Assembly: GCF_022818495.1 (NCBI RefSeq)
Contig: NZ_CP089291.1
Span: 4,729,501 to 4,793,500 of the forward strand
Source of the DNA: Fodinisporobacter ferrooxydans
Lineage (GTDB): Bacteria > Bacillota > Bacilli > Tumebacillales > MYW30-H2
DNA: 64,000 nucleotides
Reading direction: 5' to 3'
Part shown: positions 1-64,000 of the stretch, piece by piece
Position numbering within the stretch: the stretch's first letter is position 1
Layout of the letters: the number at the start of each line of letters is the position of its first letter
Translations under genes and position numbers: made by a program
Notes under the pieces: model-generated
The model's input: the letters and a program-made list of their open reading frames with translations, nothing else
What the model was told of the DNA's origin: nothing
Database searches by the model: none

Positions 1-627
1 TTTCATCTGTGGAATACCGGGCAAATCCGAATCCGATGTGATCATACATCCCCCCGCGATACATGGCTTTGAGAGACCGCGTCACCATCTCCAGCGCCTT
101 CGTTTCTCCAGTTGTTTTCCAGTAGCGCAGCAGAAAGGAATAATGATGAGGACTCGGAAATTTCGGGGCGTTGCCAAACCCGCCATATACTGTATCAAAC
201 TGTTCCTGATACTGTTGAAACGCTTTATCTAACGTATCTTTGGACAACTCCCCGTTTTGGTACGACCCAAACCGCGGCGTCACAGCATCCACAATTTTCT
301 GGCCCGTTGCCAATACACGCGCTCGTTCGTTCTTCCATTTATCCGCAATTTGATCAAGGATCTCCAGCAACCCCATGCGGCCATAGCGGGCAGACTTGGG
401 AAAATACGTCCCGGCGAAAAAGGGCTGTTTATCCGGCGACATGACGATCGTCAGGGGCCATCCCCCATGCCCCGTCAGCGCCTGGCACACTTCCATATAA
501 ATATGGTCAATATCCGGCCGCTCTTCCCGGTCGACCTTGATGGATATGAACTCTTTGTTTAAAACCGCCGCAACTTCTTCGTCTTCGAAGGACTCGCGCT
601 CCATGACGTGACACCAGTGACATGTAA
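1..627 (-). pseudogene. yyaL: YyaL-type thioredoxin-domain protein, 5'-truncated
   Basis: The minus strand encodes a continuous frame containing CHWCHVMERESF, then a thioredoxin-like domain and the start of the alpha-toroid part typical of the YyaL/spermatogenesis-associated-20 family (usually about 650-700 residues). The 3' part runs off the window edge. The family normally has some 50 residues before TCHWCH, including a KSPYLLQHA-like motif. Here homology stops just before TCHWCH at about 627 and an in-frame TAA follows a few codons upstream, so the N-terminus is missing. I read this as a gene broken by insertion or deletion. The cellular role of YyaL is not well established. Family call is confident; loss of function is inference. 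Confidence 0.75.
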
Positions 628-1028
628 ATTCTCGATATCCTCTTATTTACAATTTTATATTATTATCCACTGACCCGAAGGTCAGGAATAGCCTATCGAC
701 AAGAAGACAGGCTTGCTTTCACGTTTAGCTTTTTGAAAGGCTGCTGGTGACCAAGGAAACCAGTCTACCGGGTTGTATGCATGTTGAAGCAAATAGGGCG
801 ACTTTTCATTTATAAGACGGTTTGGTTTACGAGTTGTATGCTTGGATGACAATTATGACAGCTCCTTTATGGTTAATGATACCAGTATACCCTAGTTGAG
901 TTATTAATAATAAAAATTTAAAGGACAAACCAGAGACTGTATTTTAGTCCAGGATTTTTTTAAACTACAAGCCAAATAGTTTATCCAGGCTTAAATGGTA
1001 TATTCCAAATAAAAATGGTATTATTAAT
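628..1028. other. Non-coding block next to broken yyaL, possible mobile-element end
   Basis: About 400 bases with no credible gene. A short hairpin (CTGACC-CGAA-GGTCAG) lies near 670-690, and a further structured-looking stretch covers roughly 690-800. The block begins exactly where yyaL homology stops. Hairpin-bearing, ORF-less blocks of this kind are seen at ends of IS200/IS605- and IS607-type elements or their guide-RNA-like transcripts, but I could not recognise a family or define both ends. Confidence 0.3.
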
Positions 1029-1059
1029 TTGCAAATTCCTTTTTGTGAGGTGTGCACAG

Positions 1060-1319
1060 TGAAATGGGAAGAAGTTCGAAAATTATACCCCGATCGTTTT
1101 GTGAAACTACAGGTTATAAAGTCTCACATTGAAAATCAGGTTCGTTATATTGATGATATAGCAGTTATTCAAGCTTTTGATGACGACAAAGAAGCAACCA
1201 GGGAGTTGGTTCGCTCGAAGGATGACGTACTAGTGTATCATACGGGCAAAGAAAAAATCGAAATTCAAATTAAACAATTATTTGGATATAGAGGACAATA
1301 TGATAAACATCGAGTTTAG
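1060..1319 (+). CDS. Small conserved-looking protein upstream of a retropepsin-like protease
   Basis: A GTG start at 1060 gives VKWEEVRKLYPDRF and a product of about 86 residues; the longer frame from 1029 has no better start. It is a charged soluble protein without membrane segment or known motif. Its last codons overlap the ATG at 1300 of the downstream protease frame (ribosome-binding-like GAGGAC before it), so the two look translationally coupled. I do not recognise a function. Confidence 0.6.
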
Positions 1320-1690
1320 AGATGGGCTTTTGTTCACATCAAATGGAGATTATTTTTCGAGGGAACGCTATGGCGATTGAGAATATAGTCATTGATACAG
1401 GGGCTGCGGAAACAATCCTTTCCCCTGATGCTGTTGAGGAGATTGGTATTTTTGCTGAACTTGATGACTATGTACATTCTTTTTACGGTATCGGTGGGAG
1501 CTTACATAACTTTTATTCCAAACAGGTTGACGGTGTAAATTTAGGATCAGTGAATTTCGCCAATGTTAGGCTGGATTTTGGAGTTATCGATCCATATGGC
1601 AATATTAATGGGCTTCTGGGTCTTGACATCTTGATGAAGTTAAATGCAGTCATAGACTTGAAGAATTTAAAATTATCACTTGAAATTTGA
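1300..1690 (+). pseudogene. Retropepsin-like aspartic protease, apparently frameshifted near its start
   Basis: The frame ending at 1690 carries the aspartyl-protease signature VIDTGAAETILS and, near its C-terminus, the second flap-like motif INGLLGLDIL, as in bacterial single-domain retropepsin-like proteins of about 125 residues. The natural start seems to be ATG 1300, overlapping the upstream ORF; that frame reads MINIEFRDGLLFTS and then leaves the protease frame at the AAATGG around 1343-1347. One extra A there would explain it. Alternatively translation starts at the internal ATG 1346, or at 1322, giving a slightly shortened but possibly active protein. The catalytic DTG is intact. Confidence 0.6.
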
Positions 1691-2197
1691 AAAGCAAAAG
1701 AATAGACCATATACGCTGCCGGCATGTTTATCATCCATTTATGCCATGTAGTCAAATACACTCATCTGCGTCGAACTTTTTAGTGAGTAAGCCGTTCCCG
1801 TATTAATAGCATGTTTACCCCTTTTTTGCATCAAGACATTCTCGTGAGTAATGCGGAACTCAGGATATAATTGTACTGTTCATTCGGTCTATCTTTAGTC
1901 AACATTTCTAACTCACGTTGGCTCATGTATCGTAAGACCACCTTTGGAAAATTTAAACTTGACAATTCTATCTTAACATACCCGATAACAAAAAAGCCCA
2001 TGCCATCTTGACACGGGTTTTACAGAAACTTAATGTTAATTGGTACTTTACCGCCCCTCACGAGTGCCATAGTGTTGCCAGATTCTTAGAAACATGTACA
2101 AGGAAGAGAGAAGGCAGGAAAATTTTGATGTGTTAGCCCTTGAATCTGAACAGAAGATAGTCTAATTTGTTCCTTCTTATGAATAGTGTTCAGACTA
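1691..2197. other. Intergenic region without a recognised gene
   Basis: About 500 AT-rich bases between the protease and the end of the GH31 gene. The minus strand has an open stretch of about 35 codons around 1830-1940 (including MSQRELEML) with no recognisable family; it may be a decayed gene. No clear terminator or RNA was seen. Confidence 0.3.
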
Positions 2198-4687
2198 TTA
2201 AATTGAAATTAAATCTTTTACATCAAAGCTAATATGAATATCGTAACTTCCATTTATATTTATATATTTTATTTTAGCCGTTTTTTGTTCTATATCGTAA
2301 TGCCAACCTTCTTCGCTTACTTCCCATTCTTTTTTATCCAGGAACATAGGCAGCTTTCTATCGCTTAAATTTACCTGAACCGGCGCTACATCCTTGCAAA
2401 TCAGATCTATATCCATTTCTTTCACTTGTTTATTATAATTGCCTTCTTTTTCAAATGTAATTTTAACGCCACTATTTTTCTTTACAGTTATTACGGTTTT
2501 TAAATATTCTCCATTCTTATAGTTATTCGTAATACCATCATCCTCATATAGAACAAAGCTAGAATCCTGTGAGGGCTCGATTAAAAGCTTAAGTTTATCG
2601 ATTGGATCATTATGAATATTCGTTAAATCTTCACTCATTGGAATAATGGCTCCATTTCTGAAGAACACAGGAATGGAGTTTAATGTAACTTCCAATTCAA
2701 TTGTCTGTCCGCCTTCATACGCCTGTTTTGTATGCCAATCAAACCAAGTAACTCCTGCCGGCAGGTAAACCGTTCTTGTTTTTGACCCTTTTTCAAGGAC
2801 GTTTGCAACCAGGATAAAACTTCCAAACATAAAATCGAAACTTTCTTCCAGTACCTTTTGATCCTGTTGAAACTCATAGATTAAAGGTCTCATAACTGGA
2901 GATCCCTGGGTTGAGGCTTCAAACAGCAACGAATATAAATATGGTACGAATGAATAGCGAAGCTTTATAGCAGCTCGAATATATTTCGTATAGGATGGAT
3001 ACATCCAAGGCTCAGTAACCGTATTATCCGTGTTACAGGAGTGTATAGAGAACCTTGGTTGGAAAATTCCATTTTGAACCCATCTTACAAATAGTTCCGG
3101 TTCAGGTGCCGGTCCAAAAAATCCTCCTATATCACATCCTTGATTTGCAACTCCTGAAAGTCCCATTCCAAGTATTACAGGAATATTGAATTTTAGGCTC
3201 TTCCAGCTTGTATTATTATCTCCGGCCCAAGTTTGCGCATAACGTTGAATTCCTGCAAATCCAGCTCGGTTTGTTATATAAGGTCTTGTATTCGGGTAAA
3301 CTTCCGCCACGGTTTCTTTCGCCATAAGAGCCATTAAATTTGGCATGATGGGTCTTAAAGCACTTACTTCTTTCTTCAAACCCTCAAAATTACAAACAGC
3401 TTCCGAATGACTAATTTCATATTCATTGTTATCATTCCATATAGATGTAATTCCAAAGGAAACTAAAGATTTTTTTAAATGCTTTTTCCACAAATCTCTT
3501 CCTTTGGGATTTGAAAAGTCTACAAAAGAAGCGGGTCCTCCCCAATATCGATCAATTTGCGAATTTTCTTCATTTTCATCTTTTATATATGCACCTGCTT
3601 CATCAAACTCCTTATATAATGGGTGGGAAGTTAACATACCCGGTTTTATATTAGGTGCCAGAGAAGCACCTTTTTTCTCCATTTCTTTTACAAAATTTGC
3701 AGGATCTTTGAATCGAGCATGATTCCAGTTAAAAACATATCTCTTTCCATCTTCTCCTGTAGTATATCCGGATGATAAAAAGAAACCATCACAAGGAATT
3801 CCTTCTTCTTGGCATTTATCTAAAAAATGTAGTATGGCCTGATCCGAGTCTTTGTCCAATTCTGTATAATACATGGTCGAGCCCATATACCCCAAGGAAT
3901 ATTTGGGAGGCAGCGCAGTTTTTCCTGTTAAATCCGTGTAGTTTCTTACTACATCTTTTATTTCTGGCCCATATATGAAGAAAACATCCAGCTCTCCGCC
4001 ATCTGCACAAAAATAACTATATTTATTCCAGTACCCGCTTCTTTCACATCCCATATCAAAAATAGAATCATAGGAATTGTGATAAAATATACCGCTAGCG
4101 ATGCCATTTCGATTGTTGAACTTTATATAAAAAGGGATATGTTTATAAAGAGGATCTGTATATTCGGAATCATATCCTATCGTATCTACATTATGCATTC
4201 TCATTCTTCTTTTTTTCTTATTTAAATAGCCCGTTTTTTCACCAAATCCATAGAAATAATCTTCATCATCCATACAGGAATAATGATAAAGTCTTCCCAG
4301 AGTGTCTTTTACATAGGATTTTTCTTTCAAGTCTGAATGTAATATATTGCCTTCCTTATCTGTAATTTCTATAGCAAAAGGTTCTTTGCAAATCTTTACA
4401 AGCAATTTTTTTGTAGTTAACCGAATATGGGTATCTAAGTCTTCATATCTCGTACAAACTGCTTCTATTCTCTTTCTTTCCTCTTTCAGTAAATGATCCA
4501 TTTTGTCTTCCCATGCGGTCAGAACTAAAGAATATGACGCTTCTTCCGTAAATTCTTCATCAAAAGTACAACGAATTCTTACTATTTCATTATTTAATAG
4601 TATGATTCGATATTTAGCCGCATTTGTATCAATATCTAAATAATGATTGTAATTTTTGATAGCCAATATTTTGTTGCTTACTTTCAT
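2198..4687 (-). CDS. Glycoside hydrolase family 31 (alpha-glucosidase/xylosidase-type)
   Basis: About 829 residues. The catalytic barrel contains SIWNDNNE with the GH31 nucleophile aspartate, and TWAGDNNTSW with the acid/base region, followed by the family pattern GCDIGGF and the C-terminal beta domains. No signal peptide, so it acts in the cytoplasm on imported glycosides. The start is placed at ATG 4687 because GGAGGA precedes it by eight bases; the open frame extends further upstream without a better site. It is the last gene of the uronate cluster, 100 bases after a Gfo/Idh/MocA gene. Exact substrate cannot be read from the sequence. Confidence 0.9.
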   Translation of the reverse strand: MKVSNKILAIKNYNHYLDIDTNAAKYRIILLNNEIVRIRCTFDEEFTEEASYSLVLTAWEDKMDHLLKEERKRIEAVCTRYEDLDTHIRLTTKKLLVKICKEPFAIEITDKEGNILHSDLKEKSYVKDTLGRLYHYSCMDDEDYFYGFGEKTGYLNKKKRRMRMHNVDTIGYDSEYTDPLYKHIPFYIKFNNRNGIASGIFYHNSYDSIFDMGCERSGYWNKYSYFCADGGELDVFFIYGPEIKDVVRNYTDLTGKTALPPKYSLGYMGSTMYYTELDKDSDQAILHFLDKCQEEGIPCDGFFLSSGYTTGEDGKRYVFNWNHARFKDPANFVKEMEKKGASLAPNIKPGMLTSHPLYKEFDEAGAYIKDENEENSQIDRYWGGPASFVDFSNPKGRDLWKKHLKKSLVSFGITSIWNDNNEYEISHSEAVCNFEGLKKEVSALRPIMPNLMALMAKETVAEVYPNTRPYITNRAGFAGIQRYAQTWAGDNNTSWKSLKFNIPVILGMGLSGVANQGCDIGGFFGPAPEPELFVRWVQNGIFQPRFSIHSCNTDNTVTEPWMYPSYTKYIRAAIKLRYSFVPYLYSLLFEASTQGSPVMRPLIYEFQQDQKVLEESFDFMFGSFILVANVLEKGSKTRTVYLPAGVTWFDWHTKQAYEGGQTIELEVTLNSIPVFFRNGAIIPMSEDLTNIHNDPIDKLKLLIEPSQDSSFVLYEDDGITNNYKNGEYLKTVITVKKNSGVKITFEKEGNYNKQVKEMDIDLICKDVAPVQVNLSDRKLPMFLDKKEWEVSEEGWHYDIEQKTAKIKYININGSYDIHISFDVKDLISI

Positions 4688-4787
4688 TTCATTTTCTCCT
4701 CCGAAAGGCGAATCAAATTTTGTTAAAGTAACTTTGTATTTTAAGAGAAAAAAGGGCGTATCCAAATGGAAGCCCCTATCACTTTCT

Positions 4788-5867
4788 TTAACCCTCTACC
4801 AAAATTGCATTCATTTGAGCACGGACGCTGAGTTCAGCCGCCTTCAGCGCATGAGCTTGGGTCATCGCATGTTCAGTACGATTGAAACAATCCAGAATAA
4901 GTTCTCCAAAATACGGATAGCCTACCTTGCCATGAACCGGGATATGGTGCTCTCCTTCTTCATTGACGAGATAAACGTGGTCACCAACCGGATCGCGACC
5001 GACGTCGATGTATTTCCTCAATTCGATGTATCCTTTGGTTCCAAGAATGAACGTCCGACCGTCCCCCCATGTCCTAAGGCCGCCCGGCGTAAACCAGTCG
5101 ACGCGGAAATAGTGGGTTGCACCGTTGTCGGCAATCAACGTCCCATCCCCAAAATCCTCGAAATCCGGGTACTCTTTGTGATTGTAGTTCGCGATGTTGC
5201 TCGCGGTTACGCGCGCGTCCTTGGCACCGCTGAAATATAAAAACTGCTCAATTTGGTGACTTCCGATGTCGCACAGAATGCCACCGTAGCGATCCCGATG
5301 AAAAAACCACTCCGGCCGACTCGGGGCGCCCAAACGATGCGGTCCTAGACCTAAGACTTGAATCACGCGGCCAATCGCGCCATCCTTAATGAGTTGTCCG
5401 GCGAACACTGCACTCTCAACGTGCAGCCGTTCACTGTAATAGACATTGTATTTTTTCCCCGTACTCGCTGCCGTATCCTTTACACGCCCAAGCTGATCCA
5501 ATGTCGTAAGCGGCGCTTTGTCCACAAAGTAATCCTTGCCGTACTGCATCACACGAATGCCAAAATCGGCGCGTTCGGCAGGTATCCTGGAACTGGCGAC
5601 GAGGTGTACCGCCGGGTCTTCCAGGACCTCTTCCTCTGTTGCTGCGGCTTTTGCACCCGGATAGAGTTTAAGCAGCGCTTCGATTTTGGCCGGATCAGGA
5701 TCGTAAACCCATTTCAATTCGGCACCTGCTTCGACAAGCCCGCGGCACATTCCGAAAATGTGACCATGATCCAGTCCTGCTGCAGCGAAGACAAACTCCC
5801 CTTTTTCACAAACGGGATTTGGCTTACCCTCAGGTGCATAATTCATCCCATCAGCTTGTGAAAACAT
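4788..5867 (-). CDS. Gfo/Idh/MocA-family oxidoreductase
   Basis: 359 residues. The N-terminal Rossmann part is somewhat atypical (AAGLDHGHIFGM rather than GxGxxG) and is followed by DYFVDKAPLTT in the place of the EKP motif, then GGILCDIGSHQIEQ in the catalytic domain, as in NAD(P)-dependent sugar or inositol dehydrogenases. It follows a second family member (ending at 5896) by 28 bases and precedes the GH31 gene. The pairing suggests stepwise oxidation and reduction of a sugar, as in redox-assisted glycosidic cleavage, but that is inference. Confidence 0.85.
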   Translation of the reverse strand: MFSQADGMNYAPEGKPNPVCEKGEFVFAAAGLDHGHIFGMCRGLVEAGAELKWVYDPDPAKIEALLKLYPGAKAAATEEEVLEDPAVHLVASSRIPAERADFGIRVMQYGKDYFVDKAPLTTLDQLGRVKDTAASTGKKYNVYYSERLHVESAVFAGQLIKDGAIGRVIQVLGLGPHRLGAPSRPEWFFHRDRYGGILCDIGSHQIEQFLYFSGAKDARVTASNIANYNHKEYPDFEDFGDGTLIADNGATHYFRVDWFTPGGLRTWGDGRTFILGTKGYIELRKYIDVGRDPVGDHVYLVNEEGEHHIPVHGKVGYPYFGELILDCFNRTEHAMTQAHALKAAELSVRAQMNAILVEG

Positions 5868-5895
5868 AAAATATCCTCCTTATCCGGCAGCAACG

Positions 5896-7044
5896 TCAGT
5901 TACCGCTTGTTGTGATGATGTTATTTTCGAATCGTTCAACGGAACCCGTCTTTTCGTAAAAACGCGGAACGGACGCCATCAAACCATCTTTGGTATAAAA
6001 CGGATCGTCGAAAGCCAAAGGCAAACGAACAGGCTTGCCAATGGATGCGGATTTGTAAATGGCGACAATCAATTCCAGCGTCTTTCTGCCCTCATTCCCA
6101 TCAATCAACACTTCGCCGTGATTTTCAAGCGCAGTGAGCACATTTTCAATCTGACCGGCATGTTCCTGATACTCGACATCCGGAAATTTGTCATAAAAAT
6201 CCTGTATGTTCTGTTCAAACTCCGTATTCCTTTCCGGAAAACCGTTTTGCATCGGGGCAGACGCGTATAAATTCCACGGTGCCGACAATCTCGCATGCTG
6301 ACACTGAAATACAAGCTGTTGCTCCTGTCCATGATGAACGACAGAACTGGTAATCTGTCCGACACCGCCAGATGCAAACCGCAACATTGCCATCGAGATA
6401 TCTTCGACCTCTGCATTATCGTGTGCCACATTGCTCATCATCGCGTATACTTCGGTCGGCAGCCCCATCATCCATTGCAGCGCATCAATGTGATGAACCG
6501 CGTGGTTCAACGTACAACCGCCGCCTTCACTCTCCCAGGTTCCTCGCCACCACAAATCATAATAGCTATGCCCACGCCACCAATACGAGTTCACTTGCGC
6601 ATGCAAAATCTCGCCAGCCAACTTCTCGTCCAGAACTCTTTTCAACTTCATCCAAGGTGTACGGAACCGATTTTGGGCGACAACCGACAGGATCTTACCG
6701 CTCTTTTTCGCTGCCGCTATCATTGCGTCACACTCTGCAAGCGACGCAGCCATCGGTTTTTCGACAAGTACATGCTTGCCGGCCAGCAAGAAATCAATCG
6801 CGATTTGTGCGTGCGTCGACGGAGGTGTGCAAATGGTAACCAAATCGATATTCGGATCGGCCAGCAATTGTTTGTAATCAGATACAGACACAGCGTCCAA
6901 GTGATAATCCGAAACATGTTTAGCTGCCTTATCCTCATAGATGTCTGCAACAGCGACAATCTTGGCTCTCTCCGGAAACTTCAAGTATCCTTCGACATGC
7001 CGCGAGGAAATCGCACCCGCGCCAACAATCGCAACTTTAATCAT
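5896..7044 (-). CDS. Gfo/Idh/MocA-family oxidoreductase
   Basis: Start at ATG 7044 (MIKVAIVGAGAIS) with GGAGGT upstream; 382 residues. The N-terminal dinucleotide fold has GAGAIS, EKPMAAS carries the catalytic lysine motif, and GGGCTLNHAVHHID the C-terminal active-site histidines. Typical NAD(P)-dependent dehydrogenase of sugars or sugar acids. It lies in the uronate operon between kdgK and a second, divergent member of the same family. Substrate unknown. Confidence 0.9.
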   Translation of the reverse strand: MIKVAIVGAGAISSRHVEGYLKFPERAKIVAVADIYEDKAAKHVSDYHLDAVSVSDYKQLLADPNIDLVTICTPPSTHAQIAIDFLLAGKHVLVEKPMAASLAECDAMIAAAKKSGKILSVVAQNRFRTPWMKLKRVLDEKLAGEILHAQVNSYWWRGHSYYDLWWRGTWESEGGGCTLNHAVHHIDALQWMMGLPTEVYAMMSNVAHDNAEVEDISMAMLRFASGGVGQITSSVVHHGQEQQLVFQCQHARLSAPWNLYASAPMQNGFPERNTEFEQNIQDFYDKFPDVEYQEHAGQIENVLTALENHGEVLIDGNEGRKTLELIVAIYKSASIGKPVRLPLAFDDPFYTKDGLMASVPRFYEKTGSVERFENNIITTSGN

Positions 7045-7178
7045 TGTGTTAGACCTCCCAGTCACATTCTCGTTTTTAAACTACCTGCAAATCTAGTTTT
7101 AATCGATTCACACATGATAGTATTTAAGCCATCTTTATATTTAACGGTGCTTCGACTTTTGAGTTAAATCTGTAATAG

Positions 7179-7331
7179 TGCGTGTTCAAAAAGTAGTCAA
7201 AACTCCACGGCGGATTGCTTTGCCGAATCCCAAAAAGGCTTACTCATGTACCAAACACGTACACTCCGTCGCCTTTTCGTGCTTCGGCTTCGCACTCCTT
7301 GTGTCTTACTTAACCACTTTTTGAACACGCA
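7179..7331. repeat. MITE-like element with 16-bp terminal inverted repeats
   Basis: Perfect inverted ends TGCGTGTTCAAAAAGT (7179-7194) and its complement (7316-7331) enclose a 121-bp non-coding core. The core beginning AGTCAAAACTCCAC recurs inverted at 40342-40360 and in part at 46133-46160. It sits 15 bases beyond the kdgK stop and could end or stabilise that transcript. No ORF of transposase type is present. Confidence 0.65.
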
Positions 7332-7346
7332 TTTATATGAAAAGAT

Positions 7347-8300
7347 TTATCTTTCAACCTCCGATCCACGTGTACCCATAAATGCATCGAGTTCTTCTCG
7401 TGTTGGCAGTCCTTCGATATCACCATAAAATGTGACACACCTGGCTCCAACTGCATTTGCGATTCTTGCAGCTTCCACATAGCTATTTCCACGGATTACG
7501 GAAGATAAAAATCCTGCGGCAAATCCATCACCGGCGCCCACAGTATCTACCACTTTCGCCACTGGAAAGCCGGGGACAAAAGTGAATTCCTCATTTTCCA
7601 ATACCATACATCCCTCTGCGCCGAGCTTTACCACAGTGCAAGGCAATCGCATATCAAGAATCCTCTTTTTCCAGATATTTCGATCATTTGTGTTAAACAA
7701 AAGATTTAATTCTTCTTCACCTGGAAAAAAATAATCAGAACGTGCCGCCAGGTCAAGCAAAACCTCTCGTGCTTCATCCATGCTCCAAAGCTTCAAACGA
7801 ATATTCGGATCAAAACTGATTTTTGTATGATGCCGTTTTGCTATCTCAATGGCTTGATAAATGGTCTCTCGGCAGCTATCACTTAAAGCTGTGGTGATTC
7901 CCGTAATATGCAAGATCTTTGCTTGAGCAATATAGCCTTCATCCAAATCACAAGGTTTCATTTGGCTGCAAGCAGATTCCCTGCGATAATAATACACATT
8001 CGGATTCCCCACAGCTTTCGTCTCTTTAAACATGACGGCTGTCGGATAAATTGGGTCAAAAGTGACTTGTGACGTATCGACACCTTCCCCACGGATTTTT
8101 TTGAGCAGGTATGCACCGAAGGGGTCTTTTCCCAATCGGCTGAACCATCCGACAGAAATCCCCAACCGAGCCGCCCCAATAGCAAAATTGGATTCTGCTC
8201 CTCCCATGGAACGCAAAAACATACTTGCATCTTCAAGCGATCCAACGCTCGGAGGAGTTAACAATACCATACTTTCGCCAAACGTAATCAACTCTGGCAT
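7347..8300 (-). CDS. kdgK: 2-keto-3-deoxygluconate kinase (PfkB family)
   Basis: 317 residues. The N-terminal GGAESNFAIGAARLG region binds the sugar and DTVGAGDGFAAGF is the PfkB signature with the catalytic aspartate. It phosphorylates 2-keto-3-deoxygluconate, the product of UxuA, which is encoded two genes upstream, so the KDG kinase assignment within the PfkB family is supported by context. Other PfkB sugar kinases remain possible. Confidence 0.88.
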   Translation of the reverse strand: MPELITFGESMVLLTPPSVGSLEDASMFLRSMGGAESNFAIGAARLGISVGWFSRLGKDPFGAYLLKKIRGEGVDTSQVTFDPIYPTAVMFKETKAVGNPNVYYYRRESACSQMKPCDLDEGYIAQAKILHITGITTALSDSCRETIYQAIEIAKRHHTKISFDPNIRLKLWSMDEAREVLLDLAARSDYFFPGEEELNLLFNTNDRNIWKKRILDMRLPCTVVKLGAEGCMVLENEEFTFVPGFPVAKVVDTVGAGDGFAAGFLSSVIRGNSYVEAARIANAVGARCVTFYGDIEGLPTREELDAFMGTRGSEVER

Positions 8301-8330
8301 ATAAACACATCCCCAAAGAAAATCAAAAAT

Positions 8331-9179
8331 TCAAACGCCTGAGTAAGCCATGAACCCTCCATCAACCGGAACTGTGATTCCCGTCACGAAGCCAGACATA
8401 TTTTCGTCCACTAACCAGAGTAAAGTACCCAAAAGATCTTCAGGCTTGCCAAATCTGCGCATCGGAGTATGTGATAAGATTTTATGCGATCGTTCCGTTA
8501 AGGAACCATCAGGATTCGTTAACAACTTTCGGTTTTGTTCGGTTTTGAAGAAGCCTGGCGCAATCGCGTTGACACGAATTCCTACATCCGCCAAATGTAC
8601 AGCAAGCCATTTGGTTAAGTTGTCAATCCCGGCCTTTGCCGCACTATAAGCCGGAACCTTGGTCATCGGGCTCGGCGCGCTCATCGAGGACATATTAATC
8701 ACGACAGCTCCTTGTCTATTAATCATGTGACGCGTGAATATTTGCGTAGGGACCAATGCACCAAGTATATTCAAGTCAAACACAAAACCGAATCCCTCAG
8801 GGCTTAAATCAAAAAATGATTTTACTTCTTTATTTTCAAGATCTTCGAGCTTCAACGTTTCATTTGTTGTCGTACCATCCGGATGATTTCCGCCTGCACC
8901 ATTGATTAAGATATCGCAAGCGCCCCATTGTTCGCGAATGATTTGTTCCGCCTGCTTAACTCTTTCCGCATCTAAAACATCACAGGCAATGGCCACCGCT
9001 TCGCCGCCGGAATTACGGATTTCCAAAGCGACTCTTTCGCCATTTTCAGCATTTCGATTTAGAATCGCAACCTTTACCCCTTGGCGGCCAAGTTCTTTTG
9101 CCATGACACTGCACAGAACACCGCTGCCACCGGTAATGGCCGCCACTTTCCCTTTTAAATTCTCATTCATGCCTAACAT
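8331..9179 (-). CDS. uxuB: D-mannonate oxidoreductase / fructuronate reductase, SDR type
   Basis: 282 residues from ATG 9179, preceded by GGAGGAAAG; an upstream in-frame ATG lacks such a site. The SDR features are [12 protein letters not shown] (cofactor binding), NGAGG, and the YSAAK catalytic motif. The length and the extended N-terminal segment match the SDR-type UxuB (YjmF) of Bacillus. It interconverts fructuronate and mannonate with NAD(H). It overlaps the 3' end of uxuA by 17 bases, so the two are coupled. Confidence 0.9.
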
Positions 9180-10272
9180 CTTTCTTCCTCCCGCTTTGCT
9201 CTTGCTCATGCATCCCAGCTCTTTCTAATGCATCCCAGATTCCCCATAAGTACATAATTCCCAGGGCCCTGTCATACAGTCCGTAACCAGGTCGGCATTC
9301 TTCATCAAAAATATGTCTTCCATGATCCGGTCTGGCATACCCTGTAAAGCCATTATCATGGTAAGCTTTGACGATACCACAAATATCTACGGAGCCATCG
9401 GATGTTCGGTGAGAGGTCTCGATGAAATCGCCGTTTTCATAGATTCTTACGTTTCGAATATGTGCAAAAGGAATACGTTCAGAAAATTCGTTGATCATAT
9501 CAACGATATTGTTGTCTGGATTGGCTCCTAAGGAACCGCTGCAAAGTGTAACTCCATTAAACGGGCTGTCCAGTAGACTTAATAGCCTGCGAATGCCCTC
9601 CCTGTTGGTAATAATTCTTGGCAGACCAAAAATAGACCACGGCGGATCATCCGGGTGGATGGCCATTTTAATATTGTTACTCTCTGCAATAGGGATAATT
9701 TGCTCTAAAAAGTACTGTAAGTTATGCCACAGATCCTCTTCCGACACATTTTTATACGCCGCAAACAATCGAGAAAGATGTTTTAATCTCTCCGGTTCCC
9801 AACCCGGCATGGAAAAGTCAGGATTCCAGGCAATTTTCTTCACCAATTCCATTGGATCCATATTCTCCACTTTTGCTTTTTCAAAGAACAATGCCGTGGA
9901 ACCATCCTCTAACTCTTTAAAAAGCTCTGTCCGTGTCCAATCAAATACCGGCATGAAATTATAGCAAATGACTTTGACGCCTGCTTTCGCCAACTTTTCA
10001 ATGGTTCGTTTATAATTCTCAATATACTGATCTCTTGATGGAAGCCCCAATTTGATATCCTCATGAACATTGACACTTTCCACGACCTCGATATTTAAAC
10101 CGTATCGATCCGCTTGCTCTTTGACCTCAAGGATTCTCTCCATCGGCCACTCTTCTCCTGCTGCTAAATCGTGCAGTGCCCAAACAATACCTTCTACACC
10201 AGGAATTTGTTTGATATGGCGGAGAGGAATCCGATCATTCCCCTCACAATACCACCGAAACACCATTCTCAT
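9163..10272 (-). CDS. uxuA: Mannonate dehydratase
   Basis: 369 residues, full length for UxuA. Conserved blocks seen include [32 protein letters not shown] and [10 protein letters not shown], which bring the metal-binding His, Asp and Cys ([10 protein letters not shown]) residues of this xylose-isomerase-like fold. It dehydrates D-mannonate to 2-keto-3-deoxygluconate in the hexuronate pathway. Ribosome binding site GGAGGGAGAGGG precedes the ATG. First of three adjacent pathway genes (uxuA-uxuB-kdgK), downstream of the ABC importer genes. Confidence 0.95.
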
Positions 10273-10424
10273 GGTCCCTCTCCCTCCAAAATACTCCTAT
10301 ATTTCCAAATCCAAATAACTTTTGATGTTATTAAAACAAATATCCTTGACAATCCCATCCCAGTAACTCAAAATCTTTGGGGTAGTCTCCTCTTTCTACC
10401 AAGCATTCCATGATTCTTTTGAAA

Positions 10425-11321
10425 CTACTTTCTGCTTTTTCGTTTTGTATAGGAAGAGAACCATAAGCTTGCAAATGTGAAAAGCAAAAGTGGGAACATT
10501 AACGAAATCGTTAACGAATCAATCTCCGGCGCCGGTTGGCTGCCTGCACTTTGCAGTACGCTAAATACCATAACCGGCAATGTCTGCGTAGACGTACCCG
10601 CGATCAACAAAATAGTCAAGAATGTACTAAACATCCGAATGAAAACATTAATGGCAGCTGATGTAATGCCAGGCATTAATTGCGGTATGACAATTTTTGT
10701 GAACAATTTAAACTTATTTGCTCCTAATGATTGTGCCGCCACTTCAATCCGGGAATCAAGCGTTTCAATGAATGGTATTAAAATCACAAGTGAAAAAGGA
10801 ATTCCGATTAATAGCTCCACAATAATAAGCCCAGGAATTGTCTCTGCCAGACCAATTTCATAAAAAATGCTTGCAAGTGGAATCGCATATACGATCTCCG
10901 GCAACATAATAGGAAACTGAAAAAAACTGATTAACGCGCCTTTCAAAGGTATATTTTTTCTGGCTAACACATAGGCAGTAGGAATACTTAAACATAACGA
11001 CAGAAGTGTCGACACAAACGTAATTTCAATCGTTACTTTGTAATAACTCCAGATATCGTATTCTTTCCAAGCCTTCAAAAACCAGTGGGCTGTATAGCTT
11101 TTCGGCAGAATTGTTCCATACCATTCTGACGAGAACGCATTCAAAAGTACGGAGAATGTCATACCAAAAATGGTAATAATAAACCCTGAGATGAGAATCC
11201 AAAAAGGCAATGCTTTAAAACATTTAAATATTGCTTGTTTACGTTTATAATTGATTGCTTCAACAGAACTCACTGCAGGAATTTCAAATTGAATTGTCTG
11301 TTCCTTCAACCCTCTCACCAC
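10425..11321 (-). CDS. ABC transporter permease, PotC/FbpB-like
   Basis: 298 residues with about six membrane helices and the inner-membrane-component motif in the form EVAAQSLGANKFKLFTKIVIPQL. The start is GTG at 11321, three bases after the stop of the other permease. The pair resembles permeases of the polyamine/iron/phosphonate type rather than the CUT1 sugar type. It works with the ATPase and lipoprotein of the same operon. The substrate is presumably a uronate or related compound, from context only. Confidence 0.85.
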   Translation of the reverse strand: MVRGLKEQTIQFEIPAVSSVEAINYKRKQAIFKCFKALPFWILISGFIITIFGMTFSVLLNAFSSEWYGTILPKSYTAHWFLKAWKEYDIWSYYKVTIEITFVSTLLSLCLSIPTAYVLARKNIPLKGALISFFQFPIMLPEIVYAIPLASIFYEIGLAETIPGLIIVELLIGIPFSLVILIPFIETLDSRIEVAAQSLGANKFKLFTKIVIPQLMPGITSAAINVFIRMFSTFLTILLIAGTSTQTLPVMVFSVLQSAGSQPAPEIDSLTISLMFPLLLFTFASLWFSSYTKRKSRK

Positions 11322-11324
11322 GCT

Positions 11325-12191
11325 TTACTTAAATGTCGAAGCTGCTCCTATATATCCTTTTTTGCGGATAAAGAAAATAACACCCAAGCTGATCAGTTGC
11401 GTGATCCCCATGACGATCGCGACTGTAGTTGCCATATTGTAGTTAAAGTCTTGCATGGCAGATTGAAAAGCGACTACACTAAACGAGCGTGAATCTGAAG
11501 CAGGATTCCCAACCAGTATAGCTGATTCAAATACTGCCAATTGCATAATAAAATTAAGCCCATATACGGTTAGCACACTAGAGCGAATCAATGGCAGAAA
11601 TACACGACGAAAAGTCATAAATTCTCCAGCGCCCAGTGATATTGCTGCCAGTTCCAGATTCGGATCAATTGTCTCCATTAACTCCATCAAATTTGAGAAC
11701 ATAAAAGCTGTGCCAAGAATAACAAGAGCAATAAAAGTCCCCCAATAGTTATACAATAACTTGACAGGCTGATGAACAATTCCAATCCCCATCAAAAACA
11801 AATTTAACCAACCGGTGGGTTTAAAAAAATCAATCATTCCTACGGCAACGATCAACGGCCCAAGTGTTAATGGAAATATAATCAATCCTTTAAGCAATTG
11901 TTTGCCTTTGATATTTTTCCGCAAATAATATGCCATTGCAAATGCGATTGCCAGCTCCAGAATAGAAGCGGGGAAAACAAGCATAAAGGTGCGCGGAATT
12001 GTATCATAAAAATTATGCTGCGTAAAAAACGTAATATAGTTAAAGAATGTCCATCCGGCTTCTCCACTTTTATGGAATGTTAAAAAAATGCCTTTTAGAA
12101 GAGGATAGCAAAATAGCAATAACAATGGTATGAGCGACGGCAATATAAAAATAGAATCACCAATTTTTTTACGAACGTTATTCTGCCTCAT
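11325..12191 (-). CDS. ABC transporter permease, PotB-like
   Basis: 288 residues, six predicted membrane helices, with the permease coupling motif ELAAISLGAGEFMTFRRVFLPL. Start ATG 12191 has AGGGGTGATTGC upstream. It lies 10 bases downstream of the ATPase gene and pairs with the following permease to form the membrane channel. Confidence 0.87.
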   Translation of the reverse strand: MRQNNVRKKIGDSIFILPSLIPLLLLFCYPLLKGIFLTFHKSGEAGWTFFNYITFFTQHNFYDTIPRTFMLVFPASILELAIAFAMAYYLRKNIKGKQLLKGLIIFPLTLGPLIVAVGMIDFFKPTGWLNLFLMGIGIVHQPVKLLYNYWGTFIALVILGTAFMFSNLMELMETIDPNLELAAISLGAGEFMTFRRVFLPLIRSSVLTVYGLNFIMQLAVFESAILVGNPASDSRSFSVVAFQSAMQDFNYNMATTVAIVMGITQLISLGVIFFIRKKGYIGAASTFK

Positions 12192-12201
12192 GCAATCACC
12201 C

Positions 12202-13293
12202 CTAATCGATCATTACCAAATGTTCCGGGTCAAAATAAAGCATTAGCTCGCTCCCTACCGGAAATGAATCTGCCCCAAGGGCATTTAATTTTAACGGGTC
12301 GCCATACTCAGATAGAATCTCATATCCGGTAATATTCCCGACATAGTCACTGATCACAATGTTTCCTGACAGTTCATTTCTTCCGGTTTTCTGATTTATG
12401 ATTCGGATATTTTCGGGTTTAATCGTAAGAATGACGGAATCACCCAGTTTATGTTGTGTATCTTTCCGAACTTCTAAAGTAAATCCTTTTTCTGATTGAA
12501 ATATAAAATTCCCGGCTTGTTCCCCCGTAAGCCTTCCTTTAAAAAAGTTGCCATAGCCGATAAAATCTGCCACAAACTGATTTTTGGGTTTAAGAAAAAT
12601 TTCTCGCGGTGTACCGACTTGCTGCAGTTTACCCGCTGCCATCACGGCCACCTTGGTCGATAATGATAATGCCTCTTCTTGATCATGTGTTACATAAATT
12701 GTAGTAATCCCTAATTCCTGATGTAATTTCTTCAGTTGCAACCGCATATCTTTACGCAGCTTTGCATCCAAGTTGCTAAGCGGCTCATCCAGCAGCAATA
12801 CTTTTGGCTGCACTACCAATGCACGTGCCAATGCAACACGTTGTTGCTGTCCGCCGCTAAGCTCTTTTGGATAACGGTTCGCCAAGTGCTCCAACTGGAC
12901 CATCTCTAACGCTTCCAGCGCTCGCCTTTTTCGTTCTCCTTTGGGGATTTTCCGCATTTCCAAGCCGAACTCGACATTTTTCATAACGGTCATGTGTGGA
13001 AACAAGGCATAATTCTGGAATACCATGCCAACATCCCGTTTATGCATGGGAATATAATCAATCCTCTGACTGTTAAACGAAATACTGCCTGTCGTTACAT
13101 CAAGTATCCCTAAAATCATCGATAATAACGTCGTTTTCCCGCATCCGCTTGGACCTAACAACGTCATAAACTCCCCTTTTTCAATTCCAAGTGTGATATT
13201 ATTTACGACCGTTGCATCGCCAAACGTTTTTGTTACTTCATGGATCAATACATTTGTACTTGCATCCTGTTTTTTCATAATTGCAAGGTCCAT
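12202..13293 (-). CDS. ABC transporter ATP-binding protein, PotA/FbpC-like
   Basis: 363 residues. Walker A GPSGCGKTT, Q-loop VFQNYALFPHM, signature LSGGQQQRVALARAL, Walker B VLLLDEPLSNLD and switch histidine VTHD are all present, followed by a C-terminal TOBE-like regulatory domain. It energises the importer encoded by the neighbouring permease and binding-protein genes. Such ATPases are sometimes shared among sugar importers; here it has its own operon place. Confidence 0.93.
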   Translation of the reverse strand: MDLAIMKKQDASTNVLIHEVTKTFGDATVVNNITLGIEKGEFMTLLGPSGCGKTTLLSMILGILDVTTGSISFNSQRIDYIPMHKRDVGMVFQNYALFPHMTVMKNVEFGLEMRKIPKGERKRRALEALEMVQLEHLANRYPKELSGGQQQRVALARALVVQPKVLLLDEPLSNLDAKLRKDMRLQLKKLHQELGITTIYVTHDQEEALSLSTKVAVMAAGKLQQVGTPREIFLKPKNQFVADFIGYGNFFKGRLTGEQAGNFIFQSEKGFTLEVRKDTQHKLGDSVILTIKPENIRIINQKTGRNELSGNIVISDYVGNITGYEILSEYGDPLKLNALGADSFPVGSELMLYFDPEHLVMID

Positions 13294-13318
13294 CCGGAAT
13301 GCCCCTTTCCTAATTCAC

Positions 13319-13344
13319 AGCCTCGATCCATCATGACCGAGGCT
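13319..13344 (-). promoter_or_regulatory. Intercistronic hairpin between binding protein and ATPase
   Basis: Inverted repeat AGCCTCG...CGAGGCT between the solute-binding protein and the ATPase, without a following T-run on the minus strand. Such stems often let the abundant binding-protein message survive while lowering downstream expression; here that is inference. Confidence 0.5.
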
Positions 13345-13356
13345 GCCTTTCTTTCA

Positions 13357-14550
13357 CTATTTCTTCGCCTGAATTTTTTGCTGCCAAAGATCATAATGCT
13401 TGAGCAAAACATCGGACTGCGGGAACAATGTCCAATTATTAGCAGGCGTTATAATTTGATTGCCGTTTTTAAATTCCGCCGGCATGACTTTAAGGCCGTT
13501 CATATACGTCTCTTTTTCTTTTGGTTGCAATAAGTCGATACTTGCATTTTTATTTGACGGCATATAAAAGACGGAATAGATTTGCGCATTCGCCTCTTTT
13601 GATTCTGCAAAATGAATAAATGCTAATGCAGCCTTCTTGCGCTCCGGTGACAGATTTTTTGGTATGCTGTAAAATTGGGCATCCAATATTTGCTTGGCAT
13701 CCTTAAGAGTCGCAATTTTAATATTGGGTGGAATCTGACCTTCTGTGTACAAACTCGCAAACCATCCTGGCAAATGCGGAATGATGTCTACCGTTCCATC
13801 CAAAAGAGCTTTTAAAGTATCACCTGTTTGCGACGGATACGCATTTACATATTTATTAATATCAGACAGATATTTGTATGTTTTGCTCAAATTGTTTGGG
13901 TTGTTCATATTTTCACCCATACTTTGAATCAGGCCGAAATAAAATCCCCTTCCCGGACCACTTGATTGGATATTTGCATACTCAAACTTATTTGGATGTG
14001 CTTCAATCCAGGTTTTCAACGCAGCATACGTGGTTGGCGGATTTTTGACTTTGTCGCTATTGTATATGATCACCGGGCCGCCTAATGATGTAAAAACCGG
14101 CGCTCCATAGCCATCAAATTCTTTCACATATGCTTTCGCAGTATCTGTCATCTCATCATAACGAACCTCTTTTGAATATTTCGGGATCAGTTGTTCCCAT
14201 ACTCCTTGTTTTGCCCCTGCAGGCACACCATCGATACCGGATGCAACAACATCTATATTTACGTGATTTCCTTGTGCCTTTATCTTATTTACAATTTCTT
14301 GCCAACCACCACGGCCGTAATTTACATGATATTTGCCGTGTGTTGCCTTTTCAAACATCGGAATCAAAATATCCTTATAATAGTTGTCTGTACCTGCAAC
14401 GCTATAAAAATTAATTGTAATCGGTTTGCCGCTACTTGCAGTTTGATCCTTGCCTGCACCTTGATTGCTATTCGCAGCAGATCCACATCCTGTCAAAACA
14501 GTACCGGCAAGAAATAAAGAGCTCGCCCCCACTACTAACCACTTTTTCAT
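13357..14550 (-). CDS. ABC transporter solute-binding lipoprotein
   Basis: 397 residues from ATG 14550, preceded by GAGGGGGAG. The N-terminus is a lipoprotein signal (MKKWLVVGASS then LTGCGS lipobox), so it is anchored outside the membrane. The remainder resembles type 1/2 periplasmic-binding proteins of the spermidine/iron/phosphonate group. Two cre-like sites lie just upstream and a two-component system precedes it, so expression is probably induced by the substrate and repressed by preferred carbon sources. Confidence 0.88.
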   Translation of the reverse strand: MKKWLVVGASSLFLAGTVLTGCGSAANSNQGAGKDQTASSGKPITINFYSVAGTDNYYKDILIPMFEKATHGKYHVNYGRGGWQEIVNKIKAQGNHVNIDVVASGIDGVPAGAKQGVWEQLIPKYSKEVRYDEMTDTAKAYVKEFDGYGAPVFTSLGGPVIIYNSDKVKNPPTTYAALKTWIEAHPNKFEYANIQSSGPGRGFYFGLIQSMGENMNNPNNLSKTYKYLSDINKYVNAYPSQTGDTLKALLDGTVDIIPHLPGWFASLYTEGQIPPNIKIATLKDAKQILDAQFYSIPKNLSPERKKAALAFIHFAESKEANAQIYSVFYMPSNKNASIDLLQPKEKETYMNGLKVMPAEFKNGNQIITPANNWTLFPQSDVLLKHYDLWQQKIQAKK

Positions 14551-14569
14551 TAACACTCCCCCTCGCATT

Positions 14570-14584
14570 TAGAAACGCTTTCAT
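14570..14584 (-). promoter_or_regulatory. cre-like site (CcpA), proximal
   Basis: ATGAAAGCGTTTCTA on the minus strand fits the Gram-positive cre consensus WTGNAANCGNWNNCW with one mismatch, 20 bases upstream of the binding-protein start. It suggests carbon catabolite repression of the importer operon. Confidence 0.6.
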
Positions 14585-14688
14585 TATTCGCAAAAATGTT
14601 TGCGTGATTCGTTTCGCAGAACTGATTATGCATGATTCTGCTTGTCCAGTTTTGTTTAGCTTCTCTCCCTAAACTGGATGTTTTGATT

Positions 14689-14703
14689 ATAAAACGCTTA
14701 CAT
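14689..14703 (-). promoter_or_regulatory. cre-like site (CcpA), distal
   Basis: ATGTAAGCGTTTTAT on the minus strand matches the cre consensus with one mismatch, about 120 bases upstream of the proximal site. Two sites strengthen the inference of CcpA control. Confidence 0.5.
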
Positions 14704-14776
14704 AAATGCAAGTAGAAGAGAAATGCACAAAACCTTTTAAAATATATCGTTTTTTTATTTTCAATTCTTCGAATCT

Positions 14777-15886
14777 TTATTTTTGCAATTCACTCGGAGT
14801 GAATCCCGTATACTTTTTAAATAACGTACTAAAATAAGGAATATTTTTATACCCCACCTTTTCCGCAACTTCATAAATAAGATAATTTCCTTCTAAAATC
14901 ATTGTTTTTGCTTTTTCCATCCGATACTGTGTCAAATAAGTATTAAACGTTTCTCCCATTATTTTTTTAAAAATTTGACTTAAATGGTTTCGTGAAATAA
15001 ATAATTTTTCTGCCAGATCACCTATTGTTACATCTTCTCCATAATGTTCCTGGATATATTGAACCATAAATTCAACAGCTTGCTTATGCTTTACATTTTC
15101 ATTCCATTGCCTGTCCATTAAAATCATGTGTACTTTCCGCGATAACCATTCGTCCATTTGCTCCGTCGTATATATTTTCCTAATTTCTTTCTGCACATCG
15201 AGATTTGGAAATATTTCATCAAGAAATATTCCTACATCATGCAATGCGTATGCAAGCACACCCCAAATCTCATACAACTGTTGTTGCAGAATCGGTGGTG
15301 TGATTTCTTTTACTTGATCCAGCCGTTGCTTATACTCGTCAATCGTTTGCATCGATTGCTTCACCAATCCAAGTCGAACAGCGCCTGCTAACTGATGATA
15401 AAAGGAAAACGGCCGAATTGCTTTTGTTACTTCCTGTGGAATTTCATTTGAAATCCCTTCATTAAAAAAGTTTGTACTCATTTTTTCCAGCAAAATTTTT
15501 TGTGCTTCTTCTTCCTCTAATTTACGAAAAGATGTTTCCAATACCTGCTTTAACGTTTGAACCGACAGTGGCTTTGATAAATAATCATCTACTTGTAAAC
15601 GAAGTGCTTTTCTTGCATATTCAAAGTCAGAATACCCACTTAATATAATGATTTTTCCCTTGTATCCTTGCTGCCGCAGTTGCTCAATCATCTCCAATCC
15701 ATTCATGACTGGCATATAAATATCTGTTAAGACAAGGTCTGCTTGAATCGAGAGGATTGTTTCCAGACCTTCTTTACCATCTATGCATTCACCTACACAT
15801 TCCGCTTGCAACTGCTCCCAAGGAATTACTTTCTTCATTCCGTTTAAAGTTTGTTGATCATCATCAACGATTACTACTTTCCACAT
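14777..15886 (-). CDS. Response regulator with AraC-type DNA-binding domain (YesN-like)
   Basis: 369 residues from ATG 15886, which has GGAGG ahead; the upstream in-frame ATG has none. N-terminal receiver: VDDDQQ acidic pocket, phosphoacceptor in VLTDIYMPVMNG, and KPLS lysine. C-terminus: two helix-turn-helix motifs of the AraC family (ISRNHLSQIFKKIMGETF and YFSTLFKKYTGFTPSE). Overlaps the kinase gene by about 20 bases. Its likely target is the importer operon immediately downstream. Confidence 0.93.
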   Translation of the reverse strand: MWKVVIVDDDQQTLNGMKKVIPWEQLQAECVGECIDGKEGLETILSIQADLVLTDIYMPVMNGLEMIEQLRQQGYKGKIIILSGYSDFEYARKALRLQVDDYLSKPLSVQTLKQVLETSFRKLEEEEAQKILLEKMSTNFFNEGISNEIPQEVTKAIRPFSFYHQLAGAVRLGLVKQSMQTIDEYKQRLDQVKEITPPILQQQLYEIWGVLAYALHDVGIFLDEIFPNLDVQKEIRKIYTTEQMDEWLSRKVHMILMDRQWNENVKHKQAVEFMVQYIQEHYGEDVTIGDLAEKLFISRNHLSQIFKKIMGETFNTYLTQYRMEKAKTMILEGNYLIYEVAEKVGYKNIPYFSTLFKKYTGFTPSELQK

Positions 15887-17639
15887 ATTGCAATCCTCCA
15901 AACGTTTGCTTATCCTTTATCTTTGGAATTCGAAATGATACAGTTGTTCCATCTTGATGGCTCTCGATCTGGAAATCATACTCTGTGCCAAAATACGTTT
16001 TGAAGCGTTCCCTTACATTTCGCAAACCATAACCACCTGTATCTCTTTTGTCATTACGCCAATTTGCTTGCATACCTCTCCCATTATCTGCAATCGCTAC
16101 TAGAATATGATCATTTTCCGTACGCATCTGTATTTCAATCAAGCCTTCAGACCGGCCATGAAATCCATGTATTATCGAGTTTTCCACAAAAGGTTGCAAG
16201 GTTAGCTTCGGGATGAACAAATCCAGCAAATCATCCGGCACATCTATTTTATATGTGATGCCATCACCTAAACGAATCTGTTGGATTTTCAGATAGCTTT
16301 CCAAATGTGTCAGTTCATCACGAATCGGGATTAAACTTTCACCGTTTGATAAGCCAACACGAAACATTCTGCCCATTAACTCGATCACCTGACTCATTCG
16401 TTCTTCACCAGCCTCTAATGCCATCCAATTCAATTGATCCAATGTATTGTATAAAAAATGTGGATTGATCATCGCTTGTAACGCTTTTAACTCTGCATTT
16501 CGTTGACGCTGATATTGTTCTTCTAAAGAATGATAAAGTTCCTCGATTCGCATTAACATATTTCCATACCCTTTAAAGAGCAGGCCAAATTCATTTTTAT
16601 AATCTTTTGGCAATTGAACCTTGTTTAATTTGTTTGGAGTGTTGATCATATTCGCCACAAGTGTTCGAATGGGCTTTGTAAATTGTTTCGAAATAAACAA
16701 CATAAGCAATAAAGAGATAACAATAGATGTTACACCGACGAGCGAAAGAACAAACGCCATCCATAAGCTGCCTGTTGCCAATTCGTTTTTAGGCGTAACT
16801 TCAAGTAATAACCAGTTTGTTTGTTGTACTTGTTTCCATACTACCAATTGACTATCCGTCATCTCGGAACCTTCAGTTTTCGAAAGTAAAATTTGTTCTA
16901 AATTTTGTATTCGATTCAAAATAGCGTTTTGTATATAGCTTCCATTCGGGTTTTTTACACCAGAAATCGTTATAGGTATACCGTCTGTGTTCAAAAGCAA
17001 CAAATTCGGGCCTGTTCCTTCCCCCTGAAGTAAATTCTTTAAATCATCTGTCTTTATATTGATCACTAAAAGCCCTTTATAATTTCCGTTATACGTATAA
17101 AGTCTTCGAATAAAGCTGACAACATCTATTTTTCCTATACTGGAATCGATTTCATGCTTGCCAACCCAAGACGCCTCGGAATTTTCCACTTTTGAATACC
17201 ATTTGATTGTTTTTAACTGCTGAAATGAATAATATTGTACAGATTCAATCGGACTTGTCATAGGTGGATTTTGCAAATATAAATCAATCGATTGAATAAT
17301 TGGTAAACTGAATGTGACATTTTGGAGATTTTCATTCATTGTATAGCGAATTAAATTGTATTGATAAGGATCGTGGATTCCTTGCAAGTATTTTTGCAAC
17401 GAATCATTATATGAAATATTCAGCGAAATTTCTTGAATGGAATTAAGCTGAATATCTATTTTTTTTTCTAATTCGCCTAACATGTTTTGTTGATATTTTG
17501 AAGTGTTGCCGATTAACGTATTCAATGAAAAATGATAACTAACCCAGGTCATTAAAATAAGCATTACAACCATGATAGAAGAAACACTGCCAAAAAAAAT
17601 ATGGCCAACACTGTATTGTTTAAATGGATTCTTAATCGT
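15864..17639 (-). CDS. Sensor histidine kinase (YesM-like) with abnormal start codon
   Basis: About 591 residues: membrane helix, extracellular sensor region (dCache-like), second helix, HAMP-like linker, His_kinase domain with INPHFLYNTLDQLNW (phosphorylated histidine) and an ATPase with ADNGRGM and GGYGLRNVRERF. The AAAGGAGG site stands before ACG-ATT-AAG-AAT-CCA at 17639, exactly where family members begin MIKNPF-like, so the start ATG appears mutated to ACG. The first ATG in frame (17573) would cut most of the cytoplasmic N-terminus and part of helix 1. Pairs with the downstream response regulator. Confidence 0.85.
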   Translation of the reverse strand, partial: TIKNPFKQYSVGHIFFGSVSSIMVVMLILMTWVSYHFSLNTLIGNTSKYQQNMLGELEKKIDIQLNSIQEISLNISYNDSLQKYLQGIHDPYQYNLIRYTMNENLQNVTFSLPIIQSIDLYLQNPPMTSPIESVQYYSFQQLKTIKWYSKVENSEASWVGKHEIDSSIGKIDVVSFIRRLYTYNGNYKGLLVINIKTDDLKNLLQGEGTGPNLLLLNTDGIPITISGVKNPNGSYIQNAILNRIQNLEQILLSKTEGSEMTDSQLVVWKQVQQTNWLLLEVTPKNELATGSLWMAFVLSLVGVTSIVISLLLMLFISKQFTKPIRTLVANMINTPNKLNKVQLPKDYKNEFGLLFKGYGNMLMRIEELYHSLEEQYQRQRNAELKALQAMINPHFLYNTLDQLNWMALEAGEERMSQVIELMGRMFRVGLSNGESLIPIRDELTHLESYLKIQQIRLGDGITYKIDVPDDLLDLFIPKLTLQPFVENSIIHGFHGRSEGLIEIQMRTENDHILVAIADNGRGMQANWRNDKRDTGGYGLRNVRERFKTYFGTEYDFQIESHQDGTTVSFRIPKIKDKQTFGGLQYVESSNR

Positions 17640-18109
17640 AATTCCTCCTTTAGCTAACTCTTTTTAAGCACATAAATAATTTTATACTTTCTTCCTGAAT
17701 TATTTATGTAGCGAGGCCGCAGGTGTCATAAACCTTGGTAATACAGAACACTGACAACATTTTTGTTTTACCTAATCGGTGAAATAACAAAAAAAGACCA
17801 ATCTTTGGTATTGTTATAAGTACGATCAAACAACATACCAGGCGGTCTCCTAATGAAGAGTGTAACGGAAAAACCCATGAACTACAACAAAAGGAGTGTA
17901 TTCCACCGTCTGTACAAAACAATCATTGATAACACCGAAGCGGCAAATTGGCCATTAAGCTGCTGGCTTTAGACCATGCAAACGGTGCCGACCGGATGAA
18001 AATCCTCTGTTGTAGTCGCCGGTGCGATGCTTGCGAAGGATAAAGAGGTAAGTGAAGGACTTAGAATGTGCGTCCCGCAGATACATCACCCCTGCAGGAC
18101 GACGTTGGT
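17640..18109. other. Region without an intact gene
   Basis: 470 bases between the kinase and the glycosyltransferase. On the plus strand an ATG at 17853 opens a 39-codon frame (MKSVTEKPMNYNKR...) that stops at 17972; a change of frame near 17938 would extend it as KLAIKLLALDHANGADRMKI. I read this as a possible frameshifted remnant of unknown origin. Confidence 0.3.
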
Positions 18110-19321
18110 TTACCCAGTTATGCCCAGACCGTACTTATGTGCAAAGATCTCATCGACAGCTCGCTGGTATCCCCCTGCCGCACGAAACGAATCACCGATT
18201 TCCCGACAAGCTTTACGGATGGAAAAATCTTGGAGTATGCGCTCTGCTTCCTCTCTGAGACCGGCGGAAGTTAACCCTTCTTGTTTTAATTGGACCCCCG
18301 CACCGAGATTCGCCACACGTCGTGCTACGATCGGTTGATCGGCGCTTTGAGGAAACACAATCAATGGCACACCATAGTACAGTCCTTCACAAGTGCTGTT
18401 CATGCCGCCGTGAGTGATAAACAATTTGGCACGCTGCAGGACTTCGAGCTGCGGTACGTAGTTGCGGACAATAAAATTCCCGGGAATGTCCCCTAAGTCC
18501 TCAATTTGGGTCTGCCTGCCGACGGACAGAATGACCGTATGCTTCGTATCGGCAAAAGCAGCAAAGCAGAGCTTGTAGAAATCCACCGCTTGATTGAACA
18601 CAGTGCCAAGGGATATGTAAATCAGACTGTCAGTGTCAAGGTTGGAAAAATCAAACTGGCCGTGCGATCGCGGTGCAATAGACGGCCCAACGAACTTGTA
18701 CGTTTCGTCAAAGCTGTCTCCTTCAGGTTGGAAGTGCTTTGAAATGTAGACAATGGTCAACGGCGCGGGATTGCAGAAGACCTCATAGGCAGAGCCAACT
18801 TGCACATTGTATTTCGCTTGCACGTTATTGACGAGCTGTTGAAACTCCTGTTGTGCACGTTCTTTCACGTCTGCTGGAAAATGGCGCGAGAGGTGATCTT
18901 GCAGGCTGTCAAAGCTGTTTTGTTGAAATGCAAAACTCGTGCACGAGTTGATTGCCGGCAGGTCGAGTATTTGTGCAAGCAAACGCCCACAACCGAACAT
19001 CGAGTCATGAATTATGTAATCAAAACGTTCTCCTTTTGTTTGCTCCAGGACACTTGGAATGACGATGTCGGCGGTGCGCAAAAGTCCACCCACTCGAGCC
19101 CAAGGATTTCTTCCTCCGGCAAGGAATGCCTCCAAAAATTTGCCGCCATCGAACGTGATCACATCTGCGCCCGTTGGCTCGACGCGATCACGAAATTGTT
19201 CCGCCATAAAGTAAACTACCTCTTCGCCACGACGGATAAGTTCCTGAACCACACCGAGGGTCGGATTGATATGTCCTTCGGAACCTCCGTTGACAAACAA
19301 AACACGTGCCATAGTCATCAC
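18110..19321 (-). CDS. Macrolide-family UDP-glycosyltransferase (YjiC/YojK-like)
   Basis: 403 residues, full length for MGT-type GT-B transferases. N-terminal acceptor domain begins VLFVNGGSEGHINPTLG; the C-terminal donor-binding domain has VPQLEVLQRAKLFITHGGMNS and GVPLIVFPQSADQPI, the UDP-sugar signature. It transfers a sugar to small hydrophobic acceptors such as macrolides or flavonoids, often for detoxification. The start may be one of two nearby ATGs. Followed on the same strand by unrelated genes. Confidence 0.93.
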   Translation of the reverse strand: MMTMARVLFVNGGSEGHINPTLGVVQELIRRGEEVVYFMAEQFRDRVEPTGADVITFDGGKFLEAFLAGGRNPWARVGGLLRTADIVIPSVLEQTKGERFDYIIHDSMFGCGRLLAQILDLPAINSCTSFAFQQNSFDSLQDHLSRHFPADVKERAQQEFQQLVNNVQAKYNVQVGSAYEVFCNPAPLTIVYISKHFQPEGDSFDETYKFVGPSIAPRSHGQFDFSNLDTDSLIYISLGTVFNQAVDFYKLCFAAFADTKHTVILSVGRQTQIEDLGDIPGNFIVRNYVPQLEVLQRAKLFITHGGMNSTCEGLYYGVPLIVFPQSADQPIVARRVANLGAGVQLKQEGLTSAGLREEAERILQDFSIRKACREIGDSFRAAGGYQRAVDEIFAHKYGLGITG

Positions 19322-19423
19322 CTTTCATGAATTCATGATCGCGCATTGCCCTTACCCGGAAAATCTAATGGTTTCCCGCTCGGTCTCGAACCCGACAAAC
19401 TCCCAAAAATCGATGTGTGTTTG

Positions 19424-19942
19424 TCACAGAGTCACGCCTAATTGTTCGGCATATCGTTTATACAGTTCATTCCAGCCATATTTCATGGCGTTGTGTCCCA
19501 CCATGGAAGGCATCTGTTTGCCAGCCAGTATACCGGCAAGACCTTTCAGGCAAAGGTGCCATCCCGCTGCGTAGGAAGGCGCTTGCTTGCGATCTGCGAA
19601 ACGGTGACGAAGAACCAGCGTTGTTTTGTCTCCAACTTCGTTCAGTTCCCATCTTAGGATATCCGTGCCCCACCTATATACGAGTAAGTGCGGTGCATCA
19701 ACTTCGAGGACATATCCATGCACCTCATCTGCCTCAGGCATGTCGATATGTTTCAAACGTACTGCTCCTGTCGAGGTCAAATCACGATCCGGTTGAAACG
19801 GGCCCCAGCTTGGAATCTGCTCGGACCCGGTTAAGGCAGCCCAAACTTCCTCACGTGGATGTTCAAGAATCCGCTCGAGAACAAGGATCCATTCTCCATC
19901 CTCTCCGGTCAGTTGAACATGTTCTAACTCATGTGTATTCAT
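19424..19942 (-). CDS. SRPBCC / AHSA1-type domain protein
   Basis: 172 residues of START-like (SRPBCC) fold: RILEHPREEVWAALTGSEQIPSW at the N-terminus and a C-terminal helix ending GWNELYKRYAEQLG. Its ATG overlaps the stop of the ArsR-type regulator (ATGA), the usual arrangement of this two-gene module. Probably binds a hydrophobic ligand; no enzymatic activity can be shown. Confidence 0.88.
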   Translation of the reverse strand: MNTHELEHVQLTGEDGEWILVLERILEHPREEVWAALTGSEQIPSWGPFQPDRDLTSTGAVRLKHIDMPEADEVHGYVLEVDAPHLLVYRWGTDILRWELNEVGDKTTLVLRHRFADRKQAPSYAAGWHLCLKGLAGILAGKQMPSMVGHNAMKYGWNELYKRYAEQLGVTL

Positions 19943-20268
19943 TTTGTGTCTTCCTCCCGTAAAATTTTTCTCTGTTCAAGATGCTGCTCCAGGGCGTCAA
20001 CATGCCGATTCCACGTCAGCCGATAAGCACTCAACCACTCGTCAATTTCCGCAAGGGGTCTAGCATCCAGAGAATAGATCCGACGCTGGGACTGAACCTG
20101 GACCTGCACCAGACCACTTTCTCTAAGCGTCCTCAGGTGTTTGGATATCAAGGGTTGTGACAGACCGAGATCTTTTGCCAGTTCAGTGACACTAGAATCG
20201 GACTGTAGCAGTCGGTCCAGGATGCGTCGGCGGGAAGGTTCTGCAATTACGGCATAGGTGTCAAGCAC
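19939..20268 (-). CDS. ArsR-family transcriptional regulator
   Basis: 109 residues: winged helix with VTELAKDLGLSQPLISKHLRTL (part of the recognition helix) and a wing QVQSQRRIYSLD. No metal-binding cysteine motif, so it belongs to the non-metal AHSA1-linked branch. It is co-translated with the SRPBCC gene and most likely represses its own operon. Confidence 0.92.
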   Translation of the reverse strand: MLDTYAVIAEPSRRRILDRLLQSDSSVTELAKDLGLSQPLISKHLRTLRESGLVQVQVQSQRRIYSLDARPLAEIDEWLSAYRLTWNRHVDALEQHLEQRKILREEDTK

Positions 20269-20303
20269 TGCCTTTGCCTCCTCCCTTCATGATTCTATTA
20301 TAA

Positions 20304-20350
20304 ACCATTATATCATAAACATACATTCATATAACTGATAATTCATATAA
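20304..20350 (-). promoter_or_regulatory. Promoter and probable operator of the arsR-SRPBCC operon
   Basis: The minus strand has TATAAT at 20312-20307. Two direct copies of ATTCATATAA (plus strand 20325-20334 and 20341-20350), 16 bases apart, cover the -35 region and are plausible regulator binding sites. Confidence 0.45.
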
Positions 20351-20486
20351 TGTACAAAGTGAAATGGGCCAATAAATAGTGCCAATCGCATTTTCGGTGG
20401 AACAGCGCGTCCTACCGCACCATTTACGATTTACGAGGGAGGAGTACCATCAAAATTTTTACAAAAAAAATTGTAAAGAATATGAA

Positions 20487-20663
20487 CTAGTAGATTTCTG
20501 CAGCGTCGTCTATCTCCACCAGTCCTTTATCCACTTTAACTTCCCGACTTGAGTAGGGTATGCGCAACATTTTCGAGGCTCGCTCCCGGTTTTTCAGCCA
20601 AAGTTCGTACAGATAGCGGTCCATCAAGGCCGTCTCTCCCTGTGGGTCACGCTCCTCGATCCA
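20487..20663 (-). pseudogene. 3' fragment of an unidentified gene fused to the end of the CRISPR array
   Basis: An open frame of 58 codons (including GETALMDRYLYELWLKNRER and ending DDAAEIY) begins abruptly within the broken terminal CRISPR repeat and stops at 20487. It has no start codon of its own near the junction and reads like a C-terminal fragment of a larger protein. I do not recognise the family. The join suggests a deletion that removed the array end and the front of this gene. Confidence 0.5.
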
Positions 20664-21344
20664 TCAATTGTAACAGTCTTCGCCATTCTTGCAGTTATCA
20701 CTAAATAACCACTTTCAGTCCCCTTTGAACCGGGTCATCAATTGTAACATTCATCTCTCACAGGACACGCCCCATCGTTCAACGCCTTTCAGTCCCCTTT
20801 GAACCGGGTCATCAATTGTAACTGAATCATTGTAGGTATGTCCATTAAATACTGAATTAACTTTCAGTCCCCTTTGAACCGGGTCATCAATTGTAACTAT
20901 GGTGATTTTGTATCCAAACTCGGACAGAGCGCACTCTTTCAGTCCCCTTTGAACCGGGTCATCAATTGTAACAGGGGCGCTTGTGTGCTTGTGGGATGCT
21001 GTACATGTGCTTTCAGTCCCCTTTGAACCGGGTCATCAATTGTAACACGGCTATCCGCGCCGATTGCCCAACCATCTGCAAATCTTTCAGTCCCCTTTGA
21101 ACCGGGTCATCAATTGTAACCGAAGTGGAAGACAGGCTGTATGATGCGGTTCTTGTCATCTTTCAGTCCCCTTTGAACCGGGTCATCAATTGTAACTCAT
21201 CGTTATTCCAGGCGGCAATATCTTGATTTCCGTCCTTTCAGTCCCCTTTGAACCGGGTCATCAATTGTAACAACGAGCGTAATGGGAAAACCGATTGATT
21301 GGGCGCCCTTTCAGTCCCCTTTGAACCGGGTCATCAATTGTAAC
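20661..21344 (-). CRISPR. CRISPR array, nine intact 37-bp repeats plus a broken terminal one
   Basis: Identical 37-bp repeats start on the plus strand at 20712, 20786, 20861, 20936, 21010, 21084, 21160, 21235 and 21308. Spacers are 36-39 bp. Only 14 bases of a tenth repeat remain at 20661-20674, with one mismatch. In the minus orientation the repeat starts GTTACAATTGATGACCC and ends GGGGACTGAAAG, the usual form of a type I repeat whose last eight bases become the crRNA 5' handle. That, the decay at the left end and the AT-rich right flank put the leader on the right and transcription on the minus strand, the same as the cas genes. Confidence 0.97.
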
Positions 21345-21591
21345 CGACCGCGATGGGCGTCAAAAATCCCAGTCGTGGTGCGGGTTCGCACAATTATAAT
21401 TACTGTAACTTTCTTCACGTTTTCCGAGGATTGAATTTTCGTTATAATATGGCGGCTATCCTCGAAATTCCATAAAAGTATATCTTGATAACAATAATAT
21501 ACCCTATAGCAGAATATTTCATGTACAAAAAGTCTATACTAATTTATTTCCTTATATCGCTTAATCAATTGAACTTCGTTAAAATTTGACG
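21345..21591 (-). promoter_or_regulatory. CRISPR leader region
   Basis: AT-rich sequence between the first repeat and the Fic gene. A TATAAT on the minus strand near 21395 lies about 50 bases before the first repeat and may be the -10 of the array promoter. An inverted pair CGAGGAT/ATCCTCG lies at about 21425-21465. Confidence 0.55.
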
Positions 21592-22341
21592 CTATGATCT
21601 TTTGTCAGACAATCCAAGTGCCCATAAATAACTATCTAACATCCGCTCCACAGCTTCTGAAACCAATAATACTAGCGGCTCGACATTTCCTGTTTCATCT
21701 GCTCCTCTTAAAGCATTATAATAATTGGAACGATCCTCCTGACGAATAATTGCCGGTGGATAGTGATCCTGCATCAAAATCAGATTCATGAGTAGACGTG
21801 CAGTACGTCCGTTTCCATCTATAAAAGGATGAATATGTACAAATCGGTGATGAAAAGTTGCTGCTCTTTCAACCGGATGTAATGTTTTTCCTTCGTTATC
21901 AAGCCATTCAAGCAAATCTCGCATCAACCCCGGAACTAACGAATTCATCGGGGGAATATGAGGACTTCCTTGGATAAATACGTTAACAGTACGGTAGGCT
22001 CCTGCTTCACGTTCACGGATATTTTTTAAAATTAACTGATGAATTTGTTTGATTACAAACTCGCTGATCCGGGTATCCTTGCTAATAAGTTCTTCAATCA
22101 AGACTATAGCTTCCGCATGATTTATGACTTCAAAATGCTCTCGAAGAGATTTACCGCCTACTGTAATTCCTTCCAGAACTACCTTGGTTTCCGACAAAGT
22201 GAGAGTGTTTCCTTCAATTGCATTCGAATGATAAGTCCATTCCACTAGGAGATGTTCTTTTAAATTCTTTACAAGTGCTTCCGGCAAGGGCCTTTTCGAA
22301 TCTAACAGTTTCTTTTTTTCCTCAATCCGTCGAAAGTCCAT
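21592..22341 (-). CDS. Fic-domain protein with built-in inhibitory helix (class II)
   Basis: 249 residues. The Fic motif HPFIDGNGRTAR gives the catalytic histidine and nucleotide-binding residues of an AMPylating enzyme. The N-terminal helix has SNAIEGN, matching the inhibitory (S/T)xxxE(G/N) motif, so activity is probably self-restrained. The front also has a KEHLLVEWTYHSNAIEGN region common to Fic/DOC proteins. It lies between the array leader and cas5 on the same strand. A defence or toxin role is inference from location only. Confidence 0.92.
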   Translation of the reverse strand: MDFRRIEEKKKLLDSKRPLPEALVKNLKEHLLVEWTYHSNAIEGNTLTLSETKVVLEGITVGGKSLREHFEVINHAEAIVLIEELISKDTRISEFVIKQIHQLILKNIREREAGAYRTVNVFIQGSPHIPPMNSLVPGLMRDLLEWLDNEGKTLHPVERAATFHHRFVHIHPFIDGNGRTARLLMNLILMQDHYPPAIIRQEDRSNYYNALRGADETGNVEPLVLLVSEAVERMLDSYLWALGLSDKRS

Positions 22342-22382
22342 TTCTACACCTTCTTTTTCTTTACCTACAATGATTGAAATAA

Positions 22383-22410
22383 CTCTAAGACCTCATATGA
22401 GGCCTCAGAG
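22383..22410 (-). terminator. Hairpin after cas5
   Basis: Inverted repeat with core GCCTCATATGAGG and outer CTCT/AGAG pairs directly after the cas5 stop; the following sequence is only moderately T-rich, so termination may be partial. Confidence 0.5.
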
Positions 22411-22413
22411 CTT

Positions 22414-23112
22414 TTAAGACGATCCACTCGATTCACGTTTAAACCAAGTATAACCACGACTAGATGCAACCTGATGATAAGGAACAAAAACAGATTTCAT
22501 AATTCTATCTCGTCCTATTCGGGCAGCCGTATCATCAAAAGTATTGATACTAGGAAAAGTTGCTTTTGGTCCCATATCGTCAAGATATTGCATTATCACA
22601 TCACTGCTAAATTTACCATTTTCACCAAGAAAATAGCTAAACGTACTTCCCAAATATTCTTGGATCCCTTGACAAATAGGTTGTAAAAAACCCCCTCTCT
22701 TACCAAAATAGTTAACATGAAAGAATAAAAGTTTTAACTTATCAATATGATTTTGTGTCAAATTTTCTATTTTCACCGCAATTTTGAGTGTTCCATCGTA
22801 AAAAACAAATTCGCGAAACCCTACGGAAGTAATAAATGCTGGCCCTGCTTTTTTATCTTTTGGTTCCGTAAGAATTTTAATAAAACTGTTATTTACGACT
22901 GCCTGTTCAGGTGGTTCAAAACGAATTTCCAAATCACGAATCCAAGGGAATTCCAACGAAACATCGAGTCCCATTCGAAAAGCGGCATCCAATAGTGCCA
23001 TTTTAACACTATACATGGTTGGAATAAGATTGGTCTTACCTCCGGAACTCGTAGCAGACGAATTTCTTAATGAGAAAAGTGAAGTGTGCTGATACGTTGT
23101 CACCAGCCACAT
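22414..23112 (-). CDS. cas5: Cas5 (RAMP subunit of Cascade)
   Basis: 232 residues. The N-terminus (TSLFSLRNSSATSSGGKTN) and the later glycine-rich segment VNYFGKRGGF resemble Cas5 proteins of the type I-A/I-B group. Cas5 binds the crRNA 5' handle and caps the Cas7 backbone. It starts four bases after cas7. Identification rests on operon position and on these motifs; subtype not assigned. Confidence 0.8.
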   Translation of the reverse strand: MWLVTTYQHTSLFSLRNSSATSSGGKTNLIPTMYSVKMALLDAAFRMGLDVSLEFPWIRDLEIRFEPPEQAVVNNSFIKILTEPKDKKAGPAFITSVGFREFVFYDGTLKIAVKIENLTQNHIDKLKLLFFHVNYFGKRGGFLQPICQGIQEYLGSTFSYFLGENGKFSSDVIMQYLDDMGPKATFPSINTFDDTAARIGRDRIMKSVFVPYHQVASSRGYTWFKRESSGSS

Positions 23113-23116
23113 ATGA

Positions 23117-24061
23117 CTACCTCACTTGCTCGATGAGATCCGCCATAATTTTTGTAAACTCAGATTGGGACTCAAACTTATACGTTGTTATAGCATCTGA
23201 AAACAACCGATTCAGGTTTTCCTGAATTTTTTGAACTTCATCAAGATACGACCCATTCAAAGGACTAACTGTAGGAGCAGGTATGGCAGCAGTCGATGTT
23301 GTTACAATCCCTTGAAAATTGACGATATGCGGGAATTGGGTATTTCTATGGGCACCAAGCGGCCTAATAAAGGTCAGCAAAATACTCTCAAGCAGAGCCC
23401 GAGTTCGCTTTTTACGATCCTCATCAGTAATCTGGTATTCACGTTCAACATCATTAAACCCTACTCTTGATAATTCAGCATTCATAACAAGAGCATATTC
23501 ACCAGAGCTCGCAGGTCGATAAAAAATATTCTGTCCAAGATTTGCCCCTGATTCATCGCCAGAGCCTTGACCACGGTTGTTATCAAATTTAACGTGAAAA
23601 TAAGATTCAGTCCGAGTTTTCTCAGGAACTCCAACCAACCAACCAAATTCTACAGTAGACTTTCTTGGAGTCGAACGTCCACCCTGTGTGATCAAAACAC
23701 CTTCCAAATCATCCACCGCACAGTGTTGAAGAACTTTTTTCAATGTATCTCCAATCGCATTTTTATCGCCAAGAGATTTAAAAAACTCTGCATCCGCATT
23801 AATACGATTGGAATTAAACTTGGTACATCCTGCACAAAGTGGAAGTTCCTTTTCAAGAGCCAATCCATGAAGATGCTCAGCTTGGATATGCTTAAGCATA
23901 TCACCAGAAATCGCGTTTACAACTGTCGGTTCACCATTTTCGTCTACAATATGAACCATTCGCGTCTGTAATTGATTGCCTTCCGCCCCTTCATTATTCA
24001 AAGAGTGCATATCAATTGTTAATATCCCTGAAATAGAGAGAGATTGCATCAACATTGTCAT
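23117..24061 (-). CDS. cas7: Cas7 (DevR/Csa2-type Cascade backbone)
   Basis: 314 residues. ISGILTIDMHSLNNEGAEGN, AISGDMLKHIQAEHL and the cysteine pair LCAGC match the DevR/Csa2 branch of Cas7 (Pfam DevR), and ITQGGRSTPRKSTVEFGW follows the expected pattern. Several copies line the crRNA in the interference complex. The ATG overlaps the cas8 stop (ATGA). The I-A and I-B families share this Cas7 type. Confidence 0.9.
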   Translation of the reverse strand: MTMLMQSLSISGILTIDMHSLNNEGAEGNQLQTRMVHIVDENGEPTVVNAISGDMLKHIQAEHLHGLALEKELPLCAGCTKFNSNRINADAEFFKSLGDKNAIGDTLKKVLQHCAVDDLEGVLITQGGRSTPRKSTVEFGWLVGVPEKTRTESYFHVKFDNNRGQGSGDESGANLGQNIFYRPASSGEYALVMNAELSRVGFNDVEREYQITDEDRKKRTRALLESILLTFIRPLGAHRNTQFPHIVNFQGIVTTSTAAIPAPTVSPLNGSYLDEVQKIQENLNRLFSDAITTYKFESQSEFTKIMADLIEQVR

Positions 24062-25773
24062 ATTCCAACTTCCTCCTCGGTATAATCATTATCTTCATGT
24101 GTCTTATCATCTTTTGCCGAAGCAAAAGCGATCAGAAGCATAGCGATTGCTTCAGTTTCTTTTTGCCCTTTGTAGCGATCCAGCAACTCTCCAAATTGAC
24201 TTAATTCCTGCTCTGAAACCCGTTTACGGCGTCGTCCAGGCTTATCCCGAATCTGTTCCTCTCTTCGTGCATTTTCGTAGTTGAATTCATTTACAAATTC
24301 TGCTATAACGCATAGTAATTCTTCGCGAAATTTCGCTTTACGTTTGATTTCCTGAAACAAACCATATTTAATGTCAAAGACCTGTTGTCCTTTTGATTTC
24401 AGGTATTGCTCACTGACTGTAGCCTGTTTGATGGCTCGTGCAATCCCCCGGAATCCATCATTTTCAATAATCTCTTTAACAGGTAAACCTATTTTTGACA
24501 TTCTGAACAGCACCTCCAAATTTGACGATTGAAACGATCGAATGGGTCGATTTTTATCTCTTCGACTCATAATAAGTGGCCCATAACTCCCTAAAAATCT
24601 TAAAAAAACAATCCAATCCGAGGCAGAGAGAAAATCCCGATAGAGCTGAAGAAGCGACGCTTCTTCATGTTTGTCTTCATCTAATAATTGAAGGGCCTTT
24701 TTATGTTCTTCAATCAAGTTTGTCCATCTATTGATGTCGTTTTCATCGTAGATCTGAAACCAATCCGGTAGCCCAACTGAAGAAATATTGGACACCGGCC
24801 TTGCCGACCCCAAGGACTTAAAATAAGCTGTTTGTACCGAGGAAATAACGTCCCTGGGAGTCATTCCTTGGGGAGTGATATATGCCCATTCATCGATTTC
24901 CTTCTTTTCAGACTTCCCGAGAAGAAACGTAACCAAATCAAATACTGCAAAGATGTCGGCTTTACGTGAATTCCAGACAGGAGTCAACTCCAAACGGTTT
25001 AGAGTTTCCAGATTACCCATGCCAATATTTCCTGGGACGGGGACCATCATTTTGATGTCATCACCGATGGTATACCCCCATAGTACAACCTCAGACCCAA
25101 TAAACCGTAACCATTCTTCAAACCAGTCTGTGAAAACCGAAGGTAGGGATGCACGTGCCGCACTGTCAGGTTTGGGGCGATTGATTCCTTTTCCGATAGC
25201 AGGGTTGAATACCTGAACAGCCGGAATTTTTGGCCTAAATTTGGTATTGATATCGCCAGACAGTTGCCCAATTCCCAAGGAAGCTAATTTATTTTTCACA
25301 CTTTCAGCCAAATCATCTAAACTCGTGGACCATATCTCTTCGAAAAGTTTATTACGGACATTTATACCTTGTAAAATGTTTATTTTCTGGTATGAATAAA
25401 AAATTCTAGGCGGTTCCGGTAATTCCGAAAGATCTTGACCAGCTTTTTTCCGTTTTCTTGCTTCTCTTAAAGTATCTGCCCTTGCTTTATTTTCAATATA
25501 ATTAAACGTTCTTGCTCCTGCGGGCGGGGTTTCTTCTGGTTTTGTCTGTATAAAATAAAACAATGGTTCACGTTGTAATACTGAATAATCCGCCTGTTCC
25601 AGATCGATTGATTCAGCAAGTTTTACGCGAAAACTCCCTGACTCCTCGATAACCTCTGTCTCCAATGTTCCTCGGGAAATTGCCCATATCATCTTCGAGA
25701 GCCCTACGGCAGCCAAAGCATCTGCATATGTCCCAGTACGTTTTTGGATGTAAAATTGATTATACTTCGTCAT
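24058..25773 (-). CDS. cas8: Cas8-like large subunit, subtype not recognised
   Basis: 571 residues. No catalytic motif is visible. It is assigned by position (between cas3 and cas7 with overlaps on both sides), by size, and by an N-terminus (IQKRTGTYADALAAVGLSKM) like that of several Cas8 families. In Cascade this subunit reads the PAM and recruits Cas3. A separate small subunit (Cas11) gene is not present; in some type I-B systems it comes from an internal start within cas8. The protein lacks the CxxC-CxxC zinc finger of Cst1 types. The divergence is a reason not to force it into I-A or I-B. Confidence 0.7.
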   Translation of the reverse strand: MTKYNQFYIQKRTGTYADALAAVGLSKMIWAISRGTLETEVIEESGSFRVKLAESIDLEQADYSVLQREPLFYFIQTKPEETPPAGARTFNYIENKARADTLREARKRKKAGQDLSELPEPPRIFYSYQKINILQGINVRNKLFEEIWSTSLDDLAESVKNKLASLGIGQLSGDINTKFRPKIPAVQVFNPAIGKGINRPKPDSAARASLPSVFTDWFEEWLRFIGSEVVLWGYTIGDDIKMMVPVPGNIGMGNLETLNRLELTPVWNSRKADIFAVFDLVTFLLGKSEKKEIDEWAYITPQGMTPRDVISSVQTAYFKSLGSARPVSNISSVGLPDWFQIYDENDINRWTNLIEEHKKALQLLDEDKHEEASLLQLYRDFLSASDWIVFLRFLGSYGPLIMSRRDKNRPIRSFQSSNLEVLFRMSKIGLPVKEIIENDGFRGIARAIKQATVSEQYLKSKGQQVFDIKYGLFQEIKRKAKFREELLCVIAEFVNEFNYENARREEQIRDKPGRRRKRVSEQELSQFGELLDRYKGQKETEAIAMLLIAFASAKDDKTHEDNDYTEEEVGI

Positions 25774-28159
25774 TCTTCCCCTCCAATCCCAACTTATTAT
25801 TGTGATTCTGCTGGGATCTACGATCTGATAGCCGTAATCTTCTCACCAAGTACCAATAAAACGCCAATACATTTCGATCTTGTAACCATGTAACAAGATT
25901 ATCAAAATGATGCGATTCATTTTGCGGTTTTAAAAATGGTTCATAATGTAGCCCCTGTAAACTACGAATCACATGTTCCCTTGCACCTTTGGCAAAGACA
26001 ATCGGTTCTGACCTTTCGCTGAAAGCATTGTGATGACGTAAAATAGCAACTAATAGCGGGACCGCTATCTTTTTATCACGGAATTCTTTTCCTACCCATT
26101 CCTGCAGTGCAATTGCACCTTCACCAGCGTGAGGTGGCCTTTTGTAAGAACTTTTGTTGTTTGCGCGTCGTTCAAACTGATTTTCTGCATCAAAATCAGT
26201 ATGAGCTAGAAATTCATGTTCTTGCTTGTTTTTGACGTCCGCTTGCCAAAGTCGGACTTTCCGCTGAAATTCAACACCTAATTTCCCTACATCATGCAAT
26301 GCTGTGGTTAGTTCAGATAATTCATCCACTTTTTGTGCACTTAGTTGAAAAGTTGATGCTATATATTTCGATGCAACACTGTACTTTTCCTTTTCTTTCC
26401 TGTGCACATCCCTAACTTCTTTTATATGCTCCATATACGTTTCCCTTAAATAGCTATATCGTTCAAAAGCGGTTCCAGATTCATCTAAGAGATATTTTGA
26501 GTAGGTAAGTCCAGATTCTCCAAGCAACAGTCCTACTATATTGTGATAATTTGCAATCTGCGGAGCCAGAACCAGCAGTGTAACCTGCAGAGCCTCTTGT
26601 GTTCGTTTTATCGGTCGCCATTGAATCTCTTCCCCATAGTCTTGGCTGTCGGGAAACTCGGGAATAAAGACAAGTTTACTTTCTTCCCATTGATATTTAT
26701 TATCTTCAGCTAAAGTATGCAAAAAATAACGGAGCCTCCCACGACTTATCGATACAACCTGTGGTTTTTTTCGCAAATCCAATTCTTTCGGATCGGGGTG
26801 AAGTATTATGGAAACATTGTCAATGCTTCTGACGAGTCCGCTTGTATCCGCATTTCCGGTGATCAACGCATTCGTTATTTCTTTACTCCGTATGAACAAG
26901 TCTCTTATAGTTTCAGTAATTCTCTTTTGATCAATTGGTTCATGGACCTCTGATATCCAAGTTTCTTCAAGTTCGGGAGTCATTTTCGCATTCGGAGGCA
27001 GGTGTTGCAATAGTTCTTCCGTCTTCAACATTATTTTTATATCTTGTTGGTCGCCATTTTTTGAGGCATAAGGAAGAAAATTATATTCATCTCCTTCTCT
27101 TACCGAATAGACATAAACATTGCCCTCCTCATCGGGAAAACGGGCACATCTGCCAATTCGCTGTATGAGAGAGTTTGCTGGACATAAATCTGTTAATAGA
27201 ACATCTGCAGAAATGTCCAGCCCAGCTTCAACAACTTGAGTTGCTATAAGAATACCCTCCTCAGTGGAATTCTTGGAAAATATTTTAAGTATCCACTTCT
27301 CGACTTCTTCACGATGGTCTTGAAACATAGTAGAGTGAAGAACTTTCACTTCAGGTTTTATATTTGCACCAGACAGTTGCTCATCCAATTGGAAAAAAAG
27401 TTGTTGAGCTTTCTCTACCCTGTTTACCACAACAAGAGTTCTTCCACCTTGATGTTTTCTGACTATTTCACTTGCAGATAACGGGACGTTGGACCAAGTG
27501 ATATAACGTGTACAGTTGGGAAGCATGTTCTGTTCCTCTTTTGTAAGGGCTACAGCTTGTCCCTTCAAATGTCGTTCCAAGGTTTGTACCACTGTTTGCG
27601 GAGCCGTTGCCGTCATGACAAGAAAACGGATATAGGGAGATAGACGATCCATCATGTCAAGGAAAGTCGGCAATGCCTCTCGAAACGACAGCAAATGAAA
27701 CTCATCAATAACTATGTAAGACCCGATTAGGGCTCCCGGAGAAATGTTTGCCGATCGTTTGGAGGTTCCATAAGGCAAGCCAATATACGAACTTAGCAGT
27801 TGATCGATCGTTGTGAAAATAACATCCCCCTCAAAGAAAGAGTCGTTAGGCTGGTTACCCATTTGAATTGTAGAAGTCAGTTCGAATCTTGAAATAACTG
27901 ACTTTGTTGATTCGTACAATGAAGAAGCTAAAGTCCTTAATGGAAGAGCGTAGATCAACCGATCTGCAAAAGAAAGCTCCTTACGACGAGCGTATAAAAA
28001 TGGAAATAATGCTGTCATTGTTTTCCCCGATCCAGTAGGGGCGGTCAAAACCACATTGCGACCTTTAAGTAGAAGCTCAGCAACACGTAATTGGAAGTCG
28101 TAAGGTTTGATTGGCTTTCTATTTTTATTGGATAATAATTCCACAAAAGTTTCTTTCAT
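25760..28159 (-). CDS. cas3: Cas3 helicase-nuclease with C-terminal HD domain
   Basis: 799 residues. Helicase motifs come first: APTGSGKT (Walker A, about residue 42), VIDEFHLL (motif II), TATAP (III) and QRIGRCARF (VI). The HD nuclease signature ALHDVGKLG and ILRHHNAF follow in the last quarter. Most Cas3 proteins have the HD domain first; the reverse order is known for some type I lineages. Cas3 degrades DNA bound by Cascade. It overlaps cas8 by 14 bases. Upstream lies the creTA-like unit. Confidence 0.95.
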   Translation of the reverse strand: MKETFVELLSNKNRKPIKPYDFQLRVAELLLKGRNVVLTAPTGSGKTMTALFPFLYARRKELSFADRLIYALPLRTLASSLYESTKSVISRFELTSTIQMGNQPNDSFFEGDVIFTTIDQLLSSYIGLPYGTSKRSANISPGALIGSYIVIDEFHLLSFREALPTFLDMMDRLSPYIRFLVMTATAPQTVVQTLERHLKGQAVALTKEEQNMLPNCTRYITWSNVPLSASEIVRKHQGGRTLVVVNRVEKAQQLFFQLDEQLSGANIKPEVKVLHSTMFQDHREEVEKWILKIFSKNSTEEGILIATQVVEAGLDISADVLLTDLCPANSLIQRIGRCARFPDEEGNVYVYSVREGDEYNFLPYASKNGDQQDIKIMLKTEELLQHLPPNAKMTPELEETWISEVHEPIDQKRITETIRDLFIRSKEITNALITGNADTSGLVRSIDNVSIILHPDPKELDLRKKPQVVSISRGRLRYFLHTLAEDNKYQWEESKLVFIPEFPDSQDYGEEIQWRPIKRTQEALQVTLLVLAPQIANYHNIVGLLLGESGLTYSKYLLDESGTAFERYSYLRETYMEHIKEVRDVHRKEKEKYSVASKYIASTFQLSAQKVDELSELTTALHDVGKLGVEFQRKVRLWQADVKNKQEHEFLAHTDFDAENQFERRANNKSSYKRPPHAGEGAIALQEWVGKEFRDKKIAVPLLVAILRHHNAFSERSEPIVFAKGAREHVIRSLQGLHYEPFLKPQNESHHFDNLVTWLQDRNVLAFYWYLVRRLRLSDRRSQQNHNNKLGLEGKNDEV

Positions 28160-28177
28160 TTAAAGACACCCCGCATA

Positions 28178-28276
28178 CTATGTTTGCCCCCTATATTCGG
28201 GTCATAAATAATCGAGACATTATAAATCTCTTCATAACTTTCAGTCCCCTGTGAAATTTCGGGTCAATTTTTGTAT
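28178..28276 (-). ncRNA. creA/CreR-like mini-CRISPR guide RNA
   Basis: On the minus strand a first degenerate repeat (28276-28238) keeps the repeat tail AGGGGACTGAAAG and the core GACCCG. A 24-base pseudo-spacer (28237-28214) follows, then a second degenerate repeat (about 28213-28178) with ATGACCCG and AGGGGG. The first 20 spacer bases are TTATGAAGAGATTTATAATG; the minus strand at 28485-28466 reads TTATGTAGATATTTATAATC, differing only at positions 6, 10 and 20, and is preceded by CCT (28488-28486). This is the layout of CreA/CreR guides known from other type I systems, which let Cascade repress a nearby promoter. Expression and processing are inferred. Confidence 0.75.
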
Positions 28277-28282
28277 ATACTT

Positions 28283-28314
28283 ATCAAGAGAGGTGCCTTC
28301 TCACCTCTCTTGAT
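28283..28314 (-). terminator. Strong hairpin between the small ORF and the mini-CRISPR
   Basis: A perfect 13-bp stem (ATCAAGAGAGGTG and its complement) with a six-base loop. There is no good T-run on either strand, so it may be a terminator of the small ORF, an RNA stabiliser, or a protein site. Confidence 0.5.
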
Positions 28315-28330
28315 ACATCCTATGGGGTAC

Positions 28331-28390
28331 CTAATGAATTAAAATAATGGTGATTTTGATAATTACGTACAGCGCTGTTAAATAATTCAT
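28331..28390 (-). CDS. 19-codon hydrophobic ORF, candidate CreT toxin
   Basis: ATG at 28390, stop TAG at 28331; product MNYLTALYVIIKITIILIH. The near-perfect ribosome binding site GGGGGTGAT lies eight bases upstream and a promoter with TATAAT stands about 75 bases upstream. The peptide is almost wholly hydrophobic and could insert in the membrane. It sits between cas6 and cas3, just before the mini-CRISPR whose spacer matches its promoter. That is the arrangement of CreTA modules, in which loss of Cascade releases a toxin. Alternatives: a leader peptide, or a purely RNA-based toxin. Confidence 0.6.
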   Translation of the reverse strand: MNYLTALYVIIKITIILIH

Positions 28391-28460
28391 TAGGATCACC
28401 CCCTTTTTCTTTTTCTGTAACTATTTTTATCTAATCAATTAATTTTCATTCGTTAAAAAA

Positions 28461-28497
28461 CTTGAGATTATAAATATCTACATAAAGGATCGTAAAA
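28461..28497 (-). promoter_or_regulatory. Promoter of the small ORF and target of the pseudo-spacer
   Basis: Minus-strand -10 TATAAT at 28472-28467, with a weak -35 (TTACGA) 17 bases upstream. The -10 lies inside the sequence matched by the mini-CRISPR spacer (28485-28462, 19 of 24 bases). The PAM-side trinucleotide is CCT, a form accepted by several type I-B systems. Confidence 0.65.
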
Positions 28498-28505
28498 CAA
28501 TCATT

Positions 28506-29474
28506 CTAATGATGAACTGTTACTCGGGTTCTCCCGAGATCAAAAACCGTATTCTTTCCTATATGAATAATCTCCGCTACACGCAGCCACGGCAGAAACT
28601 CCCCTACCTCACCTTCATATTGTGCCCACCCAACGATGCCACCCATCTTCATTTTAGAGTCTTGGCGAGCCGAGTAGCGATCATAGTCAACCCATTTAAC
28701 TTCTTTTCTGACAAGTTGAATTTGTTCCGACTTTAAGATTAGGTTTTTAATATCCCATTTGGGCGTTATATCATGATGAAATTGGAGTAAGCCAGTCATT
28801 CGTCGTAGGATATTCCGAATGAGTAATGGGAAAGATGGATTGTCAGAATATATACCCTGTGATTTAATTCGTAATGGTGTTTCAAAAAAGACCATCAGCC
28901 GACCTTGTTCCGGTGCCTGACTCTTAGCTCCTTCCCATATATCCCTTCCTGTCAGGACAATGGGAGAGTGAAATGTTACATTCTCTTCATTCAGAAACAT
29001 GGTTCGATGGTTACCCATTTTCATATCACGATTTTCAACGTGAACTAAACGGTAGCCCTTTCTCCCCCTGCCGATTCCCTGTTCACCTAGTTCCTTAAAT
29101 GTACTGACAAATAAAGGAGCATAATGAATTGCTTTACCAAACAACAGCAGATTAACAGAAAGAAGATCACCTGGCTCATAAATGGTTTGTTTATCAGTAG
29201 GCACTTCCAAAATATATGGACGTGGAACCTGCTCATACCCCCCCATAAATGACTCTTCGTGGTTAGGTCTTGTTTCAAAGATATAAGGATAAGCACAGTA
29301 AGTTAACGCCGAACAAGCTCCGCAATCTTCTCCAGGATTTATACAAGAAAGTCTTTTAAATACATGTCCAAATGCCCCACGAAAGGTTGAGGCTTTCCAA
29401 GCAGGCAATTCCAACCCCCGCTCCCCGGCCTGCAGCGTAAACCGATATTTCGCAACTCTCAATTCATCAAACAA
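28506..29474 (-). CDS. cas6: Cas6 pre-crRNA endoribonuclease
   Basis: 322 residues starting with TTG at 29474, eight bases after AGGAGG; no ATG in frame is placed as well. N-terminal part has FRGAFGHVFKRL and a cysteine cluster CGACSALTYC, the middle carries a glycine-rich RAMP loop GIGRGRKGYRL, and the end has GWAQYEGEVG and HIGKNTVFDLGR, matching the C-terminal Cas6 domain, with Asp where most members have Gly. Cas6 cuts repeats in the array transcript to release crRNAs. A degenerate repeat lies in its own leader. Confidence 0.9.
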   Translation of the reverse strand: MFDELRVAKYRFTLQAGERGLELPAWKASTFRGAFGHVFKRLSCINPGEDCGACSALTYCAYPYIFETRPNHEESFMGGYEQVPRPYILEVPTDKQTIYEPGDLLSVNLLLFGKAIHYAPLFVSTFKELGEQGIGRGRKGYRLVHVENRDMKMGNHRTMFLNEENVTFHSPIVLTGRDIWEGAKSQAPEQGRLMVFFETPLRIKSQGIYSDNPSFPLLIRNILRRMTGLLQFHHDITPKWDIKNLILKSEQIQLVRKEVKWVDYDRYSARQDSKMKMGGIVGWAQYEGEVGEFLPWLRVAEIIHIGKNTVFDLGRTRVTVHH

Positions 29475-29484
29475 GCTTGTTTCC

Positions 29485-29520
29485 TCCTAGAAGTCCCCTT
29501 GAAACGGGTCATATGAGTTG
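29485..29520 (-). promoter_or_regulatory. Degenerate CRISPR repeat in the cas6 leader
   Basis: Minus strand reads TATGACCCGTTTCAAGGGG followed by ACTTCTAGGAGG. It matches the repeat core with single-base gaps and runs directly into the cas6 ribosome binding site. If transcribed, it could be bound or cut by Cas6 (autoregulation), or be a relic. The handle end is altered (ACTTCTAG instead of ACTGAAAG). Confidence 0.65.
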
Positions 29521-29592
29521 GTCTCTATTACCAATTATTTCGGCACTAACCATAAACTTCCTGTGGCCAACATAAAATTTTTTATAAAAATT

Positions 29593-32500
29593 CTACCCAA
29601 TGCAATCCGAGTTGGGTGCCTTCAAATTCTTCTCCTCATTCCATACCTCATACATCTTCCCTAACAGCCTGTCCCTTGCCTCTCGATCACAATCCACTTC
29701 CACAAAATTTCCTGTTGCCGTCAGATACAAGCCAGCACGATCAACTTTCCAGCCCAGAAGCTGTTCCACCACATGGGTATAAATTTGGACTTGTGGTGTA
29801 TACCTCTCCACCACCTGAAGTATATCCTTCTCACTTTGACACCCGTGCGTCTTAAAATCTACCAGTGTGACTCCTCCATCATCCCGCAGCCACACTTTGT
29901 CAATAACCCCATTCAACAGCAATCCATCTTCCCCAAAAAACCGAATGGCAAAAGGAAGTTCACTGTAGACAACTTGGGCTTTCCGGCATTCTGTTTGAAG
30001 TTCCCCCTTAAGATACGAATCAATCTCGGGACACAACCGCTGCCAAGCAAGGTCGCACATCTCTTTACTGGTTATTCCCAAAGCAGCGAGTGCTGCTTTC
30101 AAATGACGGGTCCGAATCGTTTCAAGATCATCGTGCGGCCCTAGAAACTCCAATACAGTATGCAATAAATGCCCCCACTCATGCCCTTCGAGATTGGATC
30201 GTCCAAAGTGTCTCGCTGGTAAAAATGATTTACTGGTTTCCCAAGTCTCCCCGGCAAGTATATCCACCCACTCTGTTACACTCCAAATCCGTGCGGCAAA
30301 CCCGGTATTTACATTCCGATATTCCTTAACAATTTCCTTGCCCGTGATTCGCCCAAGTTCTGCGTGTGAGACTGGGGATCTCATGGGAGTGCTAGGTGCC
30401 ATCTTCGCCATCTGCACCGTTCGCTTCATTTCAGTGGTAAGGGCTACTTCTTCAAAATGAGGTGTCGCAGTTTTTCCAAGTGTTTTCCCAAGTCGGGTTG
30501 CCGAAGTTACATTCACTCGTGGCACTAAATCCACCTTATTACGAATTTGCAATTTCCACCCATTCTTCTCTACTATCCGCTCCTGAAGGCCTTCCCGCAG
30601 TTCAGGAACCAGAAACTGCAACCAGTCAAACCAGTTGGAGCACTCGTCTAATGATTCCTTCTCCGCGAAGCTAGAAGCAACTCCAGAAAAGATCAATCGT
30701 TCTTCAGCTCTGGTCATTGCCACATAGAATAACCTCTTTTGCTCGGAAACCATTGCATTTCTTTCTTCTTCCCGGGCTTTTGTAAAACTTAGGGACGGCA
30801 GCCAAGTCTTCTTGTTTTCATCGTAATACTGGGCCGTTAGTCCCCATGTATCGCTGAGATGCAGCCTTCCCATTTTCGTTGTAAAGCGGTGCGTGAGATC
30901 CGGAACAATAACAATGGGAAATTCAAGCCCTTTGGCCGCATGGATGGTCATAAACCGAACTGCCCCTTTGGTAACATCGGTCTGAATCTCCCCGTCTTTT
31001 TCTTCCTGATTTTGAAGTTGCTCCCACCAAGCGAGCAAATCGGAAAGGTGGATTTTTCCCCTTTTTTCGGCTTCCTCCGCCAACCGCACAATGCGATCAA
31101 AACTTGTCCCACCAAGCTTTTCTGCGATTGATTCTCCGTAAAGCACGTGATACAGCCAATCGGCTAACCCCATTTCTGCATACCGTTCTCGAAGGTGTGT
31201 TAAAAATTCTCTGGCCTGTACTAAACGCTCCCTATCTTCTTCCGATACCCTATTATCTTGCAATCCCCTGTTTTCTTCCAATACACTTGACTCTCCATCT
31301 CTTGACCTTCCATCCCTTGACTCTCCATCCCTAAAGAACTCCAGAAACCCTTTATGAAGTCCGTTATTTCTGGCTAATTGGCTGATTCCATCATCTGTCA
31401 TTTCGACCAAGGGTCCCCGCAGATATCCCAATAAAGCCAATTCATCTCCTGGATCGTCCACCAGTCGAAGCAGATGATGCAAATCCCGGACCTCCTGCCG
31501 TTCCCAATATCCGCTGCCCGCGTACACCACATGCGGGATGCCGTATTTCGACAAAGCATTTTCGTATTTCTCCAAATGAGTTCGAGTTTGTAGAAGGATT
31601 CCGATGTTCCCATAATGGGCTGACCCCATCTCCAGGATTCTTCGGGCCACAAGTTCCGCTTCTGCTTTATGCGGATCTTTATCTTCAGTAAGTACAGGAA
31701 TCAACATTTCCACAACAGGTTCTTCTTCGAACGGCTGCTTAAGCCCGGCCACCACTCCATCATCTCCGAACAAAGCCCGAGTCATATCCGATGCAAAAGC
31801 TACCAACGATGGACACGATCTGAAATTTTCCTTCAGTTGGATATAAGAATCCGACTTTTCAAGCTGGAGGCGCAACCTTTCAAACCCTTTGACATCCGCC
31901 CCGCGAAACCGATAAATGGACTGACGGAAATCCCCAACCATGAACAAAGAGGCTGTACCCGCAGCACCTTCCTCCAAATGTTCCAGCAACGATTGCTGAA
32001 GAGGATTGGTATCTTGATACTCATCCACCAGGATATGATTGTAACGTTTCCCATAGTAAGCGCGGGCTTCCTTGGATTCATGGAGAACATGGTGGGCTTT
32101 TCTCTGCAAATCTGCAAAATCGCACCACCCATTCGTTTCTTTCTCCTTGCTGTAGGCCAAATCCATCTGCTCCAGCAGCGCAAGAATTTCTTTTCGTACA
32201 ACAGCGGTCTGATCTTCCAACAATTCTTGCCAAAGATTTTCATCTTTCAATCGCGTCAATCTTTCAAAAATCGGCTTGGCTTCTCTAGCCACACTTCGGG
32301 TGACTTGGGAAAACAGTGCCTTGAGTCCGCTTTTCATTTGGGAAATAGAAGCATTTGCGTCCTCCTTATCATTCTCATCTTCCCTGCATACGTGGATTGC
32401 TCTTATAGGGAGTTGGCGCCAAATATCAAGTATCGTACTCATGCGTGCAACCGACCCGCTCGCTGTAATGGTCCCGGATTGATGGAGCCTTTCCATGTGT

Positions 32501-33063
32501 TCCATCACCCGCAGCAATTCCTCTTCAAGAACTACTCTTAGGGATTCAATCGTGCTTTCGGTTCTTTCGCCGATGGATTTGAAATCCCAGGGCTGCTCCC
32601 GCCAACACTCATAAAGCGAAACCAACAGTCCACAGGCCAAATCCAGGCCGCATGCTTCCGCCCAACGAAGCACGCTTGGCAATCCCGATTCATAAAGCAA
32701 CCGTTCTGTAAGGCTCTTCAACAATAGTTGTGCAGTGGTTTCATCAATCAAGGAAAATGAGGGATCCACATCGGCAAGCAGCGGATTTTCCCGAACGATA
32801 CGGCCACAGAAACGATGAAAGGTCAGAATCGTCACCTGATTCGATCCCAGCTTTTGTTCTACTCGTTCCTTCATTTCCAGCGCGGCCTGATCCGTAAATG
32901 TAAGTGCAAGGATGTTTTCCGGCGAGATTCCTTTTTCATTCACCAAATAGCTTATTCTTTCTGTCAAGACTCGGGTCTTGCCGGAACCTGCCCCCGCCGC
33001 CACCAGAATTCGAGATCCTTTTGCCCGAATAGCTAATTTTTGCGATTCTGTCAGGTAGCTCAT
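29593..33063 (-). CDS. addA: AddA-like UvrD/RecB-type helicase-nuclease
   Basis: 1156 residues. All superfamily 1 helicase motifs are seen: VAAGAGSGKTRVLTERI (I), LTFTDQAA (Ia), LVDEYQDTN (II), GDFRQSIYRFRGAD (III), IHAAKGLEFP (V) and YVAMTRAEERL (VI). The C-terminal RecB nuclease has GHEWGHLLH, GVIDKVW, VDFKTHG and QVQIYTHVV. Together with the AddB-like partner it would process double-strand DNA ends. Slightly short for Bacillus AddA (about 1,230). Start overlaps the addB stop. Three 15-bp repeats inside encode RDGES-type residues. Whether it is the cell's only AddA cannot be told here. Confidence 0.93.
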   Translation of the reverse strand: MSYLTESQKLAIRAKGSRILVAAGAGSGKTRVLTERISYLVNEKGISPENILALTFTDQAALEMKERVEQKLGSNQVTILTFHRFCGRIVRENPLLADVDPSFSLIDETTAQLLLKSLTERLLYESGLPSVLRWAEACGLDLACGLLVSLYECWREQPWDFKSIGERTESTIESLRVVLEEELLRVMEHMERLHQSGTITASGSVARMSTILDIWRQLPIRAIHVCREDENDKEDANASISQMKSGLKALFSQVTRSVAREAKPIFERLTRLKDENLWQELLEDQTAVVRKEILALLEQMDLAYSKEKETNGWCDFADLQRKAHHVLHESKEARAYYGKRYNHILVDEYQDTNPLQQSLLEHLEEGAAGTASLFMVGDFRQSIYRFRGADVKGFERLRLQLEKSDSYIQLKENFRSCPSLVAFASDMTRALFGDDGVVAGLKQPFEEEPVVEMLIPVLTEDKDPHKAEAELVARRILEMGSAHYGNIGILLQTRTHLEKYENALSKYGIPHVVYAGSGYWERQEVRDLHHLLRLVDDPGDELALLGYLRGPLVEMTDDGISQLARNNGLHKGFLEFFRDGESRDGRSRDGESSVLEENRGLQDNRVSEEDRERLVQAREFLTHLRERYAEMGLADWLYHVLYGESIAEKLGGTSFDRIVRLAEEAEKRGKIHLSDLLAWWEQLQNQEEKDGEIQTDVTKGAVRFMTIHAAKGLEFPIVIVPDLTHRFTTKMGRLHLSDTWGLTAQYYDENKKTWLPSLSFTKAREEERNAMVSEQKRLFYVAMTRAEERLIFSGVASSFAEKESLDECSNWFDWLQFLVPELREGLQERIVEKNGWKLQIRNKVDLVPRVNVTSATRLGKTLGKTATPHFEEVALTTEMKRTVQMAKMAPSTPMRSPVSHAELGRITGKEIVKEYRNVNTGFAARIWSVTEWVDILAGETWETSKSFLPARHFGRSNLEGHEWGHLLHTVLEFLGPHDDLETIRTRHLKAALAALGITSKEMCDLAWQRLCPEIDSYLKGELQTECRKAQVVYSELPFAIRFFGEDGLLLNGVIDKVWLRDDGGVTLVDFKTHGCQSEKDILQVVERYTPQVQIYTHVVEQLLGWKVDRAGLYLTATGNFVEVDCDREARDRLLGKMYEVWNEEKNLKAPNSDCIG

Positions 33064-35798
33064 ACAACCTCCCCCCTTCGATAACCATATTCATCTCGCC
33101 TACAAATCCCTAGGAACGAACAATTCTGGCATTCAGAACGTTCTCGGGGACGAGGCGCCACATCCCCCTTTAACATTTGCTTTACCAGCTCAAACAGTTG
33201 GTCATTGATTCGCTCGGCATACTCAGCAAAATCTTCCGGGGAATCAAATCCCACATTTCCTCCTTCCCCTGGATTCCTGACAACTGCGAATTGTCCCCCC
33301 AAAGGGCTAATCCCCGTTCCCGATAATTGAGAGTATGCCAGCAAATACAAAGCCATTTGCAGATCCCGTCCGTGTTCAATGTCCCTCCGAGACGGTCCCG
33401 ATGAAAGCTTATAATCTAACACCCAAAATCCCTCTTTGCCAAGATCCACTCGATCAATGCTACCTGATACCCATAATTCCAAGCCTTCCCATTTTAGTAG
33501 CAGTGGTTGCTCACTGGAGGAAACGGCCATCTTCTCAGCATGGACACGTCCAAATCCCCATTCCGCGAGATGTTGAATCCCTTCTTGTTTCAGAAGTCCC
33601 CCACCTTCTCTAGCTGCAAATTCGAGCAAATCCCGCTTTAGCATCCGGCATTGTACTTCCCACTTCGGACCGGAGAATCCATACATACTTTCCAACCGCC
33701 TGAATTCTTCTTCCACCAAAAATTCCGCCCGTTGGGTAAGTTCTTCCTTTGAAAAGACAGGGTTCTCAACAAGTTCCCGAAAAACTCGGTGGAGTAAGCT
33801 TCCTTTATCTATGGGCAGAAGACCATTTTTCCGATAAATTCTTTCACCAACATGGAGAACACCGCTAGCCCAGTATTTGAAAGGACATTTGGCATATGTA
33901 TTGATTCCCGTGACCGAAATCGGTTTATGCTGATCAAAAAATTGAACCGGTGTAGTATCGCGATAAAGATCTTTCTTCGGTAATCTAATTACATTTACAA
34001 TACGTTCCTGATATCCTAACCATTCTGTCACGTACCTAGATAAAGTGGTTGCATGCCCCCGTTCATTCCGAAGCGAACTAAACAATACAAGTTTCTCTCC
34101 CCCTGCGGATACCGCCCATTCAAAAAGCTTACGATCCTCCAGTTCCTGTTTGCTGGCATTCGGGATTTTCAGCCCAAATTCAGCCTCCTCCCGTTTGCAT
34201 AAATCCCAGATCCAATGAGGATCAAACGAACGCGGCCATACATCCTCAATGAGTCCAAGAACATAGACTTTCGGAAACGTAACTCCGTATATTTCATCCG
34301 TGTTGTACACTTGAATTCCATTTTCTTCCCTCCCAATTGGCAACATGGCTGTTGAAAGCCGTTCTGTTAACCATTTCATAAAGCGTTCAAGAGATATCTT
34401 CCGTCCCGCTTCGACAGGAAATGCCATCACAATTTCATAACGTGTCCGAATACAATTTCGAAGACTCTCATAATGCAATACCTGTAAGCTGTCATTTCGT
34501 GAGCGAAGAATGGTTCGTTCGTCTTTTTCAATAAAAGAAAGTAAATGATCCAGGTAATTGCCCCATGAATCACGCTCAGCTATGTGTTGAGTTATCCGGT
34601 TAATTTGTACCAGGAACCTAAACCACTTCCTCGCGGACACCCGTCGTTGTTCAACCAGTACTGTATCTCCATCGCCATCTAAATACTCCAAACGAATTTT
34701 GCTTCTTGCCAAATTCCCGCGAAAAAGAGTCATCCAATTACTGAATCCTGTCAAAACTCCCGATTCCTCTATTATTTTTCTACCCCAGGCAATCTCTTCT
34801 TCCAATAAACCTTCGAACGCTCCATGCAACCGAGCGCATTTCAACAGTGTTTCTCTTTCCCAATCCTTTTTTCTCAATTCCAGCAATGATAAAATTCTTT
34901 GCGAAACTGAAAGATTCAACATGGGGACATTTTTTGTGCCATGAACCTTTATACCTTTGCTGTAGAGTTCTCTTTTCACTAACTGTGAATAGTAGGAATT
35001 GGGTGTTACAATCAGAATTTCATCTTCCCGATACCCTAAGCTCATTTGGCGTTGAATATCAGAACTTGCCACACGAACTTCCTCGTAAGCCGTGTTTCCA
35101 TACTTCAGACGAACCCTATCCGATTTGGCAGACCAATTGTCCTCCAAGGGATGAAGAGTAAATGACTCCGGAATCGCACTTCTGACAACTTCCAGGAAGC
35201 GTTGCAATTCTGGGCTATCCGGAAAAACTCCTTCCATAATCACCATTTCCCCCAATTGAGTACACTTGTCTTGTTCTTCCTCAACAATCCCGCTCGCGAT
35301 TTGAAAGACCTGCTCAGTTTCTTTATAGGGAAAATCTAATCGACTTAGACAAATCAAATAGTTTTCATAGATACTGGTCAACTCTCTCAAAACAGGATCT
35401 TTTGTCTTCTTTAACAATGAAAGGCACTCCCTGCCTCCTCCTTTCTCTAGATCCTCAATCCATAAAGCGATGGATCTATACATCCCCGGATATTTCAATC
35501 CTGTTCGCAGGTGATTCACTTGACCCTGTCCATCCATAGACAACAGCACACTTTCCACAAGATCCTGTCGGGTTGCCTGATCGATCCGAACATACGCTTT
35601 TCCGCTTGCTTCGAGTATGTGATCAGCCAACTGATTCGGAGTCGTCCAATAAATCCCTATATAACCTCCTGTCAGCTGCAAAAACTGCTGTTTTCGTTGT
35701 TCAATCAGCAGGGGATGACTCCCTATGAACAGAACCTGTTTTCGTTCCCGTAGTGCTTTTGCCAACGTCCCCATACATACATCATTACCGTACATCAT
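33060..35798 (-). CDS. addB: AddB-like nuclease subunit without Walker A motif
   Basis: 912 residues from the ATG at 35798, preceded six bases away by AGGAGGT; an upstream in-frame ATG (35837) has no such site. The C-terminal RecB-type nuclease has GSIDRVD, VLDYKLSSG and DLQMALYLLAY, and four iron-sulfur cysteines (AKCPFKYW and CQNCSFLGIC). Bacillus AddB is about 1,160 residues and keeps an N-terminal Walker A, whereas here the corresponding stretch (YGNDVCMGTLAKAL) lacks it. The ribosome binding site lies within the last codons of the cas4 relic. Overlaps the AddA-like gene (ATGA). Confidence 0.88.
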   Translation of the reverse strand: MMYGNDVCMGTLAKALRERKQVLFIGSHPLLIEQRKQQFLQLTGGYIGIYWTTPNQLADHILEASGKAYVRIDQATRQDLVESVLLSMDGQGQVNHLRTGLKYPGMYRSIALWIEDLEKGGGRECLSLLKKTKDPVLRELTSIYENYLICLSRLDFPYKETEQVFQIASGIVEEEQDKCTQLGEMVIMEGVFPDSPELQRFLEVVRSAIPESFTLHPLEDNWSAKSDRVRLKYGNTAYEEVRVASSDIQRQMSLGYREDEILIVTPNSYYSQLVKRELYSKGIKVHGTKNVPMLNLSVSQRILSLLELRKKDWERETLLKCARLHGAFEGLLEEEIAWGRKIIEESGVLTGFSNWMTLFRGNLARSKIRLEYLDGDGDTVLVEQRRVSARKWFRFLVQINRITQHIAERDSWGNYLDHLLSFIEKDERTILRSRNDSLQVLHYESLRNCIRTRYEIVMAFPVEAGRKISLERFMKWLTERLSTAMLPIGREENGIQVYNTDEIYGVTFPKVYVLGLIEDVWPRSFDPHWIWDLCKREEAEFGLKIPNASKQELEDRKLFEWAVSAGGEKLVLFSSLRNERGHATTLSRYVTEWLGYQERIVNVIRLPKKDLYRDTTPVQFFDQHKPISVTGINTYAKCPFKYWASGVLHVGERIYRKNGLLPIDKGSLLHRVFRELVENPVFSKEELTQRAEFLVEEEFRRLESMYGFSGPKWEVQCRMLKRDLLEFAAREGGGLLKQEGIQHLAEWGFGRVHAEKMAVSSSEQPLLLKWEGLELWVSGSIDRVDLGKEGFWVLDYKLSSGPSRRDIEHGRDLQMALYLLAYSQLSGTGISPLGGQFAVVRNPGEGGNVGFDSPEDFAEYAERINDQLFELVKQMLKGDVAPRPRERSECQNCSFLGICRRDEYGYRRGEVV

Positions 35799-36090
35799 TG
35801 CAGTACCTCCTGTACTCGCAATCAGTACAACGGGCACGCGACTTGGGTTCAGGGAATGTTTCTTCCCGCATCAGACGCCGAATCGCTGTCACCAACGGAA
35901 TCCCAAGTTCTTCGGCCAGGCGCGGGCCGGTCTGGGCAGATCCGTTGTCTACGCTCATTTGGCCGCCAAAAATCAGCTCATACCGCTCTTGGCGCGCAAA
36001 CGCTGCAAGCATTTTTACGGCTACGAATTCATCTTCAAATAGCGCTTCATCATCAATCCGGACAGCCTTATCGATGTCAATAAAAAATTT
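35785..36090 (-). pseudogene. Chimeric relic: EtfB middle part joined to a Cas4 C-terminus
   Basis: One open frame starts DKAVRIDDEALFEDEF, runs through ELIFGGQMSVDNGSAQTGPR (the flavoprotein EtfB pattern around residues 85-135), and then changes to REETFPEPKSRARCTDC followed by EYRRYCNDVR and a stop. The last part has the C-x2-C-x5-C ending typical of Cas4 iron-sulfur nucleases. Neither gene is complete: EtfB lacks both ends and Cas4 lacks its nuclease core. The stop at 35785 overlaps the AddB-like start. A deletion that fused the two genes is the simplest reading. Translation through it may still supply coupling for addB. Confidence 0.75.
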
Positions 36091-36129
36091 TTATGAAAGG
36101 GGACTATTGGAGTATTAAACAAAGTGGAA

Positions 36130-36164
36130 AAAGGATTTCTGATAATATCAGAAATCCTTCGGGA
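36130..36164 (-). terminator. Terminator of the chemotaxis receptor gene
   Basis: Perfect stem AAGGATTTCTGAT/ATCAGAAATCCTT followed on the minus strand by TTTTTCC, 30 bases beyond the receptor stop. Confidence 0.8.
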
Positions 36165-36192
36165 AACGGATATGTATGGTAAAACTTTATCA

Positions 36193-37887
36193 CTACACCT
36201 TAAATTTACTAATCAGTTCTTGCAGTTCGCCGGCCAAATTTGCCAGTGCGCTGGAAGATGCAGAGATTTCCTGCATGGAAGCCAGTTGTTCTTCCGTAGC
36301 CGCAGAAACCGTTTGCGTTTCCGATGTGATTTTCTCGGAAACTGCCGCAACATTCTCCACTACACCGACTACTTCTTCTGCTCCGGCAGATAGTTGTTGC
36401 GTCGCTGCCGTTACCTCTTGCACTTGTTTTGTAACTTCCTGCACCGATTGTTGAATCTTTTCAAAGGATTGTTCAGCCATATTTACAATCTCGATTCCGC
36501 TTTTCACTTCATTGGTTCCTGATTCCATTGCTTGTACAACCGTTTGGATCCCGCTTTGAATGGTCGTGATATATTCGGCGATTTGCTTTGCGGAATTGGA
36601 GGATTCTTCGGCTAATTTGCGCACTTCATCCGCAACGACAGCAAATCCCCTCCCATGTTCCCCTGCCCGCGCCGCCTCAATCGCCGCGTTTAATGCAAGC
36701 AAATTCGTTTGACCTGCAATATTGGTAATGACTTCGACTATTTTGCCGATGTTTTTTGCATGCTCTCCTAATTGCTGGATGGATTGAGAAGCGTCCAATA
36801 CCGTTGTATTAATTGAATTCATTTGCTGAATCGCTTTTCCGATTGCTTGATTTCCTGCGACAGATGCTTCAATCGCATGATTGGCCGTCACGGATACCGT
36901 TTGCGTACTGCTTGCAATTTGCTGAATCCCTGATGCCATTCCATGAATGGTTTGCGCCGTTTGATCGATTTCCTGATTCTGTTGTTGAGAACCCGAAGCA
37001 ACTGTCTGGACAGACTCTGCGATCTGCTCTGTTGCCCGGCTGGTTTCCTCGGAGCTTGCCAGCAACTGTTCGGAAGACGCTGCCACTTGCTCTGTACTCT
37101 GCTTGACTTGTCCGATGATCATACGCAAATTCCCCAACATCTGATTAAACGCATTGGCAAGATCTAGAATTTCATCCTTTGAGCGAACTGTCAACTCTTT
37201 TGTCAGATCCCCTTCGCCTTCCGCAATCTCCTTTAACTGTTTGGTGACCGTAACAAGCGGACGGAGAATGGAGCGAATCAAAGATATTCCAATGATTACC
37301 GAAAAAAGTATGGCAACCAGACCGAATGCAAATATCAATCGTTTGGATTGATTCGTGTTATGTTGGACACTTGCCCAAGAGCTGCCGGTCAATTTGGAAG
37401 TTTCCGTATCGATTTGCTCGACGATCGAGCGAAATGCATCCATCGACTGTTTTCCATCGTTAATCCGACTGCGCGCGGCTTCTACATTTCCATTTTTAAT
37501 TAATTTTATTTGCGTATCAAAAAACGTTTGCAGTGTATTGCTTTCAGGAATTGCTTTTTGATCGATAAGAGTTTTTATGATTGCATCATTCGCATTCTTT
37601 TGAATATATGCCAAATCTTTCTCCAATTGTTGTTTGCCAGATCGATATGGATCTAAAAAACTGTCTTGTCCCGTTACCAGATACCCCCGAACTCCTGTTT
37701 CTTCGTTAACCAGATCTGTCAGCAGTCGATCAGCAGTCATGCGAAGCGGCATTACATCGATTGCTATTTTTTTCGTTTCATTCTGCATGCCTGTGAACGC
37801 TTGAATGCTAAACCAGCCATTCACAATAAATAATAGCAATACGACAAAAAAAGTAAGTAAAAGTTTTGTTCGAATTTTAAATTTCAT
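36193..37887 (-). CDS. Methyl-accepting chemotaxis protein with CHASE3-like sensor
   Basis: 564 residues from ATG 37887 (AAGGAGAGAG ahead). N-terminal membrane helix, extracellular segment with [22 protein letters not shown] (CHASE3-type), second helix, HAMP, and a C-terminal signalling domain with the hairpin core [20 protein letters not shown]. It would signal to CheA through CheW at the membrane. No other chemotaxis gene is near. Confidence 0.93.
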
Positions 37888-38311
37888 GGTATTCTCTCTC
37901 CTTGTATTCTTGGAAATATAAGAAAGATAGGACGAATTCAGAAACAATGTAATTCCCTGAATCCGCGACAATAATTGTCGAGTGCCAGAGGGACCTGAGG
38001 CTTTTAAAAGTTGACAAATCATGAATGTAATACACTGTTTAGGTAATCCATCGATTCAGAATTTCATAAAAAATCCAATTCATGGTATACACTGTAAGAA
38101 GTATAGAACCTCGTATCAGCAAAGTCAATATTGCGGCTCTCTTATAAAACTATCAAACGAGTACCCCCTATTTCCCCATGTTCACAGGTCATAGAATCGA
38201 CCGATCAAAACAAAAAAGCAAAGACCCCCGGTACGGGAATCCCTGCATGCCTGTCATCTGACATTTCCATACGATTTATAACTAAAAGAACTATAGCATG
38301 TTACACAATCT
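37888..38311. promoter_or_regulatory. Intergenic region with a perfect palindrome
   Basis: 424 bases upstream of the receptor gene. CGACAATAATTGTCG at 37966-37980 is a perfect palindrome flanked by CCCTGAATCCG and could be an operator. No c-di-GMP or other riboswitch was recognised. Confidence 0.35.
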
Positions 38312-39418
38312 CTAACCCGTTTTCTGCTCCTTTTTTCGAAATCGAAAAAATACGAGCAGTACTGTAAGCAAGGGAAATAGTGCTTGCCATAAGAGACTGC
38401 TTGGGACCCAACCAAATTTAATAAACGCAAAGTACGCTGATAAATTCGCAGAAACCTGCATGGAAAGAATCAAAATAAAGATGCCCAAAGGAATTAACTG
38501 CCGATTGGCCGCCTGCAACCCGAATAATTTTGCCATGCTATGTACAGCAACATATAAGATAATCGACATTTTGATAAATCCGCCGGCAATCCATGTAATC
38601 AATGTCAGGATCTCGATTCGTTCAATAAAATCTGCAACCATGATATACCGTACTGCCTCATATGTAGGATAAAACAAGCGGCCGATCAAATCGCCAAAAA
38701 CAGCCGTATTTCTGACTACATTGATTAAAAAAATGATTCCTGCAATGCTGGTTGCCAAAATTGACACTTTGTATAATTGTTTTTGATTTCTCACATGATG
38801 TGCGATCCCCCACACAAGAATGCTTTCTCCAAAGGGTAACGTGAAAATTTCAATCGCACCGCTTACAATATCATGTGTACTTTTTTCGAAAAAAGGCTGG
38901 AAATTTCGTATCGGATGTGCGGACAAATTGGTAAATAGCAATATGGTCGTAATTAAGGTTTCCAACAGCATCCAAAAAGCGATAACAATCGAACAACGTG
39001 CGATCGATTCGATCCCATGATACACGCTGTATATTACGACGACTATATAGGTAACTCCAATTACACTAAAAGGAGTTCTCAAATATGCAACGGAAGTCAA
39101 AAATGCTTCAAAGTCCCTTATTATATAAGATACCAAAAATATACAAATGATGATGAACAGAATGATGATACATGTCCCGACTATATTTCCGTAAAGAATT
39201 TTCATGATATCTACCCATGATTTCCCCGGAAATTTATTAAACACGTACGCATGAATACAATCAAACAAGATTCCCAGCAAGATTGCGATACACATGCTAA
39301 TCCATGCATCATGTCCCACATCTGGGGCAATCGGCAGCAACGTCGTACTTCCAAACAGGAATACAAGCAAGAGAAAAAAGAACAAATTAGGAGATAACGC
39401 AATTTCCTGTCTTTTCAT
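38312..39418 (-). CDS. Spore germination permease, GerB/AbrA family
   Basis: 368 residues from ATG 39418 (GGGAGG ahead). Ten-plus membrane helices of the APC-like GerXB family: conserved blocks SYIIRDFEAFLTSVAYLRTP, LPFGESILVW and FYPTYEAVRYIMVADFIERIE. Such subunits sense germinants together with GerXA and GerXC proteins, which are not encoded here, so this is an orphan subunit like YndE. It fits a spore-forming host. Confidence 0.9.
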   Translation of the reverse strand: MKRQEIALSPNLFFFLLLVFLFGSTTLLPIAPDVGHDAWISMCIAILLGILFDCIHAYVFNKFPGKSWVDIMKILYGNIVGTCIIILFIIICIFLVSYIIRDFEAFLTSVAYLRTPFSVIGVTYIVVVIYSVYHGIESIARCSIVIAFWMLLETLITTILLFTNLSAHPIRNFQPFFEKSTHDIVSGAIEIFTLPFGESILVWGIAHHVRNQKQLYKVSILATSIAGIIFLINVVRNTAVFGDLIGRLFYPTYEAVRYIMVADFIERIEILTLITWIAGGFIKMSIILYVAVHSMAKLFGLQAANRQLIPLGIFILILSMQVSANLSAYFAFIKFGWVPSSLLWQALFPLLTVLLVFFRFRKKEQKTG

Positions 39419-39574
39419 GGCAAGCCTCCCTCTTTGGGAGTATGCCTGCAATTCTTGATTTTTATGCAGAGATTCTTACTCTATGATTTTTCCTGAATCC
39501 GTGTCAATAGCCGCCAATTGCAGAAGGAACGGAGAAGATTGGTTAAAAAACTCCGCCCAGATTCAAATTTCACC

Positions 39575-40279
39575 TTATTGCAAGAAACGCATGGTCAATG
39601 CATGATATGTTTGCGCAGTTCCGATCCGTTTTCCTGTTTTCAACAAATAATTTATATCGGGAAACCAAGTATGGTGAATGGGATTTTTTCTGCGAATTCC
39701 AATGAAATGATTTTTGCTGGACGAATAGATTTTGTATCCTTTTTTGCGTGCCCGCTGTAAAAAATCAATATCTTCTCCTAACGTGATATTTCGAAAAGGG
39801 ACAGTTTGCCAGACTGACTTTTTCATGAAAATCGAGCCGCCGGCAATAAAGTTGACAAATTTGTTTTCCCCTCCCGAAAAACGCAAAAGCAGCACATTTT
39901 TGTATTCGATAAATGTATAAATCGCTCGTTTCCCGACGATATCCGCTTTGACTCGGTTCATAGTTTTCATCGCTTCCTCGATATAACGCGCACCATAAAA
40001 GTCATCGTCATCAAACTTTGCGATATATGGATACACAGCTTTTTGAATCCCATAATTTAAACAGGCACCAAGTGTTGCCGTTTCCGGAAGCTTGAAAACT
40101 TTTACGTTTTTGAACTGGCTTGCTTTTCTTTTATATTCTTGCATACGCATATTGTTTCTATTTAATATAATAATCAATTCTTTTTTATCCCATTTTTGAT
40201 TATTGTAGTTGTTAAAAATCATTTCCATGAATTGTGGTTTTTTTGTGCAAGTAATAATAGAAACGCCTTGATTCTCCAT
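39575..40279 (-). CDS. Family 2 glycosyltransferase
   Basis: 234 residues. GT-A fold: VSIITCTKKPQFM at the N-terminus, YIAKFDDDDFYGARYIEEA with the metal-binding aspartates, and LGEDIDFLQRARKKG as acceptor-side ED motif. Resembles short GT2 proteins of spore-formers, some found with spore surface or exopolysaccharide functions; specific acceptor unknown. A dispersed repeat lies just upstream. Confidence 0.88.
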   Translation of the reverse strand: MENQGVSIITCTKKPQFMEMIFNNYNNQKWDKKELIIILNRNNMRMQEYKRKASQFKNVKVFKLPETATLGACLNYGIQKAVYPYIAKFDDDDFYGARYIEEAMKTMNRVKADIVGKRAIYTFIEYKNVLLLRFSGGENKFVNFIAGGSIFMKKSVWQTVPFRNITLGEDIDFLQRARKKGYKIYSSSKNHFIGIRRKNPIHHTWFPDINYLLKTGKRIGTAQTYHALTMRFLQ

Positions 40280-40320
40280 ACAACGGCTCCCTCATCCTCG
40301 CAGGAATTTCTTATTCGTAC

Positions 40321-40368
40321 GTGTTCAAAAAGTGCTGAAGGTGGAGTTTTGACTACTTTTTGAACATC
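40321..40368. repeat. Dispersed inverted-repeat element, copy 2
   Basis: GTGTTCAAAAAGT and its inverted ACTTTTTGAACA enclose GTGGAGTTTTGACT, the complement of the element end at 7190-7208. A shortened version of the 7.2-kb element. Confidence 0.6.
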
Positions 40369-40511
40369 CTCTTATTAACATAAAATATGGTTTTCGCAAG
40401 CGGCGGGAAACGGTTGATAGCCTTTTTATTCATGACAGCGATGATTATTCCTCAAGATAACGGGGAATTTTATAGGAAGATCGGTGAAACTGAAAAGAAA
40501 GGACTGATGAT

Positions 40512-40703
40512 ATGAATTGTGTCACGATTCCCGTAAAAGGAATGAACATGAATGCCATTGCAAAAGCATTAAAAGGGGTTCAAGGTGTTTCCGGTGTGGA
40601 TATTGATCTATGGCAAAATATTGCCACTGTGACATATGACGAGACAATGGCGGATGAACAACATTTGCGACAAGTGGTGAATCATACCATCCACCATTCC
40701 TAA
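40512..40703 (+). CDS. HMA-like domain protein lacking the CxxC metal site
   Basis: 63 residues with the alternating pattern of a heavy-metal-associated domain (VKGMNMNAIAKALKGVQGV, then VDIDLWQNIATVTYDE). The loop that normally reads GMxCxxC is GMNMNAIA, so no cysteine ligands remain and copper binding is doubtful. An AAAGGACTGATGAT stretch precedes the ATG. Stands alone between a glycosyltransferase and citramalate synthase. Confidence 0.7.
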   Translation: MNCVTIPVKGMNMNAIAKALKGVQGVSGVDIDLWQNIATVTYDETMADEQHLRQVVNHTIHHS

Positions 40704-40756
40704 CCTGCCAAGGCAAAATTCAGGCAGGCACATCTTTCAGTAAAAGCATCCAAGTA

Positions 40757-40792
40757 AAAGAGGGAAAGGACAATATCCCCTTCCCTCTTATC
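40757..40792. terminator. Hairpin after the HMA-like gene
   Basis: AGAGGGAAAGG paired with CCTTCCCTCT around a short loop, followed by TATCATACT; probably ends both converging genes. Confidence 0.6.
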
Positions 40793-40819
40793 ATACTCAT
40801 TATTTATGTGCATTCTGCC

Positions 40820-41008
40820 TTATTCCACTGACGATGATTTTCCATTTGACGGTTCTTCGATCATTGCCGAATTTTCCAATGTCGAATCATAATATGGATC
40901 CCATTGACTTAATTCAAAGCGCCCGGCATCTTCCATCCATTTCCCAACCTTTTGCAGCATCCAGACTCCACCTTGTGCAGGCACTGTCCACAATTGTTTC
41001 CACTGCAT
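40820..41008 (-). CDS. Small hypothetical protein
   Basis: 62 residues (MQWKQLWTVPAQGG...), rich in Trp and acidic residues, preceded by GGAAAGGATGG. Converges on the HMA-like gene with a shared hairpin between. No family recognised; may be a spore or stress protein but nothing shows this. Confidence 0.4.
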   Translation of the reverse strand: MQWKQLWTVPAQGGVWMLQKVGKWMEDAGRFELSQWDPYYDSTLENSAMIEEPSNGKSSSVE

Positions 41009-41251
41009 ATCGACAGACCATCCTTTCCACGCATTGACAAGTAAATAGTTTTATTGCTTCTTTTTGCATATAGCATTACCAAGTATCCGTTCGTTATACT
41101 AAGATCAGTATTGAAAATATATGGCTCATCACACAAAAGGACTTCAGGCAATTGATATATTCAGAACAATCCGATAATATAGAGAGAAAGATATAGTTTT
41201 GGGAGAAACAAATTCTGTCGGGGAACGTCCCCACATTAGGAGGAACCAGCA

Positions 41252-42859
41252 ATGAGCCGTGTCTGGATTTACGATACGACATTACGGGATGGAACCCAGG
41301 GAGAAGGAATCAGTCTTACCGTTGATGACAAATTAAAAATTGCCACTCATCTGGATAAATTGGGTGTAGATTATATTGAAGCCGGTTGGCCAGGTTCGAA
41401 TCCAAAGGACCTCGAGTTTTTTCAGCGTTGTCATACATTGCAGTTGACGCATGCCAAAATCACTGCGTTTGGCAGTACGAGACGGGTAGGTATAAACGTA
41501 GAAGACGACCCCAATCTGCAATCTTTGATTGCGGCAAATACAGACGTGATTACCATTTACGGTAAAACATGGAGCTTCCAGGTGGAAGAAGCATTGCGAA
41601 CATCTCTTGAGTCAAATTTGGAGTTAATCTATGATTCCGTGAGATATTTGAAGTCTTTCAACCGGGAAGTCATTTTTGATGCAGAACACTTTTTTGACGG
41701 GTATAAACAAAATCAGGAATATGCCATTTCCTGTCTGCTGGAAGCCCAGCGCGCAGGAGCCGATTCGATCGTATTATGCGATACAAACGGCGGTAGTCTC
41801 CCACATGAAATTGCGGCAGCAGTTACGGATGTATGCGGCAAATTGCAAGTACCTGTGGGAATTCATACACACAATGACGGGGAACTTGCCGTTGCCAACT
41901 CTTTGGTGGCTGTCAGCGCCGGGGCAACACATATCCAAGGTACGATAAATGGATTCGGCGAACGGTGCGGCAATGCCAATCTATGCTCCATCCTGCCAAA
42001 TCTTATGCTGAAAATGGGGAAACAATGTTTACGCGCAAAGGAAGACTTGGCTCTTTTAACATCCACTGCCCATTATGTGAGTGAGATCGCGAATGTACCG
42101 CCGTCTCGTTCGCAACCGTTCGTCGGAGCTAGCGCTTTTGCACACAAAGCCGGGATGCATGTAAACGCGATTGCGAAAAATCCGGAAACCTATGAATCGA
42201 TTTCACCTGATCAAGTCGGGAATCATCGGCGGATCTTGATCTCCGAATTGTCCGCTGGAGATAATTTGGTGTATAAGGCAAATGAACTTGGCTTTCAAGT
42301 TGACCGTCAAAATCCGAAAACACGCAAAATGTTGCAGGAGATTAAAGATCTGGAATACAAAGGCTACCAATTTGAAAGTGCGGAAGCATCTCTGGAATTG
42401 TTGATCTACGAGACGTTTGCGCCGGAAGCGGATCGGTTCGAACTGCTTTCCTTCCGTGTTACGAGCGAGCGATCTCCCATGCAGGAAAGTTTGGCCGAAG
42501 CCCAGGTAACACTGCGTATCAATAGCCATGTGTTCCGCTCGACGGCTACCGGGTTGGGACCTGTCAATGCTTTGGATCACGCGATGCGCAAAGCACTTGC
42601 GACAGAGTATCCGTCTGTGAATTCTACACACTTGGTCGATTATAAAGTACGGGTGTTGGACGGATCCGACGGCACAGCTGCAAAAGTTCGGGTATTAATC
42701 GAAACAACAAATGGCGTACACAGCTGGACAACGATCGGTGTATCGGAAAATATCATTGAAGCAAGCTGTGAAGCCCTTGTTGATAGTTTCGAGTATTTCT
42801 TGATCAAATTCGATGCAAAACACGCAAGAGGGGAATTGGCAGAATCTGTGTCTGTCTAG
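41252..42859 (+). CDS. cimA: (R)-citramalate synthase
   Basis: 535 residues, full length. N-terminal catalytic barrel has TTLRDGTQGEGISL and the metal-binding GIHTHNDGELAVANSL, then INGFGERCGNANL; the C-terminal LeuA-type regulatory domain follows. It condenses pyruvate and acetyl-CoA to citramalate for the threonine-independent isoleucine route. A GGAGGAACCAGCA ribosome binding site precedes the ATG. No T-box was found upstream. The absence of leuA-like neighbours leaves regulation open; end-product inhibition by isoleucine is the family's habit. Confidence 0.95.
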   Translation: MSRVWIYDTTLRDGTQGEGISLTVDDKLKIATHLDKLGVDYIEAGWPGSNPKDLEFFQRCHTLQLTHAKITAFGSTRRVGINVEDDPNLQSLIAANTDVITIYGKTWSFQVEEALRTSLESNLELIYDSVRYLKSFNREVIFDAEHFFDGYKQNQEYAISCLLEAQRAGADSIVLCDTNGGSLPHEIAAAVTDVCGKLQVPVGIHTHNDGELAVANSLVAVSAGATHIQGTINGFGERCGNANLCSILPNLMLKMGKQCLRAKEDLALLTSTAHYVSEIANVPPSRSQPFVGASAFAHKAGMHVNAIAKNPETYESISPDQVGNHRRILISELSAGDNLVYKANELGFQVDRQNPKTRKMLQEIKDLEYKGYQFESAEASLELLIYETFAPEADRFELLSFRVTSERSPMQESLAEAQVTLRINSHVFRSTATGLGPVNALDHAMRKALATEYPSVNSTHLVDYKVRVLDGSDGTAAKVRVLIETTNGVHSWTTIGVSENIIEASCEALVDSFEYFLIKFDAKHARGELAESVSV

Positions 42860-42889
42860 CAATCCTCACTTTAAACGAGTAAATCTGGC

Positions 42890-42943
42890 AAAACCCTGTC
42901 CATCCTTTTACATTTTTTTGTAAATGTATGAACAGGGTTTTTC
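42890..42943 (+). terminator. Terminator of cimA
   Basis: AAAACCCTGT pairs with ACAGGGTTTT, followed by TC; a second small stem lies in the loop. Confidence 0.75.
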
Positions 42944-43016
42944 ATTTCCGTCCGTTTCACATACTTCACACTTTTCTGGGCAAGTGCATACACTGCTGAT
43001 TAAAGGAGGGGTATTC

Positions 43017-44234
43017 ATGTTGCAAACACAAGCGGAAGCAAAAATAAGCCCGTTGCGCATGCTTGTAACATCCGGGATTGGACTGATGTTCGACAGCCTC
43101 GACGTTGGAATTCTCGCGTTCGTCGTCGTCGTATTAAAAAATGCCTGGCATTTGACAGCACAACAAGTAGGAATGCTAGGAAGCATCAATTTGGTAGGAA
43201 TGGCTGTCGGAGCGGCAATGGCGGGTATGCTTGCAGATCGATTTGGCCGTAAAAACGTATTTTTATGGACATTGCTTGTATACAGTCTCGCAACAGGCGC
43301 CAGTGCATTGGCCGTCGGTTTCGCATCTTTGTTTGTTCTGCGGTTTTTGGTCGGATGGGGGCTTGGCGGAGAGTTGCCTGTAGCTACGACATTTGTACTT
43401 GAATCATCGCCGGAACAAGAGCGCGCACGAAGGGTTGTCTGGTTAGAATCTTTTTGGGCACTCGGTTCCTTGGTATCTGCCATTTTAAGCTACTTCGTCA
43501 TTCCTACTCTCGGTTGGCGCATCGCTTTCTTAATCGGTGCAGTACCCGCATTATACGCCATTGTTTTGCGCAGAGAGCTGCCGGAATCACCGTTGTTCAA
43601 AAAATTGTCCAAAACGAAAAAAGAATCCCCATGGTCAAAATTTTCGCTGCTATGGAGTCAGACCAATCGCACCCAAACCATCGTCTTATGGGTATTGTGG
43701 TTTAGTATTTTATTCGCCTATTATGGCATGTTCTTATGGTTGCCGTCCATCATGGTAGGAAAAGGGTTTTCTGTCGTAAGAAGTTTTGGATATACATTGC
43801 TTATGACACTTGCCCAATTTCCCGGCTATATCAGTGCCGCTTATTTGGTGGAAACATGGGGCAGAAAGAAAGTATTGGTGTTGTATTCGATTTTATCCGC
43901 ATTTTTTTCGTTGCTGTTCGGGTTCGCTCCCAACACGGCAGTCCTTTTAATCGCAGGACTTGGCTTATCATTTTTTAATCTTGGAGCAATCGGTTCCCTT
44001 TATGCATTCTCTGTCGAACAGTATCCAACCGCCTATCGAGGCACCGGGATGGGATGGGCCATGGGATTTGGCCGGATCGGCGGATTGATCGCACCGTATC
44101 TGGTTGGAATTTTGGTCGGTACACATGTTGCGATATCGAGTATTTTCGGAATGTTCTTTGTCATTACATTGATTGCTGCGCTTGTGGCTTGGATTTGGGG
44201 ACTGGAAACGAAAGGACGCGCCTCCGTTTCATAG
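43017..44234 (+). CDS. MFS transporter, NiaP/YceI-like
   Basis: 405 residues from ATG 43017, which has AAAGGAGGGG; an upstream in-frame ATG does not. Twelve membrane helices, the MFS motif MLADRFGRKNVF after helix 2 and RFLVGWGLGGELPVAT in helix 4. The sequence is of the sugar-porter/aromatic-acid branch that includes the niacin importer NiaP. Substrate cannot be fixed from sequence. Confidence 0.85.
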   Translation: MLQTQAEAKISPLRMLVTSGIGLMFDSLDVGILAFVVVVLKNAWHLTAQQVGMLGSINLVGMAVGAAMAGMLADRFGRKNVFLWTLLVYSLATGASALAVGFASLFVLRFLVGWGLGGELPVATTFVLESSPEQERARRVVWLESFWALGSLVSAILSYFVIPTLGWRIAFLIGAVPALYAIVLRRELPESPLFKKLSKTKKESPWSKFSLLWSQTNRTQTIVLWVLWFSILFAYYGMFLWLPSIMVGKGFSVVRSFGYTLLMTLAQFPGYISAAYLVETWGRKKVLVLYSILSAFFSLLFGFAPNTAVLLIAGLGLSFFNLGAIGSLYAFSVEQYPTAYRGTGMGWAMGFGRIGGLIAPYLVGILVGTHVAISSIFGMFFVITLIAALVAWIWGLETKGRASVS

Positions 44235-44275
44235 AACAGCAGTTATTGTAACATACTATTGACGAGGTGATCCGA

Positions 44276-44446
44276 ATGTCCAACAAACACACTGAAAACC
44301 ACAATTCCTATCTGACATTAAAAAATCAGTTAAAGAACAGTTATCAATCGGAGAAGGTCGTTGCCAGAACCGACCTGCAAATGGATAACGCTCAGTTTGT
44401 TGCGATACCTTGGAAACAGATTGCACGTACGCATGATGGAAACTAA
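44276..44446 (+). CDS. Small hypothetical protein, 56 residues
   Basis: ATG 44276 follows GAGGTGATCCGA, an excellent ribosome binding site, 38 bases after the MFS gene. The product (MSNKHTENHNSYLTLKNQ...) is hydrophilic, without cysteine or membrane segment, and ends KQIARTHDGN. A strong terminator follows 19 bases later, so this is a real small gene, probably transcribed with the transporter. No family recognised. Confidence 0.65.
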   Translation: MSNKHTENHNSYLTLKNQLKNSYQSEKVVARTDLQMDNAQFVAIPWKQIARTHDGN

Positions 44447-44464
44447 GAACGGGTCACTGAAAGG

Positions 44465-44504
44465 AAAACCTTGTGCATACATATGCGCACAAGGTTTTTA
44501 TTTT
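44465..44504. terminator. Strong terminator, probably two-way
   Basis: AAAACCTTGTGC and GCACAAGGTTTTT form a long stem followed by TATTTT on the plus strand and AAAA-matching T's on the other; lies between the small ORF and ogt, which converge. Confidence 0.85.
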
Positions 44505-44551
44505 CCTTTGCAGTTCCCTTTCGATTTGTTTGCTTTAAAATTGTTGTCGTT

Positions 44552-45046
44552 TCAAATGGCGCCTTCCAGTTGCAATAAAAACGCTTTTACATCTGTACGA
44601 TTTCCCGCATAACCGACAAGCGCTCCTTGCTTGCCAATGACGCGATGACAAGGAATCACAATCGGAATGGGATTGGCCCGATTGGCTTGTCCAATCGCTC
44701 GCACCGCTTTTGGATTCCCCACAGCAATTGCCACATCACTATAACTTTTCACAATTCCATAGGGGATATCCAATAGTTGTTGCCAGACTTTTTTGCGAAA
44801 CTCCGTACCAACAATGGATAAAGGAAGGTCAAACTGTTTTCGCTTCCCTTTAAAGTACTCATCGAGTTGCTCCATCGCTTTTTTACAGTTGCCGGGCGCA
44901 TGGGAAAGGGAACCGAATTGGCTTAACTCCTGTTGATCTTGCTGCCATTCGGCTTCTGTCATGGAAATTTTCCGTATTCCCCGTTCATCCAATATCACGT
45001 GGATCTCCCCGATCGGAGAAGCATACATATCAAAGAAAAATTTCAT
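44552..45046 (-). CDS. ogt: Methylated-DNA--protein-cysteine methyltransferase
   Basis: 164 residues. The active site PCHRVIG holds the acceptor cysteine, and VWQQLLDIPYG and NRANPIPIVIPC are the helix-turn-helix and asparagine-hinge parts. It repairs O6-alkylguanine by suicidal alkyl transfer. Normal length. Confidence 0.95.
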   Translation of the reverse strand: MKFFFDMYASPIGEIHVILDERGIRKISMTEAEWQQDQQELSQFGSLSHAPGNCKKAMEQLDEYFKGKRKQFDLPLSIVGTEFRKKVWQQLLDIPYGIVKSYSDVAIAVGNPKAVRAIGQANRANPIPIVIPCHRVIGKQGALVGYAGNRTDVKAFLLQLEGAI

Positions 45047-45080
45047 ATGAATATCATTCCTTACACTCTATTCTCAAACG

Positions 45081-46061
45081 TTACAAGCGCAATACAATCT
45101 TGCCGATATTCTTGTTTTCCTCCATATATCGATGAGCTTCCGCCACATCTGCGAAGGAAAAGACCCGATCGACCACCGGAACGAGCCTGCCGTCACCAAA
45201 TCTCTCCCACGCAAATAGCATAAATTTCTGAGTTAAATCGATCTTGCTATCGACCGAACGGGAACGCAAGGCCGTACCGATCACTTTCACCCGTTTGCGC
45301 AAAAGCTCTCCCAAATTGACATTCTGTACGTTTGCTCCGCCCATCGTTCCAATAATCAAAAGCCTCCCGTCATATCCGAGACACTGGATGTTTTGTTCCC
45401 AATAAGGAGCTCCGATAAAATCAAGAATGATGTTTGCGCCTTTGCCTTTCGTTATGTCCAAAACTTTTGGAGCAAACGGGCCATCAAGATATGAAAGAAC
45501 ACTGCCAGCCCCGAGAGACTTGCACATTTCCAGCTTCTCGTTCGTGCTCGCAGTTACGATCGATGTTGCACCCGCTTCCCGCACCAGTTGAATGGCTGCC
45601 GTTCCCACACCGCTGGCACCCGCGTGAATGACAACCGTTTCCCCGGTCGTTAGCTCGCCCAATTGAAACAAGTTCAGATATGCGGTTAAAAAAACTTCCG
45701 GGATGGCAGCCGCTTGTTCATAAGAGAGGCGCTCGGGAATTTTCATTGCCATCTGATAAGGAAGTGTTACATATTCCGCATATCCGCCGCCCGGCAACAA
45801 TCCGCATACACGATCTCCCAACGAAAAACCTGTGCATTGTCCTCCGACAGCCACCACTTCACCAGCCATTTCCAGGCCCATAATTTCCGATTCGCCCTTT
45901 GGCGGCGGGTACAAACCGCGTCTTTGCAAAAGATCTGCCCGGTTTAGCGCCGTTGCATGCACCTTGATGAGCAGTTGGTCTGCTTTTGCTGCAAGATCCG
46001 GCACTTCACCAATATACAGTTGGTCTGTTCCTCCGGGTTCACGTATTAAAATCGCTTTCAA
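45081..46061 (-). CDS. NAD(P)H:quinone oxidoreductase, zeta-crystallin/PIG3 type
   Basis: 326 residues of the zinc-free MDR family: N-terminal LLIKVHATALNRADLLQRRG, GLEMAGEVVAVG, and cofactor-binding VIHAGASGVGTAAIQLVREAG. Resembles PIG3/TP53I3-like quinone reductases. Single gene, next to ogt on the same strand with a 34-base gap. Confidence 0.92.
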   Translation of the reverse strand: MKAILIREPGGTDQLYIGEVPDLAAKADQLLIKVHATALNRADLLQRRGLYPPPKGESEIMGLEMAGEVVAVGGQCTGFSLGDRVCGLLPGGGYAEYVTLPYQMAMKIPERLSYEQAAAIPEVFLTAYLNLFQLGELTTGETVVIHAGASGVGTAAIQLVREAGATSIVTASTNEKLEMCKSLGAGSVLSYLDGPFAPKVLDITKGKGANIILDFIGAPYWEQNIQCLGYDGRLLIIGTMGGANVQNVNLGELLRKRVKVIGTALRSRSVDSKIDLTQKFMLFAWERFGDGRLVPVVDRVFSFADVAEAHRYMEENKNIGKIVLRL

Positions 46062-46132
46062 TTCGCAGCATCCCCTTCCTCATATGGTATTATTTATTGT
46101 ACCACGAACTGTTTTCCTACTATACTATTTAG

Positions 46133-46160
46133 AGGATGTTCAAAAAGCAGTCAAAACTCA
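46133..46160. repeat. Dispersed element fragment, copy 3
   Basis: AGGATGTTCAAAAAGCAGTC followed by AAAACTCA matches the arm of the 7.2- and 40.3-kb elements with one base difference. Only one arm is seen. Confidence 0.55.
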
Positions 46161-46190
46161 AATCAATTTGCTGAGAAGGGAGCTTTTCCG

Positions 46191-46979
46191 TTGCTCAATC
46201 AGAAGTTCGGCGTGTTAGTAATCGCACATGGATCACCCGATCATGCCTGGTGTGAAATGATTCGCGAAATCGTGCGACAAGTCCGTATTTCTGTGCCGAT
46301 CGAACTGGCATTTCTGGGAGGAGATGCGGAGACATCCATTCCCGCTACGGTAGCGCGAATGGAAAAAAGAGAGCTTCATCAGATCATCGTCGTTCCATTA
46401 TTCATATCCAGTTACACAACACATATTGAAGAAATACGCTATATGCTAGGCATCGGCGGCAAACCATCATTTGAAACAGACGTGACAACGATTATTCATC
46501 ATGCAGTTATTCATTTTTGTGAACCTTTGGATGACCATCCATTGATCGTGGATATCTTGCTTGAGCGAATCAAGGAACTGTATCATCCGAAAACGGATGA
46601 AATCGTACTTGTTGCACATGGGGTCAATGAAGAATCTGCCGCTCCACGTTATCAGCAGTTGATGGAACATTTGCAAACATCCATTCAGGAAGCATTGTCT
46701 GCATTCGATCCACACAGCGTTCATTTTGTTCATTACGGAACGTTTTATCCGGAAACGATTCGATCTGTAGTCGAACAAGCGGCGAATCAAAAGATTCCCA
46801 TTGTCATTCCGTACTTTCTCAGTGAGGGACATTTTACAAAAACACTGATACCAAGAAAGCTGCAAGGGCTATTTTACAAATATACGGGCAAAGCGTTGCT
46901 GCCTCATCCGAATATCAGTCGATGGATTGAATTGCAAGTGTGGAATGTATGGAAAGAAAAAGGCTCCCGATACGAGTAA
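46191..46979 (+). CDS. CbiX/SirB-type sirohydrochlorin chelatase-like protein
   Basis: 262 residues starting with TTG at 46191 after GAAGGGAGC. Two CbiX-like halves: VLVIAHGSPDHAW and later VLVAHGVNEESAAPRYQQ, with VVPLFIS and VIPYFLSEGHFTK around the metal site. Such proteins insert cobalt or iron into sirohydrochlorin; no other tetrapyrrole gene is near, so the exact metal is open. Confidence 0.85.
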   Translation: MLNQKFGVLVIAHGSPDHAWCEMIREIVRQVRISVPIELAFLGGDAETSIPATVARMEKRELHQIIVVPLFISSYTTHIEEIRYMLGIGGKPSFETDVTTIIHHAVIHFCEPLDDHPLIVDILLERIKELYHPKTDEIVLVAHGVNEESAAPRYQQLMEHLQTSIQEALSAFDPHSVHFVHYGTFYPETIRSVVEQAANQKIPIVIPYFLSEGHFTKTLIPRKLQGLFYKYTGKALLPHPNISRWIELQVWNVWKEKGSRYE

Positions 46980-46995
46980 GCATAACGGGAGCTCT
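46963..46995 (+). terminator. Hairpin at the end of the CbiX-like gene
   Basis: GCTCCCG and CGGGAGC pair across the stop codon; followed by a modest T-run. Confidence 0.5.
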
Positions 46996-47053
46996 CATCC
47001 TTTAACGAAAGGAATTATGTTAAATTGGTAAGTCGATCAGAACCGGTAATCGA

Positions 47054-47254
47054 TTATAATTTAACAACGTTAGCAGCTTGAGGACCACGATTTCCTTGAA
47101 CGATTTCAAAGCTTACACGTTGTCCTTCTTCGAGTGTTTTGAAGCCATCGGATTGAATTGCGCTGAAATGTACGAATACATCGTCGCCGCCTTCAACTTG
47201 GATAAAGCCATAACCTTTTTCAGCATTGAACCATTTAACTGTACCTTCTTGCAT
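47054..47254 (-). CDS. csp: Cold-shock protein, CspA family
   Basis: 66 residues: [16 protein letters not shown] and [10 protein letters not shown] are the RNP1 and RNP2 motifs of the cold-shock domain. Binds single-stranded nucleic acid and acts as an RNA chaperone. A GGAGG site precedes the ATG. Confidence 0.97.
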
Positions 47255-47586
47255 TTACAATAAACCTCCTGCATTGCTTTTCAAAAGCAAATAGTGTTAA
47301 CCATACTAACATGCCTTACTTCCTGAACCATAAATGCAAGCGGTACATTAAGAAAACATTCGAAACCAATTGCGAACTTTCCAAAGTACTGCTGCCATTC
47401 ACTCAAAAAGGTTGCATGATGAATTATGGTTGAAACGATTAAAACGTTTATGTTACGAATTATACCATATGCTTTTAATCTAGTCAAAATCAGGATGGAA
47501 AAATCACCGGTCGCTCTTAACTGTTTCTCCTAATAGTTAACCGCAACCTAAATATTCCCCCCTTACATATCATTCTCTTGCACATG
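47255..47586. other. Intergenic region between csp and rpsF
   Basis: About 330 bases. Contains the presumed long leader of csp on the minus strand and upstream sequence of rpsF. No further gene supported. Confidence 0.4.
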
Positions 47587-47587
47587 C

Positions 47588-47616
47588 TTGTATTTTATTC
47601 AGCAATCCTGTATAAT
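47588..47616 (+). promoter_or_regulatory. Promoter of rpsF-rpsR
   Basis: TTGTAT, 17 bases, TATAAT: a good housekeeping sigma factor promoter about 63 bases before the rpsF start. Confidence 0.7.
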
Positions 47617-47678
47617 TATTTTTCGTGTTACCCCTTGCTCCATTTTCGGGGCCAAATGTCCACAAGGAGGTTGGAAGA

Positions 47679-47969
47679 ATGAAAGCATACGAAACAATGA
47701 TTGTATTTAAAACAGACATTGAAGAAGAACTCCGCGATTCTCTTATCGAGAAGTTCGAACAGGTAATTGTGAAAACCGGCGGCACTGTTGAGAAGACAGA
47801 GCGTCTGGGAAAACGCCGTTTGGCTTACGAAATCGGCCATAACCGGGAAGGGTTTTATCTTGTATTCCATTATACCGCTGCTGCTCAAACACCGGCAGAA
47901 TTGGAACGCAATTTAAAAATCGAAGAACGCATCATCCGTTATCTGACAACCGTTCGCCCGGCAGCGTAA
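47679..47969 (+). CDS. rpsF: Ribosomal protein S6
   Basis: 96 residues, MKAYETMIVFKTDIEEELRD with AAGGAGG seven bases upstream; ends with RLGKRRLAYEIGHNREGFY and the C-terminal helix. Binds S18 in the small subunit. Upstream start in the open frame has no ribosome site. The usual neighbour ssb is missing between this gene and rpsR. Confidence 0.97.
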   Translation: MKAYETMIVFKTDIEEELRDSLIEKFEQVIVKTGGTVEKTERLGKRRLAYEIGHNREGFYLVFHYTAAAQTPAELERNLKIEERIIRYLTTVRPAA

Positions 47970-48002
47970 CAAATATCGATTCGAAAAAGGAGGATCTTGA
48001 TC

Positions 48003-48287
48003 ATGAGTGAACAACAACGCGAACAACGTGAACAGCGTGAACCACGTTCCGGTGGTTTTAATAAGAAAAAGCGGGGCAAGCGCCGCAAAGTCTGTAACTT
48101 CTGTGTTGATAAAGTGAAATTTATCGACTACAAAGATACACATCGTTTAAGCCGTTATGTTTCTGAACGGGGTAAAATTTTACCGCGCCGGATTACCGGA
48201 TCTTGTGCCGTTCATCAACGTGAATTGACTCGTGCCATCAAAAATGCGCGTATCGTTGCTTTAATGCCATATACAGTGGAAAGCTAA
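48003..48287 (+). CDS. rpsR: Ribosomal protein S18
   Basis: 94 residues; N-terminal basic tail, [22 protein letters not shown] and [21 protein letters not shown]. Cysteine-containing form. AAAAAGGAGG precedes the ATG. The gap to rpsF is 33 bases, too short for ssb. Confidence 0.97.
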
Positions 48288-48305
48288 GATTGATCGAAGC
48301 AAGGA

Positions 48306-48335
48306 AGGAGCAGATGTCATGTCTGCTCCTTTTCT
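48306..48335 (+). terminator. Terminator of rpsF-rpsR
   Basis: AGGAGCAGA and TCTGCTCCT form a stem followed by TTTTCT. Confidence 0.85.
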
Positions 48336-48412
48336 ATACCGCTTTTCCCGTTTTTCGCTATTCTGTATTTTTATGTCCGGAATCACATCCCGTACAAGGG
48401 GGATCCTGCACA

Positions 48413-49930
48413 TCAGAGTTGGTACACGTCTGTATATTTCGCTGTCAAATAGTCAACCAGGTATTTCCCGTTTACTTCTTCCCCAGCCACTCTGCGCAAA
48501 ATCTCTTCAGGTGTTTGCATTTTTCCGTATTGATAAATATTGCCGGCCAGCCAATCTTTAATCGGTATGAGCCGGCCATCGGCTACATAGGAATCATATG
48601 CCGGCATTTCCTTTTTCATCGCATGCAAAAACTGCGCAGAGTAAATATTGCCGAGAGCATAGGAAGGAAAATATCCAAAACTTCCGCCTGACCAATGGAC
48701 ATCCTGCAAGCAGCCTTCTCCATCATGTTGCGGTTCGACCCCAAGATATTCCCGCATTTTTTCAGCCCATGCCAGAGGAAGATCTTTCACCTGCAAGTCG
48801 CCATTAAACAAAGCTTTTTCAATTTCATAACGAATCATAATATGTAAATTATAGGTAAGCTCATCTGCTTCAATCCGGATCAAAGACTCCCTTGCCTCAT
48901 TGATGCCCCGATAAAACTCCTCCAGCGTGACACCGCGGAATTGTTCGGGGAAATGCTCGATTGCAGCTTTTAAAAAATGGGACCAAAACGTCTTGCTGCG
49001 CCCTACAATATTTTCCCAGAAACGGGATTGGGATTCATGAATTCCCATGGACGTGCCGCTGCAGAGAATCGTTCCAATCAACCGCTCGGATATATTCTGT
49101 TCGTAGAGCGCATGCCCACCTTCATGCATGGAGCTAAATAATGCACTCCGAAAATCATTTGGAAGATATTTTGTCGTGATTCGGACATCTCCCGGTCCAA
49201 ACGAGATTTCAAACGGATGCACCGTTTCATCGATTCGTCCGGCGTGAAAATCATAGCCCATTTTCTTTAAAATATAGATGCTGAATTCCCGCTGCTTGGC
49301 CGGATCGAAATATTGTTCAAAAATTTTCGTTCGCGGCTTATGGGGAGATTCTTTCACACGCTGCAACAACGAAACCAATTCTTTCCGCAGATCTCCGAAG
49401 ATCCGGTCCAACTTCTCAACCGTCATGCCTGGTTCGTAGTATTCAAGCAATGTATCGTACTTATTCCCTGTATACCCCCAATATTCGATAAACTCTGCAT
49501 TCATTTGAACGATTTGTTCCAGATACGGACGGAACATGGAAAAGTCGGCTGTGTCTTTCGCGTCTTCCCACACAGATTCCGCTTTTGCCGTCAATCGGAC
49601 ATATTCCTCAAACGTATCTGCCGGAATTTTCCGGCTTCGATCGTACTCTTTTTTGCATTCTGCCAAAACCGCGCGCATGATGTCATCCAGCTTTTCATTG
49701 TTTTCCGGCTCCAGAAAGTAGGCGATGTAGTTCCCCATTTCATCGGAAATTGACATTCGAAACGCCTCTGCAGATAATGTTGCGATCACTTGTGAACGGC
49801 GGTCCACACCTTTTTTCGGCATACCCGTCCGTGCGTCCCAATAGAGGACAGAGCTTGCATCCGAAATATCTTGCATTTTGCGCAAATATTGTTGAAAGGA
49901 TTGCAATGTTCCTTGGAAATCCCTCGCCAT
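48413..49930 (-). CDS. M32-family metallocarboxypeptidase (Taq-type)
   Basis: 505 residues from ATG 49930 (AAGGAGG ahead). The metal site HEGGHALYEQ, and IHESQSRFWEN with a further ligand, followed by GVTLEEFYRGINEA, define the family. It removes C-terminal residues from peptides with broad specificity, in the cytoplasm. Normal length. Confidence 0.96.
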   Translation of the reverse strand: MARDFQGTLQSFQQYLRKMQDISDASSVLYWDARTGMPKKGVDRRSQVIATLSAEAFRMSISDEMGNYIAYFLEPENNEKLDDIMRAVLAECKKEYDRSRKIPADTFEEYVRLTAKAESVWEDAKDTADFSMFRPYLEQIVQMNAEFIEYWGYTGNKYDTLLEYYEPGMTVEKLDRIFGDLRKELVSLLQRVKESPHKPRTKIFEQYFDPAKQREFSIYILKKMGYDFHAGRIDETVHPFEISFGPGDVRITTKYLPNDFRSALFSSMHEGGHALYEQNISERLIGTILCSGTSMGIHESQSRFWENIVGRSKTFWSHFLKAAIEHFPEQFRGVTLEEFYRGINEARESLIRIEADELTYNLHIMIRYEIEKALFNGDLQVKDLPLAWAEKMREYLGVEPQHDGEGCLQDVHWSGGSFGYFPSYALGNIYSAQFLHAMKKEMPAYDSYVADGRLIPIKDWLAGNIYQYGKMQTPEEILRRVAGEEVNGKYLVDYLTAKYTDVYQL

Positions 49931-50046
49931 CCGATAACCTCCTTGCATGTATTAGAAATGCCTGTTTCTTGATTTTTTGTATGCAATCTCTATTATAAAC
50001 GAACGATCGAAAGAAAACCTGCCTTCCCTCCCTTTCTACATGGATG

Positions 50047-50074
50047 AAAAAAGGACCCCGCAGGATCCTTTACT
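50047..50074 (-). terminator. Terminator of the following hypothetical gene
   Basis: AAAGGATCC and GGGGTCCTTT form a stem; TTTTTTC follows on the minus strand. Confidence 0.65.
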
Positions 50075-50108
50075 GGAAAGTGATATTGTCGCTTGATATT
50101 GTTGCCGC

Positions 50109-50888
50109 TTATTTTCCATTCACGCTTTTTATCTCAAATCCGGTCGAATTGGATTTTTTTGACGTATTCTTGTTCGCTTTCGGCACATCATGCTGCGAAG
50201 GCGGTGCCTGGTTGATATGAACATCCAAAGTCGAGCCATCCGGACGTGTAATTCGATTGTTTTTATACGTCCAAACCCGTCCAAGCGCATCAAATACTTT
50301 CATCGTATCTGTGACCGGATCATATTCGACGTGGTCCACGCGAATCGAACCAAATGGCAGTTCTGTTGTACCCACTACAGCATCATACCGGTATATGTGG
50401 GCATACCCTTGTGAATCGGTCAGCTCGATATACAACAACTCGATATAGGGGGAGAAGAAAGCATCTGCCACGATCCATTTCGTCGTCGGCCATGTATCGA
50501 CCAAAACGGATTTGCTGCCTTGCAATTGCAGAATGTAGCAAGCAAGGTTCCCTCTTTGATCGAAATACAAGAGTGTGGAATCATCCAGCCATTTTTTGAA
50601 AACAATTCGGCCGACTGTTGTGTGAAATACCGTGCCATTTAGCCCATCTACCAACAATTGATGCTGATCCGTACTATATGCAATATGCTGCCGATCTGGG
50701 CTGATCAAAGGATCAACAGCTTGATCCGGTACGGAAACTTCCGAAGCCGCACTGTCTTTCTGCTTTGCGTCAGCTGTTGCTGCGACAGGCAGCGCAGGTT
50801 GGTTTAGATAGAAATTCAAATACACCAAACTTCCAAACTGCAAAACTAAAATACAACAAAAAATCCCCAGCCATTTTTTCCATTTCAA
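50109..50888 (-). CDS. Membrane-anchored hypothetical protein with propeller-like repeats
   Basis: 259 residues. One N-terminal helix (WLGIFCCILVLQFGSLVYL), a short linker, then a domain with repeated patterns such as ISPDRQHIAYSTD and FSPYIELLYIEL that recall beta-propeller blades, and a Lys/Asn/Ser-rich tail. No catalytic motif. It lies 22 bases downstream of the phosphodiester-glycosidase gene and is probably co-transcribed. Confidence 0.65.
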   Translation of the reverse strand: MKWKKWLGIFCCILVLQFGSLVYLNFYLNQPALPVAATADAKQKDSAASEVSVPDQAVDPLISPDRQHIAYSTDQHQLLVDGLNGTVFHTTVGRIVFKKWLDDSTLLYFDQRGNLACYILQLQGSKSVLVDTWPTTKWIVADAFFSPYIELLYIELTDSQGYAHIYRYDAVVGTTELPFGSIRVDHVEYDPVTDTMKVFDALGRVWTYKNNRITRPDGSTLDVHINQAPPSQHDVPKANKNTSKKSNSTGFEIKSVNGK

Positions 50889-50910
50889 ACAATCTTCACC
50901 TCAAAATCGA

Positions 50911-51903
50911 TCACTGGTTGTTGCCCGTTACAATAAATGATGTGGCTACATATCGTTCCCCTAAAGGGTTGGAAGGCGGCACAAGCAGTTTTTTATTATA
51001 ATACAGTTCAGAACTGTAGCCGCCGTCCAGATTGGCGGCAGTCCAGGCACCGTTATCCAGCATGACTTTTTCCAGATCCAACAGGCTTGCACCGATCCCT
51101 CCATCCCCGCGCCCGGAGAGAGCAAGCAGGAGAATACTGCCATCTTTCCTCTGCCCAATCGCGGAACGTGGCGCCAACCCCCAAGATCCGTCTTTGCCAG
51201 ACAAATACGGTTTGCCGTTTTGAACCAACTGAGGTCCAAAAGAAACAGCGTCTGTGACATGCATTTCTTTCAACTGGTTTAATGTATACTGTCCGATTTT
51301 TAATTCCCCTTGATTTGTCAGGGCAATCATTGGCTGTGCTGCATGTGTATCCGTATCGCCAGCAACATACTTTCCATCTGATAACGTCAGACCCATCGGC
51401 ATACCGCCCGTCCCTTTGCCGGATCCGTCGTAGAATCCGCCAGCGTTGATGGCGGCGATTGCTTGATGATCTTGCGCCATTTGGCTGACCGTTTCCCCCA
51501 CAATGCCTAATTGCTTTGTTACTGCTACATGAATCCTTTTGGGATCATGAATGATCAATAGCTGACCGGAATAACGGGCGCTATGAATCGGTATCACGTC
51601 AATTTTCGAATCATGAACATTTGCAAAGCTTTTCGTCTGCAAATTTCCTTTTTCCATTTTGTTGAAAGAAACCGGCTGATATTTCGCAAGAGCCGCTTTT
51701 GAATAAAACGGCTCGATCAACCAGGGATGCCGACTGGTAAGAATGGCTCCGATCACAGTTCTTCGAATATTCTCAAAGGGTCCATATAATACCAATAAAC
51801 TGGTAGAAATCATACCATATAGAAAAATGGAAAAAACAACAATCCACACAGTCCATCTTCGGCTTGATTGATTGTTTCGGCCTTTTTTGACAATTTGTCG
51901 CAT
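50911..51903 (-). CDS. Phosphodiester glycosidase (NAGPA-domain) protein
   Basis: 330 residues from ATG 51903 (AAGGAGATCG ahead); earlier in-frame ATGs have no site. N-terminal membrane helix IVVFSIFLYGMISTSLLVLY, then the NAGPA domain with AAINAGGFYDG, APRSAIGQ and NLDGGYSSELYYN. The family removes N-acetylglucosamine in phosphodiester linkage and is often near capsule or teichoic acid genes. Extracytoplasmic location is inferred from the helix. Confidence 0.88.
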   Translation of the reverse strand: MRQIVKKGRNNQSSRRWTVWIVVFSIFLYGMISTSLLVLYGPFENIRRTVIGAILTSRHPWLIEPFYSKAALAKYQPVSFNKMEKGNLQTKSFANVHDSKIDVIPIHSARYSGQLLIIHDPKRIHVAVTKQLGIVGETVSQMAQDHQAIAAINAGGFYDGSGKGTGGMPMGLTLSDGKYVAGDTDTHAAQPMIALTNQGELKIGQYTLNQLKEMHVTDAVSFGPQLVQNGKPYLSGKDGSWGLAPRSAIGQRKDGSILLLALSGRGDGGIGASLLDLEKVMLDNGAWTAANLDGGYSSELYYNKKLLVPPSNPLGERYVATSFIVTGNNQ

Positions 51904-52213
51904 ACGATCTCCTTGGTGGCAGTTTAGTCTAAATTCCTGATTTTCGTAGTTTGGCAAGCGTTTGAGCGATAGATCCTCCACGAAGTCTGCCATTTTCCGA
52001 TAAAACGAGTTTTCGACTCTATCTAACAATTTTCTCTATCATTTGCTATCATATCATGCTCGAATCAGGATTCATAGAAATCTCTGTTGCGAAGCCAAAA
52101 AATACAAGATGTTGTATGATTTTTTCAGAAAAATGGAGGAATCTGTTATACATGGGGGTGCTCCCTTATGTCCATACTAGAATTAACTCATGATGGAATG
52201 GGGTGTTCTGCAA

Positions 52214-52393
52214 ATGGGTCAAAGAAATCAATTTGGACCAGGAGATAAAGTTCCAAATAACGGTGTTTACATTGAAATTGGCGAACGGGCAGAAGTAACT
52301 GGCGTGTCCAATCCCAAAAAAATGAAACTGCATAAAGGGGATCGGTTTCCGGATACAACCAATGAAGACCGGAAGTGGACGCGTTATAAATAA
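52214..52393 (+). CDS. yjzC: YjzC-family small protein
   Basis: 59 residues (MGQRNQFGPGDKVPNNGVYI...KGDRFPDTTNEDRKW), matching the length and pattern of Bacillus YjzC. Function unknown. Preceded by a weak GGGGTG; a start 24 bases earlier is possible. Confidence 0.85.
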   Translation: MGQRNQFGPGDKVPNNGVYIEIGERAEVTGVSNPKKMKLHKGDRFPDTTNEDRKWTRYK

Positions 52394-52425
52394 TTAAAAT
52401 ATAGTTAAAAACATATCGTATGAAT

Positions 52426-52466
52426 AAGAAACCTGATTATCTTTTTCGATGATCAGGTTTCTTCCA
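52426..52466 (+). terminator. Terminator of yjzC
   Basis: AAGAAACCTGAT pairs with ATCAGGTTTCTT around an 11-base loop. Confidence 0.75.
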
Positions 52467-52763
52467 TCCAAATGTTTTTACATAAACTGCTTTTTTTAAA
52501 AATAAATTCCTAAGCAAAATCTTAAATTTATATATATCATTAAATACCTGTGAATTCCCTTGAAAAGTGGAGAAAATTACAGTATTGTAACAAAATAATC
52601 TATATTCCCCTTATTTAGAAACATATTCGCCCCGAATATCGATAACTGTCGCGTGCATCGAACACTGCTGATAGCGTAATATGTATACATTGATCGAACG
52701 ACCATTCATGCAAAGGGGATATGGAATGCTTGAATTGTATGATTTTAGGAGGATTCAATCTTA
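52467..52763 (+). promoter_or_regulatory. Leader region of the first KimA-like gene
   Basis: About 300 AT-rich bases. I looked for the ydaO (c-di-AMP) riboswitch that precedes kimA in Bacillus and did not find its conserved blocks. A GGAGG site is present directly before the gene. Confidence 0.4.
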
Positions 52764-54593
52764 ATGGCTGCAGATACATTGAAAAGAATTTTACTTGGCA
52801 GGCCCTTAAAGTCAAGTGAAATGGAAGCAGAAAAAATGCCCATATGGAAGGCACTGCCAATTCTTTCCTCGGATGCAATCTCCTCTGTTGCATACGGGAC
52901 AGAACAGATACTAATCGAGCTTGCAACCGTTGGTGCAGTAGCATTTAACTTCGCTTTGCCCGTAGCGCTTGTCATTTTATTGCTTATAGCAATCTTGGTC
53001 ATTAGTTATCGGCAGGTCATCCAAGCATATCCGCAAGGCGGCGGAGCGTATATGGTGACAAAAGACAACTTGGGTGAAATAGCCGGGAGATTGACCGGTG
53101 TATCGTTGTTGATCGATTACACGCTTACCGTTGCAGTATCCGTTTCTGCCGGAGTGCAAGCGATCACATCCGCATTTCCATTTACTGTACCCTATATTGT
53201 CCCAATTGCACTGGCGCTTGTCTGGATTATGGTCTGGCTGAATCTGCGGGGAACATCCGAATCGGGCACGATATTCGCGTTTCCAACTTACTTTTTCATT
53301 GGATGTATGCTGCTGATCATCGCGAAAGGTTTCTATGATTTGGTACTTCATGGGGCGCAAAGCATTCATCCCGTACATGTTCCAACGGCTATACCTGCAG
53401 GTCTATCATTATTTGTTCTTTTAAAAGCATTTTCATCCGGATGTTCGGCAGTAACAGGGATTGAAGCAATATCCGATGCGGTTCCGCATTTTCGCACACC
53501 TTCTCAGCGCAACGCGAAAATGACGTTAGCCACATTAGGGATATTGCTTGCCATTATTTTTGGCGGCATTACGATTCTGTCTCTGGCATATCGCGTTGCA
53601 CCGGATCCGACCGGGCATACATCCGTGCTTTCGATGGTGACAGAGCAAGCGTATGGACGCGGTGCTTTTTATTTTGCCACACAGATTGCTACTACATTGG
53701 TTCTTACATTGGCAGCCAACACAAGTTTCAACGGTTTTCCGATTTTAACATCCATTATGGCGCAAGATAAAAATTTTCCGCGCATGTTTGCGAACCGCGG
53801 CGATCGTCTTTCCTTCCATTATGGGATCATCACACTCGGTATCTTATCGAGTATTTTATTGATTATTTTTAACGGAAAAACGGATCAATTGATCCCGCTC
53901 TATGCGATCGGCGTGTTCTTGTCCTTTACCATGGCACAAACCGGCCTTGTGCGCAAATGGCTGAAAGAACGCCAGAAAGGATGGACCGGAAAAATCTTCA
54001 TTAATGGTCTGGGCGCCATCGTTACATGTTTCGTATTAGCTATTTTTTGCATCACCAAATTTCTCGAAGGGGCCTGGATCGTCGTTTGCCTTATACCGGT
54101 GTTCCTGCTATTCATTACAAAAATTCATAGACATTATGATGAAGTGGCAAAACAGTTGCGAATCGACTTGCAGGATCCATTGCCGCAAAAAGGAACGGTT
54201 ATTATTGTTCCTGTAGCGGGGATCCATCGGGTTGTGGCTTCGACGATCGCATACGCCAAAACCCTTTCGCCAAATGTCGTCGCATTTTACGTCGCGTTTT
54301 CCGAAGAAGATGCAAGAAGAATGGAAGAGAAATGGGAACAATGGAATCCTGGTGTCAGACTTGTCATTTTCAAATCCCGGTACCGAACGATAACAAAACC
54401 GCTGGTTGAGTTTATTGAGCGTGTTGATTCAAGAGTTGCCAACCGGGAAACGGTGATGGTGCTTTTGCCGCAATTTGTAACCCGTAAATGGTGGCAGCAG
54501 TTTTTGCACAATCAATCCGCATTTCGGATTCGGTCCTTGTTGCTTTCGCGAAAAGATGTCGTAATCGCAACTGTTCCTTACCATTTGCAATAA
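52764..54593 (+). CDS. kimA: KimA-type potassium transporter (APC superfamily)
   Basis: 609 residues, the length of Bacillus KimA (607). IWKALPILSSDAISSVAYGT, SYRQVIQAYPQGGGAYMVTK and LTVAVSVSAGVQAITSAFP match the family closely; a soluble C-terminal domain follows the 12 helices (IDLQDPLPQKGTVIIVP). It imports K+ with protons in that family, and is inhibited by c-di-AMP in Bacillus. First of two tandem paralogues. Confidence 0.87.
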   Translation: MAADTLKRILLGRPLKSSEMEAEKMPIWKALPILSSDAISSVAYGTEQILIELATVGAVAFNFALPVALVILLLIAILVISYRQVIQAYPQGGGAYMVTKDNLGEIAGRLTGVSLLIDYTLTVAVSVSAGVQAITSAFPFTVPYIVPIALALVWIMVWLNLRGTSESGTIFAFPTYFFIGCMLLIIAKGFYDLVLHGAQSIHPVHVPTAIPAGLSLFVLLKAFSSGCSAVTGIEAISDAVPHFRTPSQRNAKMTLATLGILLAIIFGGITILSLAYRVAPDPTGHTSVLSMVTEQAYGRGAFYFATQIATTLVLTLAANTSFNGFPILTSIMAQDKNFPRMFANRGDRLSFHYGIITLGILSSILLIIFNGKTDQLIPLYAIGVFLSFTMAQTGLVRKWLKERQKGWTGKIFINGLGAIVTCFVLAIFCITKFLEGAWIVVCLIPVFLLFITKIHRHYDEVAKQLRIDLQDPLPQKGTVIIVPVAGIHRVVASTIAYAKTLSPNVVAFYVAFSEEDARRMEEKWEQWNPGVRLVIFKSRYRTITKPLVEFIERVDSRVANRETVMVLLPQFVTRKWWQQFLHNQSAFRIRSLLLSRKDVVIATVPYHLQ

Positions 54594-54637
54594 ACATGTT
54601 TTTATTTTTCTTTCTCGGTATATCTTTTTTACATACG

Positions 54638-54668
54638 CTTCTTGATTTGATCAAGAAGTTATTTTTCT
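54638..54668 (+). terminator. Terminator between the two KimA-like genes
   Basis: CTTCTTGAT and ATCAAGAAG form a stem followed by TTATTTTTC. Confidence 0.65.
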
Positions 54669-54717
54669 TTCATGTTTCTAAGGAATGTTGAAATCACTGC
54701 TTGTTTGGAGGATCATT

Positions 54718-56625
54718 ATGAACCAGCAATTCACTTGGCTTCATCCTGTTCTTGTCGTATTGACAGTGCTTGCAATTTTCTATGCCATCTTAAATTTCAG
54801 CAGCCTGAAACGGGTCATCATCGGCCGCCCGATGCGCACAAAAGAATTGCATGCGAGTCATAACAAACTTTTTTGGCTGATTGCTCTTCCTATTTTATCG
54901 GCGGACTTATACTCATCCGTTGCTTACGGGCCCGAATCTGGTATTACAGAACTTATAAGCCTTGGGGCAAATGCCAAATGGCTGATCATACCGATCACTC
55001 TCGCCACCATTTTATTGTTAATCATTCTTATTACATCTTATATTATGGGAATTATCGCGTATCCGAACGGCGGCGGGGCGTATTCGATTGCGAAAGATAA
55101 TTTCAAAAAACCATTGGCTTCCCTGATCGCTTCAAGTTCGTTGCTCATCGATTATATATTGACGGTTGCCGTGTCCGTTTCTGCCGGAATTGAAGCCATT
55201 GCTTCCGCATATCCGGCTGTAGCCCCACATCAAACAGCTTTGTCCCTGTTATGCGTATTTATACTTTTAATCATGAATTTGCGCGGCGTTGCCGAATCTG
55301 CGTTAGTGTTTGCATGGCCTACCTTATTATTTATGCTTGGAATGATATTTCTCATTTTTTATGGTTTTACAGATGAGATTCAGCATGGATTTGTCCAGCA
55401 CGCGACACCTGTATTCGGACAATTTCCCCATGGACTGACAACACTATTGCTTTTAAAGGCGTTTAGTGCGGCTTGTTCATCGTTAACGGGAATCGAGACC
55501 ATTTCCAATTCGGTACCGATTTTCCGCGAGCCACAGCAAAGAAGTGCAATCAAAACATACATTGCCCTTGGTTCGATTACCGCTTTTACATTGATGGGAT
55601 TTGCCTATCACCTTTACGTCAAAGGCATATCCGTGGATCCGAATAATACGATGGAGTCCCAATTATTAAGTACATATTTTGGTCATGGAATGATTTATCA
55701 AGTGATTATCTGGCTGACCTTTATCGTTTTGATATTAGCAGCCAATTCGACATTTACCGGCTTCCCCCAATTATCCGCATTGGTTGCCGCAGACCGGTTT
55801 TTGCCGCGGGCATTTACGATTCGCGGCGACCGCCTGGGCTACTCCAACGGCATGATTGTCCTTGCAGGCATGGCCGGCTTATTAATTGAAGCATTTAACG
55901 CACAGACAAATGCGTTGATTCCCTTGTACTCCATTGGAGTATTTTTATCATTTACGATCGCTCAAATTGGACTGGTTCGGCGCTGGTTAAAAGTGAGAGG
56001 CAACTTGTGGCAGGTAAAACTGGCGATTAACGCGATTGGGGCGTTTATAACTGCCGTTGTCTCCGTGATTGTGGCTTCAACGAAATTTATCGATGGCGCA
56101 TGGATTGTATTGATTATCTTGCCGATTTTAGTGTTAATCTCCGTAACCATACGCCGGCATTACGATCAAGTGGCGGAAGAATTGCGAATTATACCAGAGA
56201 TTATGCGCCCATCAACACATCACGTTGTTTCCATTGTTCTCATATCCGGCGTACATCGAGTGGTACTTAACACCATCTCTTTTGCCAAGAGTTTGGACAC
56301 AGACGTGATTGCCGTATATGTAGGGTTTGATGACGACTCCATAGCAAAAATGAAAGAAAAATGGAATGAATGGGATGCTCCTTGTCGCTTGGTTACATTA
56401 AAAAGTGAATATCGTTCTCTTTTGAGTCCACTTTCCCGATTTATTAAAACAATTGAAACACATGAAGGAAGACCGGATCACGTACATATCATCATGCCGC
56501 AATTTATACCGCGAAAATGGTGGCATTATATTTTGCACAACCAAAGCGCGTTGCTGCTTAGAGCCTGGTTACTGCGGCATAAGGACGTAGTCATCACGAC
56601 AGTTCCGTATCATCTCAACAAATAA
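54718..56625 (+). CDS. Second KimA-like APC transporter
   Basis: 635 residues from ATG 54718 (TTTGGAGGATC ahead). Similar to the preceding gene (IALPILSADLYSSVAYGPES, AYPNGGGAYSIAKDNF, LTVAVSVSAGIEAIASAYP) but with an extra N-terminal helix (LHPVLVVLTVLAIFYAI). C-terminal soluble domain ends RPDHVHIIMPQFIPRKWWHY. Likely a duplicate with changed specificity or regulation; substrate not proven. Confidence 0.85.
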   Translation: MNQQFTWLHPVLVVLTVLAIFYAILNFSSLKRVIIGRPMRTKELHASHNKLFWLIALPILSADLYSSVAYGPESGITELISLGANAKWLIIPITLATILLLIILITSYIMGIIAYPNGGGAYSIAKDNFKKPLASLIASSSLLIDYILTVAVSVSAGIEAIASAYPAVAPHQTALSLLCVFILLIMNLRGVAESALVFAWPTLLFMLGMIFLIFYGFTDEIQHGFVQHATPVFGQFPHGLTTLLLLKAFSAACSSLTGIETISNSVPIFREPQQRSAIKTYIALGSITAFTLMGFAYHLYVKGISVDPNNTMESQLLSTYFGHGMIYQVIIWLTFIVLILAANSTFTGFPQLSALVAADRFLPRAFTIRGDRLGYSNGMIVLAGMAGLLIEAFNAQTNALIPLYSIGVFLSFTIAQIGLVRRWLKVRGNLWQVKLAINAIGAFITAVVSVIVASTKFIDGAWIVLIILPILVLISVTIRRHYDQVAEELRIIPEIMRPSTHHVVSIVLISGVHRVVLNTISFAKSLDTDVIAVYVGFDDDSIAKMKEKWNEWDAPCRLVTLKSEYRSLLSPLSRFIKTIETHEGRPDHVHIIMPQFIPRKWWHYILHNQSALLLRAWLLRHKDVVITTVPYHLNK

Positions 56626-56664
56626 GCCAAAAAACGATAAGGATTTTCAAGGATTTTCAATAAA

Positions 56665-56712
56665 AAAAGGTTGGTGCACGTTCCAGTCAGGAGCTGTGCA
56701 TCAACCTTTTGC
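56665..56712 (+). terminator. Strong terminator after the KimA-like pair
   Basis: AAAAGGTTGGTGCAC pairs with GTGCATCAACCTTTT (one mismatch) around a 15-base loop; it serves both directions. Confidence 0.85.
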
Positions 56713-56756
56713 CGTTTCTTCGTATTACAATTTCATCCCAATCCCGGTTCCAATAC

Positions 56757-57098
56757 TTAAACTGCAGTCATAACGGCATCCAGACGCTCCGAAATCTCTT
56801 TTTCGCTCAAGCCTTGTTTATTTAATCGAAGGCGCATCGCAGCACTCCAGATATTTAAGCTTGCCTGCATCTTTTTGTATTTTTTCGCTTCGGAATCCTT
56901 TCTTTTTGCGCGATACTCACAATTGGATTCCAAGTTATATATGACAAATAACGCTTGAATGCTTTGATCCTGATCCAACGATTCGTAGGTTCCTTTTAAA
57001 TGCTCAATAAAAGCGTTATAATAATCGCGGAATTCCGCAAAGGAAATCTCAGTTTCCATATTTAGATACTCTTTCATTTTCTCAAAATACTGTTCCAT
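56757..57098 (-). CDS. Small helical hypothetical protein
   Basis: 113 residues, almost wholly helical and charged (FAEFRDYYNAFIEHLKGTYE, AMRLRLNKQGLSEKEISERL). No domain recognised. Stands alone between two terminators. Confidence 0.6.
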   Translation of the reverse strand: MEQYFEKMKEYLNMETEISFAEFRDYYNAFIEHLKGTYESLDQDQSIQALFVIYNLESNCEYRAKRKDSEAKKYKKMQASLNIWSAAMRLRLNKQGLSEKEISERLDAVMTAV

Positions 57099-57263
57099 GA
57101 TGCTTTTTCACTCCCTATCTATGATCGTCCTTAGTATACCAAACATGCCGGCAAAAGAGAAATGAGAAGATTTTATTCCCAAATGGATTGATTTGAACGC
57201 ACAACTGCAAATTTGCTATGTGCATAAACCACAATTCCTTGTATAATTAAATTGGTGATATAT

Positions 57264-57644
57264 ATGTCTGGAAATTTACTTGGTAAAAAAGTAATTATCA
57301 TGAATGATTCTTTTGAGCAATCTCTTCCTATCGGTCAATATGCCTATGTCATTGCCAGAATTCGCGATACAGATAGTGTGTTCGATTATGTGATTCGGGT
57401 TCCAAAAGAAAATCGGCAATTTTACGTCCCTGCGCAAGATATAGAACTAGAAGAAACTGTTATTCAAACGATGATTCAAGAAGTCGAAAAACAAGCTTCG
57501 ATTGATTACGCATTAGCGACAGGAAATAAGGAATTGTTTGAACAGCTTGTCGGGGGACCAAAGCAGCCTGAGGAAACAAAGTCATCCGTCGATTCATCCA
57601 AAGAAGATTTTCTAAGAAAAATTCGTTTAAATGCTTATATTTAA
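57264..57644 (+). CDS. IDEAL-domain protein
   Basis: 126 residues. N-terminal beta-rich part (LLGKKVIIMNDSFEQSLP) and a C-terminal IDEAL motif, IDYALATGNKELFEQLV, typical of short regulatory proteins of Bacillales such as YpiB. TTGGTGATAT precedes the ATG. The IDEAL segment binds a partner protein in known cases; here the partner is unknown. Confidence 0.8.
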   Translation: MSGNLLGKKVIIMNDSFEQSLPIGQYAYVIARIRDTDSVFDYVIRVPKENRQFYVPAQDIELEETVIQTMIQEVEKQASIDYALATGNKELFEQLVGGPKQPEETKSSVDSSKEDFLRKIRLNAYI

Positions 57645-57654
57645 AAAATCTTTT

Positions 57655-57688
57655 AAAAAAGCCGAAGTATTCAACTTCGGCTTTTTTG
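57655..57688. terminator. Terminator after the IDEAL gene
   Basis: AAAAAAGCCGAAGT and ACTTCGGCTTTTTT make a stem with T-runs on both sides. Confidence 0.9.
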
Positions 57689-57745
57689 TACTATCGGAAA
57701 GTATAAATTTTTAAAGGTGATAGTATAAGGGCAACCTTCTTATAT

Positions 57746-58849
57746 TTATCCATGTGCACGTTGGAACTCGATCATGAAGTCCCGCAATGCCTGGCATGCT
57801 TCCACTGGAACCGCATTATATGCGGAAGCCCGGCAGCCGCCGACAGAGCGGTGTCCATTCAATCCCACAAATCCTTGCGCTTTTGCCTGACTCAGGAATT
57901 CTTTCTCCAATGCTTCCGATGGCAAACGGAACGTAATATTCATCAGCGAACGGCTCATTTTATCCGAAACATGACCTGTATAAAAGCCGTTGCTCTCATC
58001 AATTGCATTGTAAATCAACTGGGCTTTTTCCTGATTTCGCGCTTCGACTGCTTGGACACCGCCCAATTGTTGCACCCATTTGAGTACCAAGCCCAGCATA
58101 TAGATACCGAATGTCGGCGGTGTGTTGTAAAGGGAGTTATTTTTATTATGAATATCGTACCGCAACATCGTAGGAATATCCGTTCTCGCTTTCTCGATCA
58201 AATCAGATCGGAGAATCACAACCGTAACGCCGGAAGGACCGAGATTCTTCTGTGCTCCGGCATAAATCATCCCGAACTTGCTTACATCGACCGGGCGTGA
58301 CAAAATATCGCTGGACATATCCGCGATCAATGGGATCTCGCCTGTATCGGGATATTCCGCCCACTCAGAACCATAAATCGTATTATTTGACGTAATATGC
58401 AAATAGGCGCTTCCCTGTTCCAGCTTCAACTCATCCAAACCAGGGATTCTGCGATAACTTTCTTCTTTTGTAGATGCTGCCACATATGTTTCCTGCTTTA
58501 AAATGGTTGCCTCTTTCAGTGCTTTCTCTGACCAGGAACCTGTTAACACATAACCGGCCCGCATTCCTTCCTGCAAGAAATTCATCGGGATCATGCTAAA
58601 TTGCAAACTTGCCCCGCCTTGTAAAAATAGCACTTGATACCCATCGGGGATTTGCAACAGTTCCTTTAACAATTCGATCGCTTCATTATGTACGCCTTCA
58701 TATAGAGCGCTGCGATGGCTTAATTCCATGACTGACATGCCGGATTCGCGAAAATTCACAAGTTCTTTTTGCGCTTTTTCCAGAACCGGCAATGGCAATG
58801 CAGACGGACCTGCATTAAAATTCCAAGCGCGTGTCATTGTTTGATTCAT
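57746..58849 (-). CDS. serC: Phosphoserine aminotransferase
   Basis: 367 residues. WNFNAGPSALPLPVLEKA at the N-terminus, the PLP lysine within YAGAQKNLGPSGV and SVGGCRASAYNAVPVEACQ at the C-terminus. It makes phosphoserine from 3-phosphohydroxypyruvate in serine synthesis. serA is not adjacent. A second ATG (58837) is an alternative start. Confidence 0.96.
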   Translation of the reverse strand: MNQTMTRAWNFNAGPSALPLPVLEKAQKELVNFRESGMSVMELSHRSALYEGVHNEAIELLKELLQIPDGYQVLFLQGGASLQFSMIPMNFLQEGMRAGYVLTGSWSEKALKEATILKQETYVAASTKEESYRRIPGLDELKLEQGSAYLHITSNNTIYGSEWAEYPDTGEIPLIADMSSDILSRPVDVSKFGMIYAGAQKNLGPSGVTVVILRSDLIEKARTDIPTMLRYDIHNKNNSLYNTPPTFGIYMLGLVLKWVQQLGGVQAVEARNQEKAQLIYNAIDESNGFYTGHVSDKMSRSLMNITFRLPSEALEKEFLSQAKAQGFVGLNGHRSVGGCRASAYNAVPVEACQALRDFMIEFQRAHG

Positions 58850-59019
58850 ACGTTGGTTTCACTCCATTTCGGGATTTCTCTATATCCGAATTTCACATAC
58901 TTAATGTTACATCGAAAATCCTCAATTAGGAAGTCTGAATTCCTGATATTCGTAGAAATTTATCAGTGAATGTTCAACTCATGGAGTAAAACTCCACTGA
59001 TTCAAGTTTTGCTTTATGG

Positions 59020-59025
59020 TATAAT
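59020..59025 (+). promoter_or_regulatory. -10 element upstream of purU
   Basis: TATAAT 42 bases before the purU start; the -35 is not convincing. Confidence 0.4.
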
Positions 59026-59066
59026 TTACTGTATGTTTGTATGTATGTAGAAAGTGGAGGAAATCG

Positions 59067-60017
59067 ATGATCGTTTCAAATACACACACACATGTTTCAA
59101 ATGTTCCCGCCAAAGAACGAGCACATTCCCGGACATATTCATTCGTGCACGGGAATCATCAAGCGAATCGAGCCCGTCTTTTGATTTCGTGTCCTGACCA
59201 ACCGGGCATTGTTGCACATGTTTCTCAATTTTTATATGAACAAGGAGCGAATATCGTCCATTCCAATCAATACTCCACGGATCCGGAGAGCGGATTGTTT
59301 TTTATGCGGGTGGAATTTGATATTCCCGACCTGGATACACATAAAAATACATTACACAATCAGTTTCAGCCAATCGCCGAGAAATTTGCGATGGACTGGA
59401 AACTATCGTTGGCCAATCAGCGAAAACGTATGGCGATTTTTGTCTCAAAAGAAGAACATTGTCTGCGCGAATTGCTTTGGCAGTGGCAAAATGGCGATTT
59501 ATACGCGGAAATCCCTGTAATTATCAGCAATCATCCAATTGCCAAAAAGACGGTCGAATCGTTAGGCGTCCCATTTTTTCATATTCCCGTTACTCGTGAT
59601 ACGAAAGCGGAGGCAGAACGTCAACAACTGAAAATTCTCGAGCAATATCAAGTAGACTTTGTAGTACTTGCCCGTTATATGCAAATCCTGTCGTCCAATT
59701 TCAACCAGATTTACAAGAACCAAATTATCAACATACACCATTCCTTCTTGCCTGCATTTATCGGCAGCAATCCATATGCGCGGGCATATGAACGGGGTGT
59801 GAAACTCATTGGGGCAACCGCCCATTATGTAACAGAAAATTTGGATGAAGGCCCGATTATTGAACAAGATGTGCAGCGCGTCACACATCAGTATGACATT
59901 GAAGAATTAAAGCGAATTGGCGCCCAGATTGAGCGTACCGTTCTGGCCCGGGCGGTTTCCTGGCATTTGGAAGACCGGATTCTCATCCATCAAAACAAGA
60001 CGATCGTATTTGAGTAA
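59067..60017 (+). CDS. purU: Formyltetrahydrofolate deformylase
   Basis: 316 residues from ATG 59067 (GTGGAGG ahead). N-terminal ACT domain (LLISCPDQPGIVAHVSQFLY) then the hydrolase domain with INIHHSFLPAFIGSNPYARA and ATAHYVTENLDEGPII, including the catalytic His and Asp. It releases formate from 10-formyl-THF, balancing one-carbon units; methionine and glycine regulate the enzyme in Escherichia coli. Confidence 0.95.
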   Translation: MIVSNTHTHVSNVPAKERAHSRTYSFVHGNHQANRARLLISCPDQPGIVAHVSQFLYEQGANIVHSNQYSTDPESGLFFMRVEFDIPDLDTHKNTLHNQFQPIAEKFAMDWKLSLANQRKRMAIFVSKEEHCLRELLWQWQNGDLYAEIPVIISNHPIAKKTVESLGVPFFHIPVTRDTKAEAERQQLKILEQYQVDFVVLARYMQILSSNFNQIYKNQIINIHHSFLPAFIGSNPYARAYERGVKLIGATAHYVTENLDEGPIIEQDVQRVTHQYDIEELKRIGAQIERTVLARAVSWHLEDRILIHQNKTIVFE

Positions 60018-60020
60018 TGA

Positions 60021-60062
60021 AAAAGACAAGGGGCGCTCAAGAGCAAATCCCTTGTCTTTTCT
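60021..60062 (+). terminator. Terminator of purU
   Basis: AAAAGACAAGGG pairs with CCCTTGTCTTTT. Confidence 0.85.
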
Positions 60063-60154
60063 TGTGCTGCTTGGTTGTGTTTTTTTGCTCATTTTTGCTT
60101 TTTCGGAATCGTTCATTTTCGATATTGTTGCATCTTGAATCTTTCATGCCTGAA

Positions 60155-60715
60155 TTAGAACATGCGTTTGACAGCTGTAATGTGTTTGCTCCAGTAACGG
60201 CCGGGAGCGATTGACAAATAACCGACTTTCTTCAGGCCGCCGCCTTCTTGGATGACTTGATTATTACCCGCATAGATGCCGACATGTGCTCCATGATCGA
60301 AAATCAGCAGATCGCCAACCTTCATTTGACTGCGCGCTACCGGTGTCCCGATGCTTCTCGCTTGCGTACGGCTTGCACCGCTCATGCGGTAGCCAAGTGC
60401 ATGATGATACACATATGCAGTATAATTTGAACAATCAAAGCCATATTGACCGCGATCTTCATTGTGTCCCCAGATATATGGAGTTCCCATCTTGCTGCGG
60501 GCTACTTCCAGAACTGCCGCTGCTTTTGCCTGTTCGCTCGCATGAATTCCGGCAACCGGTCGAATCGAAGAGTCCAACGATACGCCAGGCGGCAAACGGA
60601 AAGCTTGTCCTTGACTCATGGCTGTCCCATTCGTGGCAGCAAAGGCTGGAAGTGAGGTTCCCAAACTCATTCCGATCATTCCCAAACACGCAACACTTGC
60701 AATCAACTTTTTCAT
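60155..60715 (-). CDS. Secreted NlpC/P60 peptidoglycan endopeptidase
   Basis: 186 residues from ATG 60715 (AAGGGAGCG ahead). Signal peptide LIASVACLGMIGMSLGTSLP ending AFA, then the NlpC/P60 domain with YGFDCSNYTAYVYHHALG (catalytic cysteine), HGAHVGIYAGNNQVIQ (histidine). It cuts peptide cross-links in the wall. A ydaO riboswitch lies in its leader, so expression follows c-di-AMP. Confidence 0.93.
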   Translation of the reverse strand: MKKLIASVACLGMIGMSLGTSLPAFAATNGTAMSQGQAFRLPPGVSLDSSIRPVAGIHASEQAKAAAVLEVARSKMGTPYIWGHNEDRGQYGFDCSNYTAYVYHHALGYRMSGASRTQARSIGTPVARSQMKVGDLLIFDHGAHVGIYAGNNQVIQEGGGLKKVGYLSIAPGRYWSKHITAVKRMF

Positions 60716-60733
60716 TTTTACACGCTCCCTTTT

Positions 60734-60912
60734 ACCTTCGAGGTTAGTTGTCGGGTTCGGATGATGGACCACCCTACGCGAATGTTTGCGATTCACCCCA
60801 AAGCCGCTTCATTGAGTTTCGTTTCGTATTTCTCTCTGAATAGCGACAGATCTTACATCCCCCGTACCAAGCGAACCATGTTCGCCCAGATTCGGCATGA
60901 ACCTACCTTACC
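60734..60912 (-). promoter_or_regulatory. ydaO-type c-di-AMP riboswitch
   Basis: On the minus strand the conserved blocks appear in order: TGCCGAATCTGGG, GGTACGGGGGA, CTTTGGGGTGAATCGCA, GCGTAGGGTGGTC, then ATCCGAACCCGACAACTAAC and CTCGAAGG. This matches the ydaO class, which often precedes wall hydrolase and potassium transporter genes and turns expression off when c-di-AMP is high. The final blocks end about 20 bases before the NlpC/P60 start codon. Confidence 0.9.
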
Positions 60913-61030
60913 ATATGGAATTGCCCATTAAAACCCTCAATCATTGGTTTCCATACACGTTTGTGGAAGCACAGGCAATTCACTGGAATCAAATTTCACG
61001 TAATTTTGGTTTGGGAAATAAATTTTGGGC

Positions 61031-61075
61031 ACAAAAAAGGAAGCTGCAACCAAAATGCTTTTGTTGCAACTTCCT
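61031..61075 (-). terminator. Terminator of the ccdC gene
   Basis: AGGAAGTTGCAAC and GTTGCAGCTTCCT pair, followed on the minus strand by TTTTTTG. Confidence 0.85.
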
Positions 61076-61138
61076 GATTTTCACCTGTATACTGTTTTCA
61101 AAAAGGAATTGTTTGCCACAAGTTGTTACAGCAACCTG

Positions 61139-61636
61139 TTACAACATGGTTTTGGGAACTTGCTGAAGCAACGCCCGATAGCGTACATACATCACATACC
61201 GCCAAGGAACAATCATCGCAAATGCAAGAATAAAAAATGCCCCGCCTGTTTGCGGCAATGAAATATACTGTTCAACATAATTGTGCAGTCCAATGCGCAA
61301 AGCAAGCAAAAACAAAAGGATCAAAGGAAAGCCTTTTGAACGTTTCAGATATATATTGCCGTTCAGATATTCAAATTTGGATGTTGCAATTAACGGAAGC
61401 GAAAAAATGCCCCCGACGACGACCGCAATGAAAACATACAGCCATGGAAGGCGCGTTTCAGGTGCAAGAAACATGAAAAACCCGGTACTCATACCGATGG
61501 GCGGCATCAGAATCTTTGTCAGTGAAGTCGGTTTTTTACTCGCTTTCATGCGCACAACGATTACAAGCAAAGCCATGCAAACGGCAACAATGGTAGAAAT
61601 GAATTGAATGTTTGGAATTCCTGCGTTTACTGACAT
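61139..61636 (-). CDS. ccdC: CcdC-family membrane protein
   Basis: 165 residues from ATG 61636 (GAAAGGG ahead). Five to six helices; MKASKKPTSLTKILMPPIG and MSTGFFMFLAPETRLPW are family blocks. The family was named for a role near cytochrome c biogenesis genes, though a direct function is unproven. Monocistronic here. Confidence 0.85.
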   Translation of the reverse strand: MSVNAGIPNIQFISTIVAVCMALLVIVVRMKASKKPTSLTKILMPPIGMSTGFFMFLAPETRLPWLYVFIAVVVGGIFSLPLIATSKFEYLNGNIYLKRSKGFPLILLFLLALRIGLHNYVEQYISLPQTGGAFFILAFAMIVPWRYVMYVRYRALLQQVPKTML

Positions 61637-61805
61637 ACAGTGTTCCCTTTCATATAGTGAGATAGTATTACTAGTTATTCTATATGAAACAAATGTATGA
61701 TACAAGACAGAGATGCTTCATGTTTCATTTATGCGTGTGTACAAGCGTAAAAGCTTTCAGTTAACGTTTGAATCCCTGCACATTTAGAAATATAAAAAAT
61801 CGTCC

Positions 61806-61842
61806 AAAAAGGGTGCAAGACATTGCCTGACCCTTTTTGAAC
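61806..61842 (-). terminator. Terminator of acnA
   Basis: AAAAAGGGT pairs with ACCCTTTTT downstream of the aconitase stop; T-run on the minus strand. Confidence 0.7.
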
Positions 61843-61882
61843 AGAGTGATCTGATTCGTTTTTTATACGAATCCGACTTATA

Positions 61883-64000
61883 TTATTCAGACAGGATGTT
61901 TAACAACACCATTTGCAGAATTCCACCGTAGCGGTAGTAGTCAATTTCCACTTGGCTGTCAAGACGAACGGTCGCTTGGAATTCAAATTGGGATTGATCT
62001 TCCCGAGTCACCCGTACAGTCACTGTCTGCAGTGGTTTCAAGTCGTCAGTGAGGCCTAGAATGTCAACTTTGTCAGTGCCCGTAATGCCGAGAGACTTCC
62101 AGCTGTCGCCGTTTTGGAACTGCAATGGCAGTACACCCATGCCAACCAGGTTGCTGCGATGGATCCGCTCAAAGCTTTCTGCAATCACTGCTTTCGCTCC
62201 AAGCAGGTTGGTACCTTTCGCCGCCCAGTCGCGGGAGCTGCCTGTTCCATATTCTTTGCCTGCGATAACGACTGTGGATTGACCGGCATCCTGATACCGC
62301 ATAGCCGCATCGTAAATCGAAACAACGTCCCCGGTCGGGATATGTGTCGTTACGCCGCCTTCTGTTCCAGGAGCTACCTCATTGCGAATACGGATGTTGG
62401 CAAACGTACCGCGCATCATGACTTCATGGTTCCCGCGGCGAGATCCATAGGAGTTAAAGTTGCGCGGCTCGACACCATGTTCTTGCAGGTATTTGCCTGC
62501 CGGACTGCCAGGTGCGATCGAACCAGCCGGTGAAATATGGTCTGTCGTTACAGAATCGCCAAGCAATGCCAATATATTAGCATGTTCGATCGGGTTGATC
62601 GGCTTCGCTTGACGAGCCAAATTCGTAAAGAATGGCGGTTGCTGAATATATGTGGATGTACGATCCCATTCATAAATTTCGCCTTCTGGAGTTGGCAATG
62701 CATTCCAGCGCTCATTGGACTCAAGAACATTGTTATACCGTTGTTTAAAGAGCTCCGGTGTAACTGTTGCCTGGATGGCGTCCGAAACTTCTTTTGCCGT
62801 TGGCCAGATATCGCGGAGATAGACCGGCTGGCCGTCTTTGTCATAGCCAAATGGATCATTTATCGGATCAATATCGACACGACCGGCAATTGCATATGCC
62901 ACGACAAGCGGTGGTGATGCGAGATAATTGGCACGAACAGCCGGATGGATCCGTCCTTCGAAGTTCCGGTTGCCGGAAAGGATGGATGCCACGACCATGC
63001 CGTTTTCACGGACAGCCGCTTCCACTTCCGGAATCAATGGACCGCTGTTGCCGATACAGGTGGTACAGCCATAGCCGACAACGTTGAATCCGAGTTGATC
63101 CAGGTATGGGAGTACCCCGGCGTTTTCAAGATAGTCAGTCACTACACGAGAACCAGGCCCGAGACTTGTTTTTACGTTCGGATTGCGTTTCAAACCGCGT
63201 TCCACCGCTTTTTTGGCAAGCAAGCCGGCAGCGAGCATAACGGATGGGTTGGAAGTATTGGTACAGCTTGTAATAGCGGCAATTGTCAAAGAACCGTGTT
63301 TCAAATCTGCCGTCGCGCCGTCTGCAAACTTTACTTCAACCGTTTTGTTGCTGTCTTCCGCACTGACGCCAAAGCCGCCTTCCTTGATGGACCGTGTAAG
63401 CGCTCCTTCAAATGTTTCCTTCATGTTTGTCAGTTCGATCCGATCTTGCGGGCGCTTTGGACCTGCGAGAGACGGAACGACTGTGGAAAGATCGAGTTCC
63501 ACGTAATCGGAGAATACGGGATCTGCCATTTCATCTGTACGGAATAATCCTTGCGCTTTGCAATATGCTTCCACCAATGCGATCAATTCTTCACTGCGTC
63601 CGGAATTGCGCAGATAGTTAAGAGTTTCTGCATCAACCGGGAAGAAGCCCATGGTAGCGCCGTATTCAGGAGCCATGTTGGCAATTGTCGCACGGTCGGC
63701 AAGACTGATGGAACTTAAACCGGAACCGTAGAATTCCACAAATTTCCCGACAACGCCTTTTTTCCGCAAGATGTTTGTTACCGTTAAGGCCAAGTCAGTC
63801 GCTGTCGAACCTTCCGGCAATTGTCCTGTCAATTTGAAGCCGACGACTTGCGGTGTAATGAAGTATAAAGGTTGTCCAAGCATTCCTGCTTCTGCCTCGA
63901 TCCCGCCAACACCCCAGCCAAGAACACCCAAACCGTTGATCATGGTTGTATGGGAGTCTGTACCGACCAAGGAATCCGGATATACTTCCACTTCGCTGTC
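61883..64000 (-). CDS. acnA: Aconitate hydratase, 5' part beyond the window
   Basis: The last 705 or so codons of a roughly 900-residue AcnA/IRP-type aconitase. The [4Fe-4S] cysteines stand in [11 protein letters not shown] and [14 protein letters not shown]; other active-site blocks are [34 protein letters not shown] and [14 protein letters not shown]. It converts citrate to isocitrate in the TCA cycle and can bind RNA when the cluster is lost. The frame continues open to the window edge. Confidence 0.97.

Follow-up and report, generated by a model that had tools for sequence, protein, structure and literature searches.

A putative CRISPR-dedicated AddAB-type helicase-nuclease encoded between cas4 and cas6 in a few bacterial genomes

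A rare group of CRISPR systems has an AddAB pair of its own beside the adaptation genes, and this pair may feed DNA into the CRISPR memory. The pair studied here lies in a stretch of 64,000 nt of Fodinisporobacter ferrooxydans (assembly GCF_022818495.1, contig NZ_CP089291.1, positions 4,729,501-4,793,500, forward strand), analysed at its full length and called the window below. The reading we favour, and hold to be somewhat better than even, is that a paralogue of the repair enzyme was recruited once between cas4 and cas6, where it would act as a CRISPR-dedicated AddAB-type helicase-nuclease supplying prespacers. The evidence comes from four loci, one of them cut by a contig end.

That the repair enzymes RecBCD and AddAB supply spacer precursors from DNA breaks is stated in passages of PMC9419969 and PMC8616872 (the latter citing Modell 2017), and a passage of PMC10212523 says that type I-D prespacers are fragments made by repair enzymes. 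RecBCD/AddAB is known to provide such fragments from outside the CRISPR system; a CRISPR system with its own copy, if true, would mean that the supply step was worth internalising. It would also provide a genetically separate and removable handle, by which repair and memory-feeding become testable apart in one cell, a separation that is hard where one enzyme has both roles. In the portions of the open full-text literature covered, supplementary tables excepted, an addAB pair within a cas operon was not found described. PMC10910872 counts 188 modules and gives UvrD associations in the portions of its text and figure legend consulted, and an addAB pair in a cas operon could be among them.

Results

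The two genes are intact, overlap each other by 4 nt, and lie directly upstream of cas6 on the same strand (Table 1), an arrangement the earlier note had described from the letters alone. The AddB-like open frame spans 33060-35837 on the minus strand, and its ATG start was placed by eye. A motif search of the AddA-like protein returned motifs at 23, 53, 346, 375, 412, 707, 779 and 1052, which we take to be those of an SF1 helicase and a nuclease; the C-terminal nuclease motif expected of an AddA is among them. The AddB-like protein ends, as an AddB should, in a PD-(D/E)XK nuclease with cysteines in the arrangement C...CxxCx5C (YAKCPF, CQNCSFLGIC), the four of which presumably bind an Fe-S cluster.

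Table 1. Features of the CRISPR locus in the window (positions counted from its first letter)
Feature	Position	Strand	Remarks
CRISPR array	20712..21344	.	nine 37-nt repeats, eight spacers
cas5a	22414..23112	-	PADLOC Cas5a 1.5e-74
cas7 (DevR/Csa2)	23117..24061	-	profile matches
cas8a	24058..25773	-	PADLOC Cas8a 1.2e-54
cas3 (helicase, then HD nuclease)	25760..28159	-	profile matches; Walker A present
cas6	28506..29474	-	PADLOC Cas6 1.7e-102
CRISPR-linked AddA-like helicase-nuclease	29593..33063	-	1156 aa; UvrD-helicase 9.1e-65, addA_Gpos 8.8e-107
CRISPR-linked AddB-like protein	33060..35798	-	912 aa; PDDEXK_1 4.3e-28, addB_Gpos 1.7e-16
cas4 relic	35785..35883	-	last 32 codons and stop; overlaps addB start; matches T. 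avium Cas4 tail
etfB-like fragment	35884..36075	-	fused in frame to cas4 relic; about 51% identity to genome frames

The N-terminal two thirds of the AddB-like protein have no significant Pfam match, UvrD_C appearing only at E 0.05, and the ADDB_N domain is absent from the Pfam listing at E<=1 for all three full-length CRISPR AddB proteins; the genome's other AddB has ADDB_N at 8.9e-5, itself below the Pfam cut-off. Recognition of Chi is a task of the N-terminal part of AddB in AddAB enzymes. The earlier estimate that the protein is about 250 residues shorter than Bacillus AddB agrees with the lengths, 912 aa against 1166 aa in the solved chain. The same note had pointed to a missing Walker A motif. 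The absence stands, but its value as a distinguishing mark had to be given up, since searches for the pattern in the N-terminal 200 and 120 residues found Walker A to be missing also in 17 of the 19 comparison AddB proteins, the genome's other copy included (one of the 17, that of G010, the Bacillota MAG DeMMO6_24, is a contig-cut fragment that lacks the N-terminus). The window pair falls below the NCBIfam equivalog cut-offs (addA_Gpos 358.4 against 707.65 bits, addB_Gpos 59.1 against 903.7), and so does the other addAB pair of the genome. An AlphaFold model of the AddB-like protein reached a pLDDT of 44.5, too poor for use. The CxxCx5C motif was seen in all four CRISPR AddB proteins and in 9 of the 19 comparison ones; the genome's other AddB (G000, L033 9654-13010) is without it.

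A search for a second addAB pair, proposed in the earlier note, did find one, at about 4.712-4.719 Mb, which puts it roughly 40 kb away from the CRISPR pair; the latter is thus not the genome's sole AddAB. The second pair adjoins a gene for a calcineurin-like phosphoesterase and one for a large AAA/SMC-type ATPase, which we take to be sbcD-sbcC. Between its addA and the sbcD-like gene, units of 13 bp (CAATCTCATGTGT and near copies) run at L033 5953-6082. The three other genomes with a CRISPR pair each have a separate addAB pair as well, and in Brevibacillus parabrevis the AddA of that pair exceeds the equivalog cut-off with 1283 bits. The CRISPR pair could instead be a nuclease that acts on its own against phages or as a back-up in repair, for instance a spare copy for times when phage proteins block the main AddAB, and that merely shares an operon with the cas genes. 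The additional pair in four of four genomes fits such an arrangement, and so does the fact that the AddA-like protein matches GajB and similar helicases from other defence systems. We nevertheless think it improbable, for all four clade members occupy the same position in a cas operon, no high-scoring member was met outside one among the genomes searched, and the cas4 overlap recurs in three loci.

In both the AddA and the AddB tree the four CRISPR rows form one clade (100/100 in each) apart from 19 comparison rows, among which is the other addAB copy of all four genomes with a CRISPR pair; the comparison of AddB with its housekeeping counterparts had been suggested before. The contrary outcome named at that time, a sole addAB pair grouping with housekeeping AddAB of close relatives, agrees neither with the second pair nor with either tree. 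The 19 comparison pairs were drawn from genomes with clear hits, not at random; G003, with no AddA match at threshold, was left out, and two rows of the AddB tree (the CRISPR and comparison copies of G010) are truncated at contig ends. How the CRISPR clade is placed at depth is unsure, given the long-branch warning that treekit issued for two Brevibacillus-family comparison rows against the CRISPR rows.

The surroundings of the comparison pairs served as a control. Within 18-20 kb around 18 of the 19 (G010, on an 8.8 kb contig, was omitted), 38 Cas queries matched no cas1, cas2, cas3, cas5, cas7 or cas8 and no array was found; thirteen of the 18 had no match whatever. Four gave a weak cas4 match, which by its coordinates lies inside the AddA frame, and in G005 some 50 residues were weakly similar to cas6 (39% identity, E 1e-4).

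The effector of the window locus is type I-A by the Cas8a and Cas5a models, and Cas8a, Cas7, Cas5a, Cas3, Cas6 and an array are all present. The locus has no cas1 or cas2, and of cas4 only the tail. This tail, IRRLMREETFPEPKSRARCTDCEYRRYCNDVR up to the stop, corresponds to the tail of the intact Cas4 of Tumebacillus avium, IRNMMRNEAFPDPKTRARCGDCEYRRYCNDIR up to the stop, and makes up the final 32 codons of a 101-codon open frame upstream of addB. What precedes it in the frame shares about 51% identity with each of two other frames of the genome and 43% with one more, all of which we presume to be etfB. Since one open frame runs from this etfB-like fragment into the cas4 tail, cas1, cas2 and cas4 appear to have been lost through rearrangement, and the loss may be recent.

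The start of addB lies within the 3′ end of cas4, at the same place in the window, in T. avium and in B. parabrevis, and is preceded by AGGAGG in the first two and by CGGAGA in the third. The earlier note's recognition of a cas4 relic around the addB start is thus borne out, and so is its deduction that addB once followed cas4 directly, since the ATG sits inside the cas4 tail just as in the two relatives.

Recurrence of the order cas4-addB-addA-cas6 had been put forward as a further check, and it was found in two genomes, those of B. parabrevis NRRL NRS 605 (G355) and T. avium AR23208 (G013), with addB-addA-cas6 in three when G010 is counted; in four of four loci addB-addA stands directly upstream of cas6. 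The type I-A locus of B. parabrevis, with its adaptation genes present, reads cas1-cas2-cas4-addB-addA-cas6-cas3-cas8a-cas7-cas5a and is flanked by arrays, and the type I-D locus of T. avium reads cas1-cas2-cas4-addB-addA-cas6-cas10d-cas11d-cas7-cas5-cas3, plus an array. That of G010 consists of an addB cut by the contig end, addA, cas6, a WYL regulator gene and cas3; its Cas3 runs off the contig and no NCBIfam model exceeded the cut-off for it.

Members are few. A single-protein query found a high-scoring one in 3 of 61 genomes of relatives, and an alignment query in 4 of 398 genomes of the class, at 521 bits or more, with 15 further class genomes at 75-121 bits, the range of other AddB proteins. 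The family of B. parabrevis has a member in one of 39 genomes. The phylum sample gave one in 398, the window genome itself, and a weaker match of 106 bits in G423, where the gene is at the edge of a 5.9-kb contig whose two other large frames were viewed by eye only. A first contig scan with a single-protein query found no loci, and a second found nine, namely the three known relatives and six weaker ones (25-32% identity over the best segment), four of which had no array found nearby.

These numbers leave some room for a chance passenger, a repair pair that came into a CRISPR locus by drift and is unused, as 4 of 398 class genomes is indeed rare. Such an origin is highly improbable, since the catalytic motifs are intact across the CRISPR AddAB at 32-55% identity, and the position is the same in four families of bacteria from two orders and with two effector subtypes. 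Nothing points to plasmids or viruses as carriers: the plasmid collection gave no match to the AddB-like protein, the two patterns used to search viral contigs found no relatives of it, and the 996 plasmid records matching the AddA-like protein were all below 60% identity (the 15 listed ones at 23-32%).

Between the type I-A locus of B. parabrevis and the type I-D locus of T. avium, the proteins of one block are clearly homologous throughout, cas1 at 65% identity, cas2 at 68%, cas4 at 59%, addA at 42%, addB at 32% and cas6 at 43%. Beyond that block, cas8/cas10d, cas7 and cas5 gave no significant BLAST match (the best being cas7, E 0.006), and the match of cas3 was weak and confined to the helicase. 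Judged by identity, addB changes fastest within the block, which could reflect weak constraint.

By Cas1, the nearest relatives at E<=1e-80 are in 8 of the 398 genomes of the class. Two of the eight have addAB, and neither addA nor addB was matched within the stretches examined around the other six. In two of these, the sister type I-A loci G020 and G043, the order is the same and cas6 is the next gene after cas4, the gap between stop-to-stop frames being about 60 nt and about 30 nt, respectively. G036 has the same genes in a different order, G014 has another layout, G052 has csa1 after cas4, and G002 matches only by cas1 and a shortened cas2. Since G020, G043 and G036 have the layout without addAB, the pair is unnecessary for cas1-cas2-cas4-cas6 with a I-A effector. 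In the simplest history suggested by these gene orders, addB-addA would have entered an adaptation/cas6 block once, between its cas4 and cas6, and the block would later have come to stand beside different effectors.

JetABCD-type (Wadjet) genes lie beside cas1 in two genomes of this Cas1 cluster: JetB-C-D just upstream of cas1 in T. avium (L035 225-6885), and JetA-B-C-D after cas1-cas2 in G002 (L108 4805-13214), where an array is also adjacent.

The trees of the single genes do not agree. The addA of the window groups with that of G010 (97/97) and its cas6 with that of B. parabrevis (98/99); the exchanged groupings are rejected by AU tests (p 0.014 for addA with B. parabrevis, p 0.003 for cas6 with G010), the groups having been picked after the trees were seen. 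In the AddB tree the grouping of the window with G010 reaches 85/71 only, in the same direction as AddA. This discordance indicates that addAB and the effector side are not bound together, and judging from the trees addAB has probably been exchanged separately from cas6 and the effector. The four rows with addAB stay together in the Cas6 tree (95/95) and the two such rows in the Cas4 tree (83/81); in the Cas1 tree the two are not separated from G002 and the long-branched G052.

Discussion

The earlier note had spoken of a dedicated end-processing module for adaptation or for interference. That the pair is dedicated to CRISPR is well supported, by the second pair in the genome, the separate 100/100 clade and the order cas4-addB-addA-cas6 in two other genomes; the choice between adaptation and interference stays a matter of inference. 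Adaptation would be favoured by the order of the genes, by the overlap of addB and cas4, and by the pair having been kept when the effector changed. In the mechanism that we infer from these arrangements, the AddA-AddB complex would load on free double-stranded ends, either of injected linear phage DNA or of breaks made by Cas3, AddA would unwind the DNA, both nuclease domains would cut the strands, and Cas4-Cas1-Cas2 would receive the fragments, trim them and insert them as spacers, with the overlap of cas4 and addB helping joint production of the proteins. A pair that adjoins cas4, overlaps it and was kept when the effector changed would be best explained as a dedicated supplier of Cas4-Cas1-Cas2.

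Alternatively, AddAB could be an interference helper, completing the degradation of DNA cut or nicked by Cas3 (or Cas3-Cas10d) and so enlarging the kill. The window locus speaks for this, as its addAB is intact in spite of the missing cas1, cas2 and cas4, and forms one gene row with cas6-cas3-cas8a-cas7-cas5; taken by itself, the window pair fits an interference role equally well. With its integrase genes gone, it would be either a leftover or active only in degradation. Even so, we consider an interference role unlikely: addAB has been retained beside both I-A and I-D effectors, which are unrelated to each other, it stands on the adaptation side of cas6, its addA tree is discordant with that of cas6, and the loss of the adaptation genes in the window may be recent.

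A more specific form of prespacer supply can be imagined, in which the accessory AddAB pair would be a dedicated and perhaps Chi-blind generator of prespacers for Cas4-Cas1-Cas2 and would belong to a mobile cassette, cas1-cas2-cas4-addB-addA-cas6, moving among type I effectors and perhaps replacing Csa1, the second Cas4-type nuclease of other I-A systems. This fuller version is a plausible conjecture that we place a little short of even.

The resemblance to the AddAB of Bacillota (Bacillus, PDB 3u44/3u4q) lies in AddB being followed by an overlapping AddA, in the SF1 helicase and nuclease of AddA, and in the PD-(D/E)XK nuclease with CxxCx5C of AddB; unlike the Bacillus pair, the window pair is encoded between cas4 (a relic) and cas6, and belongs to a clade of its own with an AddB that is shorter and in which neither Walker A nor ADDB_N was found. 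Its locus shares with the sister type I-A loci G020 and G043 an array of 37-nt repeats and the order cas1-cas2-cas4-cas6-cas3-cas8a-cas7-cas5, except that the CRISPR-AddAB loci have addB-addA between cas4 and cas6, and that the window has lost the first three genes. Type I-A loci with Csa1, such as G052, also have a second PD-(D/E)XK nuclease gene directly after cas4; in the CRISPR-AddAB loci this second nuclease is an AddB with a helicase partner. That AddB has taken the place of Csa1 is speculation. In G052 it is the gene of a Csa1-type second Cas4 (L109 7433-8593) that occupies the place of addB, directly after cas4.

UvrD-Cas4 fusions and uvrD/cas4-like pairs, as described in passages of PMC5704561, likewise link a UvrD-type helicase to a Cas4-like nuclease, but the neighbours given for both are genes of type III restriction, Dcm/Vsr genes or genes without a role in defence, and they lie outside cas operons. 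Similarly, PMC10910872 describes an AddB-like nuclease with an inactivated helicase domain and an adjacent array, although there the repeat arrays are non-CRISPR, the loci are without cas genes and AddA is not mentioned in the portions consulted.

As to the remaining CRISPR equipment of F. ferrooxydans, the window array is the only site in the genome with its repeat, up to three mismatches being allowed. The sole Cas1 match is a Cas4-Cas1 fusion in a second CRISPR locus at 2.14 Mb (L034 8758 to about 16400), which has 72 copies of a different repeat and gave no AddA or AddB matches. Spacers of the window array, of part of the T. avium array and of two of the several arrays of B. parabrevis had no match in phage records. 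Within the window, cas5a and the array are separated by a gene of the Fic family (21592-22341), on the strand of the cas genes, and two 77-nt copies, 77% alike and about 2 kb apart (53103-53179 and 55138-55214), sit in two neighbouring large plus-strand open frames, perhaps tandem paralogues.
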